Assembly: GCA_016124585.1 (NCBI GenBank)
Contig: WGNL01000031.1
Location: forward strand, 1-64,000
Direction: 5' to 3'
Source: Bacteroidota bacterium
Lineage (GTDB): Bacteria > Bacteroidota > Bacteroidia > Chitinophagales > Saprospiraceae
DNA length: 64,000 nucleotides
The stretch's first letter is position 1; every line of letters starts with the position of its first letter. The translations under genes were made by a program, and so were the position numbers. The notes below the pieces were generated by a model, which did no database searches, was not told the origin of the DNA, and saw only the letters and a list, made by a program, of their open reading frames with translations. Positions 1-64,000 of the stretch are shown here, piece by piece.

Positions 1-100
1 CCACAAGGTACTCCTGCACGACCTTCCTTTTAAATGGCACGCTGTACTTTTTCTTTCCGGCAACGACTTTTGCAGCTTCGTCTTTCCGCTTGGTTTCCAT
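1..100 (-). CDS. IS3-type transposase OrfA, N-terminal fragment (runs off window)
   Basis: Only the first 33 codons are inside the window, reading leftwards from the ATG at 100-98. The peptide is strongly basic and contains YSVPFKRKVVQEYL, which resembles the start of the helix-turn-helix DNA-binding domain of IS3/IS911-type OrfA proteins (general form: lysine-rich lead, Y/F-S-x-x-F-K, then a helix). OrfA normally binds the terminal repeats and is joined to the OrfB integrase by frameshifting, but neither can be checked here. The upstream end of the element probably lies between about 110 and 150, though no second repeat copy is available to define it. The family assignment rests on a short segment. 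Confidence 0.6.
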   Translation of the reverse strand, partial: METKRKDEAAKVVAGKKKYSVPFKRKVVQEYLV

Positions 101-573
101 TGCGTTGTGGATTGAGTGTAGACGTATAGCCGGACGTGACCAACTAATTCATAATTTGGGTTATGTTGAATTGATTTTTTGTTTAAATATTGTTAACTAA
201 TCTCCTATACTTTAAATCAAATCGTGTTTGTAGAAGGAATGTTTTTAATGCAAAGAACTTGGGTTGGTCTTACTTAGGGAATTGTAGTCTAATTTTTAAT
301 TATCCAGTCCCACTGTAAAAAGTTCACTAATGAGCTTTTTAGGGATGATGCATATGCAAATGGCTTTGAAATTTATTATTCTGTACATCATTTATTTGTT
401 CGAAACTATTTTTTAACAAAGCTTTGATTTTTTTTCAAAAAACGAGATTTTTTATACCTTTATGCAGTCATAATATATTGGATTTTAGCTCACGCTCTTT
501 GTCTAGCCCTTATCTGAAGACGAGAAAGGCTTTTTCATTTGGTTAAGGTTAGATAAGGAAAAAAATATGCTCT
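101..573. other. Gene-free AT-rich stretch between IS fragment and small HTH gene
   Basis: No open frame here looks coding. The first 50 bases probably belong to the outer end of the insertion element. The rest is very AT-rich with several T runs and has no clear promoter matching the TTG-N20-TAnnTTTG pattern. A weak imperfect hairpin near 497-526 is followed by a short T run. I see nothing else that can be supported. Confidence 0.5.
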
Positions 574-789
574 ATGAATAACAAACCTGCTCTTTCCGGC
601 TCAAAAACTCGACAACAAATTGCGAACGAATTTTCCTTTAGTTATCCCACATTCTGGCGAAAGATTAAGTCTGTTGGAATTGATTTACCGAGCGGACTGA
701 TATGTCCTAAGTGGCAGAAGCTTATCTATGAAGCTCTTGGTTACCCACCTGAAGTAGAATCACTTGATAAATCTGGAGACGAAGCGTAA
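574..789 (+). CDS. Small helix-turn-helix protein, putative DNA-binding
   Basis: This 71-residue protein has the layout of a small HTH domain. The segment TRQQIANEFSFSYPTFWRKI (residues 13-32) fits a homeodomain-like or resolvase-type HTH in which a first helix carries QQIANEF and a recognition helix carries PTFWRKIK. The remainder (VGIDLPSGLICPKWQKLIYEALGYP) resembles short orphan HTH proteins that are frequent in Bacteroidota genomes near mobile elements. It has no signal peptide or membrane segment, so it should be cytoplasmic. It lies between the IS fragment and the Rhs operon. Its target is unknown, and regulation of the neighbouring operon is only a guess. Confidence 0.6.
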   Translation: MNNKPALSGSKTRQQIANEFSFSYPTFWRKIKSVGIDLPSGLICPKWQKLIYEALGYPPEVESLDKSGDEA

Positions 790-826
790 ATGAAATACCA
801 TGAAACGTTTTGATAGATTTTTATTC

Positions 827-857
827 TTGTCAAAGCGAGATAGTGCTAATATCTTTG
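827..857 (+). promoter_or_regulatory. Predicted Bacteroidota-type promoter for the secreted-protein/Rhs series
   Basis: TTG at 827-829 and TATCTTTG at 850-857 are separated by 20 bases. This matches the known Bacteroidota sigma consensus (-33 TTG/TTTG, 17-23 bases, -7 TAnnTTTG). Transcription would begin near 864, leaving about 90 bases before the ATG at 957. A second TAnnTTTG-like box (TACTTTTG, 863-870) lies just downstream but lacks a suitably spaced TTG. Confidence 0.55.
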
Positions 858-956
858 CATTATACTTTTGTCATTGATGAGATTTAAATAGCCTTTCTGT
901 ACAGGCAAATTAAATCTGTGCATATTCAATTACTTACATTTTGTAAACCTAATTTT

Positions 957-1403
957 ATGAAGAAGTCAGCACGCACTTTGCTCTATATCATTTATTTAAT
1001 GCTTTCAACTTTTGGGGCTGTAAATGCTCAAACGCTTTCACCTCCTGATAAATTGGAAGTTTTATTTTTGAATATAAATGGAAGTAATCATTTTACAGAT
1101 ATTGATAATGTTGACATAAACTCGCTCCTTATGGAAACTTACGGTGTCAAAGCTGTACTTCAAATTCCTACCAATCAGAACAATTATAAAATAAAAATAA
1201 AACTTTTTGACAGTCAGCAATCTATATTGATGGATGATTACACAATTTTAAGCTCACCATCTGGATTACCAACCGAGATAAATGGAGATGTTGTCTTTGT
1301 GTCTCTTGGTGACTTCCCTCAGATATTCAAAGGTGGACAAATTGAGTGCTCATTGGAAGATGCCAGCGGTAACTATTCGCAACCGAAAATAGCTACCTGG
1401 TAA
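957..1403 (+). CDS. Secreted protein of unknown function
   Basis: I do not recognise this 148-residue protein. The ATG at 957 is chosen because it gives a clean signal peptide: MKKSA, a hydrophobic core of about 15 residues, then GAVNAQ with probable cleavage before or after the Gln. The in-frame ATG at 918 would add 13 residues ahead of the basic start. The mature part is predicted to be mostly beta, with a repeated KIKIKLFDSQ/CSLEDASG rhythm that suggests an immunoglobulin-like fold. It is the first gene behind the promoter at 827-857 and precedes a second secreted beta protein. It may be an accessory or substrate protein of the downstream Rhs operon, but only position supports that. Confidence 0.6.
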   Translation: MKKSARTLLYIIYLMLSTFGAVNAQTLSPPDKLEVLFLNINGSNHFTDIDNVDINSLLMETYGVKAVLQIPTNQNNYKIKIKLFDSQQSILMDDYTILSSPSGLPTEINGDVVFVSLGDFPQIFKGGQIECSLEDASGNYSQPKIATW

Positions 1404-1505
1404 ATGTTACAAAAGTAAATTTTTTTAATAAATCTAATCTAGGCTCTCTGCAAATATTGTTCAGCATTAGGTGCAAAGGAGTTGCTCTATCTAAACTCAT
1501 TGGAT

Positions 1506-2936
1506 ATGAAACTTGGCAGAACATTTCTTTTTCTTTTACTTTCCGTCATAACCACCTCTCTTGTTGCACAGACAATCTATGATGTAACTTGGGAAAATAT
1601 CCCGTCTGGGTTAGCAATTAATGGCAATAACTATGCACTCTCCGGAGCAGCAGGTAACACTGGAGTTAAGAGTTGTAACAGGAACTTACCTTCTTCAGAT
1701 GGTTCAGCTGAAATCACACTTCTAAGTAGCATAGTGCCCGCTCAAGACGGATTTGCAAACGGGTTTGCCGTGGGGTTACACCAGTCAAATCAGGCGATAA
1801 ATGACATATTTGAAATAAAGTATAGCTTTTTTTTCTATGGACTTAGGTCTGGACCGACAATAATCAATAGAGTCTATATTGTAATCAATGGAGGTATTGT
1901 TTCAAGTGCCCCAATTTCTGTTGGAAATCAAAACGATATTTTCATTGTTAGAAGAGAGGGGACGCAAGTGAAATTTTATAAAAACGGATTTACGCTATTT
2001 AGTACAAATTCAGGAAATGCAGAATTTCACCGTGTGGGGGCATATTTTGGGAAACTACAACCTGGGGGGGTAAATCTGGATATAAACACCTCTTTCATTT
2101 GTCCTTATAACGTAAATTGGATGAACATTCCTGCAGGATTAACAATCAGCGGAGACTTTTACAATTTAACAGGACAGCCAGTAGGCGTTAAAAGCCTTAA
2201 CAAACTACAAAATCTAGAAAATGGTCATGTTGAGTTCACTTTGCTACAAAGCCCTTTTGGGTGCGATTACCATATTGGCCTTATGCAAGCCGCTAACCAA
2301 ATAACATCTGCATCAAGCATTGATTATAATGTGCAAATTAATCAGAACAGTACTTCTGTATGGGTTAATGGGCAACAGTTGTTAGCATTGATACCACCAA
2401 ATGTCAACGACGAATTTATCCTCAGAAGGTTAGGGTCTCAACTAGAGGTTTATATAAATGAAATATTGGTTTACACATCATCAGGCATATTTACCGGAGA
2501 AATGAGAATTGGTGCCTTCTTCTTGGATACACCAGATACAGGAACTAATATAGATGTGGATGCTAGTTTTCCAGAAGTACCAGACGGCCCACCGCCACCG
2601 CCTCCACCTCCTACAGGTGGAGAAGGGGCATACATAGTGCTTAAAAAGAAATTGGACGCTAGCTATACATTGGTGGAAGGCAACACCCTTAATTTCACCT
2701 ATATAGAAGACTATGCAACCAATCAAAGTAGCTTGGTAGAATGCAAAATTTACGATTCAAACACGACGTTCACGATACCTCCACCATCTATGTTGCCTAA
2801 TATGTACGGTGTCAATTGGCAAACTATTAACCTTCCGACGGATTTAGTTGGTGACAGTTACTATGTCCTGGAGGTAAAAGATTCGAACAAGGGTGAAGTT
2901 TATTATCTGCGATTCAAATACAGGATTGTCAAATAG
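1506..2936 (+). CDS. Secreted two-repeat beta protein with polyproline linker
   Basis: This protein of about 476 residues is of unknown function. The ATG at 1506 gives a signal peptide (MKLGRTFLFLLLSVITTSLVAQ). Two related domains follow: one begins DVTWENIPSGLAI (about residues 26-195) and the second NVNWMNIPAGLTI (about 205-350). Both contain a NYALSG/FYNLTG turn, a GVKS segment and a late RVGAYFGK/RIGAFFLD strand, which suggests duplicated jelly-roll or lectin-like modules. A GPPPPPPPPTGG linker then leads to a third, Ig-like C-terminal domain. Lectin-like binding is inferred from the fold impression only. A 7-G run sits at 2064-2070. It follows the previous gene by about 100 bases and precedes the Skp-like gene by 59. 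Confidence 0.6.
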   Translation: MKLGRTFLFLLLSVITTSLVAQTIYDVTWENIPSGLAINGNNYALSGAAGNTGVKSCNRNLPSSDGSAEITLLSSIVPAQDGFANGFAVGLHQSNQAINDIFEIKYSFFFYGLRSGPTIINRVYIVINGGIVSSAPISVGNQNDIFIVRREGTQVKFYKNGFTLFSTNSGNAEFHRVGAYFGKLQPGGVNLDINTSFICPYNVNWMNIPAGLTISGDFYNLTGQPVGVKSLNKLQNLENGHVEFTLLQSPFGCDYHIGLMQAANQITSASSIDYNVQINQNSTSVWVNGQQLLALIPPNVNDEFILRRLGSQLEVYINEILVYTSSGIFTGEMRIGAFFLDTPDTGTNIDVDASFPEVPDGPPPPPPPPTGGEGAYIVLKKKLDASYTLVEGNTLNFTYIEDYATNQSSLVECKIYDSNTTFTIPPPSMLPNMYGVNWQTINLPTDLVGDSYYVLEVKDSNKGEVYYLRFKYRIVK

Positions 2937-2995
2937 AAATTCATACTGAGGGAGAAACCCAATCTATTTTTAATGGAATTATTAATCGCAAGAAA

Positions 2996-3517
2996 ATGGT
3001 AAACCGTAAAACTCAATTTTCTCTAACTCTGCTACTTGTTGGGAGTTGCTTTATACATCTGTTTCAGCTTCTCAATCAACCTAAAACAGCTTATGTTCAA
3101 AATGCAGCCGTATTTGCTGAGTTCAAAGGTAAGGTTGAAATTGAGCGAAAGCTCAAGCATGAAGAAAACCAGCAAAAGGGCATTTTGGATTCATTGGGTG
3201 CTGGCATCGAAGTCTTGAGGACTAAGCTCAGTGCTTTTGGAGATGGCAAAGCTGTACAGACTGCACTACAGGAAAGAGAAGCACACTATGAGCAGACAGC
3301 TCAAACTTTTCTGGAGGAACAGCAGGCTAAAAACTACGAGTATACCGAAGAAATATGGAAGCAGATTAATCAGTATGTGTTAGAATACGGTAAGGAGAAT
3401 GGTTACGATTACATTTTTGGTGCTAGTGGCAATGGCTCCATGATGTATGCAGGTGGAACTAATGACATCACAGAAAAAGTAATCGAATTTATCAACAGAA
3501 GGTATGAAGGCATCTAA
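2996..3517 (+). CDS. OmpH/Skp-like periplasmic chaperone
   Basis: The 173-residue protein has an N-terminal hydrophobic export segment (LTLLLVGSCFIHLFQLL). It then shows the pattern of the Skp/OmpH family: AYVQNAAVFAEFKGK near the mature start, a long charged coiled-coil region (about residues 45-125, rich in E, K and Q), and a closing segment where NGYDYIFGASGNGSMMYAGGTNDITEKVIEFINRRY matches the family's C-terminal body strand (YD-IF...I-Y/MYA...DITEEVI..LN). Skp proteins form trimers that hold unfolded outer-membrane proteins in the periplasm. Its last 14 bases overlap the lipoprotein gene, and it is two genes upstream of a giant YD protein, so a dedicated chaperone role for the Rhs proteins is plausible but unproven. 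Confidence 0.8.
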   Translation: MVNRKTQFSLTLLLVGSCFIHLFQLLNQPKTAYVQNAAVFAEFKGKVEIERKLKHEENQQKGILDSLGAGIEVLRTKLSAFGDGKAVQTALQEREAHYEQTAQTFLEEQQAKNYEYTEEIWKQINQYVLEYGKENGYDYIFGASGNGSMMYAGGTNDITEKVIEFINRRYEGI

Positions 3518-4112
3518 TATTGTTTTGTTCTTAGCTTTAATGAGCTGTATAGGTTGTGATAAAACGCTCGCTCCTATCGAATATACGCGCTATGTGAAAA
3601 GTGCTGAAAGCGGTTTGCTGAAAGAAAAGACTTTGGGCGATATCAGACTTCAGGCATTCTATAAGCCAATACCTTTTGTGATATCCTCAGAAATCCGAAA
3701 GAAAGATATTTCCATCAAAGAGTTCAAAGATAGAGAAGAAGAGTTGAAGAAAACGCAGTACATTGATATGAGCCTGAGTGTAGTGAATGGGGGGGGGGAT
3801 ATTACTAACTACAATGTCACTAATGATTTCCAACAACAACAAAGACTGCACTACCTGTCTTTTTTGATACAAGAAAATATAAAATTGGTGGATGGTACGG
3901 ACACCTTACCTCCACGATTGTGCCATTTTGAAAGAACCTACAACCTAGGCAAGACAAGCACTTTTGTTCTTGCTTTTGACCGCAGCACCAATACAGACAA
4001 AAACGATAAAACTCTGATTTTTGATTCCCCAATCTTCAGCACTGGGCCTATGAAAGTTAGGTTTGATGCTGAGGATTTGCGGAAAATTCCTTCCTTAAAG
4101 TTGAAATCATGA
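3504..4112 (+). CDS. Lipoprotein of unknown function with a 10-G tract
   Basis: The 202-residue product begins MKASNIVLFLALMSCIGC, a short signal sequence ending in a lipobox (SCIGC), so it should be lipid-anchored in the envelope. The rest (GDIRLQAFYKPIPFVI, then a charged region and a beta-rich C-terminus) matches no family I can name. The start overlaps the chaperone gene by 14 bases. The stop overlaps the next start as ATGA (4109-4112), which implies translational coupling to the giant YD protein. Codons for Asn-Gly-Gly-Gly-Asp contain a run of ten G (3789-3798). Loss of one G leads to a stop about 26 codons on, and gain of one leads to a stop within about four codons, so slippage would switch the gene off. 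Confidence 0.7.
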   Translation: MKASNIVLFLALMSCIGCDKTLAPIEYTRYVKSAESGLLKEKTLGDIRLQAFYKPIPFVISSEIRKKDISIKEFKDREEELKKTQYIDMSLSVVNGGGDITNYNVTNDFQQQQRLHYLSFLIQENIKLVDGTDTLPPRLCHFERTYNLGKTSTFVLAFDRSTNTDKNDKTLIFDSPIFSTGPMKVRFDAEDLRKIPSLKLKS

Positions 4113-7100
4113 AGTCAACAGCCAAACAACGTTTCTCTAAAAAAGCCGCTGGTGTTCTGGCGTTTTTGATTTTCTGCCAAGCAGTATTCCCAGTGCAGGC
4201 TTTGGCACTTACCTCGGGCCCAACACAGCCAGAGTTGCAAACCTTCGAGCCTGTGGGTACTACCGAAATGGTGGACTTGTTCTCTGGTGATTTTACCTAT
4301 AATATCCCATTGTTCGAGGTTCCGGGGCCAGACGGTGGCTATCCTATCAACTTATTTTACAATTCAGTTGTAGATGGAGAATCGGAAGCAAGCATGGTAG
4401 GGCTAGGCTGGAACATTGGTATTGGGGCAATCAACAGAACCGTACGTGGGTTGCCTGATGATTTCAATGGTGAGAAAATCAAAGTCAGGCGGGACATGAA
4501 AAACAACTGGACGGCAGGTTTTGGGGTGTCAGCTGCACTTAAAGATTTGGAAATTTTTGGAGCAGAGTATAGCAAGGTTGGTGGAGAAGAACTCCTAAAA
4601 CATAGCTTTCTGGACTTGTCATTGGGTGCGAAATTAATGTACAACAGCTATAAAGGTTGGGGCTACAGCATTGATCCCGGTATTAGTGCAAATATGGGCA
4701 ACCGCGATCCAAATAGCAATGGGGTATCAGTAGTTTCAGGATTGGGGTTTAGTTTCAATTCTTTAGAGGGGCCAAGCGTGAACGCGGATGTTTCATTGAG
4801 CAATACTTTTAAAAACAATAAAGGGTTCACTGAAGGGAGTTTAGGCTTAGGCTTTACTTCCAACTCCATGCAAGGTGCAAAAAGATTGACCTTAAATAGC
4901 TCAGCTAGAAAACTGGATGAAAGTCGGAATAAATCTAACTCGGCTGGAGGAGCATACTCTAGCAGCGTTAGTTTGCTGAGTTATGAGCGCCCAAGCTATT
5001 CTCCTCAAGTTGGGCTTCCTTTTGTGGGTGAAAACATCAGTGTAGGGTTCAAAACAGGTGTACCGCTTTGGGGTGCCTACCTAAATCTGAACGTCTCTGG
5101 ATTTTATTCTAGCCAACGTTTAAAAGATAGGAACAAGACCAAAAGCTATCCAAGTTATGGTTACCTGCACTCACAATCAGCAAGTTCTAAAGGATTAATG
5201 GATTTCAATCGGGAAAAAGATGGTAGCATTCGGAAGAAGCAGCCCAACCTGCCAATACCCGTGCCTACGCCTGATGTGCTTTCCGTAAGCGGGCAAGGTA
5301 TTGGTGGAGTATATACCCCAAGCCGGTCGGATGTGGGTACATATTACGATCAAGCAGTGGACTCCAAAAGCGTGGGAGGCTCCTTGCAAATAGAGGCAGG
5401 GCCTAGTGTTACGCCGCATATTGGAGCTGGAACTAATTTTAATGTTGCTACTAATTCTACCATTCACCCTCAAGTAGCAGCTTTAGGAAACTTTGAATTC
5501 CGGGGAGGTGAGTACAACGATCCATTTGAACCTTACTACTACAAAGCGGCGGGTGAAATGACAGCAGAAACGGGAGAAAACTTTGCATACATGGGAGGCG
5601 ATGAACCGGTGTACATGCCTAAGCCAGGATCCCCTGCTTCCCAACCATTTGATTTTGGGGACCAATTAAAAACAAAATCCGGTGTTTCTCTATCGAATAG
5701 CACAGGTAAAAGGAATAAGCGAAAAGCTCGGAACATGTCAATCCAGCCCATTACGAACGGTGAGTTGTTAAACGGGTCAAATGATGAACTGCTGCCAGAG
5801 TATAAGGTTTCTTATTACAACGCATTTGGAGGTAATTTCAATTATGCAAATCCCTTGCAATTGCATAGAAATGCGACTGCTGCCAATAAAGATAAAATAG
5901 CAGGTTATACTACAGTAACCAGTGGAGGAGCAAGATGGAATTATGCACTACCTGTCATGAACAATGTTCAAAAGGAAGTCAGTTTTAGTGTGCCTGCCTT
6001 GCTGGACCCAATCAATGAATGTGATCCGATTATAGCAGTCCCGGAAAAAGGACAAGGAAATTGTGGAGGACATAAAATTGATTACAAAGTTTCAGGTACA
6101 GATGAATTCTTGAGCATCACGGAAACCCCAGCTTATGCCCATGCCTATCTATTGACTTCTATTTTAGGAGCCGACTACGTGGATGTGAATGGTAACGGCC
6201 CTGATGATGCTGATTATGGCTACTGGATGAAAATAGAATATGCGAAAACCACTAATGACCAAAATCCATTCAAATGGAGAACACCTTTTGTAGGAGCAAA
6301 CTACATGCCTGGTCTCACTAATAAGGATGCTGACGATAAGGGTTCTTTTTTATATGGAGAGCGCGAGCAATATTACCCTGCCAAAATAATGACTAAAACG
6401 CATACTGCAGTCTTTCACTATACTAGTCGAAGCGACGCCAAAGGCGCTGAATGCTGGCTTCAAAATACAGGAGACATCTACGGCGCCGATTCGTACGCAT
6501 TGAGCAGTATTGAGCTTTATGCCAACGATGAGTATGCCAACACACAAACTCCAATAAAGACTGTTCATTTCATTTATGCAGGCCCTAGTGAACAATTGTG
6601 CCCAGGTGTTTGGACAAATAGCGATAATCACGATTCAGGTTGTACAAGTCCAAATCCAACAAACTGCTTCTTTAGCATCCCTGAAGGTGGAAAACTTACG
6701 CTGAAACAAGTATATTTCACCTACGGAAAAAATGATAGAGGGGTGTTGAGCCCTTATGAATTTCAATATAATGCTGGAAATACCTCTGCTAAGTATAACC
6801 CATATGAAATGGATCGTTGGGGAACCTATAAGCCTCGGGGAGCAGAAAAATGCCTCAACATACACCAACCTTATGTAGATCAAAAAGACCCTAATCTTGA
6901 CAAATATGTTTCGACTTGGCACTTGACAAAAATTACTTTGCCCTCAGGTGCAGAAATAGAAATAAAATTAGGTAGAGATCATTATGCTTATGTACAGGAT
7001 CGAAGAGCGACGCAAATGATAAAAATAACTGGCTTTGGTCAAAATGGTAGTAATGTTATTTCCAAAGATGAAGATATAGGAGATGAAAAAAGAAAGATAT

Positions 7101-10100
7101 TTTTTGAACTGCTAGATCCAATTTCAACAAGCAACCCTATAGCTGACCAAGAGCTAGCTAGATACTTCGACGATTTGTACGAATACAAAAATGATAATGG
7201 TCAGATTATCAAACAGCTTTATTTTAAAATCAGTTCTGATATCGGGAATAATAACCTTTTAGAAGATGTGCCGGGCTATGCTGAATTTATTGAAGGAGAT
7301 GTGGACTTCGATCCTACATCAGTAGTGAACGGCAGTTATACTAGGGCATGGATAAAGCTCAAACAGTTTCCTATTGAAATCAAGGGAAAAAGATACCACC
7401 CTATGTTGGTGCACTGTTGGCAGTTTTTGAGAAATAATTGCCCAGACTTACTTTTTGGTGGCGATATGGGTACTGTGCCAGATACAAAGAAGGAGAAAGC
7501 CAAGAAAGTATTTAAACTGAAGGATAAGTTCACTGATTTTTTAGGGATTTTCAGGTCATTTTATCTTACCTGCCGTGACAAGGATTATGGACAGAAAATT
7601 AACATGGATAGGTCTTTCATAAGGCTAAACAATCCCAATGGAAAAAAATACGGAGATGGTGTTCGAGTAGATAAAATAACACTTCATGATAATTGGACGG
7701 AAGAAGATACACCGACCTACGGCACCGTTTATGAGTATGAAACTGAAGAAATGGAGTACAACTCACAATTGAATCGTATGGTCCCCACAGGTAGAATGAT
7801 CAGCAGTGGTGTGGCCACAAATGAACCTTCCATAGGAAGCGATGAAACTGCTTTAAAGTACGCCAAACAGTATAAAGAAGATTTTCGCCTTAAGGCGGAT
7901 AATTGGGCAACTTTTGAGTATCCAATTAACGAATCCTATTACCCCGGTGCTTCCGTTGGCTACAGCAAAGTGACGGTAAAAAGTCTAGCTACTGACTACG
8001 CCTTAAAGCGGGCAAATGGCGAACCTACACCGGATGACTATGGCATTACACCATTGCCTAATGGATTTGCTACAAGTGGAGCCACCATACATGAATTTTA
8101 TACTTACAAAGACTTTCCGATTATCACAAGAGAAACCAAAAACGACGATGATGTCAATGATCTGAAATTCATTTATATTCCATTGATAGGTTTTATCAGG
8201 AACGACCATTATTATGGCTCGCAAGGCTATACGGTTGAATTGAATGACATGCACGGCAGGCCCATGAAAGTAACCAACTATGGGCAAGACAAACAAGGGA
8301 AACTCATTCCGACCCCATTGAGCTGGGTTCAGTATGATTACCAATTCAAGGAAGATGTCTATACTGAGGGCAACAATATTAAACAGCGAAAAATACTGGA
8401 TAACAATGTAACCGTGATTACGGCAGACAAAGATCCTACCTTGGATGCCGTTGTTGAGGAGACAGCCGAAATCGGGGTGGATAGAGAGATGTTTGTGGAC
8501 GCAAGGGAGTCAAATGCCTTCTCTACCACAATTGGAATAAATGCTAACGTTGATGTACTTTTCTTTGCACTTTTTTCTGTACCCATCCCAGCCTTCTGGC
8601 CAAATCTTGAATCTGACTATACTGATGTAAAAACAGTTGTGACGAATAAGGTCATAAAGCGATCAGGGGTACTGAAAAAAGTAGAGGCCAAGGATGGCCA
8701 ATCAATTGTAATTACTGAAAATTTGAAATATGACCCATACTCTGGCCAAGCCATTCTAACTAGGGTCAATAACAACTACGACGAGCCACTTTACAATTAC
8801 AGCATACCAGCTCATTTTGCTTATGATAGAATGGGCCCTGCTTATCAAAATTGGGGCTTGAACATAAAGGCTGAGCCTGGGCATGGTTCAGAGCCTTGCT
8901 TAGGTGAATCCTACATTGTGGAAGATGCCGATGACAATGGTGCGGTTGAACTACTACAGGAAGGGGATGAGTTTATTGTAAATGAAGTGGAGGAAGGAGA
9001 GAATACGGGAGTAAACCCATACAATTATCCACCAAGCCTTGTCACAACCGATGTGGCCCACCCTGAAACCACTGCTATTCTGATGAAAAAAGAGAAACAA
9101 GGAAGCACAAATACTTTGTGGTTTGACATTGAAGGCCCGCTATCTAGCCCTAGCACCTATAAAGTCTTTCGGCTTGTTCGTTCTGGAAAGAGAAACCTTC
9201 TATCCGCTTCCGCAGGTAGCGTAGCGGCACTTGAAGACCCAACCCAAGAAAGGACAGCTAAGAATGGGATAGCTCAGTTGAATGGCCACTCGGCATCGGT
9301 CAATTACAGCTCGGTGGATAACGCTCTTAGTGCCTCCGCTGTGGTTTTTAGTGATGTTTGGAGTAAAGACAGAGAGGAAAATTGTTATAATGAAATAAAA
9401 AATCCTTTCCGTACTGGCGAAAGGGGTATTTGGAGGCCAAACAAGAGCTACACTTATGTTTCAAGCAGAACACCACTTGAAGCTAGCGGAGAATCTCTTC
9501 CCATTGCTATAAACACTGCTACGGATGGAGAATTTGACGAGCTACCATTGTTCAATTGGCGGGATCCATTTTTCACCTATCTACCAAATGAAGTATCTAA
9601 ATGGCGCTTGACAAATGAGATAACCAAATACGCTAGAAACGGACAAGAAGCAGAGAACAAAAATATCATAGGCCAATACTCCGCTGCACTCTATGGCTAC
9701 AATGATAACGTGGTGATAGCAGTAGGGGCCAATACGCGGAATTATGAAATGGGTTTTGAAGGCTTTGAAGAATACGAATGTGTGGACTTTACTAACTTAA
9801 CACCGGACGAGTCAGGGAATATTGACTTAAGGAATTGTGAATTTATGAATTCATCAAAGACAACTTACGAGATATACAATATTATTGGTGGATTCCAAAA
9901 TGGTGATACCGAAATACTAATTGACAAACCTTTTGAAGGTAATCCTCCAATTACAGCAAACGCTACTTTGATTTTGACCGATCAAGCTGGCAACACCACA
10001 TCTGTTCCCATTACTATTTCGACTCAAACCCCTGTGACTCCTAGCGGTATAGCAGCGGCAGTTTCAAATGCTATTTACTTTGTGGATCAGACCAAGGTGA

Positions 10101-11011
10101 ATATTGAAATGACTGGACAATGTCCTCCATTCGGCAATGGGATTTATGCTGGCAAAATCATCATTGCCAATTGCAATTCCTATGTATGTGATGATCCAAT
10201 CGTTGACGGTAGTGGAACGTATAATTTGCAGGGACTCCCAGCGCCGCCATATTCTGTTCAATGGACCGTCAATGGCCAATTATTTACCAATACAGCCATA
10301 AATAACACTACAGAGCTTGTCCAATTCCTTAACCAAGTTGACTCAACTGGTGGGTGGCAGATAAAGGGGAATTTATTGGTAGGAGGTGCTGATGTTGACG
10401 CATATGGTGGGCTGCAGATCAATGGTTCTCAGATGTCTTTGGTTGAAAACCAACTGGCAATTAGCTGTGAAAAAGCCCATACAGGGCATCAGAGTATTTT
10501 TGCTTCAGGTAATGATTATTTATTTCCACAAAATACACTCAATCCATATGTTGACTCAACATACATTGTAAGTGCTTGGGTGTATTGTCCAAATCTAAAA
10601 GGACATACTTACAATACTGGTGAAGTAGGTATTGGTATAGGGAAAGAGAACGGTCAGCCATCAACGATACTATATCCAAGTGGTCCGATAATCGAAGGGT
10701 GGCAAAAAATAGAAGGCACCATAAAATTTGATGGGGGTCAAAATCCAACTCTCCCTAGTGACTTTTGGGCATTGACATTCAAGACCGGGGGGCAAGAAGT
10801 TTATTTCGATGACCTTCGCATCTACCCGAAATACGGGAACATGCAGTCCTACGTGTACGACAAGGCAAACTACCGGATCACCGAGATACTGGACAACAAT
10901 AATTATTTCACCCGGTACCTATATGATAGCCAAGGTAACCTGATCAGTACCCAAAAAGAAACCGTGGACGGAATTAAAACCATTCAAGAAACGGGAAGCT
11001 ATATTCGGTAG
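4109..11011 (+). CDS. Giant secreted YD/SpvB-like protein, partner of the downstream Rhs protein
   Basis: This 2300-residue protein has a long signal peptide (cleavage likely after VQALA). It is followed by the segment TSGPTQPELQTFEPVGTTEM and then VDLFSGDFTYNIPL, PGPDGGYPINLFYNS and GLGWNIGIGAINR. This is the N-terminal signature of Bacteroidota SpvB/Rhs-like proteins that begin a shell of YD-type strands. The middle is long, beta-rich and aromatic. Residues of about 2080-2240 resemble a carbohydrate-binding jelly roll ending GGQEVYFDDLRIYP. The last 60 residues (YVYDKANYRITEILDNNN, then TRYLYDSQGNLI) are true YD repeats. It ends there without a toxin tip, so it probably pairs with the Rhs protein encoded at 11811 rather than acting alone. 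Its start overlaps the lipoprotein gene. Confidence 0.75.
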   Translation: MKSTAKQRFSKKAAGVLAFLIFCQAVFPVQALALTSGPTQPELQTFEPVGTTEMVDLFSGDFTYNIPLFEVPGPDGGYPINLFYNSVVDGESEASMVGLGWNIGIGAINRTVRGLPDDFNGEKIKVRRDMKNNWTAGFGVSAALKDLEIFGAEYSKVGGEELLKHSFLDLSLGAKLMYNSYKGWGYSIDPGISANMGNRDPNSNGVSVVSGLGFSFNSLEGPSVNADVSLSNTFKNNKGFTEGSLGLGFTSNSMQGAKRLTLNSSARKLDESRNKSNSAGGAYSSSVSLLSYERPSYSPQVGLPFVGENISVGFKTGVPLWGAYLNLNVSGFYSSQRLKDRNKTKSYPSYGYLHSQSASSKGLMDFNREKDGSIRKKQPNLPIPVPTPDVLSVSGQGIGGVYTPSRSDVGTYYDQAVDSKSVGGSLQIEAGPSVTPHIGAGTNFNVATNSTIHPQVAALGNFEFRGGEYNDPFEPYYYKAAGEMTAETGENFAYMGGDEPVYMPKPGSPASQPFDFGDQLKTKSGVSLSNSTGKRNKRKARNMSIQPITNGELLNGSNDELLPEYKVSYYNAFGGNFNYANPLQLHRNATAANKDKIAGYTTVTSGGARWNYALPVMNNVQKEVSFSVPALLDPINECDPIIAVPEKGQGNCGGHKIDYKVSGTDEFLSITETPAYAHAYLLTSILGADYVDVNGNGPDDADYGYWMKIEYAKTTNDQNPFKWRTPFVGANYMPGLTNKDADDKGSFLYGEREQYYPAKIMTKTHTAVFHYTSRSDAKGAECWLQNTGDIYGADSYALSSIELYANDEYANTQTPIKTVHFIYAGPSEQLCPGVWTNSDNHDSGCTSPNPTNCFFSIPEGGKLTLKQVYFTYGKNDRGVLSPYEFQYNAGNTSAKYNPYEMDRWGTYKPRGAEKCLNIHQPYVDQKDPNLDKYVSTWHLTKITLPSGAEIEIKLGRDHYAYVQDRRATQMIKITGFGQNGSNVISKDEDIGDEKRKIFFELLDPISTSNPIADQELARYFDDLYEYKNDNGQIIKQLYFKISSDIGNNNLLEDVPGYAEFIEGDVDFDPTSVVNGSYTRAWIKLKQFPIEIKGKRYHPMLVHCWQFLRNNCPDLLFGGDMGTVPDTKKEKAKKVFKLKDKFTDFLGIFRSFYLTCRDKDYGQKINMDRSFIRLNNPNGKKYGDGVRVDKITLHDNWTEEDTPTYGTVYEYETEEMEYNSQLNRMVPTGRMISSGVATNEPSIGSDETALKYAKQYKEDFRLKADNWATFEYPINESYYPGASVGYSKVTVKSLATDYALKRANGEPTPDDYGITPLPNGFATSGATIHEFYTYKDFPIITRETKNDDDVNDLKFIYIPLIGFIRNDHYYGSQGYTVELNDMHGRPMKVTNYGQDKQGKLIPTPLSWVQYDYQFKEDVYTEGNNIKQRKILDNNVTVITADKDPTLDAVVEETAEIGVDREMFVDARESNAFSTTIGINANVDVLFFALFSVPIPAFWPNLESDYTDVKTVVTNKVIKRSGVLKKVEAKDGQSIVITENLKYDPYSGQAILTRVNNNYDEPLYNYSIPAHFAYDRMGPAYQNWGLNIKAEPGHGSEPCLGESYIVEDADDNGAVELLQEGDEFIVNEVEEGENTGVNPYNYPPSLVTTDVAHPETTAILMKKEKQGSTNTLWFDIEGPLSSPSTYKVFRLVRSGKRNLLSASAGSVAALEDPTQERTAKNGIAQLNGHSASVNYSSVDNALSASAVVFSDVWSKDREENCYNEIKNPFRTGERGIWRPNKSYTYVSSRTPLEASGESLPIAINTATDGEFDELPLFNWRDPFFTYLPNEVSKWRLTNEITKYARNGQEAENKNIIGQYSAALYGYNDNVVIAVGANTRNYEMGFEGFEEYECVDFTNLTPDESGNIDLRNCEFMNSSKTTYEIYNIIGGFQNGDTEILIDKPFEGNPPITANATLILTDQAGNTTSVPITISTQTPVTPSGIAAAVSNAIYFVDQTKVNIEMTGQCPPFGNGIYAGKIIIANCNSYVCDDPIVDGSGTYNLQGLPAPPYSVQWTVNGQLFTNTAINNTTELVQFLNQVDSTGGWQIKGNLLVGGADVDAYGGLQINGSQMSLVENQLAISCEKAHTGHQSIFASGNDYLFPQNTLNPYVDSTYIVSAWVYCPNLKGHTYNTGEVGIGIGKENGQPSTILYPSGPIIEGWQKIEGTIKFDGGQNPTLPSDFWALTFKTGGQEVYFDDLRIYPKYGNMQSYVYDKANYRITEILDNNNYFTRYLYDSQGNLISTQKETVDGIKTIQETGSYIR

Positions 11012-11031
11012 TTTAAAAAGTTCCTTACAGT

Positions 11032-11061
11032 AGTTAGGTTGGGCAGGGCGCCAACCTAACT
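11032..11061 (+). terminator. Intergenic hairpin after the giant YD gene
   Basis: An 11-bp perfect inverted repeat (AGTTAGGTTGG / CCAACCTAACT) encloses an 8-base loop just after the stop at 11011. No T run follows, so it may be a partial attenuator or an RNA-stabilising hairpin rather than a full terminator. That would let some transcripts continue into the LolA-like and Rhs genes. Confidence 0.5.
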
Positions 11062-11128
11062 GTTAGCAACACAAAATATTACATCAATACGGAAGCGCTC
11101 ATTATTCTATCATTTAACAAATCATGAC

Positions 11129-11827
11129 ATGAAGTACATGTTTGCAATTGTGCTGTTCGTCATTTCGACCTTAGTTGCCTCAGCACAAAATTTCAAGGAA
11201 GACATCAAAAAAATGTACGGGGCCTATCAGAATGCCGAATCTTTTTATACAGAAATAAAAGTAGAGGCTTTTCATAATAGTCTTGACGAAAGACCCAAGT
11301 TTTCGAAAAAGGCAATAGTGCAGAAGCAAGGTAAAAAATACCTATACAAACTAGATGACATGACTACGCTCATCAACTCAAAATATCAAGTGGCAACTAT
11401 AGGTGCAAAGAAAATGATGATTGTACAGGATGTGGAAGAAGAACCAGTTTTGGAAAACATGCTTGTACAAAACCTAGACTCGCTTTTAGATAAAAACACC
11501 AAGATTACCTACAAAGGCATTGTTGATGGGCAAAAATGCTATCAAATATTGCAACCTGAAGGAAGCATGATAAGCAAGGTCGAGCTTTACCTTGCTCCTA
11601 GCACCTACTTCTTGACAAAAATGATTTATTGGACAGACTCGAAAGTTCTCAACCAGCAAGGCATTGTTGTAAGCACTTTTAAGGGCACTACAACAAAACC
11701 TGTATTTAATGAGGACACTTTTTCAGAGCGCCAATTTTTCTCAAAAAAGCAGGGAAAATATATTCCTGCCGTTGCGTACAAAAATTTTGAAATCATAAAT
11801 ACCAGCGATTATGATATCCAAGAGTAA
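11129..11827 (+). CDS. LolA-like periplasmic protein
   Basis: The 232-residue product has a signal peptide (MKYMFAIVLFVISTLVASAQ) and a mature part starting FKEDIKKMYGAYQNAESFYTEI. This resembles the opening helix and first strand of the LolA/LolB/RseB fold, followed by regularly spaced strands (KYLYKLDDM, KKMMIVQD, ITYKGIVDGQKCYQI, KVELYLAPSTYFLTKMIYW). LolA proteins carry lipoproteins across the periplasm, but this one is divergent and may instead bind another hydrophobic or unfolded client. It sits between the two giant YD/Rhs genes and its end overlaps the Rhs start by 17 bases. A dedicated role in exporting or assembling the Rhs pair is therefore inferred. The fold call is by pattern only. 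Confidence 0.55.
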   Translation: MKYMFAIVLFVISTLVASAQNFKEDIKKMYGAYQNAESFYTEIKVEAFHNSLDERPKFSKKAIVQKQGKKYLYKLDDMTTLINSKYQVATIGAKKMMIVQDVEEEPVLENMLVQNLDSLLDKNTKITYKGIVDGQKCYQILQPEGSMISKVELYLAPSTYFLTKMIYWTDSKVLNQQGIVVSTFKGTTTKPVFNEDTFSERQFFSKKQGKYIPAVAYKNFEIINTSDYDIQE

Positions 11828-14800
11828 TCACCTCCGCCACAGAGCACCTTTATTATCGGCAGTCATTTTACTGGCGTTCAATAGCCTATTTGTTCAATTG
11901 GCTATGGCCAACGACCCTTATATAGGCCCTGCCCTGACATATCGGGTTTACCATAATATTCAGGATATCGAAACAGCATTTCCTGCTTGTACTGGTAGTC
12001 CAAATAGTCCTTGCAATTTGGAGTTGGAAGACCCAAACGCATCTGAAGATCCTATCACCTATGACCTTGACCACCGTACTGGTATTGTCAGCTTTGTTTA
12101 TGGTAAAGATCTGTTGAGCGATGTCGCAGGCAAGTACTGGTGGTACAAAATATATTACTCCTTGGTGCGATACGATGCCGCAGGCACGGAAGAGGTGCTC
12201 GAAACCTCTGCCATGTTGGAGCTGAAGCATGATCCGGACGAGGGTATTTACGAAGATGTCAAACGCTACGACTTGGGCACCTTCATCGGGTTGCGCCTTA
12301 GAATAATAGGAATAGAGACAAGTGTCTCAACATCTGGCCCTCCAGCGCCAGATGCTGACCTGCCGAATGATCTACGATTGGAATTGGGGATGGAAGTAGA
12401 AAAATACTACCAATTTGACACAAACACACCTCCTATCTTGTCTAAGGAAGAACAACCTAACCAAGAGCTAAATAAAGTTGCACTAGCTTGGTCTTACGTG
12501 TTAGGGGCACAGGAATACGAGTTACAATATCTTTATTGGGACGACTATGACCAAAATGCCCCCCCAGCCACTGACGAAGAACTTTTTAGAACAGCTACCC
12601 GGATAACGACATGGGCCAACTGGCATGAATTGGATCTAACATACCCCTCGGGGAAGGTTTATTTCAGGGTGAGGCCAATTGGGCGTTATACCAATGATGA
12701 AGGGGTGAACGGGGATCATAGCTTCAAGGAATTAGGCGCTTGGTCGGAGAAAGAAGAGGTGGTAATAAATGATAATGCCAATATTCAAAATTTTGAAGAA
12801 TTGAAATCTTGGCAGTTTACTGCCAGTTTTGCTGAGGATGGAAAGAACAAAAAGGTAATTACCTATTTTGATGGTAGCTTGAGGCCTCGCCAAGTGGTGA
12901 CAAAGCTAAACGATGCGCACGTAGCACTGGTGGCTGAAACAGACTACTCCGTAGAAGGCCAAGGGACATTGAGTATATTGCCAGCTCCAACGAACGAGAA
13001 CAATCTGTTCTTCAAGCCGAATTTCAACAAAAATTCGGCGAATGTGGCCTATAGTTACCGCGACTTCGACAAGTCCACAGGTGCCGATCCTTTGAACACG
13101 AGTGCAGGTGCCGGCAAATATTTTTCTGGTAACAACGATGTATTGGGTCACCTCTCTGATTATATTCCTATGGCTGCTGGTTTTGCCCTTACGCAAGTGG
13201 AATATATGCGTGACGGTACTGGCCGGATGGCTCGGCAAGGCGGGGTTGGGCCTCTATACCAACTCTCAGGGCCGAATGGAAGCAATAGTGCGGCTTATAC
13301 CCACGACACGCGCTATTTCTATGTCAATGCCACAGAGACGGAACTTCGACGCTTATTCGGAGGCAATATTGGTGAAGCTGAACACTATAAAAAACAAGTA
13401 GTGCTCGATGCCAACCGTCAAGCAAGTGCATCTTACCTAGATCAGACTGGCAAAGTGGTAGCGACCAGCCTCATGGGCAACAACCCGGACAATGTCCAAG
13501 CCCTCGATAATATTGACCCAGGAGAAATGGTAACGTTGAGTTTGATAACCGACACGCCAGTGGATGGCATGCTGAAGACCAGTGTCAACTATATTATGAA
13601 CCTGGAGGAAGCAGTCGGTTCTCAGCCAACCCATACATTCGTTTACAACGTGGATAGGCTTACCAACGAAATCATTTTACATAGAGGGGCTTACTGCAAG
13701 CATTGCGAATATGAATTAGAGGTTACCGTTAAAGACCCAGATGGACTACCTGTAGCGCTTACACGAACGACAGGTGCAAACCCTCCGCCTTACAACAATG
13801 ATATTTATAAAGTAGTAGAGTTTTTTCCGAACAACACTTCGTTAGGCAACCCGGATTGCCCAATGCCCAGCCAAGATCCTACTCCTAATACAGATGTCAC
13901 GTTTACGGCTATTTTTAACAAGATAGGATCCTATGAAGTCACAAAGATTTTGCGCATGAAGCAAAAAAGTGCCGAAGAGCTTTTCACGGAGTTGAATGTT
14001 AATGGCATGTTGCCGGATTTACAAACCGAGTTCATCGACCCCGCACTTGAAGCCCTAGACTGTTCTGGGTGTGATTTTGAATGCAGCCAATACTGTTACC
14101 ACCAAGTAATGGGGTTCGATGTAGTGCCCGGCACTGTTCCCTCACAGCCTCAGTTGGATATGATTAAAGAATGCATGGCAACAGACTGCTTTGAAGGCAT
14201 TAGTGACGCAGCCGATGCTGCTGCTGTTAATAAGTGTGAGGGCTACCTAGAAGCCATGAAGCAACAAGTAACGCCTGGCGGCACTGATATTTCGCCGGCA
14301 GACCTTGCCATTGACTGGGATTATTTTTGGAATGTAATCATTACGCCAAGCAACCCACTTTACTTTGAGGATAAGGATGGTATTTGGTACACATGGTACG
14401 ACGGCAGCAATGTATTCGAAGCTTATGGAGGAGGGGCTAATCAGACCGAGATAGAAATTCTTGATGGAGAGGAGGAATCAATCATGAATGTGCCTCCCGG
14501 ATCCCCAAAACTTCAACCAAACAAGATAGATATTCAGAATAGAGCATTGACTTCTGAGGCATTTTGGCAGGAGCAGTGGGTATATGAATTGGTAAAGGCC
14601 CACCGGGAATACTGCTTCTACGAAGATTGCAGTCGATCCTGTACGCTTCCGAATGGCACCATCGTGAAGCCGAATATCGAAGGGGAAGCTTTCATCGTCA
14701 AGCTGGCTGCACTGGAAAGTGTGGCGGCAGTATCTACCTTCTTGAACCTTGGCGCCCAGAATCCCACCTTGGCACAAATAGAAGCTGCGTTGGTAAATCA

Positions 14801-17800
14801 GAACGGAGGAGGAGCAGATCCACTTTTTGCCAACCCAAACTGCTACAATTGCGGCGAAGCCGGCGAAGGCTGGTGGATGTATTACACCCTTCAGCACTTT
14901 GAGGACACAAACAACGATTATATCTTGGAATCAGCCATTTCAATAGCACAGAACCTCACAATAAATAGCATTGTCAACGGGCAGGCGGGTGACCCCAATA
15001 CGGGCGGGGCGACAAGCACGGAATACTGGGCAAACCGGGAGTGGAACTACTACAAAATGATGTACATAACTGCTAGGCAACGAGTTTTAGACCAGTGTCG
15101 AACAGAGTGTCCCTATGTTTTGGATGAGTGGGCAATTGTGCAAAAACCTTTGTCCAATGAGCCTTGCCCTCCAGGTACTCCACCTGGTGATTGTGATTCT
15201 TATTTTGATTTTGGGGGGACTGCCGACGACGATGCCAATGTATGGTCGAATAACCAGATAGAGGAGTTCAATAACAACAACCTTGAAGCACAGGCAGAAA
15301 ACTGGAGTGACGAAATCAATAATACTTTGAGTGATTGTAATATTAGCTTATCCAGCGCTGACCAGTTGAGCATACAATCATTATTAGAAGAATATTTCAC
15401 TTCTTTTTTTGAAGTTCCTGTTTCTATACCAGCGATACCTACTCCTCCAATTGGCGAAGGGATTTTGAACTGGGATGCCACAGACCCGGCAAACTCTACA
15501 GTGACTAATATGCCACTCCCCCCACCAAACCTCAACTTATACGAAGTGCCAAGTGCCAACAATTGGGAAGGTTGGTTCACCAATAAATTTAGCACCGTAG
15601 AAGGAGCCCCTCCTGGTTTATGCTTTTCAGACCTTGGTGCGCACGGAACAGTCGGGTTTTCTTTAGAAGAGAACTTGTTGAATGGAGCAACCCAATTCAG
15701 GATTACTGTGATAGGGGGGGCGCATCAGGCGGGTATGCTTGAAATGCCCCAACTATATGTGCTTCATGAGGGGGGCGAGCCAATTTATTGTGCTAAAAGC
15801 GATATTGGCCAAAATTATGCAACTATCACGATAGATTATATCAACCAGGGAGATCCCTACCGCTTTTATGTTTCCGGTCCGGATGGTATATTGGGTTGCT
15901 ACCCAGAAGATGAAAACAAGGGGGTTTTCAAACTGAAGATAGAAGTGGGTCCATTTCCAACCAATAGTGATGGTATCGAGATTACCACACTCGCACAAAT
16001 CAACCAGATAATAACCAGCTACAACTCTGATCCACAGTGCCAAACGAACGTGCTCAGCTCCTTGGCCAACCTAGGCATAGGAGGTCTTGCTACCTATGAA
16101 ACGAGTGATTGTTTTTGGGATTTTTTGGACATCATGAACTCCCAAGTACTACCAGTTATCAACAGCAACTGTAATTCTATCCCTACAGTTACTAGTCAGT
16201 CAACATGCTTTTCGTCTATAACCTATTCCAACTCCGACCCAAACAACAATAAAAACCCAGATGAAATCCAAGTCAATAACTTTTCGTGTCTTGATAATAC
16301 TAGTGGAAAACTATACTTGGTTAATGCATATGGCAACAAATTAAGGTGGTGCGATGCCTATAGAATGACCGATCCATCATTTTCACCATTTAATGGTATC
16401 CATTTAACCGATTTACACTATCTCGGAATCTCTGTTAATATATATTCAAACCAATCAGATACAGAACCTGAACGAGTATACTTGTTTGGGGGGACTAATA
16501 CTACTCCTTCTTTGTCCATTCCTTGCTTTATCCAGTGTGCAAAAGGTTTCACCGTCAGCCAGTCCCAAATGTTTGTGGATTGCAAGGAAGCTCTCGAAGC
16601 CGCTGCCATTGCTGAGGCAACTGAGGCTTGGCAAGCAGCCATCAGCATAGAAATGGCCGCTTACTATCAAAGTGCCAAGACGTGTATCAACAATGCTGTT
16701 GAACACTTCAACGTAAGATACCTGAACAAGGAATACCAATACACCCTATACTATTACAACCAGTCCGGTGACTTGGTACAGACTATCCCACCGGATGGAG
16801 TACACCTATTGCCGATAAGCGATCCTTATTTCAGAAAGGATCCTATCACGAACGAACAGACCGGCGAATGGATTGGTGGCAATGCCGAACCGCCACATAC
16901 CCAAAAGACTCAATATCGCTATAACACGCTTGGACAGGTTACTTGGCAACAATCACCGGACGGCGGCATGACGCAGTTTCACTATGATATCGCCAGCCGG
17001 CTCCGCTTGTCCCAGAATGCCAAGCAGCGGCCACTCGAATACTATTCCTATACCCGCTATGACCGCCAAGGACGCATCACGGAAGTAGGGCAAATAAACC
17101 ATGGCATGACCACCAACGATCCCGAAATCATCTACGGCATCGTGAACAACCCTGCATTCCCAGACCCCGTAGGTTACAGCCTGGAGCAACAAACCTTTAC
17201 GGAGTATGATAACCCAGACCCCACGCTGGTGGGTGTATTCGAACAAGAAAACCTACGGGGCAGAGTGGCAAAAAGCTCTAACGAGTTACTGAGCACCTAT
17301 TACAGCTATGACCCACACGGCAATGTCAAGTCCCTGTTGCACAGATATTCACATCAGATTGTCATCGACAATGACCTCAACCATGGTGGCGTTACCGAAA
17401 TAGAGGGTATCGGAGATAAACGCATTGACTACACCTACGACCTCATCAGCGGGAATGTCAATTCCGTCAGCTACCAAGAAGGACAGCCCGACCAGTTCTA
17501 CCACCGTTACGAATACGACGCCGACAACCGGCTAAAACGGGCCTATACCTCTGAGGACAGTTATATATGGGAAAACGACGCTCGTTATTTTTATTATACA
17601 CACGGCCCGTTGGCTCGGGTAGAACTGGGGCATGACAAGGTACAGGGCATGGACTATTACTACACCATGCAGGGCTGGATAAAGGGTGTCAATAGTATCA
17701 ATGTCGGGGGACAGCAACTATTAGACCCTGGCAAAGATGGCCACAATGACCCGGGCGCCATCATATTTAACCCTAACAGCTATGTGGCAAGGGATGAGAT

Positions 17801-19898
17801 GAGCTATTTCTTGGGCTACCATCAAGGTGACTATACTCCAGTGAGCAACGTTAGCATGGGCAACGCCCTCGCAAATGCTTGGAGTGACATGGCAGGTAAG
17901 ATACTTGACAACCCCAATTGGAGTGAAGGGCTCTTCAACGGCAACATTGCCCTGATGGCCACCCGTATCGGCGCTTTTGCACAAAACCCAACTGGCGTGC
18001 AATCTTTTGCCTACCAATACGACCAGTTGCACCGGATCAAGCAGGCTAATTCCTTCTATTTTGACGGACTCAACTGGAAGGACGAGAACAACGATCCTAA
18101 TTATATACCCTACACCACCTATTACGCTTACGACCCCAATGGTAATATCAAAAATCTGGCTCGAAATACCAACACAGGGAAGTTGGACAAACTGACCTAT
18201 GATTATAATACGACAGGCAAGCCAAACCAACTGACCTCGGTGACCGACCAAATACCGACTACTGCATATCCTGCCGACTTTGAAGGCACCAGCTCGTACC
18301 AGTACGATGCTATCGGCAACATCATTGCCGTACCCGAAGAACAGGTAGATAATATCCTGTGGACGGTGTACGGAAAAGTACAGGGCGTATATTATCCCAG
18401 CACCGTGGTGACCCAAGAGCGAAATATCAGCTATCGCTACGACCCCAGTGGCAACCGTGGCCTTAAGGTGAAAGGCAACAGCGGCCGGGAGATTGTGACC
18501 TGGTACGTGCGGGATGCTACTGGCAATGTGATGTCCGTTTACGAAAAAAACGTGAACGCAAGCCTACCACTGGTTCAGAAAGAAGTACCTTTGTATGGCA
18601 GTGCCCGTTTGGGTATGCGAAAGTTCTTTGAAGGCGAGAGGGACATGGAGAACCCTCCCCACTTATCGGATTATTACCGCTTACGAGGTAGGCGTGCCTA
18701 TGAGCTGAGCAACCACCTCGGCAATGTACTCACCACCGTGAGCGACCAAAAAGACGGTATAGCTGTAACTGACCCTTGGGTGGCCGAACACTACGAAGCC
18801 AAGTACCTGACCGCTACCGACTACTTCCCCTTCGGTATGGAAATGCCCGGAAGGGTGACAACACAGCCGGGCGCCTACCGCTATGGCTTCAATGGAAAAG
18901 AAAAGGACGAGGATGGGGAAATAGGCCTACTCACCAACTACGACTATGGGTTTAGGATTTACAACCCGGCGATTGCAAGGTTTTTAAGTGTGGATCCGTT
19001 GACACAGGAATACCCTTTTTATACACCTTATCAATTTGCTGGAAATATGCCGTCAGTTTTCATTGATTTAGATGGATTGGAACCAGCCGATGGCACGGTT
19101 GAAGCCAGAGATAATGTTCAAAGACCAATATTATTACCAATTGATGTGCCAACGGTATATAGAGAAGCTGTTCTTAAGGTCATGTTTAATGCAAATAATA
19201 AAACTTATGTTCCTGTCCCGGGGCCTGAAAAAATTGCGTATGACTTCTTTACGCATAAAATAATCCCGGAAAGGATGTCAGAAGCACCTGAAGCAGCACA
19301 AGATAGATATAGGTTATATGGAGTGGTTATAGAAAGTCTTTTCAGTACCGATCCTGAAGAAAATAAAAAAGCAGTTAAGACAATTAACCTTCCAAAAGAA
19401 AAATGGTACAACAATCAAATAGCACCTCTTGTTGTAGTTGCCCTTCCTGCTAATGCTGCAAGGAGTATGTTAAAGATGGCAGTGATTAGAACAACTTTAT
19501 TCGAAGGTGCGGAACAAGCAGTTTCTCTAGCAAGAACACTATGGAATGTTGGAAAAGGGAGAAATATAGCCATAGCAACAGGTGCAATTGGTGGAGAGGA
19601 CATACTATCAATTGGGATTAGTGGGGCGAAATCAACAAAAGCAGGTACAGCCGAAATCCCAACAACCAGAATATTTGCTGCTATTGAAGGCAGTGAATTT
19701 GATTCTGAAGTTAAAGTGCTTGAAGAAGTTGCCAAAAAATTCCTCAATAATCAGGAAGTCAAGGGATCAATCACTCTATTAACTGAACGACCAGCATGTA
19801 CTAGTTGCCAAGGAGTTATAAAGCAATTCATGGAAATGTTCCCAAATATTGAGTTGAAAGTACACAATGGAGTACCTCCATATGTAGCGCCAAAATAA
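11811..19898 (+). CDS. Rhs-repeat polymorphic toxin with C-terminal deaminase-fold tip
   Basis: This 2695-residue protein has an N-terminal export signal (cleavage likely after AMA). Beta-rich and fibronectin-like segments lead to YD repeats from about residue 1690 (YRYNTLGQV, FHYDIASRL, YTRYDRQGRI). The Rhs core follows: LSNHLGNVLTTVSD, DYFPFGM, YGFNGKEKDE (from 2358) and the terminal core DPLTQEYPFYTPYQFAGNMPS ending at LDGLEP (about 2424). The 270-residue tip is lower in GC. Its last 70 residues carry D2631-S-E2633 and P2661-A-C-T-S-C2666, the DxE and PxCxxC zinc motifs of the toxin-deaminase group (BURPS668_1122-like). The predicted activity is deamination of a nucleic-acid base or nucleotide in a competing cell. 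The SUKH gene downstream fits as immunity. The start overlaps the LolA-like gene by 17 bases. Confidence 0.85.
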   Translation: MISKSNHLRHRAPLLSAVILLAFNSLFVQLAMANDPYIGPALTYRVYHNIQDIETAFPACTGSPNSPCNLELEDPNASEDPITYDLDHRTGIVSFVYGKDLLSDVAGKYWWYKIYYSLVRYDAAGTEEVLETSAMLELKHDPDEGIYEDVKRYDLGTFIGLRLRIIGIETSVSTSGPPAPDADLPNDLRLELGMEVEKYYQFDTNTPPILSKEEQPNQELNKVALAWSYVLGAQEYELQYLYWDDYDQNAPPATDEELFRTATRITTWANWHELDLTYPSGKVYFRVRPIGRYTNDEGVNGDHSFKELGAWSEKEEVVINDNANIQNFEELKSWQFTASFAEDGKNKKVITYFDGSLRPRQVVTKLNDAHVALVAETDYSVEGQGTLSILPAPTNENNLFFKPNFNKNSANVAYSYRDFDKSTGADPLNTSAGAGKYFSGNNDVLGHLSDYIPMAAGFALTQVEYMRDGTGRMARQGGVGPLYQLSGPNGSNSAAYTHDTRYFYVNATETELRRLFGGNIGEAEHYKKQVVLDANRQASASYLDQTGKVVATSLMGNNPDNVQALDNIDPGEMVTLSLITDTPVDGMLKTSVNYIMNLEEAVGSQPTHTFVYNVDRLTNEIILHRGAYCKHCEYELEVTVKDPDGLPVALTRTTGANPPPYNNDIYKVVEFFPNNTSLGNPDCPMPSQDPTPNTDVTFTAIFNKIGSYEVTKILRMKQKSAEELFTELNVNGMLPDLQTEFIDPALEALDCSGCDFECSQYCYHQVMGFDVVPGTVPSQPQLDMIKECMATDCFEGISDAADAAAVNKCEGYLEAMKQQVTPGGTDISPADLAIDWDYFWNVIITPSNPLYFEDKDGIWYTWYDGSNVFEAYGGGANQTEIEILDGEEESIMNVPPGSPKLQPNKIDIQNRALTSEAFWQEQWVYELVKAHREYCFYEDCSRSCTLPNGTIVKPNIEGEAFIVKLAALESVAAVSTFLNLGAQNPTLAQIEAALVNQNGGGADPLFANPNCYNCGEAGEGWWMYYTLQHFEDTNNDYILESAISIAQNLTINSIVNGQAGDPNTGGATSTEYWANREWNYYKMMYITARQRVLDQCRTECPYVLDEWAIVQKPLSNEPCPPGTPPGDCDSYFDFGGTADDDANVWSNNQIEEFNNNNLEAQAENWSDEINNTLSDCNISLSSADQLSIQSLLEEYFTSFFEVPVSIPAIPTPPIGEGILNWDATDPANSTVTNMPLPPPNLNLYEVPSANNWEGWFTNKFSTVEGAPPGLCFSDLGAHGTVGFSLEENLLNGATQFRITVIGGAHQAGMLEMPQLYVLHEGGEPIYCAKSDIGQNYATITIDYINQGDPYRFYVSGPDGILGCYPEDENKGVFKLKIEVGPFPTNSDGIEITTLAQINQIITSYNSDPQCQTNVLSSLANLGIGGLATYETSDCFWDFLDIMNSQVLPVINSNCNSIPTVTSQSTCFSSITYSNSDPNNNKNPDEIQVNNFSCLDNTSGKLYLVNAYGNKLRWCDAYRMTDPSFSPFNGIHLTDLHYLGISVNIYSNQSDTEPERVYLFGGTNTTPSLSIPCFIQCAKGFTVSQSQMFVDCKEALEAAAIAEATEAWQAAISIEMAAYYQSAKTCINNAVEHFNVRYLNKEYQYTLYYYNQSGDLVQTIPPDGVHLLPISDPYFRKDPITNEQTGEWIGGNAEPPHTQKTQYRYNTLGQVTWQQSPDGGMTQFHYDIASRLRLSQNAKQRPLEYYSYTRYDRQGRITEVGQINHGMTTNDPEIIYGIVNNPAFPDPVGYSLEQQTFTEYDNPDPTLVGVFEQENLRGRVAKSSNELLSTYYSYDPHGNVKSLLHRYSHQIVIDNDLNHGGVTEIEGIGDKRIDYTYDLISGNVNSVSYQEGQPDQFYHRYEYDADNRLKRAYTSEDSYIWENDARYFYYTHGPLARVELGHDKVQGMDYYYTMQGWIKGVNSINVGGQQLLDPGKDGHNDPGAIIFNPNSYVARDEMSYFLGYHQGDYTPVSNVSMGNALANAWSDMAGKILDNPNWSEGLFNGNIALMATRIGAFAQNPTGVQSFAYQYDQLHRIKQANSFYFDGLNWKDENNDPNYIPYTTYYAYDPNGNIKNLARNTNTGKLDKLTYDYNTTGKPNQLTSVTDQIPTTAYPADFEGTSSYQYDAIGNIIAVPEEQVDNILWTVYGKVQGVYYPSTVVTQERNISYRYDPSGNRGLKVKGNSGREIVTWYVRDATGNVMSVYEKNVNASLPLVQKEVPLYGSARLGMRKFFEGERDMENPPHLSDYYRLRGRRAYELSNHLGNVLTTVSDQKDGIAVTDPWVAEHYEAKYLTATDYFPFGMEMPGRVTTQPGAYRYGFNGKEKDEDGEIGLLTNYDYGFRIYNPAIARFLSVDPLTQEYPFYTPYQFAGNMPSVFIDLDGLEPADGTVEARDNVQRPILLPIDVPTVYREAVLKVMFNANNKTYVPVPGPEKIAYDFFTHKIIPERMSEAPEAAQDRYRLYGVVIESLFSTDPEENKKAVKTINLPKEKWYNNQIAPLVVVALPANAARSMLKMAVIRTTLFEGAEQAVSLARTLWNVGKGRNIAIATGAIGGEDILSIGISGAKSTKAGTAEIPTTRIFAAIEGSEFDSEVKVLEEVAKKFLNNQEVKGSITLLTERPACTSCQGVIKQFMEMFPNIELKVHNGVPPYVAPK

Positions 19899-19910
19899 CT
19901 TCAATAGCCT

Positions 19911-20063
19911 GTGAAAGTTTCGGGCAACAACACCTTACTGGCCAAAAACGTCGTCGTTAAGCCTGCTGACAAGAGCATATGCAAAATTCCCATCTTTATT
20001 TTGAAGCAAGCTGATAATTTTGCACATGTTCTCAACCACATAGAGTCTTACATAATAGTGTAA
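19911..20063 (+). pseudogene. Short coding-like remnant between toxin and immunity genes
   Basis: A 50-codon frame beginning with GTG and ending TAA at 20061-20063 reads MKVSGNNTLLAKNVVVKPAD and continues. Its first half has the codon use and composition of a real gene (GTC GTC GTT AAG CCT GCT GAC) and a higher GC than its surroundings. I do not recognise it. It may be a relic of an earlier toxin tip or immunity gene left behind by tip exchange, or a small protein, or chance. Confidence 0.25.
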
Positions 20064-20104
20064 GTGTGGCTGTTAAAAATTTAGATATTCGAAAAAGAAA
20101 AATT

Positions 20105-20548
20105 ATGAATTACTTAGGCACCCTGATACAGCAATTGCGTAAAAAAGGTATTCAACCCTCCAGTTTAGTGGGATGTAGCGTTGATGAAATAAATTTTATT
20201 GAGAAATCAATTCAAGCACCCCTACCTCAAGTATTTAAAGAATTTTTGCAAATAATGGGTAAGGGTGCTGGTGATTTTTTGTTAGGCTCATCTTGTTTTT
20301 TTAATGAACTCATTAATTTGAACTCATGGGCTCAAGAACTATTAGAAGAAAACGATTTTGAAAAAAAATTACCATCGTATGCATTTGTGTTTTGGATGCA
20401 CCAAGGATATCAATTTGCCTTTTTTCATCTAAATACAGACGAAGACCCAGAAGTTTATTTCTACTATGAAGGGCGGACTAGAAGTGAGTTTGAGAAATGT
20501 AATCTAAAAGTAAGTGAATTTTATATTGAGAAATGTTCATTGATGTAG
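20105..20548 (+). CDS. SUKH (SMI1/KNR4) family immunity protein
   Basis: The 147-residue product follows the SUKH pattern: GCSVDEINFIEKSIQAPLPQ, then VFKEFLQIMGKGAGDFL and GSSCFFNELINLNSWAQELL. The conserved YAFVFWMHQGYQFAFFHL strand pair and EDPEVYFYYEG come next. SUKH proteins are the commonest immunity proteins of polymorphic toxin loci and bind their cognate toxin tip in the cytoplasm. There is no signal peptide. The ATG at 20105 is preferred; an in-frame GTG at 20066 would add 13 mostly basic residues. The gene sits 206 bases behind the deaminase-tipped Rhs gene on the same strand, the expected place for its antidote. The pairing is inferred from position. Confidence 0.85.
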   Translation: MNYLGTLIQQLRKKGIQPSSLVGCSVDEINFIEKSIQAPLPQVFKEFLQIMGKGAGDFLLGSSCFFNELINLNSWAQELLEENDFEKKLPSYAFVFWMHQGYQFAFFHLNTDEDPEVYFYYEGRTRSEFEKCNLKVSEFYIEKCSLM

Positions 20549-20559
20549 CATTTCTCAAT
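20525..20559 (+). terminator. Hairpin at the end of the immunity gene
   Basis: An 11-bp perfect inverted repeat (ATTGAGAAATG / CATTTCTCAAT) with a 13-base loop overlaps the last codons and stop (TAG, 20546-20548) of the SUKH gene. It lacks a strong T tract, so termination may be incomplete. Confidence 0.5.
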
Positions 20560-20765
20560 TGTGTCAAGCCGCCCCTCACTTGCTGCAAGTATTTTTTTCA
20601 ACTGTGTTCGAAAAAAAGAAATTCTGTGAATTTTGCAACTTCACAGGCTGTGCATGAAAGGCTTCGCAGGCGTTTTTCACGATGGCACAGGTAAGTGTTC
20701 CAGCTTCCAAAGCTAGCTCACCAAAATAAAAAACATAGTACCGCTCTCTTTCTCTTGCAAACTCG

Positions 20766-20804
20766 AACCGCCCGCCAGCGCCCTGCTGTAGGCGGTTTTT
20801 TTTT
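20766..20804 (+). terminator. Intrinsic terminator without an adjacent gene (first)
   Basis: The stem AACCGCC (20766-20772) pairs with GGCGGTT (20791-20797), closing an 18-base loop, and the hairpin runs into nine T. This is a classic plus-strand intrinsic terminator. The nearest upstream gene ends 218 bases earlier, so it may end a small RNA or catch read-through from the immunity gene. Confidence 0.7.
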
Positions 20805-21071
20805 GCGAACCACTTGGAGTTTTCGGAAACAAGGCTTATAATTGCCTTGATTTCAAATACAGTCGTTGAGGTAGGTTTTTGTAGCGCTTTTTACTATTCA
20901 CCATCGGGTTTTTGCCGTGTGTTTTTGCGCCGCATTCAATCGCTGCCCGCCCACTGTAACCGAATGACAATCCAAGCAAATCGTCAGTCGCCCACCTGGG
21001 GCACTGGCCTACATGCACTGTGTCCATATACAGGGATTTTAGAGAACCGCTTTCTGCTAACGAGTATGTGT

Positions 21072-21107
21072 GCCACCCAGCAATCTTGCTGTGGGTGGCT
21101 TTTTTTT
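21072..21107 (+). terminator. Intrinsic terminator without an adjacent gene (second)
   Basis: GCCACCCA (21072-21079) pairs with TGGGTGGC (21092-21099). An inner GCAA/TTGC stem and a 2-base bulge sit within it, and eight T follow. It is a strong plus-strand terminator, 268 bases beyond the first one, with no gene between them. Confidence 0.75.
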
Positions 21108-21197
21108 GTGGGTGTCGGTACACTGGATGTAAATATTTTGTAAACTTGCTCTGCGTTTCCGAAGATTTTGGAGCGCAACCATCAAACTTAACCGATT

Positions 21198-21842
21198 ATG
21201 CGCTTCTTTATACGTACACTTTTCTTTACAGTCTGCCTGTTCATCGCTGGCGGGGCATTTTCACAACAGACTTCTCTTGGGCTTACTGCTTTCTATCACT
21301 TGCCTACTGGTTCTTTGAGGGACTACTATGACCCGGCTCCTGGCTATGCCATTTCCTTTTGGAAGAAAAACAAGTTCATGGGGTTCCGGCTGGATTATGA
21401 ATTGGGGTACACCAACTTTTCACCCAGTGCCCCCAGCTTTAAGATTGAAGGTTTGACCAATATCCAAGGTGCGAGCTATGCGGTGCTCACCGACTTTCTA
21501 TTGATGCATCTCTCCATAGGTGCGCATGGAAGTTTGGTGAAAAAAGAAAAATTCAAGCTGTATGCTGGAGCTAACATACCTTATATTTTTTACAAGGTAC
21601 GCTCCGAGATTGATGGGCACTCAGGCAGGTCAGCAGGGGGAACCAAGTCTGGGCTAGTGCCAAAGCTGGGCGTTCAAATAGACTTAGCTCCTTACTTATC
21701 ACTTACAATGGAGGGTCGCTACAATTTCACTATCCAGTTTCAAGAAGCTGAAAACGTGTTGCCAGATAAAAAACTTGGATTTATCGATACCTATTTCACG
21801 CTTGGCATAGGTATGCTTTATCACTTCAACCAAAAACAATAA
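21198..21842 (+). CDS. Outer-membrane beta-barrel protein
   Basis: The 214-residue protein has a signal peptide (MRFFIRTLFFTVCLFIAGGAFSQ). Alternating hydrophobic/aromatic strands typical of small 8-strand barrels of the PorT/OmpX kind follow: LGLTAFYHLPTG, GFRLDYELGYTNF, FKLYAGANIPYIFYKV, LVPKLGVQIDL, LTMEGRYNFTI. It ends in FTLGIGMLYHFNQKQ, with a penultimate-strand aromatic pattern. Its role is unknown. It is followed after 5 bases by a second exported protein on the same strand, so the two probably form an operon, separate from the upstream toxin genes because of the terminator at 21072-21107. Confidence 0.75.
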   Translation: MRFFIRTLFFTVCLFIAGGAFSQQTSLGLTAFYHLPTGSLRDYYDPAPGYAISFWKKNKFMGFRLDYELGYTNFSPSAPSFKIEGLTNIQGASYAVLTDFLLMHLSIGAHGSLVKKEKFKLYAGANIPYIFYKVRSEIDGHSGRSAGGTKSGLVPKLGVQIDLAPYLSLTMEGRYNFTIQFQEAENVLPDKKLGFIDTYFTLGIGMLYHFNQKQ

Positions 21843-21847
21843 AAAAG

Positions 21848-22711
21848 ATGAAAAAACATTTGACACTGCTGCTATTTGCATGGATGGGAGTTGCTACTTC
21901 TATGTATGGGCAGCTAGGAGAGGCAAGCTCTGACGAAGTTGCAAAGATGAGAAACTATACATTGCGTATGGTGCTCTATGAACAAGACACTACTACGCTG
22001 AAAAATAATTTCTACTGGCTACCAAACAGTGAATACCTAAAGGAAGCTATCGAGAAATATTGGACTTTTTGCCCTTATGAGTTCGTTAAGGAAAAGGAGA
22101 AAAAGCCAAAAAATGCTATTTATTTAGGTTTTGCGTTATATCAGGATCTCAGAGATGGTGGTAATTGGACAATGTGTATCACCCATAATTATTATTCAAA
22201 TTCCATTAGACTATATGATGCCTACATACCATCATTGGGTTTAGCCACACGGAAACTAGGAAAGTACCGAATCGCTTCCTATGTGAAGGTGCTTCAGAAC
22301 ACTTTAGTGACAATTGAACAAAACAAGTTGAAAAAAATGCGTCCTAAGGATGCCCAAGAATTATATGGGAAAGAAAAACACCGTTTAAAAGGTATGAAAC
22401 TGTATGTGCCAGTGAGTACTTTTCCTTATAAAGGAGATGAGCGTGTTGACATTTCTATAGTTGAAATTAAGGAGCACTATCCTTACGAGGTAGAATTGGT
22501 GACAGAAGAGCAGCTTGAAAAAATATTGGAATCTGAAGAAAAAAATGCTGCGTATCTAAATACCTTCTTGGATCCAAGTACATCTTATCTGACGGGCTGG
22601 GTCATTACCACAGATACGGCAGAGGTATTGTGCTATGAGACTAAGTCAGCTGGGATTACCTCTTTCAAGAAATTCTATCTTGACATGCTTGAAAGATTAG
22701 CGGACAAATGA
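21848..22711 (+). CDS. Exported protein of unknown function
   Basis: I do not recognise this 287-residue protein. It begins with a signal peptide (MKKHLTLLLFAWMGVATSMYGQ). The mature part is mixed alpha/beta with a lysine-rich middle (VKEKEKKPKNAIYL, EKHRLKGMKL) and two cysteines in CPYEF and TMCITH. It has no membrane segment after the signal, so a periplasmic or surface location is expected. The gene starts 5 bases after the beta-barrel gene and converges with the gspF gene, with only 24 bases between the two stops. Function may be linked to the barrel protein. Confidence 0.6.
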   Translation: MKKHLTLLLFAWMGVATSMYGQLGEASSDEVAKMRNYTLRMVLYEQDTTTLKNNFYWLPNSEYLKEAIEKYWTFCPYEFVKEKEKKPKNAIYLGFALYQDLRDGGNWTMCITHNYYSNSIRLYDAYIPSLGLATRKLGKYRIASYVKVLQNTLVTIEQNKLKKMRPKDAQELYGKEKHRLKGMKLYVPVSTFPYKGDERVDISIVEIKEHYPYEVELVTEEQLEKILESEEKNAAYLNTFLDPSTSYLTGWVITTDTAEVLCYETKSAGITSFKKFYLDMLERLADK

Positions 22712-22735
22712 AATCTTGAATTAGCAGCTATGTAC

Positions 22736-23893
22736 TTACCGCCCCACATTCGTGCTCATTTGGAACAACGGTAGGTACATAGCCACCAAGATAAAACCCA
22801 CCACAACGCCTAGTCCAATAATAAGCACTGGTTCCAGCAAGCTACCTATCATAGCGGTTCGGGAATCCACTTGTGCATTGTATTGCTCAGCTAAGGTGTT
22901 GAACATCTGGTCCATTTGCCCCGTCTCCTCCCCTACCCTAAGCAACGCTATGAGCTGCGGCGGGTAAAACGAAAAGGCGGCGAGCGCCTCGTGCAGCGGC
23001 ATGCCGTGCATGATGTCATGTTCCACCTGTGCCAAGGAAACTTCCAAGGGATAAAAAGCACACATTTCCTTCACCAACTCTACTGCCCGCAGCAGCGAAA
23101 CCTTGGCATAGAGCAACAGGCTCATGGATTGGCAAAAACGGGCCAAGTAAATATGGTGGATGATGGCCCCGAAAATTGGCATCCGCAGCAACGCTGCCGA
23201 GAACAACTTCCTGAGCAGCGGCTTTTTTCTATTTAGGTATAGAATACCCACTACCCCGACCAGCACCAGCCCGACCAAGGAACCGTAACGACCTACCCAA
23301 TTGGACATTGCGATGATGTACTGGGTGATGGCCGGCAGCTCACTGTCGAATCGGTCGTACACTCCACTGAACATTGGCACGAGGTATTTCAGCAAAAAGA
23401 AAATCACAGCCACTGCAAACCCACTGACGAAAATTGGGTAAGCAAGCGCTCCAGTGAGTTGCTGCTGATACCTGACCGTTTTAGTGAAAAAAGCGGCCAG
23501 TTCTTTCAGCACCGAATGTAGTTGTCCGCTCTCCTCCCCAATGCGCACACTTACTGTTTCGTAAGTGGAAAAAGCACCAGCGCTGTGCAGTGCATCGGAG
23601 AAGGATGACCCAGTGATGACTGTTTGACGAACCTGAGCGATGAGTTGTTGCTGCCGCTTGCCCTGTTGGCCTTGTTCGATGAGCTGCAGCGCCTTTTGGA
23701 TGTCCAGGCCAGCCGAAAGCAAAAGGAAAAGAGCTTCGTAGACAGCTTTTTTCTTTTTGGCGTTGAAGCCATTTCCGAACAGTTGTATGTCCTTCTGCCA
23801 CCAACTTTCAGAAGCTGCTGCCGCAAATGGAGTTGCCGATTTTTGTGTCGGCTGTTGTAGGGGGAGCGGGTAATTGTCTAATTTAATGGGCAT
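22736..23893 (-). CDS. gspF: Type II secretion/type IV pilus inner-membrane platform protein GspF
   Basis: This 385-residue protein has the duplicated GspF domain. The first copy (about residues 50-170) contains FLLLSAGLDIQKALQLIEQG and ETVSVRIGEESGQL, and the second repeats the pattern in SLLLYAKVSLLRAVELVKEM and QLIALLRVGEETGQMDQMFN. Three membrane segments are clear: FVSGFAVAVIFFLLKYLVP, LVGLVLVGVVGILYL and VLIIGLGVVVGFILVAMYLP. GspF forms the inner-membrane base on which the GspE ATPase drives pseudopilus assembly. I chose the ATG at 23893, which overlaps the end of the GspJ-like gene by 11 bases; a GTG at 23923 is possible. It is last in the minus unit that starts with the GspK-like gene. 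Confidence 0.92.
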   Translation of the reverse strand: MPIKLDNYPLPLQQPTQKSATPFAAAASESWWQKDIQLFGNGFNAKKKKAVYEALFLLLSAGLDIQKALQLIEQGQQGKRQQQLIAQVRQTVITGSSFSDALHSAGAFSTYETVSVRIGEESGQLHSVLKELAAFFTKTVRYQQQLTGALAYPIFVSGFAVAVIFFLLKYLVPMFSGVYDRFDSELPAITQYIIAMSNWVGRYGSLVGLVLVGVVGILYLNRKKPLLRKLFSAALLRMPIFGAIIHHIYLARFCQSMSLLLYAKVSLLRAVELVKEMCAFYPLEVSLAQVEHDIMHGMPLHEALAAFSFYPPQLIALLRVGEETGQMDQMFNTLAEQYNAQVDSRTAMIGSLLEPVLIIGLGVVVGFILVAMYLPLFQMSTNVGR

Positions 23894-24410
23894 AGTCGTC
23901 AAATTGAAGGATTTCTTTTGCACTATATGTTTTCCTTAAAACCAGTGTTGTAGGCTGACCCAGCAATGAGCTTGTAATTTGTGCCGCATCGGCAATGCCA
24001 ATGTCCACGGGTTCGCCTCGTCGAGATATCTTCCAAGATGTGACCGGGAATAGGAAAACCTCGTCGCGGCTGCCTTCGATATTAATTTTGCGGGTAATCT
24101 GCTGTTCTTCCATACTGTAGGACACATCATAGTTGGGATATCGAAATACAAGGGAACTATCTTCCTTGACCACTAGGCTGGCTTTTAAAAAATCATGCTC
24201 CAAAAGCACCTGCAACTGCCGAAGATGGATGGCCTCATCCGTTTCTTGTTGGTAAGAATGCAACTGTCGTTCAATGACCTGCCATGCAGCCAGCGCAGCG
24301 AGCATCGTCAGCATAGACAGCGCTGCCACCACCATCACCTCTATAATGGTGAAGGCGGGCAGGGCACCTACCACGAGCTGCTGGGATACACGATTTGCTT
24401 TTGTTCGCAT
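23883..24410 (-). CDS. GspJ-like pseudopilin
   Basis: The 175-residue product carries a prepilin signal, LPA|FTIIEVMVV, with Glu at position 5 of the mature protein and a hydrophobic helix after it (AALSMLTMLAALAAW). The residue before the cut is Ala rather than the usual Gly. Length, order between the GspI-like gene and gspF, and a C-terminal beta region suggest the GspJ minor pseudopilin, which helps cap the pseudopilus. The ATG at 24410 overlaps the preceding gene by 43 bases. A GTG at 24374 would give a 7-residue leader, more typical of pseudopilins, and a shorter overlap. Confidence 0.72.
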   Translation of the reverse strand: MRTKANRVSQQLVVGALPAFTIIEVMVVAALSMLTMLAALAAWQVIERQLHSYQQETDEAIHLRQLQVLLEHDFLKASLVVKEDSSLVFRYPNYDVSYSMEEQQITRKINIEGSRDEVFLFPVTSWKISRRGEPVDIGIADAAQITSSLLGQPTTLVLRKTYSAKEILQFDDYAH

Positions 24411-24727
24411 AGGACTTTTGTTTTACCAGGTGTGTAAGCAGTCAGTGTAAGTAGTGCAGCGCCGGGATAATCAGCATGATAAGCAGATACATCTTTCTCT
24501 ATTAGCATTCCTTCCACCTCTAAGGATTCAGAGATGAAAAGCTCCTGAGAAATCGCTTCATCGGCCAAACGGGCAAGCACTGTCTGAGCCTTTGCCCTGG
24601 CAACCACTAGCTCCGCATTGAGCACATTGCTGAATATCATCATCCCGATCCCGAGCGAAACCACTACAACAAGCATGGCAGCCATAGTTTCCACGATTGT
24701 GCTGGCCGGCAATTTCATTCTATCCAT
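24368..24727 (-). CDS. GspI-like pseudopilin
   Basis: This 119-residue protein starts MDRMKLPA|STIVETMAAM, a short prepilin leader with Ala at the cut site and Glu at position 5. A hydrophobic helix (LVVVVSLGIGMMIFS) and a small C-terminal domain follow. Small size and position between the GspK-like and GspJ-like genes point to GspI, which in known systems forms a tip complex with GspJ and GspK. It overlaps the upstream gene by 13 bases and the downstream gene by up to 43, so translation of the three is probably coupled. Sequence similarity beyond the N-terminus is too low to name it firmly. Confidence 0.68.
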   Translation of the reverse strand: MDRMKLPASTIVETMAAMLVVVVSLGIGMMIFSNVLNAELVVARAKAQTVLARLADEAISQELFISESLEVEGMLIEKDVSAYHADYPGAALLTLTAYTPGKTKVLCEQKQIVYPSSSW

Positions 24728-25995
24728 TTTGCTACCGCCTCACGGGCGGGTTTTTCATTTAAAAAAGGACTGACATAGGCATCCGGCATCCGGCTTCGGT
24801 CTATGATCGCGTCTACCAAAGTGTTTTTCATCACGTAAGATGATGTAGCCAGGATAAACATATTGCAAAGGACACTACCATAAACACTGCCGCGCAGGTC
24901 CACCTCCCCTTTTGCCCAGACCCAGCCTTTTACTAGCGTTTTTTCACCAATGGTTACATTGATGGGATCTTTGAAATACTTTAACGGATACGCAAAAATG
25001 CAGCCCTCCACCACACATGATGAGTCAATCGTAAGATGTAACTTGGGCTCTGCTTGCTCTGGGCAAATAAGCCCCAGCACGGAGGGGTAGCCCATCCTGC
25101 ATTGGGCTTTTACTTCCAGCGCCTGCGTGGCATAGGCTTGTAAGGTACCTTCGAAACCTTTTTCGAAACTGATTTTTGGTGCAAAAAGCAACACGTCTTC
25201 CAGTTTGGCGCTTTTAGGTACGATAATCTCGTTGCTGGCCTGAACAATGATATTTCCTAGGAGCGTTTTGTTGGAAAGATCTATCGTTGTACCAACCAGA
25301 TAAAGTGTTGGCTCAATAAATGACTGCCTAATGGAATCGCCTGATACCCGAAAGCCTGTAGGCGCTTTTGAGAAAAAGGAAAACAAGGATTGCAGCTTTC
25401 GTTCATTGAGTGGCGGCAAGTATGGAGTGCTTAGTTTTCGTTCACCATAAATCAAGGAAGCTCCAGTGTATGGCTTTCCTCCAATGATGGCCGTTTTGAT
25501 ACCGGCGGCTGGCACGAATGCGGTGCCGCGTATCATTGTATTTCCCGCCAAGACCAATGGTTGGTTTTGTACCACTAAATACAGCGCTGGATAAGGGTTT
25601 GAATGAGCATCCTCACCGACGAGCAAAGTCCTGCGCAAAGTGTCGCCACCTGAAACATTTCGGCCAAAAGAAATGACGCTAACTACCGAAAACAGGCCCC
25701 ATTGCGATTTGCTGATAGCTATGCTGTCTTCATGGTTTCCAAATAAATCTAATTTATGAAATGGAATATCCGCCTCGTGGCTTCCCATTAAAAGTGCGAT
25801 GCCAGACTTAAGGTTTCTGATAAGTTTTTGTTGTTCTGTTAGTTCATCTTGCTGTAAACGTTGAAGGTAGGCCAACCCAATAAGCAAGGAACAGACGAGG
25901 GCGATAAGCAAGGAAACAACAACAGCGTAGAACAACGCCCGAGCAGGTAATATTACGTGTTTTATCCTAATTTTCAAGAGCCGTGTTTTTTTCAA
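24715..25995 (-). CDS. GspK/PilX-like large minor pseudopilin (tentative)
   Basis: The 426-residue product has one N-terminal membrane helix (ALFYAVVVSLLIALVCSLLIG) preceded by a basic stretch and ALPAR. It has no Glu at position 5, as in GspK proteins. The following QRLQQDELTEQQKLIRNLKSGIALL resembles the amphipathic extension of GspK/PilX. From about residue 240 the chain becomes short-strand repeats (GNIIVQASNEIIVPKSAKL, GWVWAKGEVDLRGSVYGSV), as in beta-helical or bactofilin-like domains, which is unusual for GspK. It opens the minus unit of pseudopilin genes and faces the gspG unit across a 243-base divergent region. It could instead be an accessory surface protein. Confidence 0.55.
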   Translation of the reverse strand: MKKTRLLKIRIKHVILPARALFYAVVVSLLIALVCSLLIGLAYLQRLQQDELTEQQKLIRNLKSGIALLMGSHEADIPFHKLDLFGNHEDSIAISKSQWGLFSVVSVISFGRNVSGGDTLRRTLLVGEDAHSNPYPALYLVVQNQPLVLAGNTMIRGTAFVPAAGIKTAIIGGKPYTGASLIYGERKLSTPYLPPLNERKLQSLFSFFSKAPTGFRVSGDSIRQSFIEPTLYLVGTTIDLSNKTLLGNIIVQASNEIIVPKSAKLEDVLLFAPKISFEKGFEGTLQAYATQALEVKAQCRMGYPSVLGLICPEQAEPKLHLTIDSSCVVEGCIFAYPLKYFKDPINVTIGEKTLVKGWVWAKGEVDLRGSVYGSVLCNMFILATSSYVMKNTLVDAIIDRSRMPDAYVSPFLNEKPAREAVAKWIE

Positions 25996-26001
25996 TGATA
26001 G

Positions 26002-26034
26002 TTGTGCGAATTTACAGATTATTTTCTATTTTTG
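26002..26034 (+). promoter_or_regulatory. Predicted promoter of the gspG-gspE-gspD unit
   Basis: TTG at 26002-26004 and a perfect TATTTTTG at 26027-26034 are separated by 22 bases, fitting the Bacteroidota -33/-7 pattern. The start point near 26041 leaves a leader of nearly 200 bases before gspG, longer than usual. The site lies directly in front of the divergent gspK-like gene (start 25995), so the two units may be regulated together. Confidence 0.55.
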
Positions 26035-26238
26035 AACCATCATATTGATTTGGCAATTCCGCACTCTTTAATTATTCCAAATGATTGGCATGTGTGGGGT
26101 GTATTTTTGTCAATCTATATTCATTATTCATTCAATGGGTTTCGCTCCCTGCTAATATACGTGCACTCATGTGTGCATTGTCAGGTAGAATAAGCCCATT
26201 GTATGGTTATTTTAAAGCAAAAACACAAACCGCTCCTT

Positions 26239-26649
26239 ATGAAAAAATGGCCTAATCAAAGGCTTTCTGCCTTTACTCTGACCGAATTAATGGTTGTATT
26301 GGTCATCATCGGAATTTTGATGCTGATTGCCCTCCCCATTTTTGATGACCTTTTTGGTGACACCTATTCAATTGAGGCTCAAAATCAATTAAAATATTTG
26401 CAATCAAGGCAGCAGGCTTATTATCAAAAGAACTTTAGCTATGCGGGTGATTTGCATGAAATTGGCTTCACACAACCTAAAACAATTGATCAAGAAGGTG
26501 ATGCGCGCTATCTTTATGAAGTAGTGGAGGCTGGCAAGAACAGCTTCCGGGCTAGGGCTACGGCTGTTGCCGACTTTGACAAGGACGGCAATATCAATGT
26601 ATGGGAAATTGACCAAGATGGTAAACTTGACCAAATCACGCCTGACTGA
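26239..26649 (+). CDS. gspG: Major pseudopilin GspG
   Basis: This 136-residue protein (ATG at 26239; an upstream ATG at 26203 would add 12 residues) has a short leader ending LSA|FTLTELMVVLVIIGILMLI. That is the prepilin helix with Glu at mature position 5 and Ala at the cut site. Near the end ADFDKDGNINVWEIDQDG supplies the aspartates expected of the GspG calcium site, which stabilises the major pseudopilin. GspG polymerises into the pseudopilus that pushes substrates through the secretin. Its stop overlaps the next start (TGATG at 26647-26651), so the peptidase that processes it is translationally coupled. Confidence 0.85.
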   Translation: MKKWPNQRLSAFTLTELMVVLVIIGILMLIALPIFDDLFGDTYSIEAQNQLKYLQSRQQAYYQKNFSYAGDLHEIGFTQPKTIDQEGDARYLYEVVEAGKNSFRARATAVADFDKDGNINVWEIDQDGKLDQITPD

Positions 26650-27158
26650 TGAAACTATTGACCTTGATGTTCCCATTGTTGATGATGGCACAGGAAGATT
26701 TCCGCTACCGCACTATCCATTGGGCATGGTTGGCACTTTTCATTGTCGGCATAATTTGGTGTATTCCCATTGACTGGCGTATTTGCCTGTACAACTCTAT
26801 ATTGGTTTCAACTCAATTACTGGCATTGACACTGTTTTTCTCGGTGAAAACTGCTAGGCTTGTTTTCCTCCCATCTGAATACTTAGGCTGGGGGGACATA
26901 CTTTTTTTTATACCCCTGTGCCTTCTGTTTTCTCCGGGAAACCTAATCATCTTCACAGTTTTGAGTCTCTGTACTGGCATTGGGTGGTTTTTGGTTTACC
27001 GAATGTTTTTTGGGAAAATGGTTGAGACCGTTCCATTGGCAGGTTTTTTCTCAATTTGCCTTATAGTGGTTTTGATCATTCATGTATTCATTGACTATGA
27101 TTTCCGGGACGACAGCATTTTGATTCGATTAGCACAGCATATTTCAGGCAATAGTTAA
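26649..27158 (+). CDS. Prepilin peptidase, A24 family
   Basis: The 169-residue membrane protein has about five or six hydrophobic segments and the two aspartates of the A24 aspartyl protease family. D17 lies in EDFRYRTI, matching the usual D-x-R-x-R-x-I, and D83 lies in the GxGD motif (G80-W-G-D83). These proteases cut prepilin leaders on the cytoplasmic side of the inner membrane. The protein lacks the N-terminal methylase domain of full-length PilD, as do TadV-like and many Bacteroidota versions. It sits between gspG and gspE and overlaps gspG by one base, which makes the pseudopilins of this locus the obvious substrates. Confidence 0.8.
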   Translation: MKLLTLMFPLLMMAQEDFRYRTIHWAWLALFIVGIIWCIPIDWRICLYNSILVSTQLLALTLFFSVKTARLVFLPSEYLGWGDILFFIPLCLLFSPGNLIIFTVLSLCTGIGWFLVYRMFFGKMVETVPLAGFFSICLIVVLIIHVFIDYDFRDDSILIRLAQHISGNS

Positions 27159-27175
27159 TACTTCGAAAACACGCC

Positions 27176-28624
27176 ATGGAGCAGCAAATATCAAATGACA
27201 AAATATCGACGGAAGTCATCCAGTTGTTGAACGCCCAGCAAGCTTGGCATTACATGGTCTTACCTTTTGAGGCACAGAATGGCAGCATCTGTTTTTACGC
27301 TGAATTCGGGGCAAAAACGGTGGAGGTTGAAGAAGAGTTAGAGGTGCTACTGGGAAAGCGCATAAAATTTATCCCTGTACCGAAAACAGCCCTGAGAAAG
27401 GAGTTAGGCAAGTATTACCGTCAACCCGCAAATAACTCACGGGGAACATGCCAAGTTGATTTCAATGAACAGCAGTCAAAAGACTTTTTTAAAACCCTTA
27501 TTAAGGAGGCAAAAGAACTCAGAAGCAGTGACATTCACATAGAACCATACGAACACCGCTGCAGGCTGCGCTTTCGTATAGATGGGATGCTCATAGAACG
27601 GTATGTCATTCAGAAGGCAGAATACCCCAGCTTGGTCAACAAGATAAAGATCCAAGCCAATCTCGATATAGCTGAAAAACGGTTACCCCAAGACGGGAGG
27701 ATTTTCATGAACACAGGTGAAACTGGCAATCTAGATATTCGTGTCTCCGTTCTCCCCACTTTGTACGGGGAAAAAGTAGTGATGCGTTTGCTGGGAAAGG
27801 ATGCCACCTACCTCCAATTAGAGCAGCTTGGTTTCGAAAAAAGCGACCTCGAGAATTACCTAGAAGGAATCAGGCGGCCTCATGGAATGGTACTTATCAG
27901 TGGCCCGACTGGTTCTGGCAAAACTACTACGCTCTATGCCACGCTTCAGCTTTTGAATAAAATAGAAAAAAACATTTTGACTATTGAAGACCCGATTGAG
28001 TACACATTGGAAGGTGTCAATCAGGTAGCTTTAAAGGAAAGCATCGGGTTGGACTTCCCAAGCACGATGCGCACCTTCTTGCGGCAAGACCCGGATGTAA
28101 TAATGGTAGGGGAAATCAGGGATCAGGCAACTGCGGCTATGGCCATTCGAGCGTCCTTGACCGGCCACCAAGTGCTTTCCACCATCCATACAAATTCGGC
28201 ATGGGGGATAGTGGCCCGCTTAACCGATATGGGTATCCCTTCTTATCTGTTAGCAGACACACTCACTACCGCAGTCGCACAACGCTTACTGCGATTGCTT
28301 TGCCCGCACTGCAAGGAAATATCAGAAGACCGCCCCGTTTTTCCGCCTCAATATAAGCAGGCCAGGCAAGTCAAGGTACTTTTTCAGGCAAAGGGTTGCG
28401 AGCTGTGCCACTTCACTGGCTACCAAGGGCGATGTGCAATTTACGAGGTAATTGTCATTGACCATGACCTCGCCCAGTACATCAAGGAGGGTGACCTGAA
28501 TGTATCTGACATCTTACGTACAAAGGGATACAAAAGCCTAGCTGAAAATGCCTTTGATTTATTGGAAAAAGGAATTACTTCCATTGACGAGGTATATCCG
28601 ATACTTGCTGGTGGCAATGGGTGA
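27176..28624 (+). CDS. gspE: Type II secretion/type IV pilus assembly ATPase GspE
   Basis: The 482-residue protein has all motifs of the GspE/PilB ATPases: Walker A GPTGSGKT (243-250), Asp box TIEDPIEY (269-276), Walker B DPDVIMVGEIRD (305-316) and His box TGHQVLSTIHTN (329-340). A zinc-binding element with CPHC and CELC (about 373-410) follows. The N-terminal domain (1-80) is short, and the N2 domain shows SSDIHIEPYE and RFRIDG. It powers pseudopilus extension from the cytoplasm together with GspF and GspL. It follows the peptidase gene by 17 bases. Confidence 0.95.
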   Translation: MEQQISNDKISTEVIQLLNAQQAWHYMVLPFEAQNGSICFYAEFGAKTVEVEEELEVLLGKRIKFIPVPKTALRKELGKYYRQPANNSRGTCQVDFNEQQSKDFFKTLIKEAKELRSSDIHIEPYEHRCRLRFRIDGMLIERYVIQKAEYPSLVNKIKIQANLDIAEKRLPQDGRIFMNTGETGNLDIRVSVLPTLYGEKVVMRLLGKDATYLQLEQLGFEKSDLENYLEGIRRPHGMVLISGPTGSGKTTTLYATLQLLNKIEKNILTIEDPIEYTLEGVNQVALKESIGLDFPSTMRTFLRQDPDVIMVGEIRDQATAAMAIRASLTGHQVLSTIHTNSAWGIVARLTDMGIPSYLLADTLTTAVAQRLLRLLCPHCKEISEDRPVFPPQYKQARQVKVLFQAKGCELCHFTGYQGRCAIYEVIVIDHDLAQYIKEGDLNVSDILRTKGYKSLAENAFDLLEKGITSIDEVYPILAGGNG

Positions 28625-28687
28625 AAAATCATGCCACCAACACTGTAAAGCAAGAAGTTAAACGCTCAAAGAATAAAAATATAGCAC

Positions 28688-30628
28688 GTGAATTTCATAA
28701 AAGCCCTCTCAATAATGTATCTTTTTCTGATAGCTATTTGCACCGCAAATGGGCAAGTAGCTCAAGATAGGTTTGAACTACTAGCACTGAAACTTGAAGA
28801 ATATGCCATTGAAAACCCCAAAATAGATAAAGAAATAGATATCTCCTTTACTGGTACGCTTCAAGATTTTGCCATTTCTTTTTCGAAAGAGACAAAAACC
28901 AACCTCACTATCGAGCCGTCCATCAACCCAAAAATAGTGGCGAATTTTGCAGATACCAAACCGAGGGATATCCTTTTGCACCTGTGCAAATTTTACAGCT
29001 TGGATTTGATGTTCTCAGGCAGCATAATCACGCTGATTCCTTTCAAATCGCTCCCCACTCCTTATCAACCTAGGGAAATAGACGCCAAATATAACGCCTA
29101 CAACGAAAAATTAGAGTTGAACCTAACCGGTGATACACTTGACTTTGTGGTAAAAAAAATAAGCCAGGTCACCTCCAAAAATGTCATTGTAACAAAAGCG
29201 GCAAGCAATGAAATTGTCAAAGGCTTTATCGGCGCTGTGCCATTTGAGGAAGCTCTGGAGCAACTGGCAAAACGAAACGACTTGACATACTCTAAGGAAG
29301 AGTCAGGTTACTATATTTTTGACAAGGCCAGCAACGCCCCAATCAGTGTAAATGGAGACGATTCGAAGGGCTTAGATAACAAGCGAAACGCTAAAACATC
29401 ATCTAAAAAGACACAACAGCAAGCCATCCCGAACCTGAAACTGACCTCAACGGTTGACAGCCTACAACATCAAACATTGAGCGTAAATGCAGATGACATA
29501 GGAGTAACTGATATCATTAAACAAGCGTCTGCAGAAACTGACCAGTCCTACTTTTTTTTCAGCCTGCCAGAAGAGCGCATCAGTTTAAATGTAGAGAATG
29601 TTACCTATGAAGCCTTGCTTGAACAGGTGCTGAAGGGCACGAAGTGTACTTTCAAAAAAGAAGGTGGAATCTATCTTTTCGGTGAAAGAACGCAGGAGGG
29701 TTTGCGACAAACCAAAGTCTTACAGTTTCAGCACCGATCGGTAAAGGATATTTTGACGACCATCCCAAAAGATGTTGTTCAAAACCTACAAATACAGGAG
29801 TTCATTGACCTCAACTCGCTTTTGGTTAGTGGGTCGGCAGTCAGCATTGCCGAGCTTGAGGCTTTCATCAAAGATATTGACAAACCAGTACCGGTTGTCA
29901 TGATTGAAATGCTGATAGTTGATTTTCGCTCGGATAAGGAAGTGCGAATTGGGTTGGATGCGGGGGTAAGCGATGAGCCTGTCACATCGGGAGGGAGTAT
30001 CTACCCAAGTGTGGATTTTACTTTCAGCGCAAAGGCAGTCAATAAATTATTGAGCCTGCTGGCTGGCAACGGGATCGTGAACCTAGGAAAAGTGCAGCCA
30101 AATTTCTACGCCACATTGCAGGCTGTAGAGGATAATGGCTACGCAAAAGTAGTTTCCAAACCGCGCCTGTCCACTATCAATGGCAAAGAGGCCAAACTTT
30201 CCATTGGAGAAACCCGGTATTATCAAGTAGAACGCACAACTTTGCAGGGAAATCAAACGCCGATTTCATTGCAGGAAAAGCGGTTTGAGTCCGTCAATGC
30301 AGATTTTACCATCACACTAACCCCAATAGTGTCTGGCGATGAGAGCGTTACGCTGCAAATTGCGGTTACACAGACCGACTTTCTCGGCCAGATACAGGCG
30401 AACGCCCCACCGCCATCGGTTAACCGTAGCTTCACTTCCAATATCAAAGTTTATGACAAGGAGATGATTGTGTTGGGTGGCCTCGAAAGCAAAGGCGTGG
30501 AAGATAGTGGCACAGGTTTGCCTTGGATATCGAGAGTACCCGTCTTGAAATGGTTTTTCAGCAAGCGCCGAAAAGCCAGGAGCAAGAGCCAACTGCTTAT
30601 CTTCGTAAGACCTAACGTAATCTATTGA
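28688..30628 (+). CDS. gspD: Secretin GspD
   Basis: This 646-residue protein has a signal peptide (MNFIKALSIMYLFLIAICTANGQ, GTG start; an ATG at 28715 would shorten it by 9). Several STN/N-type modules follow (SFTGTLQDFAISFSKETKTN, LNLTGDTLDFVVKKISQVTS, SVNADDIGVTDIIKQAS), and then the secretin core. The core shows VVSKPRLSTINGKEAKLSIGET and the closing MIVLGGLESKGVEDSGTGLP with ISRVPVLKWFFSKRRKARSKS. It forms the outer-membrane gate of the secretion system. The repeated N-terminal modules are more numerous than the usual N0-N3 and resemble those in some Bacteroidota and type IV pilus secretins. It follows gspE by 63 bases. Confidence 0.9.
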   Translation: MNFIKALSIMYLFLIAICTANGQVAQDRFELLALKLEEYAIENPKIDKEIDISFTGTLQDFAISFSKETKTNLTIEPSINPKIVANFADTKPRDILLHLCKFYSLDLMFSGSIITLIPFKSLPTPYQPREIDAKYNAYNEKLELNLTGDTLDFVVKKISQVTSKNVIVTKAASNEIVKGFIGAVPFEEALEQLAKRNDLTYSKEESGYYIFDKASNAPISVNGDDSKGLDNKRNAKTSSKKTQQQAIPNLKLTSTVDSLQHQTLSVNADDIGVTDIIKQASAETDQSYFFFSLPEERISLNVENVTYEALLEQVLKGTKCTFKKEGGIYLFGERTQEGLRQTKVLQFQHRSVKDILTTIPKDVVQNLQIQEFIDLNSLLVSGSAVSIAELEAFIKDIDKPVPVVMIEMLIVDFRSDKEVRIGLDAGVSDEPVTSGGSIYPSVDFTFSAKAVNKLLSLLAGNGIVNLGKVQPNFYATLQAVEDNGYAKVVSKPRLSTINGKEAKLSIGETRYYQVERTTLQGNQTPISLQEKRFESVNADFTITLTPIVSGDESVTLQIAVTQTDFLGQIQANAPPPSVNRSFTSNIKVYDKEMIVLGGLESKGVEDSGTGLPWISRVPVLKWFFSKRRKARSKSQLLIFVRPNVIY

Positions 30629-30653
30629 TCGTTCTTTTTCTTATTTCATGTAA

Positions 30654-31892
30654 ATGTCAATTCTAGATAAATTTAGTCATCTATTCTCTTTTTCTAAGCC
30701 TAAAAAGTTGGCTGGTGTAGATGTTTTCAGTGCGGAGGGGAGCTATGCTTTCCATGCAATTGTTTTGGAAAAGAGAAAAGATGAAGTATTGGTGCAGTCC
30801 AAAATATTGCACGCCAATGAAATTAAAGATTTATATGGCATCATTGGGGATGATGTGGAAATTCACTTATCCGTGAACATCCGTGGTGTTTTGTACAAAC
30901 AATTACCTGCACAGCAAGATGAGTCACGTCTTTTCCAAATGGCATTACCCAACGCCGATACGGCTGATTTTTATTGGCGAAAAGAGCCTATTCAGACTGG
31001 TTTTGCAGTAAGTATTGTCAGAAAGAATATAATTGACGAACTGTTGGAACAGTTTCGGCAAGTTAATCTATGGGTAACTGGCATATCACTAGGGCCATTC
31101 AATATCCGGCACATATACCCTTTTTTGCCCCAAGGCACTACAGTTGCCGTCCATGATTTTTATTTAAATTTCGATTCGGATGGCAGTCTCATAGGTTTCA
31201 TTAAAAAATCAAATGAACAGAACTTATTTTCTGACACCAAAATCGGGGATGAATATATTGATGAGCGATTTATATCGGCTTACGCCACCGCCTTCAAAGG
31301 GATATTGGATAAACCAGGTGGAATGGACATACCTGCGTTGAAAGTAAACGCGGAGGCTTTTTTTCATAAAATGCTGCTCAAAAAGGTTGGATTGAAGATA
31401 CTCATTGGATTATTGGCGGTTTTATTGGTCAATTCGGTTCTTTATTATCACATCAAGCACAAGGACGAAATGGCTAAAATCCTATTGTCAAAGAAGCTAG
31501 CTGAACTGGCAATACTCGACTCATTGGAAAAGGAATATAAGGAACAGGAGGATTTGATACGTCTAACCCAAGTAAACAAACCAACTAAAAGCTCCTTTTT
31601 CGCAGATCAAATAGCAGCTTCGATACCAAGTGGCATCAAGCTATTGACAATGGAAATATTCCCACTAAAAGGAAATAAAACTGATTACGAACCAGGAGCT
31701 GTTTTTCAATACGAAGCAAATACAATTTTGCTGAAAGGACAATGCGAAAACAGTTTGAAGTACAATGAATGGCTGAAGTATCTTGAAAAGTTTAGCTGGT
31801 CCTCAAGAGTAGAACACCTAACATACAAGGAGGTAGGAACGTCTCAGAAAGAATTCGAATTAAAGATAATCATTGCCGATTCCTCAAAATAG
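30654..31892 (+). CDS. GspL-like protein (PilM/PilN-type fusion)
   Basis: This 412-residue protein has a cytoplasmic N-terminal half with the feel of the actin-like PilM/GspL domain (KKLAGVDVFSAEGSYAFHAIVL, then ISLGPFNIRHIYPFL). It has one membrane segment at about residues 243-260 (IGLLAVLLVNSVLYYHI), a short coiled coil (MAKILLSKKLAELAILDSLEKEYKEQEDLI) and a small periplasmic ferredoxin-like domain. This order equals GspL, or PilM fused to PilN, which links the ATPase to the periplasmic parts of the machine. Overall similarity is weak, so the name rests on architecture and on its place directly after the secretin gene. Its last 23 bases overlap the convergent GspC-like gene. Confidence 0.65.
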   Translation: MSILDKFSHLFSFSKPKKLAGVDVFSAEGSYAFHAIVLEKRKDEVLVQSKILHANEIKDLYGIIGDDVEIHLSVNIRGVLYKQLPAQQDESRLFQMALPNADTADFYWRKEPIQTGFAVSIVRKNIIDELLEQFRQVNLWVTGISLGPFNIRHIYPFLPQGTTVAVHDFYLNFDSDGSLIGFIKKSNEQNLFSDTKIGDEYIDERFISAYATAFKGILDKPGGMDIPALKVNAEAFFHKMLLKKVGLKILIGLLAVLLVNSVLYYHIKHKDEMAKILLSKKLAELAILDSLEKEYKEQEDLIRLTQVNKPTKSSFFADQIAASIPSGIKLLTMEIFPLKGNKTDYEPGAVFQYEANTILLKGQCENSLKYNEWLKYLEKFSWSSRVEHLTYKEVGTSQKEFELKIIIADSSK

Positions 31893-32376
31893 TCTTTTCT
31901 GTTTTTTGGTATTTCACCCTGATGGAATCTTCGTATATTTTCAACAGTGTTAACTCATGCAACTTCTCCCCTACCCCGACATTTGAGATGGAACCATCCA
32001 TGGTAATAATGGCTACCATCCTACCAGATTTCATTTTAATATTCCCTCTATAATCTAGAGTTGGAAAAACTATAGGTTTAGGTTCCGGTTTTACCTCTTT
32101 AGGTCTTGTTGCTAAAACAACCTTTTTGGGGCTAGGCAATTTTATAGGCCTTAGAACTCTACTTGGAGTTTCTGTCATAGAAAAAGGGTTGTCATATGTT
32201 AATAATAAAGAAAAGCTATCTTGTGAGGTAACAACTGCCTTTAAACCTTCTGATGATTGATTTGGTGCTGGCACTTCTGAATTAGGGGAAGTTCTTTGGT
32301 AGAAACGAAAAGCCACCAACCCCCATATTCCTATTAAAGCAGCAGCCAACCAATATTTTGTTCGATTTTTTTCCAT
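31870..32376 (-). CDS. GspC/PilP-like inner-membrane protein
   Basis: The 168-residue product has one N-terminal membrane helix (WLAAALIGIWGLVAFRFY), a long proline-rich linker and a C-terminal all-beta domain. In that domain YRGNIKMKSGRMVAIITMDG, then ISNVGVGEKLHELTLLKIYEDSIRVKY, fits the homology region of GspC and PilP that docks on the secretin N0 domain. There is no PDZ or coiled-coil tail after it. It is the last of a three-gene minus unit with the PilO/GspM-like gene and the fibronectin lipoprotein. Its end overlaps the end of the GspL-like gene on the other strand by 23 bases. Confidence 0.68.
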   Translation of the reverse strand: MEKNRTKYWLAAALIGIWGLVAFRFYQRTSPNSEVPAPNQSSEGLKAVVTSQDSFSLLLTYDNPFSMTETPSRVLRPIKLPSPKKVVLATRPKEVKPEPKPIVFPTLDYRGNIKMKSGRMVAIITMDGSISNVGVGEKLHELTLLKIYEDSIRVKYQKTEKTILRNRQ

Positions 32377-32378
32377 TT

Positions 32379-33329
32379 CTATTGGACATAAAATTTCCTT
32401 AAAACGCTAAAAGCACTAATATTTCCAGCATTATCCACCGTACGAACTCTCCAGAAAAATTTATTCGATGAAAGGTTCGTGAAGGAATATTCAGTATTGA
32501 TTGTGGCTAGCTTTAGCACTGACATGGTGGCTAAAGAATCTATATAGACGTAGAGAGTGTCAATCGTCGAGTTAGTATCGGAAGTCCAATTAAGAAGCAC
32601 TGGCAGTGTGACAGTTACTCCATCAGTTGGCAAAGTTAGTAATGGGGGTTCGGGCGGTGTTTGGTCTATTGTAATGCGCCGCTCAGTGAACTGGCTAACG
32701 CTAGAGCTGTTCTGCCCTCTTACTCGCCAGCGATATTCCCCCTCATTCAAGGTTTTGGTGACGGTTGTTGCTGTCAATAATTCGTTGGAAATGATGAATG
32801 CATTGTTGCTAAAATCGGGGCTAGCGAGTTGAAAGTTGTAGTCGTCGGCATTCTCCAGACTTTGCCACTTGAATTCAACTATGGGATTACTAGTTGAATT
32901 ATCTTGTGTGGGAGCCAACAACACAAGGATGTCCCCATCCAGTGAAATTGAGCTATCCGTTTCGATGGCAAGGTCAAAAATCATTTTTTTCTCTGTCTCA
33001 TATCCAAAATTCTTCCCAATCACAGTCCACTGATAATGCCCCGACGGGAGAGTTGTTTCAAATTGGGTTTCATCAACAATTTCCTCATCAATCAAAAGAT
33101 TGGTGATAGAATCGAAAGTTGGTGACACCACTTGTAAGCGGTAAGATGTGGCACCCTCCAGTTCTTCCCACCAAAACTTTATTGCTGTATTAGAGGCTTT
33201 GGCGCCATTGGAAGGTGCTAGCATTATTACGGTATCTTTTGACAAATCGTCCTCAATAATATCTCCACAGGCAGCAAGCAGTGAAAATAATAAGAATAAG
33301 GGTATCAGTTGATAAATTAATTTTTTCAT
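32379..33329 (-). CDS. Lipoprotein with three fibronectin-III-like repeats
   Basis: This 316-residue protein starts with a lipoprotein signal (lipobox LLAAC). It contains three repeats of about 95 residues, each opening with an MLAPSNGA/LLAPTQDN/LTLPTDGV motif followed by IKFWWEEL, VEFKWQSL or VLLNWTSD. The first two repeats continue with SYRLQV and DYNFQL and close with GHYQWTVIGKN and GEYRWRVRGQN; the third closes with KFFWRVRTVDNAG. These are fibronectin-III-like domains of the kind found in surface proteins. It lies 2 bases before the GspC-like gene and after the GspM-like gene, so it is probably part of the secretion machine. It might be a pilotin-like or periplasm-spanning subunit. That role is inferred from location. 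Confidence 0.7.
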   Translation of the reverse strand: MKKLIYQLIPLFLLFSLLAACGDIIEDDLSKDTVIMLAPSNGAKASNTAIKFWWEELEGATSYRLQVVSPTFDSITNLLIDEEIVDETQFETTLPSGHYQWTVIGKNFGYETEKKMIFDLAIETDSSISLDGDILVLLAPTQDNSTSNPIVEFKWQSLENADDYNFQLASPDFSNNAFIISNELLTATTVTKTLNEGEYRWRVRGQNSSSVSQFTERRITIDQTPPEPPLLTLPTDGVTVTLPVLLNWTSDTNSTIDTLYVYIDSLATMSVLKLATINTEYSFTNLSSNKFFWRVRTVDNAGNISAFSVLRKFYVQ

Positions 33330-33332
33330 TAT

Positions 33333-33854
33333 CTACGATTCGAGATTACGTATTGTAATAAGACTCCTTAAAACTGTTCGTTTCATTAACCTATCTTTAT
33401 AAAGATAAAATTTTAATGAGCTTATACTTCCTTGTTTTTCCATTACTTCTAGCAGGTAAACTAATTGAACCATTTCTTTGAAGCTTCCTTCTACCTCTAT
33501 CTGGTTGGTAATGACCTCGGACTTGTTTTGGTCAGCCACTAATGCTTCTGGAAAAGACCTGATTAAGAGTTCTTTGTTGCGGCAAAAACCAGTAACATAC
33601 TCTAACAGTTTTTCACGATTGTATGGCCTAATAGAAGATGCCTGAATACTGATAAGTTTTTTTTGAAGTGTATCTATACGAATAGAAGCATTGGCAGCTA
33701 ATTTAATTTTATCCTCATCGTTACGATAGTTGCTATATATTTTTAGCGTACGGCTTATGCTTAGTTGAAAAATAAGAATACAGACCCCCACCAATGCCAA
33801 GCATAGAACAAAGGATTGCTGCTTATAGGTAAGTAGAGAAAACAGTGGCTTCAA
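33333..33854 (-). CDS. PilO/GspM-like inner-membrane protein
   Basis: This 173-residue protein has one N-terminal membrane helix (SFVLCLALVGVCILIFQLSI), a helical region with LQKKLISIQ, and a C-terminal alpha/beta domain. There NQIEVEGSFKEMVQLVYLLEVME resembles the PilO/GspM ferredoxin-like core (usual form: v-v-G-sy-ql-vqFl--le). In secretion systems this protein pairs with GspL in the periplasm. It is first in the minus unit that also holds the fibronectin lipoprotein and the GspC-like gene, and it has a near-perfect promoter 38 bases upstream. Confidence 0.7.
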   Translation of the reverse strand: MKPLFSLLTYKQQSFVLCLALVGVCILIFQLSISRTLKIYSNYRNDEDKIKLAANASIRIDTLQKKLISIQASSIRPYNREKLLEYVTGFCRNKELLIRSFPEALVADQNKSEVITNQIEVEGSFKEMVQLVYLLEVMEKQGSISSLKFYLYKDRLMKRTVLRSLITIRNLES

Positions 33855-33891
33855 TTTATGTATTCTAATTTTAAGAAAAACAACCTACAAT

Positions 33892-33922
33892 CAAAGCTAG
33901 GAATTTTGGTTGGATTAGCAAA
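33892..33922 (-). promoter_or_regulatory. Predicted promoter of the gspM-lipoprotein-gspC unit
   Basis: Read on the minus strand, TTTG (33922-33919), 19 bases and TAGCTTTG (33899-33892) match the Bacteroidota consensus at every defined position. The start point would be near 33885, giving a leader of about 30 bases before the gene at 33854. Confidence 0.7.
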
Positions 33923-34119
33923 GCAAGATAGGCTTTAAAAAGGGAAAATTAGAGCCGATTTATTATAAAAGAAAGATGGCTAGGAAATATTTCCACAACT
34001 AAGGAAACATTCGCATCCTAGTAGCTTAGAAACTAAGCAACATTGAATTTGAAAAACAAAAATTTACCTCCCCCCAAAAGCAGCATGTTAGCCAACGCTG
34101 ATCATCTAAAATTTCATGC

Positions 34120-34998
34120 TCACCAGCCTACCTCATACGCCATCACTCGGTTGTCAAAAAAGGTAGGAACAAGCAGCAGTTTCTTAGCTGAAACATAGTC
34201 AATATCGGCAGCACTAACTTTGTCCTTACTGGTGTCCAACAGCAGATGGCGTTCTCCATTTGGGTCAACATAGTTAATTAAACCCTGCCAACCGGAAACC
34301 AAATAACCACCATTACCAACAGCCTCCACACCATCAGGGTTATCGAGGCCCTGTGCTATCACAGTTGTTTTTTTTGTCGCCAAATCCACCGTTGAAAGCG
34401 TTTTGGGGTTCCACAGCAACATGAGGAATTTGTCACCGTCCATCAGTAAACCATTTGGGCCGTCGAGGCTGTCGAGAACAGTAGAAACGGTGTCGCCTCG
34501 GAGGGAAACCACCCTGAAGTCATCTGAGGTACTGGCGTAAACAGTACCATCTGCACCGATGGTGATGTCGTTTAGTTGCTTCGTGCCTCCCATGGTGTGT
34601 CGTTTCAAAATTTTGCCACTGGTGATATCAATTTCCACAATGTCGGCATTGTCGTTTACAAACAAATGGCCTTTGTAAATGCCCATTCCTTTCGGAGCTG
34701 ACATCCCTTTTACCCAATACCGTTCGATGATTTTGCCATCGAGGCCAATTTTTGAGACAAAGCCGTTACCATCTTCTGCCCATGGCTCGCCATTGATATT
34801 GGAGACGTAAATTACATCATTGACTTCGTCGTAAACAACCGATTCACTGGTAGTCATGAGGGTGTCCGTTGACCATTTCAGCTGGAGGCTGGGCAAGGAG
34901 GGCGTTGCTGTCCCCTCCGTAGTATTCTTCTCAGCTGGGCTTTGGCAACTTATTGCAAAGCAAAAAATTGAGGAAAAAATTAAAATTGTGTTCTTCAT
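34120..34998 (-). CDS. Beta-propeller lipoprotein, SMP-30/gluconolactonase-like
   Basis: The 292-residue product (ATG at 34998, chosen for the signal; a longer frame to 35046 would run into the upstream gene) is a lipoprotein with AISC as lipobox. It has repeated blades such as LMTTSESVVYDEVNDVIYVSN, GKIIERYWVKGMSAPKGMGI, GKILKRHTMGGTKQLNDITI and LDGPNGLLMDGDKFLMLLW. This is the six-blade pattern of SMP-30/gluconolactonase and NHL proteins. Such proteins may hydrolyse sugar lactones or bind ligands; the catalytic metal residues cannot be fixed by eye. It is the last gene of the minus arm of the xylan region, behind the esterase gene. Confidence 0.65.
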   Translation of the reverse strand: MKNTILIFSSIFCFAISCQSPAEKNTTEGTATPSLPSLQLKWSTDTLMTTSESVVYDEVNDVIYVSNINGEPWAEDGNGFVSKIGLDGKIIERYWVKGMSAPKGMGIYKGHLFVNDNADIVEIDITSGKILKRHTMGGTKQLNDITIGADGTVYASTSDDFRVVSLRGDTVSTVLDSLDGPNGLLMDGDKFLMLLWNPKTLSTVDLATKKTTVIAQGLDNPDGVEAVGNGGYLVSGWQGLINYVDPNGERHLLLDTSKDKVSAADIDYVSAKKLLLVPTFFDNRVMAYEVGW

Positions 34999-35035
34999 GT
35001 CTTCATTTTTATAAATAAATAAGGCTGGTGAAATT

Positions 35036-35914
35036 TCAGTGGGCAATGTCGTTCCAGAGCCACCTCAACGACTCCGGTAGGATAGCACCGCCATGTTTGC
35101 CGCTGTGGCTGCCAGTACCCGTGACGAATTGGTATTCATAGTCCCTGTATTTCAGCGAAGATGCCATTTGTTGGTTGGCCAGCCACCAGTCGCCATATTG
35201 GTTGTTGAGGTCGCCGGAACCATCTTGTAGGAAAATTTTGATGTCCCGCTTGGCACTTTTGCGGATGAGTGCCGGATAGACATAACCACCTCTGATATCT
35301 GTGAAACTGCCAATCTGGCTAAGCACCTTATGGAAGAAGTCAGGCCGGAACCATGCCGCTGTGAAAGCACAAATTCCACCGGACGACAGTCCACAGATGG
35401 CGTGCATGTTCGAATCGTGGGAAATATTGTAGTTTTTTTCAAGCTCCGGCAACAGCTCCGTAATGATGAAACTGGCATACAGGTCGGTCACTTCGTCATA
35501 TTCCGAACTCCGGTTTTGGCTTCGGAACGGATTCTCTGGCGGCACCTCACCCCAATAACCTGGATTGACAAAAAGTCCAATCGTGACGGGCATTTCACCA
35601 TGATGGATAAGATTGTCGAAGACAATGGGCACCCGGAAATCACCATCTTCCTTCACATAAGCATGGCCATCTTGGAAGACCATCAGCGCTGCTGGTTTTT
35701 TAGGGTCGTACTGGGCGGGCACGTACACGTAGTAGTCCCGCTTCGTGTTGGGGTATATTTTACTTTCCCAACTGAATTTCGTTACAACGCCCTGAGGCAC
35801 ACCATGCTGCCGTTGCGAGTCGGCCCCAAGGACATAGGTTTCATCTTGTGCCTGCATGCAGTAAGACACAAGCAGCAACAGAATTGGATTAAAAATGAAT
35901 TTGCCAAAGTTCAT
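35036..35914 (-). CDS. Secreted alpha/beta-hydrolase esterase, esterase-D type
   Basis: The 292-residue protein has a signal peptide (MNFGKFIFNPILLLLVSYCMQAQ; the start at 35914 gives the best signal). It has the esterase-D fold signature: KRDYYVYVPAQYDPKKPAAL, LMVFQDGHAYV, nucleophile Ser in CGLSSGGICAF at about residue 180, FFHKVLSQIGSF, and a C-terminal His in SHSGKHGGAI. Enzymes of this family include feruloyl and acetyl-xylan esterases and enterobactin esterases. Because it neighbours CE15 and GH65-like genes, removal of acyl groups from xylan is the likely job. It lies 37 bases before the beta-propeller lipoprotein. Confidence 0.8.
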   Translation of the reverse strand: MNFGKFIFNPILLLLVSYCMQAQDETYVLGADSQRQHGVPQGVVTKFSWESKIYPNTKRDYYVYVPAQYDPKKPAALMVFQDGHAYVKEDGDFRVPIVFDNLIHHGEMPVTIGLFVNPGYWGEVPPENPFRSQNRSSEYDEVTDLYASFIITELLPELEKNYNISHDSNMHAICGLSSGGICAFTAAWFRPDFFHKVLSQIGSFTDIRGGYVYPALIRKSAKRDIKIFLQDGSGDLNNQYGDWWLANQQMASSLKYRDYEYQFVTGTGSHSGKHGGAILPESLRWLWNDIAH

Positions 35915-36051
35915 AGTTCTGATTTTTTTTGTTTGCAAACCAAGGTGTTTAAATCATAAAAATCTCCCTGAGAGCATAGTAAAACCTGTCATTTTCTCCG
36001 AAAAGGCGTACCTTCCAACTTCCATTTGTCAATTCATAAATTTTCAATCAC

Positions 36052-36459
36052 ATGAAAAAGACAACCTTCTTCTTTGCTCTCCTTTTCATTGCACATTTCA
36101 GTTGTACTTCGACCAAAAGCAGCACCGGGTCCATCGACAATTTTCAGCGGAACGATGACATCGTGAACCCTGACAATTCTATTACCTTGATAGACCACCT
36201 ACGGCATGTATCAGGTGTTCAGATTGAAGGTGATGGCATTTATGCCAAGGTCCGAATTCGTGGAGTTTCCTCCCTCAATAGCAGCAACGAACCTTTGTTT
36301 GTGCTGAACGGAATGGCACTCCCCGGCGGCTTGAGCGATGCGGTTCAAAACGTGCCCGTCAATGAAATCAAGTCCGTCAGGGTGCTGAAAAACGCGGAAG
36401 AAACCGGATTCTATGGCGTTCGTGGTGCCAATGGTGTGATAGAAATCAGGACCAAATAA
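36052..36459 (+). CDS. Stand-alone TonB-dependent receptor plug-domain lipoprotein
   Basis: This 135-residue protein has a lipoprotein signal (HFSC) and then little more than one plug domain: TLIDHLRHVSGVQI, VRIRGVSSLNSSNEPLFVLN, and VNEIKSVRVLKNAEETGFYG with VRGANGVIEIRTK. These match the plug of SusC-type receptors (compare [20 protein letters not shown] in the SusC protein at 49650), yet no barrel follows. Such free plugs may act as soluble binding proteins or as partners of barrels. It is the only plus-strand gene among minus-strand hydrolases, and its end lies 8 bases from the end of the GH65-like gene. Confidence 0.8.
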   Translation: MKKTTFFFALLFIAHFSCTSTKSSTGSIDNFQRNDDIVNPDNSITLIDHLRHVSGVQIEGDGIYAKVRIRGVSSLNSSNEPLFVLNGMALPGGLSDAVQNVPVNEIKSVRVLKNAEETGFYGVRGANGVIEIRTK

Positions 36460-36467
36460 GCTGCCTT

Positions 36468-38597
36468 TCATGGTAGCTTGCTCAAGCCTTCGTAGCGGAG
36501 TTTCCAATTTTTTGGAAAACCACCAATGCCATCGTCCGTGCCTGTTGCCATCATTGCCAAGGCAGTGAGTAGCCCGCCGTTGCCGGGCAGGTAAAGCCTT
36601 AGCCGTCCTGTTTGGTAGTTGTGTCCATTTTTCAAATAGGTATTTGTCGTGACAGGCATTAGCAGAGCCTCCACTGCCCGTTCGGGATAGCCAAGCCGGC
36701 TGGCCGTCATGGCCGTCAATGGGAAATCCCATCCCCAGGTCTCGTCCCAATGCCAGTTCTTCCAGACTTTTTCAAAGGTGTTTTGCATGATTTTTTCATC
36801 CAATCCCTCCGTTAGTGGCAACATGCCAAACGCCCCCAATACGGCTGGGTGGTCAGTCATGTATTTGGGGATTTCGTAGCAGTCTTGGGCGTTCTCTGTA
36901 GCGAGGTACATTTTGTTCGCCTGCGGCAACGGGGAGAGTTTCCCCAAAATAGCATCCCATTTTTCAAGTCTTCCCTCTCCTGCCCTCTCCCGCCACTTTT
37001 GCGCCGTCTCCAGCGCCCAGCGCCAGTAGGCCAACTCGAAAGTTGGGTTGAATGTGGTCGCCGGATCGAAGCGCTCCTGCGCAGGAATGATGCCGGGGCC
37101 GAGAATATAGCGCCCTTGCAGTGAGTCATAACTCACAAAATCTGCCATGAATTCTGCGGTTTGCTCCAACAGTGGCAAGTATTTTTTTTGGTCAAAATCC
37201 TTCCCCTTGGTTCGCCGCAGCAACTCAGAGAAATAGATAAAATGTGGTTCTTGCCAAATCAGGTAGGAGCCAACGGAGGAAGCCGTTTCCCCACCCCATG
37301 GATCGGTCATTTTCTGCCAACGGACCCCGTCAAACCCTTGACACTCAGCGATCTGCTTCGCAACGGGCGCCGCCCGAAAATACCATTCCATTTGCTGCTC
37401 CAGTACCTGTGGCCTGCCCCAAAGGGCGAAATGTACACCATGCCACCACGCCATTTCCATGTGTGGCTTGCCGTACCAGGAGTTGTAGGTCAGACCTGTT
37501 TCCTGTGGCGGCGTGCTCCCGCCACAGTTGACGTGGGTGAGGTAAAGCGAAAGCACCATGCGCCGTTCCAGTTCAGCAGCACGAGTATCGGTTGTTTCCC
37601 CAAAATCAATCATGCCGCCGGATTGCCAGAACTGGTTGTAATCTTGGTTTACTTGTTTTCTAATTTTTGAAAATTTGAAGGCAAGTGGTGGGGTTTCATT
37701 TTCTGAAAAAGAGCAACCAAATTCCCAGCTGTTTTTTCCCATTTTTGGTTTTATGAAAAACCCTTTTTCGCTTTTGCCAGGAGGCTGGAGCTGGAGGTTG
37801 GAGTTGAAGGTTGTAAAATAAACGGTACTGTCCATCTGTCGCTTGATGGAAAAAGTCTTTGAATTGATGATATTGTACCGAAAACATTGTGAGTTGGAAA
37901 AGTCAAAATGAACAGCTTCATCAAGGAATTGGTCGGATGGGTAAGGATAATTCAAGTTTAGCCCAATACGGCCCAGCCCTACCAATTTACTGCTGATCTT
38001 CACCACCAATAAATCTGTTTGCTGGCTGACGATTGTGACGACCTCCACCTCCTCCCCTTCCACTTCGAAACGACTGCGCAGCTCGCCGTTCCACAAGTTC
38101 AAGGTTTGGTCAATGTTCTTGATGTCGGAAATAGTGGCTAGGCTGCCATCCGTCTTTTCAATCTCCCAGCCTACAGTTGCCAAATGTATCCGATGAGGGT
38201 TTTGGCGGAGGTAATTGGCAGCTTTGCCTGCACGCGTACTGTCAGGCCATTGGCGGGCATAGGGCACCTCACGATTGTTTGAAAGGAGTGGTTGAAGTGT
38301 CTCCTCTATCCTGTAGTTTTCAGAATTGGGGAAGCTGTGCCAACCCCACTCACTCTGAGTACCGAGGGGGATGCCTTTTTGATAGGATTCGGGGAATGTC
38401 TGCAAACCAGTTACGTCGAAAGTCATGGCAAAACGGCCATTGCCGAGGGTGAAGGCACAAAGCGTATCTGGTTCTGTGAGGTGAACATCGTGCCTGCCTA
38501 CGACGGCTTGGCGGTCAATTTTTTGACCAAAAACTACCGTACAGGACGCAACCAGTAAACCACAAAGTGTTTTTTGCAGAATGGACAAATTCCTCAT
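36468..38597 (-). CDS. Exported six-hairpin glycoside hydrolase, GH65-like
   Basis: The 709-residue product has a signal peptide (cleavage near VVFG|Q). An N-terminal beta-sandwich (DTLCAFTLGNGRFAMTFDV) is followed by a catalytic alpha/alpha barrel with TYNSWYGKPHMEMAWWHGVH, ASSVGSYLIWQEPHFIYFSELL, ATTFNPTFELAYWRWALE, and WNWHWDETWGWDFPLTAM-type segments. The GNGRFA opening and barrel helices fit the GH65/GH95/GH15 superfamily; GH65-like annotation is common for such proteins. The probable general acid is a Glu in the NPTFELAYW or MEMAWW segment. The substrate is unknown, but its place next to CE15 suggests an alpha-linked side group of xylan. It follows the CE15 gene by 12 bases. Confidence 0.7.
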   Translation of the reverse strand: MRNLSILQKTLCGLLVASCTVVFGQKIDRQAVVGRHDVHLTEPDTLCAFTLGNGRFAMTFDVTGLQTFPESYQKGIPLGTQSEWGWHSFPNSENYRIEETLQPLLSNNREVPYARQWPDSTRAGKAANYLRQNPHRIHLATVGWEIEKTDGSLATISDIKNIDQTLNLWNGELRSRFEVEGEEVEVVTIVSQQTDLLVVKISSKLVGLGRIGLNLNYPYPSDQFLDEAVHFDFSNSQCFRYNIINSKTFSIKRQMDSTVYFTTFNSNLQLQPPGKSEKGFFIKPKMGKNSWEFGCSFSENETPPLAFKFSKIRKQVNQDYNQFWQSGGMIDFGETTDTRAAELERRMVLSLYLTHVNCGGSTPPQETGLTYNSWYGKPHMEMAWWHGVHFALWGRPQVLEQQMEWYFRAAPVAKQIAECQGFDGVRWQKMTDPWGGETASSVGSYLIWQEPHFIYFSELLRRTKGKDFDQKKYLPLLEQTAEFMADFVSYDSLQGRYILGPGIIPAQERFDPATTFNPTFELAYWRWALETAQKWRERAGEGRLEKWDAILGKLSPLPQANKMYLATENAQDCYEIPKYMTDHPAVLGAFGMLPLTEGLDEKIMQNTFEKVWKNWHWDETWGWDFPLTAMTASRLGYPERAVEALLMPVTTNTYLKNGHNYQTGRLRLYLPGNGGLLTALAMMATGTDDGIGGFPKNWKLRYEGLSKLP

Positions 38598-38609
38598 GCT
38601 TAAAGGTCA

Positions 38610-39980
38610 TCAATAATATTTGCAGGTCCCCCAATACTTACAGGCCCAAGCAATCCATGTACTCCAATTAGGCCCTGTACTGTGTCCGCCGGCATGTTGC
38701 CGAAAGGCAATTTCACCACTCACCAATGCCGTACCGAGCGGCGGAAATTCCATCGTGCCTAAGTCATTTTTACCAAAAAGCTGGTACACCACCCCGGCAT
38801 TTGCTCCAGCGAGAAACATGCCCTTGGCATCGATCCACTGGCCTTCCACCTGCGGTGAGCCAGCGCTGATGAAAATGGGGCGAGGGGCACAAAGTGCCAC
38901 GAGTTCGTGGGCATCCACGGGTAAATCATCGGCAGTTTTTTGGCTGGCATAACGGATGAAATTTCCGCAAAACCAATGGTAGGCATACGTAGAGGCAAGG
39001 TTTTCGACCTGTTCGCCGAAGACCCGCCGCAGGATTTTGGCACCACCCGCCCCGGACGAGCCGATGAAGCCCAATGAAATCCGGGGTTCGAAAGCCATCG
39101 CAACAATAGCCGCTTTCCCGTACCTCGACAAGCCTTCGATGGCAATGCGTTTCACATCCACATCTTTGTCTGTTTCAAAATAATCAATTGCACGACTTGC
39201 GCCCCATGCCCATGCCCGCAGCGCACCCCATTCTTCGGGTTTTCTGGGTTGGCCCATGCTCGTCAGGCCAATAATCCCACTGCTCAGCCCTGCCCCATTG
39301 TCCGCTTGGATGGAGGAAGGGACAATGATGGCATAGCCCCAGCCTCTGGCGATGAGCTGTTCCTTCCAAGTTGGCTCGCCAGATGCACCAAGCGTAAGCG
39401 GCACCACTGGGCCGGGGTTCCACGGGCTAGTGATGAAGCCAAATTCAAGCACGACCGGAACGGCAGCTCTCGCTTCTGTTGGGGTTGCTAACAGTAACTC
39501 CATTTCTACGCTGACGGGTGGGTACGCTGAATTGTCCACTACACCCCGTAGCCTTTTTTCTTTGATGGGAAAATTGCCGACCACCGTGTCCTTCACCGAG
39601 ACCACCTCCCATTTCACCGAAGGGATATTTGCTGGAAGATGGCCATAAATTTCACGCTGGAAGTCCTCCACGATTTCCGGCCGCCGCTGTTGCCACCATT
39701 TTTCAGTTCCCGTTACTTTTTCACCGTTTCTCAAAACCAACGGGTTGGGTAAAATATACGTATTGACTTTTTCCTCAAAGCGGTTTGCGGCATTCGGAGC
39801 GTCTGGGTTGCCGGAAGGGCCGGGCCGCAATTCACTTTCCTGAATGCCCAGTTGTCCAAGCATTTGCAGGTAATCCAGTTGGGTGTATTTGGCAATGCTG
39901 TCCCGCTCTGCCTGAGAAGGCTGGGCGTAGGTAGTACTGGATATTGCGACAGCGAAAAGAAGGTAGAATAATTTTTTCAT
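38610..39980 (-). CDS. Glucuronoyl esterase, CE15 family
   Basis: The 456-residue protein has a signal peptide (cleavage at TYA|Q) and the features of bacterial CE15 enzymes: DFQREIYGHLP, LEFGFITSPWNPG, RGWGYAIIVPSSIQADNGAGLS, ALRAWAWGASRAIDYFE, and the nucleophile elbow IEGLSRYGKAAI with Ser285 (family form G-x-S-R-x-G-K). GSSGAGGAKILRR, CAPRPIFISAGSPQVEGQW and a C-terminal HAGGHS with the catalytic His complete it. CE15 enzymes cut ester bonds between lignin alcohols and glucuronic acid on xylan. The gene precedes the GH65-like gene in the minus unit. Confidence 0.88.
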   Translation of the reverse strand: MKKLFYLLFAVAISSTTYAQPSQAERDSIAKYTQLDYLQMLGQLGIQESELRPGPSGNPDAPNAANRFEEKVNTYILPNPLVLRNGEKVTGTEKWWQQRRPEIVEDFQREIYGHLPANIPSVKWEVVSVKDTVVGNFPIKEKRLRGVVDNSAYPPVSVEMELLLATPTEARAAVPVVLEFGFITSPWNPGPVVPLTLGASGEPTWKEQLIARGWGYAIIVPSSIQADNGAGLSSGIIGLTSMGQPRKPEEWGALRAWAWGASRAIDYFETDKDVDVKRIAIEGLSRYGKAAIVAMAFEPRISLGFIGSSGAGGAKILRRVFGEQVENLASTYAYHWFCGNFIRYASQKTADDLPVDAHELVALCAPRPIFISAGSPQVEGQWIDAKGMFLAGANAGVVYQLFGKNDLGTMEFPPLGTALVSGEIAFRQHAGGHSTGPNWSTWIAWACKYWGTCKYY

Positions 39981-40136
39981 GTATCCATATCGAAAGGGAA
40001 GGAAAAGCGGTCAGGTCTTATCTCATCATCTTCGGCATTTCAAGGCCAGTCATCAGCACTGCGCTCATGTGCGAGGGCAGTTGTTTTGATACGCACTGAC
40101 TGGGTTTAGCAAAAATTAAAAGTGAATGAGACTAGT

Positions 40137-41330
40137 TCAAAAATACCTGCCTACCATTTTATTTTCAACGATGGTTTTCTTGAGTTCATAAAGGTCAACC
40201 GTGCCCTGATGCCGCCAGACAACATTGCCACCCGGTTCCACGAGAATGGAATAGGGCAACGCTCCGTTCCACTCTTTGTCCACAGCTTCTATGAGGGCAT
40301 ATTTATCGTCTTCTGAAAAGAGGTAGTTGGCAACAGCTGAGTGGTTCTCTTGCAAAAATTTCAGGGCTTTCGCTTCTTGGTCGGGTTTATCGGCAGAGAT
40401 GGACACGAACTCAAAATCCCTTCTGCTGAAGGTCTGTTGAAGAATGACAAAATCTGGGTATTCCTGCACGCAGGGCCCACACCAAGTTGCCCAAACATTG
40501 ACGAGTCGTAGCTTTTGAGAATCTTCGTTCTTCATTATTTTTTCAATGCCCTTGGTATCTACTTTGGTGATGGCCACGGGTTTAGCCTCCCAATCCTTGG
40601 TAGCTTTTTCCCGGTATTCAAGTTTCCAGCCCCACTTGGTAGAACAACCGAAGGTCTTCGTAACTGGTGTTGCCACGGGGTGCCCGGTAAGCACGGCATC
40701 GAGGGCGGCACGAAGGTCATCAGCATTGCCACCACTGCCCGGTTTTTCTTTGGCATCCAATCGGCCTGTGTAGGCGAGCTTGCGGTTTGCATCGAAAACA
40801 AAGGCGTGTGGAGTAGCCACAGGGCCATATTTCAAGGAGACTTGCTCGTTGTCGCCATCGTATAGATATGGGAAGTTAAAACTTTGGTTATTTGCCCGAA
40901 TTATCATTTCGGAGTAGTCGTCGTTGAGGTCAGTATAACCCAGCTCATCATACATCACCCCAAGTGGACTATTGGGGGATATGGCCACCAATTCCACTCC
41001 TTTTGGCTTGTAATCCGCCACGACTGCTTTCACCCTGTCTTCGTAGGCTTGGGCGGTTGGGCAATGGTTACAGGTGAACAAAACGACTAATGCCTTTGCA
41101 TCCTTGAAGTCGGCGAGTGTGTACCATTTTCCGTCCACGCCCGGCAGCTTAAAGTCAGGAGCCAGAGCTCCAATTTCTAGGGTCTTCACCTCCACTTCTG
41201 GTACGGGTTGAGGGTTGGCAACGAACGCTGCAGTTGCTATTGATTTTTGTTCAACCGATTGATTATCAGTGTCTTGACAGGCAAAAAGCAAGATGCCAAA
41301 TAATAGGAGCAAATAATGGATAGCTTTCAT
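40137..41330 (-). CDS. Lipoprotein with two thioredoxin-like domains
   Basis: This 397-residue lipoprotein (lipobox FAC near residue 18) carries two tandem thioredoxin folds. The first (about 50-215) is AhpC/TSA-like with GALAPDFKLPGVDGKWYTL and active site CNHCP, and matches the family of thioredoxin-like proteins with Cys-x-x-Cys-Pro and a GPVATPHAFVFDANRKLAY strand. The second (about 235-397) is TlpA-like, with NVWATWCGPC as active site and ALPYSILVEPGGNVVWRHQG carrying the cis-Pro. Both probably act in the periplasm or at the surface as disulfide reductases. The first half lacks the catalytic set of a classical peroxiredoxin. Why it lies in a xylan region is unclear. Confidence 0.85.
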   Translation of the reverse strand: MKAIHYLLLLFGILLFACQDTDNQSVEQKSIATAAFVANPQPVPEVEVKTLEIGALAPDFKLPGVDGKWYTLADFKDAKALVVLFTCNHCPTAQAYEDRVKAVVADYKPKGVELVAISPNSPLGVMYDELGYTDLNDDYSEMIIRANNQSFNFPYLYDGDNEQVSLKYGPVATPHAFVFDANRKLAYTGRLDAKEKPGSGGNADDLRAALDAVLTGHPVATPVTKTFGCSTKWGWKLEYREKATKDWEAKPVAITKVDTKGIEKIMKNEDSQKLRLVNVWATWCGPCVQEYPDFVILQQTFSRRDFEFVSISADKPDQEAKALKFLQENHSAVANYLFSEDDKYALIEAVDKEWNGALPYSILVEPGGNVVWRHQGTVDLYELKKTIVENKMVGRYF

Positions 41331-41381
41331 CTTGAGTGGTTTTAAGCCAAAAATTTCAAACTTGCCGACATGCTAAGCGGT

Positions 41382-41412
41382 TTGACGGGCCAAGCCAGCC
41401 TTGGCCTGTCAA
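41382..41412. repeat. 13-bp inverted repeat, 5-base spacer
   Basis: TTGACGGGCCAAG (41382-41394) and CTTGGCCTGTCAA (41400-41412) are inverted copies with one mismatch that still allows a G-U pair in RNA. As DNA it could be an operator. As RNA it would be a very stable hairpin at the 5' end of the minus-strand thioredoxin transcript. No T run follows on either strand. Confidence 0.6.
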
Positions 41413-41613
41413 TTAACCACTTTGTACTAACTTGAATACCAGTGCTAAAAAGCATCTATTAAAATCTCGAACTCATATCCGTTTTTATCATGGAAACAAG
41501 ACCTTTCAGAGCCACTCTGGGCTGTTGCGAAACACATCAATCTCTCCTCAATTACCTACTGATTACATTGTAAATCCCTGAATTAAGCTGCAATAAAAGA
41601 ATTTTTATGAAAA

Positions 41614-41630
41614 TTACGCAATCGATTGAT
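41614..41630 (+). promoter_or_regulatory. Candidate operator upstream of the kinase-HTH gene
   Basis: The 17-base sequence TTACGCAATCGATTGAT has a palindromic core (CAATCGATTG). An identical 17-mer occurs at 44181-44197 in the early GH3 coding region, and a partial copy (TTACGCAGTC) at 43851-43860. It sits 9 bases before a TAATTTTG box, where an activator would bind a promoter that lacks a -33 element. The function is inferred. Confidence 0.35.
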
Positions 41631-41894
41631 TTTTCAAAATAATTTTGTGCTTCTCTCTGGCCAATCAGGGGAGGACAAACTGTCCACTTTTATTTGGCCG
41701 GGAAATGAAGCCAAAGCCAGCCTATTTCAGCGTTATCAAATTGAAATCTTTCCCATGATTTTCATCAAATCGGGCCAAAGGCAGCGTCTTGCACCTCAAA
41801 GCGGTTTGTTAAAGTGCATGCCAGTCAACAGGTTTTAGAAGAAGCTTTCCAAGCCTCATCAAAAGATTTAACCTAAACACAAACGATTCAGCCA

Positions 41895-43838
41895 ATGTAC
41901 CTTCTAGGTTACGACATCGGGAGTTCTACCATCAAAGCGGCGCTGGTAAATGCCAACACCCACCAGGTGGTTGGGCTTACCCATTATCCTGACCAAGAAA
42001 TGGACATGATATCGCGGCAACGTGGATGGGCCGAACAACAGCCGGAGGTGTGGTGGCAGGACTTGTGTGTGGCTACCCAGCGGCTTTTGGCCAAAACCAA
42101 GGTGAAAGCCAGCGAAATCAAAGGTATCGGCATTGCTTACCAGATGCATGGGTTGGTTTTGATTGACAAAGAGCAACAAGTGCTTCGCCCCTCTATCATC
42201 TGGTGCGATAGCCGAGCAGTAGCCATCGGGCAGCAAGCTTTTCATGAAATGGGCGAAAATTATTGCTTGCAGGAGCTGCTGAACTCTCCCGGAAATTTTA
42301 CCGCTTCTAAGCTGAAGTGGGTCAAGGACAACGAGCCCGATATTTATGAAAAGGCGCATAAACTCCTGCTGCCAGGCGACTTTATTGCCATGAAACTCAC
42401 GGGCGAGGCAGTGACCACCATTGCAGGATTGACCGAGGGTATATTTTGGAACTTTAAGGAGAAAGGCATATCCACCGAACTTTTGAAACATTACGAGCTA
42501 CGCAGTGACTTGATTGCTGAGACCGTTCCGACTTTTTCTGTTCAAGGCAAGGTTAGCAAGCTTGCTGCGGCCCGCACTGGCCTTGCCGAAGGCACTCCCG
42601 TTACTTACCGAGCAGGCGATCAACCCAATAACGCACTAGCCCTCAACGTGCTCCAACCTGGCGAGGTGGCCGCCACTAGTGGCACATCGGGTGTGGTTTA
42701 TGGCATCGTTGACCGTCCGGTTTTTGACATAAAATCCAGGGTTAACGCCTTTGCGCATGTCAATTACGAACAAAATCAAGACCGCATTGGCGTTCTGCTC
42801 TGCCTCAACGGGGCAGGAAGTGAGTACAGTTGGATTAAAAGTCAAGTAGCGCGTAGCGACCACTCCTACGGTGACATGGAGCGCATGGCATCTACCGTGG
42901 CAGTCGGTTCGGATGGACTCTGTGTGTTGCCCTTCGGAAATGGGGCCGAACGGGTGCTGGAAGACCGGAATCTTAATGCCCACATCTTCAACCTCGACTT
43001 CCTTCGCCATACCCGTGCACACCTGTACCGTGCCTCCCTCGAAGGTGTGGCCTTTTCATTTGTGCTTGGAGTAAACATCTTGAAGGAATTGGGATTGAAC
43101 GTAGATGTCATTCGGGTCGGCAACGACAATATGTTCCAATCAAAAATCTTCTCCATGACGATTGCCACCATGCTCAATAGCCAAATCGAAGTAGTGGACA
43201 CAACTGGTGCCGTTGGAGCTGCACGTGCAGCAGGTGTAGCTGCACGCATATATGGTTCATTGGATGAAGCCTTGAAAGACGTTCGCCCTGGTGCCGTTTA
43301 CGAGCCACAGCTGAACTTTGCACTTTGCCAGCAAGCTTACAATTACTGGTCTTCCCGCTTGCACTTGGCTATGGAAAAAGAAAACACCACCACAAGATCA
43401 GCTGGTTTTCACACCACATCAAATACCAAAAACCAAAACAAGGAACTGGCAGCGGCCAAACTACAACTTAATACCGCCAACGAATTTTTAGCTGAAATTA
43501 AATCAACGCTACTGCGTCAAGAACCCACTGCTATTTCAAAAATAATACAAAAGATTGAAGCCCAATTAGAAGACCACAACCAAGCATGGCAGGGATTCGA
43601 AGAACATTTCGACCTCTTGAACGATGGTTTCATCAAAAAGCTCAAAAAGCGCTTCCCTACCCTTTCGATGCAAGAACTAAAGCTCAGTGTCTACCTTAAA
43701 ATGAAGCTCACGACAAAGGAAATCGCACAACGCCTCAGCCTGTCGGCAAGGGGAGTTGAGACAGGACGTTATCGGCTTCGCAAAAAACTGGGCATTGAGA
43801 GCGGGGAAAACTTGGTGGCATTCCTAGAGGATTTTTAA
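41895..43838 (+). CDS. Xylulokinase fused to a C-terminal LuxR-type HTH module
   Basis: Residues 1 to about 496 of this 647-residue protein are a full FGGY xylulokinase, closely similar to the separate kinase encoded at 46458. It keeps the phosphate-binding D7 (GYDIGSSTIKA), substrate residues M84-H85 (YQMHGLV), the catalytic D242 (RAGDQPNNAL) and the TSGTSGVVYG and TGAVGAARAAG nucleotide loops. A polar linker (497-512) is followed by an alpha-helical stretch (LQLNTANEFLAEIKSTLL to about 575). The tail from 576 reads FEEHFDLLNDGFIKKLKKRF, then LSMQELKLSVYLKMKLTTKE and IAQRLSLSARGVETGRYRLR. This is the LuxR-like HTH that ends many Bacteroidota two-component-type and TPR regulators. The protein is probably a xylulose- or ATP-responsive regulator of this locus, perhaps still catalytic. 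Confidence 0.9.
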   Translation: MYLLGYDIGSSTIKAALVNANTHQVVGLTHYPDQEMDMISRQRGWAEQQPEVWWQDLCVATQRLLAKTKVKASEIKGIGIAYQMHGLVLIDKEQQVLRPSIIWCDSRAVAIGQQAFHEMGENYCLQELLNSPGNFTASKLKWVKDNEPDIYEKAHKLLLPGDFIAMKLTGEAVTTIAGLTEGIFWNFKEKGISTELLKHYELRSDLIAETVPTFSVQGKVSKLAAARTGLAEGTPVTYRAGDQPNNALALNVLQPGEVAATSGTSGVVYGIVDRPVFDIKSRVNAFAHVNYEQNQDRIGVLLCLNGAGSEYSWIKSQVARSDHSYGDMERMASTVAVGSDGLCVLPFGNGAERVLEDRNLNAHIFNLDFLRHTRAHLYRASLEGVAFSFVLGVNILKELGLNVDVIRVGNDNMFQSKIFSMTIATMLNSQIEVVDTTGAVGAARAAGVAARIYGSLDEALKDVRPGAVYEPQLNFALCQQAYNYWSSRLHLAMEKENTTTRSAGFHTTSNTKNQNKELAAAKLQLNTANEFLAEIKSTLLRQEPTAISKIIQKIEAQLEDHNQAWQGFEEHFDLLNDGFIKKLKKRFPTLSMQELKLSVYLKMKLTTKEIAQRLSLSARGVETGRYRLRKKLGIESGENLVAFLEDF

Positions 43839-43883
43839 GTATAAAAATGATTACGCAGTCAAGTTTTTTTTATTCCAATCACT

Positions 43884-43951
43884 TATTGACGTAGTGTTGG
43901 CGTATATAAAAAAAAGAATGGCGAAACTTTGCAGTACGTCAATATTTCGCC
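43884..43951 (+). promoter_or_regulatory. Nested inverted repeats in front of the GH3-xylB-xylA unit
   Basis: TATTGACGTA (43884-43893) and TACGTCAATA (43935-43944) are perfect 10-base inverted copies, 41 bases apart. The second copy lies inside the loop of another inverted repeat, GGCGAAA (43920-43926) and TTTCGCC (43945-43951). They could be two half-sites of an operator that loops DNA, or alternative RNA hairpins in read-through transcripts. They sit about 110-170 bases before the GH3 start. Confidence 0.45.
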
Positions 43952-43991
43952 AAGTGCATTCTGATTGCCTTTCTTTGTTTCGAAATGAAGT

Positions 43992-44025
43992 TTTGCGAGA
44001 ATTCTCACTGGTAAAATTGTCTTTG
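43992..44025 (+). promoter_or_regulatory. Possible promoter of the GH3-xylB-xylA unit
   Basis: TTTG (43992-43995), 22 bases and TGTCTTTG (44018-44025) fit the Bacteroidota pattern with one mismatch (G for A in the -7 box). The start point would be near 44032, about 25 bases before the first GH3 ATG. Confidence 0.4.
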
Positions 44026-44056
44026 TTAAAAAGGCAAATGACTTAAACTAAATGGT

Positions 44057-46432
44057 ATGAAACTTAAAGGGAGTAAGATGGAGGCGATCCGTCTGAGTTT
44101 GGCAACTTGTGTTGTGGCAGCTGTAACTGCCTTAAGTGCATTTGTCCAGCCTCACACTTCTCAGATAATTTATAAAGATGTTACGCAATCGATTGATATT
44201 AGGGTCAACGACCTTCTCTCCAAAATGACCCTCGACGAAAAGCTGGCACAAATTCAATGCATTTGGCAAAAAAAAGCAGCTTTTATCGACAAGAATGGCG
44301 ACCTCCTTCCCGACAGTGCCGCTGTTTACCTTAAAAATGGAATTGGACAAATTGGTCGACCCAGCGAAGGTTTTGACCGTTCGAAGAATACTGGCAGGAC
44401 TGCCGCTCAACAGGCCCGCTTTACCAACCAGATTCAAAAGTTTTTAGTAGAAAAAACTCGCCTCGGTATCCCAGCCATGTTTCACGAAGAATGCCTTCAC
44501 GGTCATGCTGCCAAAGATGCTACCAGCTTTCCGCAACCGATTGGCCTCAGCAGCACTTGGAACCGACAACTGGTAGAAGAACTATTCACCATGACCGCCC
44601 GGGAGGCGCGAGTGCGTGGTACGCAACAGGCACTCGCGCCTGTGGTGGACGTGGTGCGTGATCCACGGTGGGGCCGTACCGAAGAGACTTACGGCGAAGA
44701 CCCCTTTCTCTGTGGTGAAATCGGATTAGCGGCTGTTTATGGTTTTCAAGGTCGCGGAAAAACCATTGATAATGAACATGTGATGGCCACCCTCAAGCAC
44801 ATGACCGGGCACGGACAGCCTGAGGCAGGTAACAATATCAGCCCTGCCGACGTGCCGGAACGCATGGTGCGGGAAATGTTTTTGCCTCCTTTCAAAAAAT
44901 GTGTCCTGAAAGGAAACGTGCGTAGCGTGATGCCTTCTTACAATGAAATCGACGGGGTGCCAAGCCATGCAAGCAATTGGCTGCTCCACGACATCCTGCG
45001 TGGGGAATGGGGCTTCAAGGGCAATATCGTATCTGACTACTATGCTGTTCGGGAGTTGGCCGATCGTCACCACATTGTAGCCGACCACAAAGCTGCCGCT
45101 ATGTTGGCATTGACGACTGGTGTTGACCTAGAACTACCTGAACGGGAGGCCTACCCACTGTTGAAGGAAGTGTTTGAGAACAAAGAACTACCGATGGCTG
45201 TCCTCGACTCTGCCGTTGCTCGAAACTTGCGGCAGAAATTTGAACTAGGCCTTTTTGAAAATCCATACGCTGACGAGGCAAAAGCTGTAGTTGAGGTTGG
45301 GTCTGAAAAAAATGCAAAACTAGCACTCCATGCTGCCGAGGAAGCAATGATAATGCTTCAAGATAACAACGACCTTGCCCCGCTCAGCGCCAGCAAATAC
45401 AAAACAATTGCCGTAATCGGTCCAAATGCTGACAAGGAGCTGCTGGGTGGCTACAGTGACCATCCAAAATATTTTGTGACTGTGCTCCAAGGCATCAAGG
45501 AAAAACTGGGGGACAAAGCAAAAGTAATTTATGCAGAAGGTTGCGGGATTACACAGCCCGGTAGTTGGTACCTCGACCCTGTGCTGCCAACCGACCCTGC
45601 CGAAGACCGAAAAAAAATTGCCGAAGCTGTTGCTGTTGCGAAGCAAGCCGATATTGTCATACTAGCTGTTGGTGGCAATGAACTGACTAGCCGGGAAGCC
45701 TGGGCTGAGTCCCACCTCGGGGATCGCACGAGTCTGGAATTGGTTGGATTGCAAAATGAACTTATCAACCAAGTGGCAGCTACTGGCAAGCCAATCGTCG
45801 GCTTGTTGTTCAACGGCAGTCCACTTGCTATCCAAAATTTGGCAACCAAGACTTCTACGGTATTTGAATGCTGGTACTTAGGCCAAGAGTGTGGGCGGGC
45901 AGTGGCCAATGTACTCTTCGGCGACGTAAATCCAAGTGGCAAACTTACCATCAGCTTCCCACGCTCAGTAGGGCATATTCCAGCTTACTACAATTATAAG
46001 CCTACTGCTCGCCGGGGTTATCTCTGGGATGATGTGACGCCCCTATACCCTTTTGGATTTGGCCTGAGCTACTCCACCTATAATATAGGTGTACCAAAAC
46101 TAGCAAAAACTACCATTGACAAGCTTGAAAACGCCGAAGTGAGCGTAGATGTGACCAACACTGGAAAAGCAACAGGTAAAGAGGTTGTTCAACTTTATAT
46201 ACACGACAAAGTGAGCAGTGTGACTCGCCCAGTGAAAGAATTGAAAGGGTTTGAAAAAGTGGAATTGAAGCCCGGTGAAACAAAGACTGTGAAGTTCACC
46301 CTAACTCCAGAAGAACTGTCCATGTACGACATCAACATGAATTGGGTGGTGGAACCGGGGGAGTTTGAAATCATGGTGGGCAGTTCGTCCAGGAATGAAG
46401 ATTTGAAAACGACGGTTTTGACCGTGAAATGA
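44057..46432 (+). CDS. GH3 beta-xylosidase/beta-glucosidase, exported
   Basis: This 791-residue glycoside hydrolase family 3 enzyme has an N-terminal export signal. The first ATG is used; a second ATG at 44078 has a GGGAG purine run 8 bases upstream. The N-terminal TIM barrel shows RLGIPAMFHEECLHGH, APVVDVVRDPRWGRTEETYGED, ATLKHMTGHGQPEAGNN and the nucleophile D327 in NIVSDYYAV. The alpha/beta sandwich (GPNADKELLGGYSD, ILAVGGNELTSREAW) and the C-terminal fibronectin-like domain (VDVTNTGKATGKEVVQLYIHD) are complete. It releases xylose or glucose from the ends of oligosaccharides, presumably in the periplasm. Next to xylB and xylA, xylosidase activity is the likelier. A copy of the candidate operator lies within codons 42-47. 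Confidence 0.9.
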   Translation: MKLKGSKMEAIRLSLATCVVAAVTALSAFVQPHTSQIIYKDVTQSIDIRVNDLLSKMTLDEKLAQIQCIWQKKAAFIDKNGDLLPDSAAVYLKNGIGQIGRPSEGFDRSKNTGRTAAQQARFTNQIQKFLVEKTRLGIPAMFHEECLHGHAAKDATSFPQPIGLSSTWNRQLVEELFTMTAREARVRGTQQALAPVVDVVRDPRWGRTEETYGEDPFLCGEIGLAAVYGFQGRGKTIDNEHVMATLKHMTGHGQPEAGNNISPADVPERMVREMFLPPFKKCVLKGNVRSVMPSYNEIDGVPSHASNWLLHDILRGEWGFKGNIVSDYYAVRELADRHHIVADHKAAAMLALTTGVDLELPEREAYPLLKEVFENKELPMAVLDSAVARNLRQKFELGLFENPYADEAKAVVEVGSEKNAKLALHAAEEAMIMLQDNNDLAPLSASKYKTIAVIGPNADKELLGGYSDHPKYFVTVLQGIKEKLGDKAKVIYAEGCGITQPGSWYLDPVLPTDPAEDRKKIAEAVAVAKQADIVILAVGGNELTSREAWAESHLGDRTSLELVGLQNELINQVAATGKPIVGLLFNGSPLAIQNLATKTSTVFECWYLGQECGRAVANVLFGDVNPSGKLTISFPRSVGHIPAYYNYKPTARRGYLWDDVTPLYPFGFGLSYSTYNIGVPKLAKTTIDKLENAEVSVDVTNTGKATGKEVVQLYIHDKVSSVTRPVKELKGFEKVELKPGETKTVKFTLTPEELSMYDINMNWVVEPGEFEIMVGSSSRNEDLKTTVLTVK

Positions 46433-46457
46433 CGCCTATTTTCTTTAAACAAAAACT

Positions 46458-47939
46458 ATGTATCTACTCGGCTACGACATTGGCAGTTCATCCATCAAAG
46501 CAGCCCTAGTCCAAGCGGACACTGGTGCTGTGACGGCCGTCGTGCAGTATCCGGAGACGGAGATGAGCATGGTAGCCGTACAGCCCGGTTGGGCAGAGCA
46601 AGCACCCGAACTTTGGTGGGAGTGCGTTTGTGCTGCCACCAGAAAGCTACTCCAAAAAACCAATGCAGATACTGCTGAAATCAAGGGTATCGGCATCAGC
46701 TACCAGATGCACGGCCTCGTGGTAGTGGATAAAAATCATACGCCGGTACGCCCATCCATTATCTGGTGCGACAGCCGGGCTGTAGAAATCGGAAACCGGG
46801 CTTTTGATGAGATTGGCCACGACAAATGCCTCTCACACTTGCTCAATTCCCCCGGCAATTTCACAGCGACAAAACTAGCTTGGGTAAAGGAAAACGAACC
46901 CGTCCTTTTTGAAAAAATAGACAAGTTCATGCTGCCCGGCGACTATATCGCCATGCGGTTGACAGGTGAGGCAATGACTACACCAAGCGGGCTGTCCGAA
47001 GGCATTTTTTGGGACTTCTTGAAAAATGAGGTTTCGGAAACAGTACTTGATTATTTCGATTTTGACAAAAAACTCATCCCAACAATCGCCCCAACATTTT
47101 CATTGCAAGGTGAGTTATCGGCCGAAGCCGCTGAAGCTACTGGGCTTCGTAAAGGCATCCCAGTTGCATATCGGGCTGGCGATCAGCCAAATAATGCGCT
47201 CAGCCTGAATGTCTTGAACCCAGGAGAAGTAGCAGCCACTGGCGGCACTTCCGGTGTCGTGTACGGCGTAGTGGACAAGCCCGTTTACGACCCACAATCC
47301 AGGGTCAATGGGTTCGTTCATGTGACCCACCAAAAGGAAAAACCAAGGATCGGCATCCTGCTATGCATCAACGGAGCAGGCATCCAGTATAGTTGGGCAC
47401 GGCAAAACATGTCGGACAGTGGCAAACCTTACCCCGAACTGGAACGGCTGGCAGCTACAGTCCCAGTCGGGTCTGACGGTTTACGCATTTTGCCTTTCGG
47501 CAATGGTGCAGAGCGGATGTTAGAGAACAAAAGCCCCGGTGCCCATGTGAGCAACTTACAGTTCAACCGCCACAACAACGCTCATTTCTACCGGGCAGCA
47601 TTGGAGGGCATTGCATTTTCTTTTGTACATGGGGTGAAAATACTCCAAGACATGGGCGTGAACGCTGCCATGATGCGGGTAGGCAATGACAATCTATTTC
47701 AATCAGCAATTTTTTCAAACACCATTTCCAACCTGCTAGGAAACACCATTGAAATGGTGGAAACGACGGGTGCTGTCGGAGCGGCAAAAGCAAGCGGGGT
47801 GGCAACAGGGGTTTATGCTTCCGTTGAGGAAGCTATGAGTTACACCAATATTTTGAAAACCTATGAGCCCCAGAATGTCAACGGCATTTACAAGGAAGCT
47901 TTTGAGGCATGGCAGGAGGACTTGGCTAAAATCATTTAA
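46458..47939 (+). CDS. xylB: Xylulokinase
   Basis: This 493-residue FGGY-family sugar kinase phosphorylates D-xylulose with ATP, the second step of the isomerase pathway. It shows the same motifs as the kinase part of the protein encoded at 41895: GYDIGSSSIKAAL at the start, YQMHGLVVV for substrate, SPGNFTATKLAWVKENEP, YRAGDQPNNAL with the catalytic Asp, ATGGTSGVVYG and ETTGAVGAAKASG. It ends at the normal length, without the HTH tail. It sits 25 bases after the GH3 gene and 6 bases before xylA, clearly one unit. Its close likeness to the fusion kinase shows a local duplication. Confidence 0.95.
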   Translation: MYLLGYDIGSSSIKAALVQADTGAVTAVVQYPETEMSMVAVQPGWAEQAPELWWECVCAATRKLLQKTNADTAEIKGIGISYQMHGLVVVDKNHTPVRPSIIWCDSRAVEIGNRAFDEIGHDKCLSHLLNSPGNFTATKLAWVKENEPVLFEKIDKFMLPGDYIAMRLTGEAMTTPSGLSEGIFWDFLKNEVSETVLDYFDFDKKLIPTIAPTFSLQGELSAEAAEATGLRKGIPVAYRAGDQPNNALSLNVLNPGEVAATGGTSGVVYGVVDKPVYDPQSRVNGFVHVTHQKEKPRIGILLCINGAGIQYSWARQNMSDSGKPYPELERLAATVPVGSDGLRILPFGNGAERMLENKSPGAHVSNLQFNRHNNAHFYRAALEGIAFSFVHGVKILQDMGVNAAMMRVGNDNLFQSAIFSNTISNLLGNTIEMVETTGAVGAAKASGVATGVYASVEEAMSYTNILKTYEPQNVNGIYKEAFEAWQEDLAKII

Positions 47940-47945
47940 ACCTTA

Positions 47946-49262
47946 ATGAGCAAAAAAGAATACTTCAAGGGCATAGGGCGCATCCCCTACGAGGGACCAG
48001 AAAGCGACAATCCGCTAGCCTTCCGCTTCTACGATGAAAACCGGGTAGTGCGGGGCAAGCGCATGAAGGAGCATTTCCGCTTCGCAATGGCCTGGTGGCA
48101 CACCCTCTGCGGCACTGGTGGCGATCCGTTCGGCCCCGGCACAAAGGTTTTCCCTTGGATGAAGGCCAAAGATGCCAATGAGCAGGCCCGTGACAAGATG
48201 GACGCTGGCTTCGAGTTCATCACCAAGATGGGAATACCATACTACTGCTTCCACGATTTTGACCTCGTTGCAGAGGGTGAAACGCTCCAGGAAAGTACCA
48301 AGCGCCTAGAAAAAATAACGGATTATGCTGCCGAAAAGCAAAAAGAAACGGGCGTTAAGCTACTGTGGGGTACGGCCAACCTGTTCAGTCATCCCCGCTA
48401 CATGAATGGTGCAGCCACGAATCCCGACTTCGATGTGGTGGCCTATGCTGGCGCACAGGTGAAGAACGCGCTGGACGCCACCATCAAGCTGGGCGGTGCC
48501 GGCTATGTTTTTTGGGGCGGCCGTGAGGGCTATATGTCGCTGCTGAACACTGACATGAAGCGGGAACTAGACCACCTCGCCCGCTTCCTGCACATGGCGA
48601 AAGACTATGCGAGGAAACAGGGCTTTAAAGGGACATTCTTCATTGAGCCGAAGCCGATGGAGCCCAGCAAGCACCAGTACGACTTTGATGCAGCGACATG
48701 TATCAATTTTTTGCGGGGCAACGGGCTAGACGGAGACTTCAAGCTGAATCTAGAGTTCAACCACGCGACGCTTGCACAGCACACGATGCAGCATGAAATG
48801 CAGGTGGCAGCTGACGCTGGGATGTTGGGCAGCCTAGATGCTAACAGGGGTGACTACCAAAATGGCTGGGATACTGACCAATTTCCAAACAACGTAGTAG
48901 AGCTGACGGAAGCCATGCTGGTACTGCTAGAGTCAGGGGGGCTTCAGGGCGGCGGTGTAAACTTCGATGCTAAGACCCGCCGGAACTCAACGGACTTGGC
49001 AGACATTTTCTACGCCCACATCGGGGGCATGGACGCCTTTGCTAGAGCATTGGTAGCAGCAGACGGCATCCTGGAAAAGTCGGAATATGGCAAGTTGAGG
49101 GCAGAACGCTATGCCTCATTCGACAAAGGCAAGGGCAAGGATTTCGAGAAAGGAAAGCTGTCTTTGAAGGACTTGGCGAAGATTGCAGAAGTGGTTGGAG
49201 AGCCAAAGCAGCGCAGCGGCAAGCAGGAACTTTTTGAGAATATCATTAATCGGTTCGCTTAA
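47946..49262 (+). CDS. xylA: Xylose isomerase
   Basis: The 438-residue product is a typical class II xylose isomerase, which converts D-xylose to D-xylulose in the cytoplasm. It has the metal-site signature [21 protein letters not shown], the segments [18 protein letters not shown] and [21 protein letters not shown], and [20 protein letters not shown] with the second set of metal ligands. Length and motifs are complete. It starts 6 bases after xylB and is followed by a strong hairpin, so it ends the catabolic unit that begins with GH3. Confidence 0.97.
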
Positions 49263-49649
49263 ATACTAAGAGGTCGGAGAAAGTCTTGACCCTAGCTTAC
49301 TTATTGTTTCATATTTACCAAAAGCGCCCAGCAAAAGTGGATGCTGGGCGCTGAATTTAACGTTTGTGCTGTGTTAAAATGATTTGCACAAATATCATTT
49401 CAGATTTTGAAGCCCAATGAGTAATTATGCGCTAGAATGGCAGACTTTCAAATTTTTATATCCATTTTGTTTGTTATTGCAGAATAAACAACATCGTCAA
49501 ATACTACAAAGAGCAATCATTTTTTCAATCACTTAATAATTGTAATCATGAAACTTTCAGTTTACTCTCATCACAAAAAAGCACCGCCCTGATTAGGAAT
49601 AGTCAGTGTAATGCATGAAACAAAAACAATAACTTAATTTCTCCAACTT
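49263..49649. other. 387-bp intergenic region between xylA and susC
   Basis: It holds the hairpin at 49323-49352 and then about 300 AT-rich bases that should contain the susC promoter. No box matching TAnnTTTG with a spaced TTG stands out. The segment CAATCACTTA (49528-49537) also occurs at 43876-43885, upstream of the GH3 gene, and might be a shared control site. No gene was found. Confidence 0.5.
49323..49352 (+). terminator. Hairpin after xylA
   Basis: AGCGCCCAGCA (49323-49333) and TGCTGGGCGCT (49342-49352) form a perfect 11-bp GC-rich stem with an 8-base loop, 60 bases after the xylA stop. The T run is missing, so it may act as a partial terminator or protect the xylA mRNA end while susCD is read from its own promoter. 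Confidence 0.6.
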
Positions 49650-52600
49650 ATGAAAAAGAGACTTTTATTCAAAATCCAGGGGCTAACAGGTTTACTGAAG
49701 TCAACGGGTCTTACACTCTCGTTCATGTTGCTGTTCTCAGCGGGGCTGTTGGCACAGTCCATGGTTGTGAAAGGCACGGTAACTGACGAGACTGGGGTAG
49801 GAATGCCAGGTGTCAATATTCTTGCACAAGGTACTTCTGCAGGTACCATCACCGATATAGACGGTGCGTTCGAAATCAGGGCCGACAAGGGTGCCACGCT
49901 TTTATTTTCTTTCACTGGGTATTCAACACAATCCATTGTGGTGGAAAGTGCATCACTAAACGTTAAGATGCAGCCTAACGCAGAAGTGCTTAGTGAAGTG
50001 GTGGTAACTGGCTATTCTACCCAGCGGAAAAGGGACATAACAGGTGCCGTATCTGTGGTAGATGCTGAAGAGTTGAACAAAATAAACGCTACTAGTTTCA
50101 CTCAGAAACTTGAGGGTCGTGCAGCAGGTTTGACTATTTCCACATCAGGTGAGCCTGGTGAAGGTACTTCGGTGCGTATACGTGGGATAAGCTCCTTCCA
50201 GAACAACGACCCGTTGTACATCATCGATGGTGTGCCGGTGCAAGATGCCTTTAACACTGGTTTCAACCCTAATGATATTGAATCAATTCAAGTGTTGAAA
50301 GACGCATCTGCCGCTTCCATCTATGGTGCTCGTGCCAACAATGGCGTTATCATCGTTACCACAAAAAGGGGCAAATCAGGTAAAGTACGCGTATCTTACG
50401 ATGCAAATGTCGGTGTGGCAACGCCTATCAACACACCGGACTACATGATCACGGATCCGAAAGATTACTCCAACTATATTTGGGATAAGCATGAAAATGC
50501 TGGCCTTGCGGTGGACGCTTCCAATCCATATTCTGGCGGAAGGGGCGTATTGCCTACTTACTCTTATCCATTCGGCTCTGGTATCACGCCGTCTGATGCT
50601 GACTATTCCTTCCCAAACAGCTTGGTCATGCGGGCCAACCAATCCGGCACCAACTGGTTCGATGAGGTCTTTGACCCAGCATTGGTGACTGAGCACAATT
50701 TGGGCGTTTCTGGTGGCAATGACCTAGGGAGCTACTATATCTCCGCTGGCTATACCGACCAGAACGGGACCATGATGAACAACTACTTCAAACGTTACTC
50801 CCTCCGCGCAAACACTGAGTTCAAAAAAGGTCGCTTTACTTTTGGTGAAAACATGTCATTGAGCCGCGTGAACAGCGTCGGCAACGACGGTATCAGCGGT
50901 GGTAACCAAGATGAGCAGGGCGTTATGACATGGGTGACTTTGATGAACCCGCTTACTCCGATTTATGACGTAGGTGGCGAGGCAGGTGGTGGTTATGGCG
51001 GTGACAAGGCAAACGGCTTGAGCAATGGCTCGAACCCAGTAGCCAACTTGATCCGCAACAAGGACAACGTAGGCACTTACTACCGCATACTTGGCAATGC
51101 TTACGCAGAGCTTAATTTTACTAAAAACCTGAAAGCACGTACCAGCTTCGGGATGGATTTTTATAACAACTACCGTGGCCGTTTCTCATTCCCTTCTTAT
51201 GAAAACAGGGAGCCAAGCACCACGAATGGTTGGACTGAAGACTGGGGCAACGGTTTTACCTGGACCTGGACAAACACCTTGGCCTACAATGCTACCTTGG
51301 CCGATGCCCATAATCTTCAGGTATTGGTTGGCTACGAAGCCATCGAAGGAAAGAACCGGTATCTCACTGGATCACTTGCCAACTACTTTACACAGAACAT
51401 CAACGCATGGTACCTCAACGGTGGCCTAGCCAACCCTGATACAAGGCAGATCAGCAGCGGTGGTGGCCGCAATGCATTGGCCTCAGTTTTTGGCAAGTTG
51501 GATTACTCCTACATGGACAAATACTTGGTTAGCTTCACAGTTAGGCGTGACGGCTCCTCCAATTTTGGAGATGAAAAATATGGTGTGTTCCCAGCCCTAA
51601 GTCTTGGTTGGAGGGTAAGCGGAGAAGAGTTCATGAAAAGTGCGGATTGGCTGGAAGACCTCAAGCTCCGCTTTGGCTGGGGTATCACGGGTAACCAGCA
51701 AGTACCTGGTGGCAACGCCTTTGACCGCTATGGTGGCGGTACTGCCTCTACCTTCTACGACATTACTGGCTCAAACAATGGCTTGACTACTGGTTACACC
51801 TTGACAAGGCGTGGCAACACCAAAACAAAATGGGAGGAAAACATCTCCACCAACTTTGGTTTGGATGCCTCGTTGTTTGAGGGCAAAATCGGTCTTGTTG
51901 TTGACGTTTACAACCGTAAAGTGGACGGCCTCTTGTTCCCAGCTTCACTCCCAGGCACAGCAGGTACTGCTGCACCGGCGTATATCAACATTGCCAAAAT
52001 GGAGAACAAAGGCGTTGACCTTGGTCTCGACTACCGCAACAAGGTTAACAGCGATTTCGGCTACAGTGTAGGCATTACCTTCTCTCAATATTCCAACGAG
52101 GTTGTTGATATCGATGGAGGTTCCGAAACCTTCTTCCCAACTGGATTCGATTCTCGTATTGGTACCGTCAACTTCAACAAAGTTGGCCTGCCAATCTCTA
52201 CTTTCTATGGCTTGACCGCTGACGGCATCTTCCGCTCACAGGCCGAAGTAGATGCACATGCTGAGCAAGATGGCAAAGCAGTTGGCCGTATCCGCTTCAA
52301 GGACCTCAATGGTGACGGCGTTATCAATGATGACGACAAGGGCGCCATTGGCGATGCACACCCTGACTTTTTCGGTGGTATCAACTTGGGTTTCAACTAC
52401 AAAAACTTTGACTTGTCGATTTTCCTTTTTGCTTCCGTTGGAAACCAACTTTTCAACTACAACAAATTGTTTGACACTTTCGGGTTCTTCAATTCAAACG
52501 TAAGGAAGTCTGTCCTGACCAATTCATTTGACGAAACCAAAAACCCGAATGGCAATCTGCCAAAATTGGACGTAAACGACACTTACAGCTACCAGCCAAG

Positions 52601-52901
52601 TAGTTTCTACGTAGAAGATGCTTCTTACCTGCGCGCAAAAAACATCCAATTGGGTTACACTTTCCCAACTGCCAAATTGGGCAAAGTATTCAGCAGCCTT
52701 CGGGTATATGTGCAAGCTCAGAACTTGTTCACTATTACTGGCTATTCTGGCCTAGACCCATCACCATCTAACTTTGGTGTACAAGGCTCAAATCCAAACG
52801 ACCTCAACTCAGCTATCAAGTCTGACTTGTGGAACGGTTTCGATTTCGGTAACTACCCTGCAAGCAAAATCTTCATGATTGGCGTAAACGCTGGGTTTTA
52901 A
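49650..52901 (+). CDS. susC: SusC-type TonB-dependent outer-membrane transporter
   Basis: This 1083-residue protein has a signal peptide (to about residue 36, LLAQ). A carboxypeptidase-regulatory-like domain follows (VVKGTVTDETGVGMPGVNIL, 39-108), then a TonB-box-like segment (LSEVVVTGYSTQRKRDITGA, 114-133) and a plug domain (SVRIRGISSFQNNDPLYIID, 174-193; DASAASIYGARANNGVIIVT, 218-237). A long 22-strand-type barrel completes it. It has the usual SusC length. It should import xylo-oligosaccharides together with the SusD lipoprotein encoded 59 bases downstream. The specificity is inferred from the neighbouring xylan and xylose genes. Confidence 0.95.
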   Translation: MKKRLLFKIQGLTGLLKSTGLTLSFMLLFSAGLLAQSMVVKGTVTDETGVGMPGVNILAQGTSAGTITDIDGAFEIRADKGATLLFSFTGYSTQSIVVESASLNVKMQPNAEVLSEVVVTGYSTQRKRDITGAVSVVDAEELNKINATSFTQKLEGRAAGLTISTSGEPGEGTSVRIRGISSFQNNDPLYIIDGVPVQDAFNTGFNPNDIESIQVLKDASAASIYGARANNGVIIVTTKRGKSGKVRVSYDANVGVATPINTPDYMITDPKDYSNYIWDKHENAGLAVDASNPYSGGRGVLPTYSYPFGSGITPSDADYSFPNSLVMRANQSGTNWFDEVFDPALVTEHNLGVSGGNDLGSYYISAGYTDQNGTMMNNYFKRYSLRANTEFKKGRFTFGENMSLSRVNSVGNDGISGGNQDEQGVMTWVTLMNPLTPIYDVGGEAGGGYGGDKANGLSNGSNPVANLIRNKDNVGTYYRILGNAYAELNFTKNLKARTSFGMDFYNNYRGRFSFPSYENREPSTTNGWTEDWGNGFTWTWTNTLAYNATLADAHNLQVLVGYEAIEGKNRYLTGSLANYFTQNINAWYLNGGLANPDTRQISSGGGRNALASVFGKLDYSYMDKYLVSFTVRRDGSSNFGDEKYGVFPALSLGWRVSGEEFMKSADWLEDLKLRFGWGITGNQQVPGGNAFDRYGGGTASTFYDITGSNNGLTTGYTLTRRGNTKTKWEENISTNFGLDASLFEGKIGLVVDVYNRKVDGLLFPASLPGTAGTAAPAYINIAKMENKGVDLGLDYRNKVNSDFGYSVGITFSQYSNEVVDIDGGSETFFPTGFDSRIGTVNFNKVGLPISTFYGLTADGIFRSQAEVDAHAEQDGKAVGRIRFKDLNGDGVINDDDKGAIGDAHPDFFGGINLGFNYKNFDLSIFLFASVGNQLFNYNKLFDTFGFFNSNVRKSVLTNSFDETKNPNGNLPKLDVNDTYSYQPSSFYVEDASYLRAKNIQLGYTFPTAKLGKVFSSLRVYVQAQNLFTITGYSGLDPSPSNFGVQGSNPNDLNSAIKSDLWNGFDFGNYPASKIFMIGVNAGF

Positions 52902-52960
52902 GTATTTCTAGATTTAACATTTTCAGGCATTTGTCTGATTCATCAAAAAATTAATCAATT

Positions 52961-54646
52961 ATGAAAAAGAATCTAAACAGGTTTTTGATAGCAGCCTTGG
53001 CAGGCAGTATCTTCTTTGCCTGCAAACAGGATTTTTTGGATGCACCTGCCCAAGCTTCTTTGGACAACGTAACCTTGGCCAACCAAGCCGGGGTTGATGC
53101 ATCCTTAATTTCTGCCTACTCAATGCTGGACGGTTGGAACGATGACTGGGGTGTTTTCAGTCCACCTTGGGGCGGGGCGGGTAGTAACTGGATTTGGGGC
53201 AGCGTAACTTCTGACGAAGCTTACAAAGGTTCAGAGCCAGGTGACCAGCTCGAAGTCCAACAAGTTGAGCTTTACCAGTGGGCGCCTGCAAACGTTTACT
53301 TCAACGTGAAATTCCGGGCATTGTACGAAGGTATTGCACGCGCAAATGCCACCCTCAAATTGGCGGCAAGTGTTTCAGACCTTCAAGATGCTAGCCGCAT
53401 CGCTGCGGAAGCTCGGTTCCTTCGTGCCCACTACCACTTCGATGCTTGGAAAATGTGGAAAAATGTTCCGTATTACACCGAGGCTGACGAAGATTTCCGC
53501 AAGCCAAACAGCGAGGATATTGTTCCTAGAATGATAGAAGACTTCCAGTTTGCCATTGACAACCTACCCGTCACACAAGACGCAGTGGGCCGTGTCACCA
53601 AAGGAGCTGCTCAAGCATACTTAGGCAAGCTGTTGCTTTACACACATGATTACTCGAAGGCGAAAGAGCAGTTTGACGCTGTGGTAAATAGCGGTACTTA
53701 CGACCTTGAGCCAAATTTCCACGACATTTTCACCACAGCGGGCGAAAATGGCCCGGAGATGATTTTCTCCATCCAAGCATCCGTTAACGATGGTGATGGC
53801 AATGGCTCTAACGGCAACTTCGCAGACCGCCTCAACCACCCTCACGGTGGTAGCCCATTTGGCTGCTGCGGGTTCCACCAACCTTCTCAAAATTTGGTGA
53901 ACTCCCACAAGGTAGATGCCAACGGCCTCCCGATGATCAATACATTTAACAATTCAGACCTTACAGCAAGTGATGCAGTAGACCCTCGTCTGGATTGGAC
54001 AGTAGGACGTGACGGCGTTCCATTCCTCGATTGGGGGCTTCACGATGAAACATGGATCCGTGCAAGATCTTGGGCAGGACCTTACAGCGTCAAGAAATTC
54101 ATCCATGCCAAAGGTCAGGAAAGCTCTGTGGGTTGGTCGAACGTACAGCTCAGCCCAGTTAACCTTCCTATTATCCGGTACGCAGACGTTTTGCTGATGC
54201 TTGCCGAATGTGAAGTGGAGGTGGGTAGCCTGGAAAGGGCTCGTGAATTGGTGAACATGATCCGCACAAGGGCTGCCGTTGCTGCGATCGGCCCTGGTGG
54301 CGCTCCTGTGGCAATTGACGATGCAAGTATTACTTGGGCGAACAACAAAATTGGCAATTATACCACTGCTTGGACCGACAAGGATGCGGCCCGCAGTGCC
54401 GTGCGTTTTGAGCGCAAGCTTGAGTTGGCTATGGAAGGACATCGCTTCTTCGACCTCCGCCGCTGGGGTGTCGCAAAGGATGTCATCAACAACCAATACT
54501 TGCCAATTGAAAAAACTAAGCGCACCTACTTGGAGGCTACAAACGGCCTAGAAGACAAGCACGAACTTTTCCCATTGCCATCGGTGCAAATCGAGTTGAG
54601 CAAGAAGGAAGGCGTACCTCAATTGCAGCAAAACGCTGGCTATTGA
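52961..54646 (+). CDS. susD: SusD/RagB-type glycan-binding lipoprotein
   Basis: The 561-residue product is a lipoprotein (lipobox FFAC near residue 20, then KQDFLDAPAQASLDN). It has the SusD features: YEGIARANATLKLA, ARFLRAHYHFDAWKMWKNVPYY, AAQAYLGKLLLYTHDYSKAKEQF, LPIIRYADVLLMLAECEVEVG and FERKLELAMEGHRFFDLRRWG. It caps the SusC barrel at the cell surface and binds the glycan before uptake. It directly follows susC and is closed by a strong terminator. Confidence 0.95.
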   Translation: MKKNLNRFLIAALAGSIFFACKQDFLDAPAQASLDNVTLANQAGVDASLISAYSMLDGWNDDWGVFSPPWGGAGSNWIWGSVTSDEAYKGSEPGDQLEVQQVELYQWAPANVYFNVKFRALYEGIARANATLKLAASVSDLQDASRIAAEARFLRAHYHFDAWKMWKNVPYYTEADEDFRKPNSEDIVPRMIEDFQFAIDNLPVTQDAVGRVTKGAAQAYLGKLLLYTHDYSKAKEQFDAVVNSGTYDLEPNFHDIFTTAGENGPEMIFSIQASVNDGDGNGSNGNFADRLNHPHGGSPFGCCGFHQPSQNLVNSHKVDANGLPMINTFNNSDLTASDAVDPRLDWTVGRDGVPFLDWGLHDETWIRARSWAGPYSVKKFIHAKGQESSVGWSNVQLSPVNLPIIRYADVLLMLAECEVEVGSLERARELVNMIRTRAAVAAIGPGGAPVAIDDASITWANNKIGNYTTAWTDKDAARSAVRFERKLELAMEGHRFFDLRRWGVAKDVINNQYLPIEKTKRTYLEATNGLEDKHELFPLPSVQIELSKKEGVPQLQQNAGY

Positions 54647-54686
54647 TGGTAACTTAGCAATTTAGTTAGTGAGAGTAAATAAATTC

Positions 54687-54716
54687 ACAAGAGGCAGTTT
54701 TCGGACTGCCTCTTGT
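54687..54716 (+). terminator. Terminator of the susCD unit
   Basis: A perfect 12-bp stem (ACAAGAGGCAGT / ACTGCCTCTTGT) with the loop TTTCGG lies 40 bases after the susD stop. Only a short T-rich tail follows, but the stem is strong, so most transcripts should end here. Confidence 0.75.
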
Positions 54717-54824
54717 TTCATTGGGTTCTTGTTTAAAAATCTGTTTTAATATTGTTCTCCATTGCACGTTGCTTATGAAGCTGGCTTGAACGTTTTAATT
54801 CAATTTTTACTGATGGAGAAAACT

Positions 54825-57800
54825 ATGACAAAATTCTACCTATCTGCATGGCTTATCCTACTGCTGCTTTCAGCATGCAACTCCAATTCAAAAAATAGCG
54901 AGGCAACCAGTAGCAATGCCCTTTTTCACAAACTCCCCGCCTCGGAAACTGGCATCAACTTCGTCAACGAAGTACAGGACGGCGAAGACTTCAACGTGCT
55001 CACCTATCGCAATTTCTACAACGGCGGCGGTGTGGCCATCGGCGACATCAACAACGACGGACTAGCTGATATTTACTTTACCGCCAATATGAAGCCCAAC
55101 AAACTTTACTTGAACAAGGGCAATTGGAAATTTGAAGACATTACCGAAAAAGCTGGGGTGGCTGGCACCAAGAGCTGGAGCACTGGCGTTTCAATGGCCG
55201 ATGTAAACGGTGACGGGTTCTTGGATATTTACATATGCAACTCCGGCGACGTGGCAGGTGACAACAAAGAGAATGAGCTCTTCATCAACAATGGCGACCT
55301 GACTTTTACCGAAAAAGCAGCCGCTTACCATCTCAACGACAAAGGTTTCTCCACACACGCCGCCTTCTTCGACTACGACGGCGATGGCGACCTAGATTGT
55401 TACCTTCTCAACAACTCCTATAAAAACCCAGAAAAAATTGACCCCTTTAAAAGCACCCGCCTACAGGAAGACTCGCTTGGGGGCGATAAATTATTTAGAA
55501 ATGATGGGGAAATGTTCACCAACGTCACCGATGCAGCTGGCATTTACTCCAGCGCCATTGGCTTTGGCCTCGGTGTTTCCGTCAGCGATCTCAATGGCGA
55601 CATGCTCCCCGATATCTACATCAGCAACGACTTCTGGGAGCGGGACTATCTCTACATTAACCAGGGTAACGGCAAATTTTCTGAAGAACTGACAAAACGA
55701 ATCCCCCAATGCTCTGTGGCAAGTATGGGATCGGACATCGCAGACATCAACAACGACGGCAGTTTTGACGTGTTCACCACCGACATGCTTGCAGCGGACA
55801 ACTACCGCCTGAAGACCATGACCGTCTTCGACCCCTATCATTTGGAAGACCTAAAATATCGGGCTGACTACCACTACCAAATCCTCCAAAACTGCCTTCA
55901 AATCAACGATGGTAACGCCGACTTTGAAGAAACCTCCAATCTCTCTGGCATCTCCGCCACTGACTGGAGCTGGGGCGCCCTGATTTTCGACTTCGACAAT
56001 GACGGCTGGAAAGACATTTTCGTTTCCAATGCCCTCTACAAGGAAATCATGTACCTTGATTTTACCAATTTCATTAACGACAAGGAAGAAATCAAAAAAG
56101 TCGTGACGGAAAAAGGCAAGTTCGACTGGCGTGATTTTGCTGAGTACCTACCTTCCAACCCCTTGTCCAACTATGCTTTCGTCAATCAATTGGGAACCTC
56201 CAAAACTCAAAATCCGAATATTCCAACATTCAAAAACCAAGCTCAATCCCTCGGCCTTGGCGAACCCAGTTTTTCCAACGGCTCCGCCTACGGCGACCTT
56301 GACAACGATGGCGACCTTGACCTCGTCGTGAACAATGTGAACATGCCTTGCTTCATCTATCGCAATGACGGCAGCGGCAACCCAGATCATAATTATTTGA
56401 AAATCAAACTGGTAGGCGAAAAAGGAAATCCACTTGGGATAGGTACCAAGGTGAGAATCCAAGCCGGTGGACAAGAACAAGACTTACAGCACTATCCCCA
56501 ACGGGGCTTTCAGAGCAGCATGGAACCCGGCTTGCTGTTTGGGTTGGGCGCTGCGCAACGAGTGGACAGACTCGAAATCACTTGGCCTGACCTGCGGACG
56601 CAGGTGCTGGAAAACATACCAGCCAACCAAGTTTTGACACTAAGACAGGCCGAGGCCGATGGGAAATTTGCGCCTACAATTCCAAAGCCTGCACCGCTTT
56701 TCAAGGATGCCTCTGCTACTGTGCTCAAGGGCGACACCCGCCACCACGAAAACCAGTTCAATGATTTTGACTACGAACGCCTTTTGCCCAGGATGCTCTC
56801 CACGGATAGCCCTAAAATCATCAGAGGCGACCTCAACGGCGATGGCCAGGAGGACTTCGTGCTGACCGGAGCGGAGGGTGACCCCGACAAGCTATTTTTT
56901 CAAAAAAACGGCACTTGGGAGCGCCAGCCGGATTGGCAATCCGCCGAAGATATTGCCTCTGAAACTACCTGTGGCGTCATCTTCGATGCAGATGGCGATG
57001 GCGACAACGACCTGCTGCTTGGCGCAGGCGGCAACGAATTTCAAAAAGGCTTCGACCATTTCCGGTTGCGCTACTACGATAATGACGGCAAAGGGCACCT
57101 GCGTCTTGACCGACTGAAAGAACCCCCTGCAGGCGGCATGGTTTCATGTATGGTAACGGCTGACATTGACGGAGACGGGGACCAAGACCTCTTCATCGGT
57201 GGCCGCGCCGTGCCAGGCAACTACGGCCTCATGCCTCGCAGTTTTTTGCTCCGCAATGATGGCGGTGGCCGCTGGACAGATATTTCGGAAAAGCAAATCG
57301 GCAATTGTGGCATGGTCACGGACGCAGCCTTCGCTGATACTGACAAGGACGGGGACCAAGACCTCATCATCATTGGCGACTGGTTGCCCATCATGCATTT
57401 TGAAAACCAGGGCGGGCGCTTGGTTTTTTCAAAAAAGCAAACCCAATCTCCCTTCGCTGGATGGTGGACCTGCATCGAACCTGCAGACCTAGACGGTGAT
57501 GGCGACATTGATTTTGTGCTGGGAAACTGGGGACTGAACACCAAGTTCAAAGCTTCGAAAGATCGACCGTTGACCATGTATGCCAAGGATTTTGATGCCA
57601 ACGGCAAAAGCGACATTGTGGTGAACTGGTACCCTCCACTCGACGACAAGCCCTGGCCTTTCGCAGGGCGGTTGGACATGACGGCGCAAATTCCATCGCT
57701 GAAAAAAAGGGCGCTCAAGTTTGAGGACTACGCCAAAATGACTTACGAAACCATGTTCGATGCCGCCCAACGCAAAGATGCCATTGAACACAAAGCCAAC

Positions 57801-58181
57801 TGGCTTCAGACTTCCGTTCTTTGGAACGACGGCACAGGATTCCGACTTGAGGCACTTCCATTGGAAGCACAGATTTCCCCAGCCTTCGGCATTGTTGCGG
57901 ATGATTTTGATGGGGATGATGTGAAGGATATTTGGCTTGGTGGCAATTTTTATGGCCTGAAGCCAGAAGTCGGTCGGCACGATTCAAGCCGGGGCATCCT
58001 GCTGAAAGGTAACGGGAAAGGAGGATTTACTTACGTCTCCCCCACCCTTTCGGGAATTTTCGTAACTGGAGAAGTACGGGACGCTGCGGTTTTCACAACC
58101 CAAAAAGGGAAGCTTGTATTGGTGGCTAGAAATAATGAGGGCGCAAAAATTTTCATAAAAAATAACCCAAATCTAAATTGA
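54825..58181 (+). CDS. FG-GAP/VCBS-repeat lipoprotein with ASPIC/UnbV domain
   Basis: This lipoprotein of about 1118 residues (lipobox LLSAC; ATG at 54825 chosen for the signal) has many calcium-binding FG-GAP repeats of the form GDINNDGLADIYFT, DVNGDGFLDIYICN, DYDGDGDLDCYLLN and DLDNDGDLDLVVNN. The repeats build one or two beta-propellers. In the middle lies an ASPIC/UnbV segment (VGEKGNPLGIGTKVRIQAGG, then GLLFGLGAAQRVDRLEITWP). Such proteins accompany SusCD pairs in Cytophagales and Flammeovirga-like bacteria and are thought to bind polysaccharide at the surface. It overlaps the GH35-like gene by 4 bases. A paralogue follows at 61008. Confidence 0.88.
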   Translation: MTKFYLSAWLILLLLSACNSNSKNSEATSSNALFHKLPASETGINFVNEVQDGEDFNVLTYRNFYNGGGVAIGDINNDGLADIYFTANMKPNKLYLNKGNWKFEDITEKAGVAGTKSWSTGVSMADVNGDGFLDIYICNSGDVAGDNKENELFINNGDLTFTEKAAAYHLNDKGFSTHAAFFDYDGDGDLDCYLLNNSYKNPEKIDPFKSTRLQEDSLGGDKLFRNDGEMFTNVTDAAGIYSSAIGFGLGVSVSDLNGDMLPDIYISNDFWERDYLYINQGNGKFSEELTKRIPQCSVASMGSDIADINNDGSFDVFTTDMLAADNYRLKTMTVFDPYHLEDLKYRADYHYQILQNCLQINDGNADFEETSNLSGISATDWSWGALIFDFDNDGWKDIFVSNALYKEIMYLDFTNFINDKEEIKKVVTEKGKFDWRDFAEYLPSNPLSNYAFVNQLGTSKTQNPNIPTFKNQAQSLGLGEPSFSNGSAYGDLDNDGDLDLVVNNVNMPCFIYRNDGSGNPDHNYLKIKLVGEKGNPLGIGTKVRIQAGGQEQDLQHYPQRGFQSSMEPGLLFGLGAAQRVDRLEITWPDLRTQVLENIPANQVLTLRQAEADGKFAPTIPKPAPLFKDASATVLKGDTRHHENQFNDFDYERLLPRMLSTDSPKIIRGDLNGDGQEDFVLTGAEGDPDKLFFQKNGTWERQPDWQSAEDIASETTCGVIFDADGDGDNDLLLGAGGNEFQKGFDHFRLRYYDNDGKGHLRLDRLKEPPAGGMVSCMVTADIDGDGDQDLFIGGRAVPGNYGLMPRSFLLRNDGGGRWTDISEKQIGNCGMVTDAAFADTDKDGDQDLIIIGDWLPIMHFENQGGRLVFSKKQTQSPFAGWWTCIEPADLDGDGDIDFVLGNWGLNTKFKASKDRPLTMYAKDFDANGKSDIVVNWYPPLDDKPWPFAGRLDMTAQIPSLKKRALKFEDYAKMTYETMFDAAQRKDAIEHKANWLQTSVLWNDGTGFRLEALPLEAQISPAFGIVADDFDGDDVKDIWLGGNFYGLKPEVGRHDSSRGILLKGNGKGGFTYVSPTLSGIFVTGEVRDAAVFTTQKGKLVLVARNNEGAKIFIKNNPNLN

Positions 58182-59794
58182 GGTCAGGCTTAATCATCGG
58201 ACTAGTGGCAAGCGTTTTAGGCTTGCTTTCAGGGCAACCGAACCAGCCCTATTTGCGCAACCAAGGTACTGCCACACAATTGATAGTTGAAGGGAAACCA
58301 TTCCTCGTACTGGGCGGTGAGTTGGGCAATTCCTCCGCCACGGACATGAACTACCTGCAGCCCATTTGGCCCACGCTAAAGTCGATGAACCTAAACACTG
58401 TCCTCGTGCCCGTTTTTTGGGAACTCATTGAACCAACCGAAGGTATTTTCGATTTTTCGCTGTTGGATAGCACGATTTCAGAAGCTCGCAAGCAGGATTT
58501 GAAGCTGATTTTGCTATGGTTTGGTTCTTGGAAAAACAGCATGTCAAGCCATGCTCCTGCCTGGATAAAGAAAAATCAGGAGCGGTTCCCACGGGCAAAG
58601 GACGACAAGGGGTGTAGTCAGGAAATTTTGACGCCTTTCAGCGAGAACAATTTGAAGGCTGATGTGCAGGCATTTGAAAAACTGATGCAGCACCTGAAAG
58701 TATTTGACCAAAAGCAGCAAACCGTTCTCATGGTGCAGGTCGAAAACGAAGTCGGGATGTTACCTTCCGCAAGAGACTATTGCCCTTTAGCCAATGAAAA
58801 ATTCGGACAAAATGTGCCAACAGAACTGATAAACTACTTGCAAAAAAACAGAGCTAAACTTGTACCGGAGTTTTTGAAAATCTGGGAGCAAAACGGCTTC
58901 AAATCCAATGGGGCATGGGAGGAGATTTTTGGCAAAGGAACCCACACTGACGAACTGTTCATGGCTTGGTATTTTTCAAAATTCACGAATGCTGTTGCTG
59001 CGGCAGGTAAAAAAATATATCCACTGCCCATGTTCGTGAACGCTGCACTGAACCGAACCGGCCGAGAACCTGGCAACTACCCCAGCGCTGGCCCCCTGCC
59101 ACATCTGATGGATATTTGGAAAGCAGCCGGTACGGCCATAGATTTTTTCTCTCCGGATTTTTATAATCCCGATTTCAAGCACTGGAACGACCTCTACACC
59201 CGACAAGACAATCCGCTTTTTATTCCCGAACATCGTTTCGATAAAACGGTCGGCGCAAAAGCGGCATACGCCATTGGACATTACGGAGGCCTGGGCTTTG
59301 CGCCATTTTCGATTGAATCAACGGAAGAACCACTGAACGAGCCGTTGGGAAAAATGTACGGTTTGCTGGCGCAAATGTCTCCGCTCATTGCGCAGCAACA
59401 AGGAAAAGGCACGATGGACGCCGTGCTTTTTGACAAGGACGACACGGAAAAGGTGCTGACCATGGGAGACTTTGTGTTGACCTGTCGTCACGACTACACT
59501 TTAGGGTGGTCGCCAAATGCAAAAAATGAGACCTGGGAGTCAGGCGGTGCAGTGATCGTGCAAACAGACGATTCGGAATATTTTGTGGCGGGGACGGGCG
59601 TCGTAATTACCTTGCAGCCACTTGATAGAAATAAAATCGCTGGGATTCTGAGCGATGAGGAAGGACAGTTTTCCGAAGGAAAATGGACCCCTGGCCGGAA
59701 ACTGAACGGTGACCAAACCCACCAAGGACGGCATGTGCGGCTGCCAATGGGAGAATATGCCATCCAGCGGTTTGAATTGTACATTTATGAATAA
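58178..59794 (+). CDS. GH35-like glycoside hydrolase (DUF5597 type), exported
   Basis: The 538-residue protein begins with TTG at 58178, overlapping the previous stop as TTGA, and has a signal peptide (GLIIGLVASVLGLLSG). The TIM-barrel part follows the GH35/GH42 plan: PFLVLGGELGNSSATD, MNLNTVLVPVFWELIEPTEGIFDF, LILLWFGSWKNSMSSHAPAW, VQVENEVGM with the acid/base E191, and LFIPEHRFDK with the nucleophile E351. A C-terminal beta domain ends it, as in the DUF5597-containing GH35-like proteins. It probably removes beta-galactosyl or similar units from xylan side chains. The exact substrate cannot be told. Confidence 0.82.
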   Translation: MRSGLIIGLVASVLGLLSGQPNQPYLRNQGTATQLIVEGKPFLVLGGELGNSSATDMNYLQPIWPTLKSMNLNTVLVPVFWELIEPTEGIFDFSLLDSTISEARKQDLKLILLWFGSWKNSMSSHAPAWIKKNQERFPRAKDDKGCSQEILTPFSENNLKADVQAFEKLMQHLKVFDQKQQTVLMVQVENEVGMLPSARDYCPLANEKFGQNVPTELINYLQKNRAKLVPEFLKIWEQNGFKSNGAWEEIFGKGTHTDELFMAWYFSKFTNAVAAAGKKIYPLPMFVNAALNRTGREPGNYPSAGPLPHLMDIWKAAGTAIDFFSPDFYNPDFKHWNDLYTRQDNPLFIPEHRFDKTVGAKAAYAIGHYGGLGFAPFSIESTEEPLNEPLGKMYGLLAQMSPLIAQQQGKGTMDAVLFDKDDTEKVLTMGDFVLTCRHDYTLGWSPNAKNETWESGGAVIVQTDDSEYFVAGTGVVITLQPLDRNKIAGILSDEEGQFSEGKWTPGRKLNGDQTHQGRHVRLPMGEYAIQRFELYIYE

Positions 59795-59828
59795 GTATTA
59801 GAAAAACAATCAATTTAACAATCAAAAA

Positions 59829-60992
59829 ATGCAGCTAAAACTTTTTAACACGACTGTCTTTTTAATCACCTTCGCCTGTTTGGTCAATGCCCAAAAGGAT
59901 GGGGATTACATTATTTCAAAATCTAACGATACCCTCTTTGGGGAGATTTTCCTGCCTGCTAATACTTTGCGGGAGGTGCAGTTTCGGGGAGGTGACAGCA
60001 AAAAATTCACTACCTACAAGCCGGAAGAAATTATCGGTTACCTGTATAACGGGGCTTTTGTGAAGTCCTGTGCCATCGTTCAGAAGGGGAGTTCCGAGGT
60101 GGACAACTTATATCTTTTGAGCGTGGTTCAAGGTGCTGCCAGCCTCTACCATGTCCAAAATTCTCAGACTTTCTACCTTGAAAAAAACGGAGAGTTCCAC
60201 CTTTTAGAAAAAAAGGATAGACTCATTGATGGCAAGCAATTGGACGACAGGAGGTTCGCAGGTATTCTGAAAGCCTTGTTTTCAGATTGCACTATTCCAG
60301 ATAAGAAATACGAGGAAGTGCAATTCACCATTCAAAGCCTAACCGAACTCGTCAAGACTTACAACAAATGCCGTGATCCTAATATTAGCTACAAATCGGG
60401 TACAGGCAGGTCACTTTTCACTTTTGCTTTTGGGGTAGAAGCAGGTGTAGCCATGAACCAAACCACCACCAACGTCAAAAAATTATTCCCCAGGAAGATA
60501 GATGGCTATTCAGTAAAATATTCGGTCGGGGTTGATGTGGCAATGGGAAGCTCAATTTTGTCGAATTTACATTTCCGTCCCGGGGTTTATTTGACGCAAA
60601 AAGAGGGAGGATACCAGGAACAGTTTTCACAGGACTATGTGCTTACGCATATAAGTTTCAATTACGTCCAATTTCCCTTGCGGCTTGAATATGTTTTTGT
60701 TGGTAAAAAAATTTCCCCCATGTTTTCAGCCGGTTATTTGACCTCTATTGCGATAAAAAATGAGAAAGAAGTCACAAAAATCTACAGGACAAGTGGTCAA
60801 ACTTATTTCCAAGAAAAAACTGAATTGTACAAGCCTTACGAAGGTGGTTTTGTTGGCTCGGCCGGAGTGATGTTGAATGTTTCAAAAAAACTACACCCGC
60901 TCCTCGAATACCAATTTGAAAAAACAAAGGTTGCCTTCGACGATGGGTATGTTTTGACCACCCACAAGCTCTTGCTCGGCGTACGGTTTTGA
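59829..60992 (+). CDS. Outer-membrane beta-barrel protein, PorT-like
   Basis: The 387-residue protein has a signal peptide (cleavage at VNA|Q). Its N-terminal domain of about 170 residues contains KDGDYIISKSNDTLFGEIFL, typical of Bacteroidota proteins that start with this GYI/DTLxGxI motif. A barrel domain from about residue 195 follows (FTFAFGVEAGVAMNQ, YSVGVDVAMGSSIL, FNYVQFPLRLEYVF, FSAGYLTSIAI) and ends HKLLLGVRF with the usual terminal aromatic. The function is unknown. It stands between the GH35-like gene and the second FG-GAP gene on the same strand, with spacing of 34 and 15 bases, so it belongs to that unit. Confidence 0.75.
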   Translation: MQLKLFNTTVFLITFACLVNAQKDGDYIISKSNDTLFGEIFLPANTLREVQFRGGDSKKFTTYKPEEIIGYLYNGAFVKSCAIVQKGSSEVDNLYLLSVVQGAASLYHVQNSQTFYLEKNGEFHLLEKKDRLIDGKQLDDRRFAGILKALFSDCTIPDKKYEEVQFTIQSLTELVKTYNKCRDPNISYKSGTGRSLFTFAFGVEAGVAMNQTTTNVKKLFPRKIDGYSVKYSVGVDVAMGSSILSNLHFRPGVYLTQKEGGYQEQFSQDYVLTHISFNYVQFPLRLEYVFVGKKISPMFSAGYLTSIAIKNEKEVTKIYRTSGQTYFQEKTELYKPYEGGFVGSAGVMLNVSKKLHPLLEYQFEKTKVAFDDGYVLTTHKLLLGVRF

Positions 60993-61007
60993 CCTAGCTA
61001 TTTCACC

Positions 61008-64000
61008 ATGAAAAAACAACATTACTCAGCAATTTCCTTTATCACTTTGCTTGTACTGACGGCCTGTCAGCAAAAAAAGACTGTTTTTCAATCACTCCCA
61101 GCAAGCGAAACGGGCATCCATTTCTCAAACCGCATTACCGAAAACGACACCTTCAATATACTCTCCTACGAGTACGTGTACAACGGTGGTGGCGTAGGCA
61201 TCGGCGATTTCAACAATGATGGACTACAGGATGTGTTTTTCACGGGCAACATGGCGGGCAACCAACTTTACCTGAACAAAGGAAATTTCAAGTTTGAGGA
61301 CGTAACCGAAACTGCTGGCATAGCCGCTAAAAACCGTTGGAATTCCGGTGTAGCTGTGGTGGACATCAACAACGACGGCTGGCTTGACCTCTATGTTTGC
61401 GCGACGACTTACCAGCCCAGTAGCCGCAGGGCAAACTCGCTTTTTGTAAATAACGGGAACTCAAAATCAGGGGTAAGTTTCACAGAAATGGCCACCGAAT
61501 ATGGTATCGCAGACACCTCTCACACGATGAATGCCGCCTTCTTCGATTACGACAATGATGGTGACCTCGACCTTTACCTCCTCGTGAACCAGATGGACGA
61601 GAACCACGTCCCAAATATTTACCGCCCGAAAATTACCGATGGCTCCTCTAAGCGCACGGACAAACTCTTCCGAAACGATTTCGATGAAAAACTAGGCCAC
61701 CCGGTTTACACCGATGTTTCCAAAGAAATGGGCATCACCATTGAAGGTTTCGGCTTAGGGGTCAATATCTGCGACATCAACCAAGACGGCTGGAAAGACA
61801 TCTACGTCACCAATGATTATTTGACCAATGACCTGCTTTGGCTGAACGTTCCCGACACCTCCAACCAACAATCGGGCGTTGTCAAACGCAAATTCGTTGA
61901 TGTCGCATCCAAATACCTCAAGCACACTAGCCACAGCGCCATGGGCAATGATGTGGTCGACTTCAACAATGACGGCCTGCCCGACATCGTAGCGGTGGAC
62001 ATGTTGCCAGAGGACAATCTTCGCCGAAAGACCATGCTCATGCCCAACAACTATAATTCCTACCTCAACAACGATAAATACGGTTACCAATACCAATATG
62101 TCCGCAATACATTGCAAATAAACCAAGGCAATCGGCCTAATGGAAATAACCCACTTTTCAGCGAAGTCTCCATGTTCGCTGGCATTTCCTCCACGGACTG
62201 GAGCTGGACGCCACTTGCCGCTGACTTTGACAATGACGGTGACCGTGACCTCATCGTCACCAATGGCTTTCCAAAGGATGTGACGGACCGTGATTTCATT
62301 GATTATAATTCTGAAAAAGGGAATTACCTCACGAAGCAACAACTCCTCGAAGCCATTCCTTCCGTGAAAATAAGGAATTACGCATTTCGAAACTCTAGCT
62401 CCAACCAATCACATTACCCCAATTATCAAAACCAAGTTCCAATATTTGAAAGCGTTGGCGAAGCATGGGGTATTACCCAGCCTTCCTTTTCCAATGGTGC
62501 CGCCTACGCTGACCTTGACAACGATGGTGACTTGGATTACATCGTGAACAACATTAATGACAGCGCTTTCGTCTTCAAAAACAAGCTCGTTGACATGCAA
62601 ACTGACAGTGCTAATTGGTTGAATATCAAGTTCAAAGGCACTGAAAAAAACCGCAATGGTCTCGGCGCCATCGTGGAAGTTTTTTATCAAGGGAAAAAAC
62701 AGATTTGGGATAATACGCCTTACCGTGGCTATCTTTCATCGGTGGAAACAGGTGCCCATTTTGGCCTTGGCAGTACGACTTCACTCGATAGTGTGGTGGT
62801 AATCTGGCAAGAAGGCAAGCAACAAGTTTGGAGAAACGTACCTACCAAACAGACTTTGACTGTTGAAATTCAAAACGCCCTACCCTACTCACCCCAAAAT
62901 ATTGCCACAACTCAATTTCCAAATTTCCAAGAAATCACCGCCTCCCTCGGCATCAATTTCACCCCACCCGAAAGCGACTACATTGATTTCAATGTACAGC
63001 GCCTTCTGCCGCACAAGCTTTCACAATTCGGCCCTGCCATTGCCGTTGGCGATGTGAACGGAGATGGGTTGGATGATTTTTACGTGAGTGGATCACATTT
63101 CAACAAAGGCAAATTCTTTGTGCAAACACCAGCTGGCCAATTCGTGGAACAAGACCTCCTTCCTGGCCCCAATGGAGATGACAAAGTGCAGGAAGAACTT
63201 GGCACGCTACTTTTTGATGCCGACGGCGACGGCGACCTTGATTTGTATCTCGCCACAGGAGGCTACGAGTTCGACATTAGCGATACCTGCTATCAGGACC
63301 TGCTTTTCTTGAATAAAAATGGGCATTTTTCGCTGGCCAAAAATGCGCTGCCTTCTCTCCTGAGTAGCGGCTCTTGCGCCAAGGCTGCCGACTTCGACCG
63401 TGACGGCGACCTCGATATTTTCGTTGGTGGTCGGGTGCTTCCTTTTCAGTACCCCATGCCCGTTTCTAGTTATTTGCTCCGCAACGATGGCAAAGGCCAT
63501 TTTACCATCGCCAACAAAGACGCAGCCCCTGGCCTCGAAAATATTGGCTTGGTTTGCGATGCCCTCTGGACAGACTACGACAATGACGGCTGGCAAGACC
63601 TCCTCGTGGCCGGTGAGTGGATGCCGCTGACTTTTTTCAAAAACCAAAATGGTAAACTGGTTGCCCAATCACCAATCACCAACCATCAATCGCCAGCCAC
63701 TGGTTGGTGGAATAGCCTTGTCGCTGCAGATTTTGACCTCGACGGTGATATGGACTATATCGCAGGAAACCTTGGCACCAATACACTTCTGAAAGCTGAC
63801 GAGGAGCACCCCATCGGAATCTATGCCGCCGATTTTGATGCCAATAAAACCGAAATGACCAACCCTGCAGCCGATGCCAACGTCGGCGGCAACATGGGAC
63901 TGGATGCAATTCCCTCTGCTTGGTTCCCAGATGTGAATGGTAAACTAACGGAATACCCATTTTTCGGAAGGGCAGACATGGACAAGCAGTTGGTAAAAAT
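61008..64000 (+). CDS. Second FG-GAP/VCBS lipoprotein with ASPIC/UnbV domain (partial, runs off window)
   Basis: From ATG 61008 the frame stays open to the window end (997 full codons). It starts with a lipoprotein signal (lipobox VLTAC) and then VFQSLPASETGIHFSN, closely matching the paralogue at 54825. FG-GAP motifs follow throughout: GDFNNDGLQDVFFT, DINNDGWLDLYVCA, DYDNDGDLDLYLLV, DFNNDGLPDIVAVD and DLDNDGDLDYIVNN. The ASPIC/UnbV part reads GAHFGLGSTTSLDSVVVIWQ. The last part (FGRADMDKQ) aligns with FAGRLDMTAQ late in the paralogue, so only about 130 residues should be missing. Like its relative it is probably a surface glycan-binding protein. Confidence 0.88.
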   Translation, partial: MKKQHYSAISFITLLVLTACQQKKTVFQSLPASETGIHFSNRITENDTFNILSYEYVYNGGGVGIGDFNNDGLQDVFFTGNMAGNQLYLNKGNFKFEDVTETAGIAAKNRWNSGVAVVDINNDGWLDLYVCATTYQPSSRRANSLFVNNGNSKSGVSFTEMATEYGIADTSHTMNAAFFDYDNDGDLDLYLLVNQMDENHVPNIYRPKITDGSSKRTDKLFRNDFDEKLGHPVYTDVSKEMGITIEGFGLGVNICDINQDGWKDIYVTNDYLTNDLLWLNVPDTSNQQSGVVKRKFVDVASKYLKHTSHSAMGNDVVDFNNDGLPDIVAVDMLPEDNLRRKTMLMPNNYNSYLNNDKYGYQYQYVRNTLQINQGNRPNGNNPLFSEVSMFAGISSTDWSWTPLAADFDNDGDRDLIVTNGFPKDVTDRDFIDYNSEKGNYLTKQQLLEAIPSVKIRNYAFRNSSSNQSHYPNYQNQVPIFESVGEAWGITQPSFSNGAAYADLDNDGDLDYIVNNINDSAFVFKNKLVDMQTDSANWLNIKFKGTEKNRNGLGAIVEVFYQGKKQIWDNTPYRGYLSSVETGAHFGLGSTTSLDSVVVIWQEGKQQVWRNVPTKQTLTVEIQNALPYSPQNIATTQFPNFQEITASLGINFTPPESDYIDFNVQRLLPHKLSQFGPAIAVGDVNGDGLDDFYVSGSHFNKGKFFVQTPAGQFVEQDLLPGPNGDDKVQEELGTLLFDADGDGDLDLYLATGGYEFDISDTCYQDLLFLNKNGHFSLAKNALPSLLSSGSCAKAADFDRDGDLDIFVGGRVLPFQYPMPVSSYLLRNDGKGHFTIANKDAAPGLENIGLVCDALWTDYDNDGWQDLLVAGEWMPLTFFKNQNGKLVAQSPITNHQSPATGWWNSLVAADFDLDGDMDYIAGNLGTNTLLKADEEHPIGIYAADFDANKTEMTNPAADANVGGNMGLDAIPSAWFPDVNGKLTEYPFFGRADMDKQLVK

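Follow-up and report, generated by a model that had tools for sequence, protein, structure and literature searches.

A xylulokinase-type kinase fused to a GerE/LuxR-type helix-turn-helix in Saprospiraceae and Cytophagales: a probable regulator of xylose and xylan use

The fused gene and its product

The window, i.e., the whole stretch of 64,000 nucleotides of a Saprospiraceae genome that was analysed, contains an uninterrupted open reading frame coding for a 647-residue protein in which a xylulokinase-type FGGY kinase is followed by a C-terminal helix-turn-helix (HTH). A gap of 218 bp (43839–44056) separates the fused gene from a GH3 glycoside hydrolase gene, which is followed by xylB, xylA, susC and then susD. 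The genes, and the parts of the fused protein, are located as follows:

41895..43838, + strand: fused gene, xylulokinase-type FGGY kinase with C-terminal HTH, 647 residues (uninterrupted reading frame, Pfam, relatives, tree)
41898..42629, + strand: FGGY_N domain, residues 2–245, containing D7, M84-H85 and D242 (Pfam, alignment)
42669..43244, + strand: FGGY_C domain, residues 259–450 (Pfam)
43317..43517, + strand: long helix, residues 475–541, leading from the kinase to the HTH (AlphaFold2 model, low confidence at 499–510)
43665..43817, + strand: GerE/LuxR-type HTH, residues 591–641 (Pfam, alignment, AlphaFold2 model)
44057..46432, + strand: GH3 glycoside hydrolase gene, the first after the putative sites described below (best models beta-xylosidases, below cut-offs)
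46458..47939, + strand: ordinary xylulokinase gene xylB, 25 bp after the GH3 gene (reading frame, Pfam)
47946..49262, + strand: xylose isomerase gene xylA, 6 bp after xylB (TIGR02630, 675.8 bits as compared to a cut-off of 533.25 bits)

All three Pfam domains of the fused protein scored above their own gathering scores, with E values of 2.3e-47 for FGGY_N and 2e-12 for FGGY_C, and with 24.7 bits for GerE (gathering score, 23.5 bits). In the alignment, D242 pairs with the aspartate of the GGGD motif of E. coli xylulokinase (2itm), and the best PDB matches of the fused-protein model, as found by Foldseek, are xylulose and glycerol kinases, including 3ifr and 2itm. Reading frame and Pfam results confirm an earlier note on this DNA, which had described a single 647-residue frame with an FGGY kinase (D7, M84-H85, D242) and a subsequent HTH; the very similar ordinary xylulokinase which it had placed 2.6 kb downstream, beside xylA, is present as well and shows 58% identity over residues 1–489.

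The fused protein missed the cut-off of TIGR01312, the NCBIfam XylB equivalog model (297.3 vs. 380.25 bits). Since the product of the neighbouring xylB gene likewise remained below it (297.5 vs. 380.25 bits), this cut-off cannot separate the fused kinase from an ordinary XylB. Where E. coli XylB has its GGG motif, both kinases (41895–43838 and 46458–47939) show VGNDN[ML]FQS in the alignment. Both also score about 80 bits below the cut-off, and XylB of the Bacteroidota type may represent a distinct subfamily. Elsewhere in the window, a 709-residue protein without a Pfam match at E ≤ 1e-4 is encoded beside a glucuronyl-esterase-like gene (36468–38597, – strand), and two very long reading frames on the + strand (4109–11011 and 11811–19898) correspond to 2300 and 2695 residues.

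In the AlphaFold2 model of the fused protein (38 sequences; mean pLDDT 84.3, pTM 0.73), helix 475–541 continues the last helix of the kinase, with pLDDT values <50 at residues 499–510, and is followed by shorter helices and by the HTH helices at 592–632. Residues S617, R619, G620, E622, T623, R625 and R627 of the HTH, including those of the recognition helix, are invariant in the 38 sequences. Sequence identity among fused proteins amounts to 58% in the HTH and to 20% in the linker (residues 492–570). The closest relatives of the tail in the source genome are the ends of two proteins (L005 and L006; 36–43% identity), whose sensor parts comprise propeller repeats in both and a Y_Y_Y domain in one; Pfam matches to a Reg_prop or Y_Y_Y sensor were not found in the fused protein. 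Because the nearest tail relatives are the ends of propeller proteins, it seems that a kinase took the place of a propeller-type sensor in the fusion event. One scan of viral contigs with single-sequence patterns did not reveal relatives of the tail. About 35 further HTH-tail matches, many of them in reading frames of about 90–130 residues clustered on contig C32, were observed in G1127, the genome of L087 (Roseivirga sp. FE80, see below).

Distribution and origin of the fusion

The fusion is present in 14 out of 150 genomes of the Saprospiraceae, the source genome included; 13 of these carry full-length fused genes, and the gene of the fourteenth (G107) is interrupted by contig ends. Another genome of the family (G065) contains a frameshifted fused gene. 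Searches at the order, class and phylum level yielded fused genes in 11 of 298 genomes (E ≤ 1e-150), 2 of 395 genomes (E ≤ 1e-170) and 1 of 395 genomes (E ≤ 1e-160), respectively, the last being the source genome itself. Besides numerous metagenome-assembled genomes (MAGs), the carriers include Flavilitoribacter nigricans DSM 23189, Fulvivirga kasyanovii, Fulvivirga marina, Marinoscillum furvescens DSM 4134 and Marinigracilibium pacificum. Full-length relatives with 52–78% identity occur across many genera and in cultured strains. An assembly error joining two genes near position 43380 is ruled out as an explanation, its probability being negligible, by the occurrence of the same fusion at full length in many independent assemblies and cultured strains, and by the grouping of the fused kinases in one clade.

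This grouping emerged from a quick kinase-domain tree of 122 sequences, with SH-aLRT support only and without bootstrap, from which kinases with <40% identity, or starting past query residue 60 or ending before residue 430, were excluded. All 38 fused proteins, together with the contig-cut L081 and with L087, whose tail has decayed, form a single clade of 40 (SH-aLRT 96) that covers Saprospiraceae and Cytophagales, and the neighbouring xylB of the window belongs to another clade, indicating that the fusion arose once, well before the source genome. The tree does not separate losses from transfers. Local duplication, from which the earlier note had derived the fused gene, is not supported by this tree. 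The source genome encodes three XylB-class kinases, namely the fused protein, its neighbour (58% identical) and a protein on contig C15. The last belongs to a second xylB-xylA pair (L051:8318–12458), which has a mannonate dehydratase gene (UxuA) ahead of it and lacks the repeat described below. Bacteroidota-type xylB-xylA genes were also observed on a Lachnospiraceae-labelled contig in a record named Roseburia sp. MAG (L137), which may reflect contamination or transfer.

A direct repeat at the fused loci

Fused genes have in common, in their upstream regions, an 11-bp direct repeat, TTGACGTA-N3-TTGACGTA, which was first spotted by eye. In the window, the following elements were located in the gap between the fused gene and the GH3 gene:

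43886..43904, + strand: direct-repeat site R1-R2, TTGACGTA GTG TTGGCGTA, the one place in the source genome where the degenerate pattern matches exactly
43918..43936, + strand: weaker pair R3-R4 (ATGGCGAA AAC... TTGCAGTA), 32 bp after R1, five mismatches to the R1-R2 consensus
43935..43953, – strand: third, inverted site TTGGCGAA ATA TTGACGTA, matching the pattern with ≤1 mismatch
43970..43977, + strand: promoter-like TTTCTTTG, its TTTG 88 bp past the start of R1

A second pair 32–33 bp beyond the first recurs in at least ten other loci, and the near relative L074 has an inverted site at the same 48-bp offset as the window. With ≤1 mismatch, the pattern matched the source genome four times and the reversed control not at all; two of the four matches are situated in the 218-bp gap before GH3-xylB-xylA, and the other two on contigs C16 and C30. 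A plain count in the window alone (≤3 mismatches) gave two matches as compared to 2.57 expected, i.e., no more than chance, and it is the quality and the position of the window sites that matter. Upstream of the window's own fused gene (41331–41894) and before susC (49263–49649) the repeat was not found, the best matches having five and seven mismatches, respectively. The earlier note had put forward 41331–41894 and 43839–44056 as DNA to be tried for binding; the repeat is present in the latter, ahead of GH3-xylB-xylA, and control of the fused gene through the former is not supported in this genome.

Across genomes, 25 of 39 fused genes have the repeat (≤3 of 16 mismatches) in the 120 bp ahead of them, with 0.03 expected in first-order random sequence, and 17 of 38 have it in the 500 bp that follow (0.30 expected); 29 of 39 have it in either or both places. 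The scored stretches of the remaining ten are devoid of a site, where scoring skips sites that span a start or stop codon, as found in three of the ten (L127, L086 and L059), and does not reach those at operon heads. The repeat precedes the fused gene, its neighbours (xylB-xylA, xylA, susC-susD or GH3 genes), or both. It also occurs within 500 bp upstream (≤3 mismatches) of 11 out of 22 unfused xylB genes of fusion-labelled genomes (the label of L128 being provisional), as compared to 2 out of 55 others, one of which (L109) is from a genome with a frameshifted fused gene.

A position weight matrix, for which 17 sites ahead of fused genes and the window site served as training set (18 in all), gave 52 matches with scores ≥17 in 35 fused loci (548 kb), whereas the 46 unfused loci (691 kb) yielded four and random sequence 0.4; motif and promoter distance were both derived from inspection of these same loci. 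Three of the four matches in unfused loci precede xylB in fusion genomes, namely one in L104 and two overlapping ones in L134 of Marinoscillum furvescens, and the fourth is inside a gene. In a set of hand-picked, non-random genomes from earlier listings, the exact degenerate pattern was present in 18 of 39 fusion genomes (23 sites), and absent from 21, as compared to 1 of 40 genomes without the fusion; matches to the reversed control were seen in four of the 39 and in one of the 40. Among the 23 sites, 12 are upstream of the fused gene, five between it and the next gene, and four ahead of an unfused xylB, which is on another contig in three cases and one gene away in the fourth; one precedes a GH26-GH3 cluster, and one lies within an unrelated reading frame. 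This last match, in G1124, and the one within an unrelated reading frame of G037, a genome without the fusion, are probably due to chance. The repeat, accompanied by another pair and, at 88 bp, by a TTTG, also stands ahead of a GH26 gene with an adjoining GH3 gene in genome G1106 (L183:5149–6478, contig C170), a probable distant member of the predicted regulon.

In a clade of five MAGs in which the fused gene is the sole XylB-class copy, a site (matrix scores 13.8–21.2) was found 146–152 bp before susC in all three MAGs whose contig covers the region; the contig begins too late in the other two. This site heads the operon susC-susD-SGBP-984 aa-GH10-GH3-kinase/HTH(-xylA).

The sequence TTTG occurs 87–89 bp past the start of the repeat in 20 of 33 operon sites, as compared to 1–6 of 33 sites for other 11-bp windows, the window of 82–92 bp having been picked after viewing the alignment. 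The –7 box of Bacteroidota promoters is TAnnTTTG, which we take the TTTG downstream of the operon repeats to resemble. Since the operon repeats stand upstream of TTTG at a fixed distance, activation from upstream is favoured. Sites before fused genes usually consist of a single pair, at a distance of 18–82 bp to the start codon. The first TTG of the site coincides with an exact TAnnTTTG in 8 out of 27 cases; this position near the start codon, partly on the presumed –7 box, would suit autorepression.

Regulator, enzyme, or both

Residues D7, K14, Q83, M84, H85, D105, R107, N130, D242 and T264-S265-G266 are identical in all 40 fused-type kinases and in the 82 other kinases. S11 of the phosphate loop is altered in 5 of 40 fused kinases as compared to 0 of 82 others, and L103 additionally carries S10N and G263D. 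L103, L099 and L059, in which the changes are harsher, are each encoded in a genome that has a second, unfused copy. Between the same 20 genomes, mean kinase-domain identity is 65% for the fused and 59% for the unfused copies, and the fused ones are more alike in 179 of 190 genome pairs, which are non-independent and whose unfused copies are perhaps not orthologous.

Among 22 genomes whose fused gene is intact, 17 gave a second XylB-class match. In the other five (L077, L088, L105, L110 and L120; all MAGs) it was absent at E ≤ 1e-60, and their other FGGY matches were 23–27% identical or lacking at E ≤ 1e-5. All five have the fused gene directly ahead of xylA and form one clade nested inside the fused clade. 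A MAG could miss a second copy, yet the agreement of five out of five is suggestive. In a MAG of Roseivirga sp. FE80, the frame of a fused-type kinase (L087:8905–11100) ends ahead of the tail, remnants of which are visible downstream; this kinase is the only XylB-class match in its genome.

In genomes with two copies, the fused kinase might act purely as a ligand-binding domain, xylulose 5-phosphate being formed by the unfused XylB. The frequency of second copies and the altered phosphate loops are in line with such a sensor, but the conservation of D7, M84-H85, D242 and T264-S265-G266 in 40 of 40 proteins, the higher similarity among fused kinase domains and the five MAGs with the fused copy alone argue against it, and we regard this reading as possible without favouring it. 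Since the catalytic residues are kept and five genomes are without another XylB-class kinase, the fused protein probably still functions as an enzyme in some lineages, most likely where it is the only copy. The view of a kinase turned transcription factor, put forward in the earlier note, thus holds with respect to the regulatory role, but for the same two reasons may be only half of the story.

Since the matching repeated site stands before xylose/xylan genes, the fused enzyme is probably the switch of these genes, i.e., a xylulokinase that has become a regulator of xylose/xylan use or serves as one besides its enzymatic role. With a conserved direct repeat that tracks the fused gene and precedes the adjacent genes, the regulatory role suggested in the earlier note is very probable. 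As to its form, we consider it likely that the protein is a cytoplasmic one-component regulator with the xylulokinase as sensor and an HTH that reads the repeat. Once and long ago, a xylB-type FGGY kinase would have acquired the cytoplasmic end of a propeller/Y_Y_Y-type regulator, consisting of a helical stalk and a GerE-type HTH. This HTH is predicted to bind TTGACGTA-N3-TTGACGTA; at operons, one pair, often with a weaker second one 32–33 bp on, upstream of the promoter TTTG would mediate activation, and at the promoter of the fused gene a single pair near the start codon would mediate autorepression. Xylulose in the kinase site, alone, with nucleotide or during turnover, would alter the HTH via the helix; with a linker of about 20% identity and low model confidence at 499–510, this signal path is weakly constrained.

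The regulator reading is weakened by the window's fused gene, which has no upstream site, by the ten fused genes whose scored stretches lack a site and by the 21 genomes without an exact match. Fused genomes also encode other proteins with related HTH tails, so that a different regulator might read the motif, the fused protein being an enzyme whose tail only oligomerises or plays a minor role. Such a reader would, however, have to share the patchy distribution of the fusion, and considering that the exact motif tracks the fused gene (18 of 39 vs. 1 of 40 genomes), lies beside it in most loci, and is accompanied by invariant recognition-helix residues, we judge this alternative to be quite improbable. 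Alternatively, the fused protein could repress the GH3-xylB-xylA operon until released by xylulose. Many sugar regulators are repressors, and the sites of fused genes near or on the presumed –7 box would fit, but the fixed position of the operon pairs upstream of TTTG in 20 of 33 sites speaks for activation, which makes repression of the operon unlikely, if less so than a separate reader of the motif.

For yeast Gal1/Gal3, an enzyme or its duplicate serves gene control, Gal3 lacking a DNA-binding domain. Tentatively, and with less confidence than for the one-component regulator as such, we suggest a Gal1/Gal3-like role combined in a single polypeptide: an active xylulokinase whose catalytic cycle would set the state of the DNA-binding tail, activating xylose/xylan operons via the 11-bp direct repeats and limiting its own synthesis. 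Beside an unfused xylB, it would be free to give up catalysis and turn into a pure sensor, with first signs in L103, L099 and L059, and it would have replaced xylB in one lineage, inside a susC-susD-GH10-GH3-kinase/HTH-xylA operon. Enzyme-derived regulators are usually visible only as end products. One clade here seems to show stages, from the fused kinase alone, or beside an ordinary one, to an altered phosphate loop and a decayed tail. The predicted operators and promoter geometry make control of DNA binding by a catalytic site testable in cultured environmental bacteria, and for those Saprospiraceae and Cytophagales in which the fusion occurs, it provides a candidate regulator of xylose/xylan use together with a candidate regulon.

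The fused protein would be an enzyme-derived one-component regulator and possibly a trigger enzyme, to which the conserved catalytic residues, the sole-copy genomes and the accompanying motif point indirectly. Trigger enzymes with their own DNA-binding domain include PutA, BirA and NadR; these proteins and Gal1/Gal3 resemble the fused protein in that an active enzyme or its duplicate is employed in gene control, and to our knowledge an FGGY kinase with a C-terminal GerE HTH is not among them. Regulators of the ROK family are relatives of sugar kinases with an HTH that control sugar genes, but they belong to a different kinase family and have the HTH at the N-terminus; the Pfam search of the fused protein yielded FGGY domains and the C-terminal HTH only, and no ROK domain with an N-terminal HTH. 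The propeller/Y_Y_Y regulators of the source genome (L005 and L006) have a C-terminal stalk and GerE-like HTH of the same kind and differ in the sensor. Titles and abstract openings of the open-licence PMC literature, i.e., subscription papers and preprints aside, contained no report of a xylulokinase or FGGY-HTH fusion, and the accessible part of a 2024 review on hemicellulase gene regulation names no kinase-HTH fusion (PMC10766802).

BzdR of Azoarcus is described as consisting of an HTH-XRE domain joined to a shikimate-kinase-like domain, with benzoyl-CoA as effector, and its loss of kinase activity is called essential (PMC3602430). BzdR is similar in that the fold of a small-molecule kinase is the effector domain of a one-component regulator, as proposed here; its P-loop fold and N-terminal HTH contrast with the FGGY fold, C-terminal HTH and conserved catalytic residues of the fused protein. 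In Bacteroides, control of xylose and arabinose genes has been ascribed to regulators of the NrtR type, whose sensor is Nudix-like and of which the AraR proteins are described as probably enzymatically inactive (PMC4666351, PMC3878776). XylR (BT0791) and AraR, as presented there, likewise regulate pentose genes in Bacteroidota, derive their sensor from an enzyme and have their genes next to those of the pathway, but combine a Nudix-type sensor with a winged HTH instead of an FGGY kinase with a GerE HTH. Pfam matches to NUDIX or NrtR winged-HTH domains were not found in the fused protein. Among the genes directly upstream of unfused xylB (44 scanned), eight encode NrtR domains and four GntR domains.
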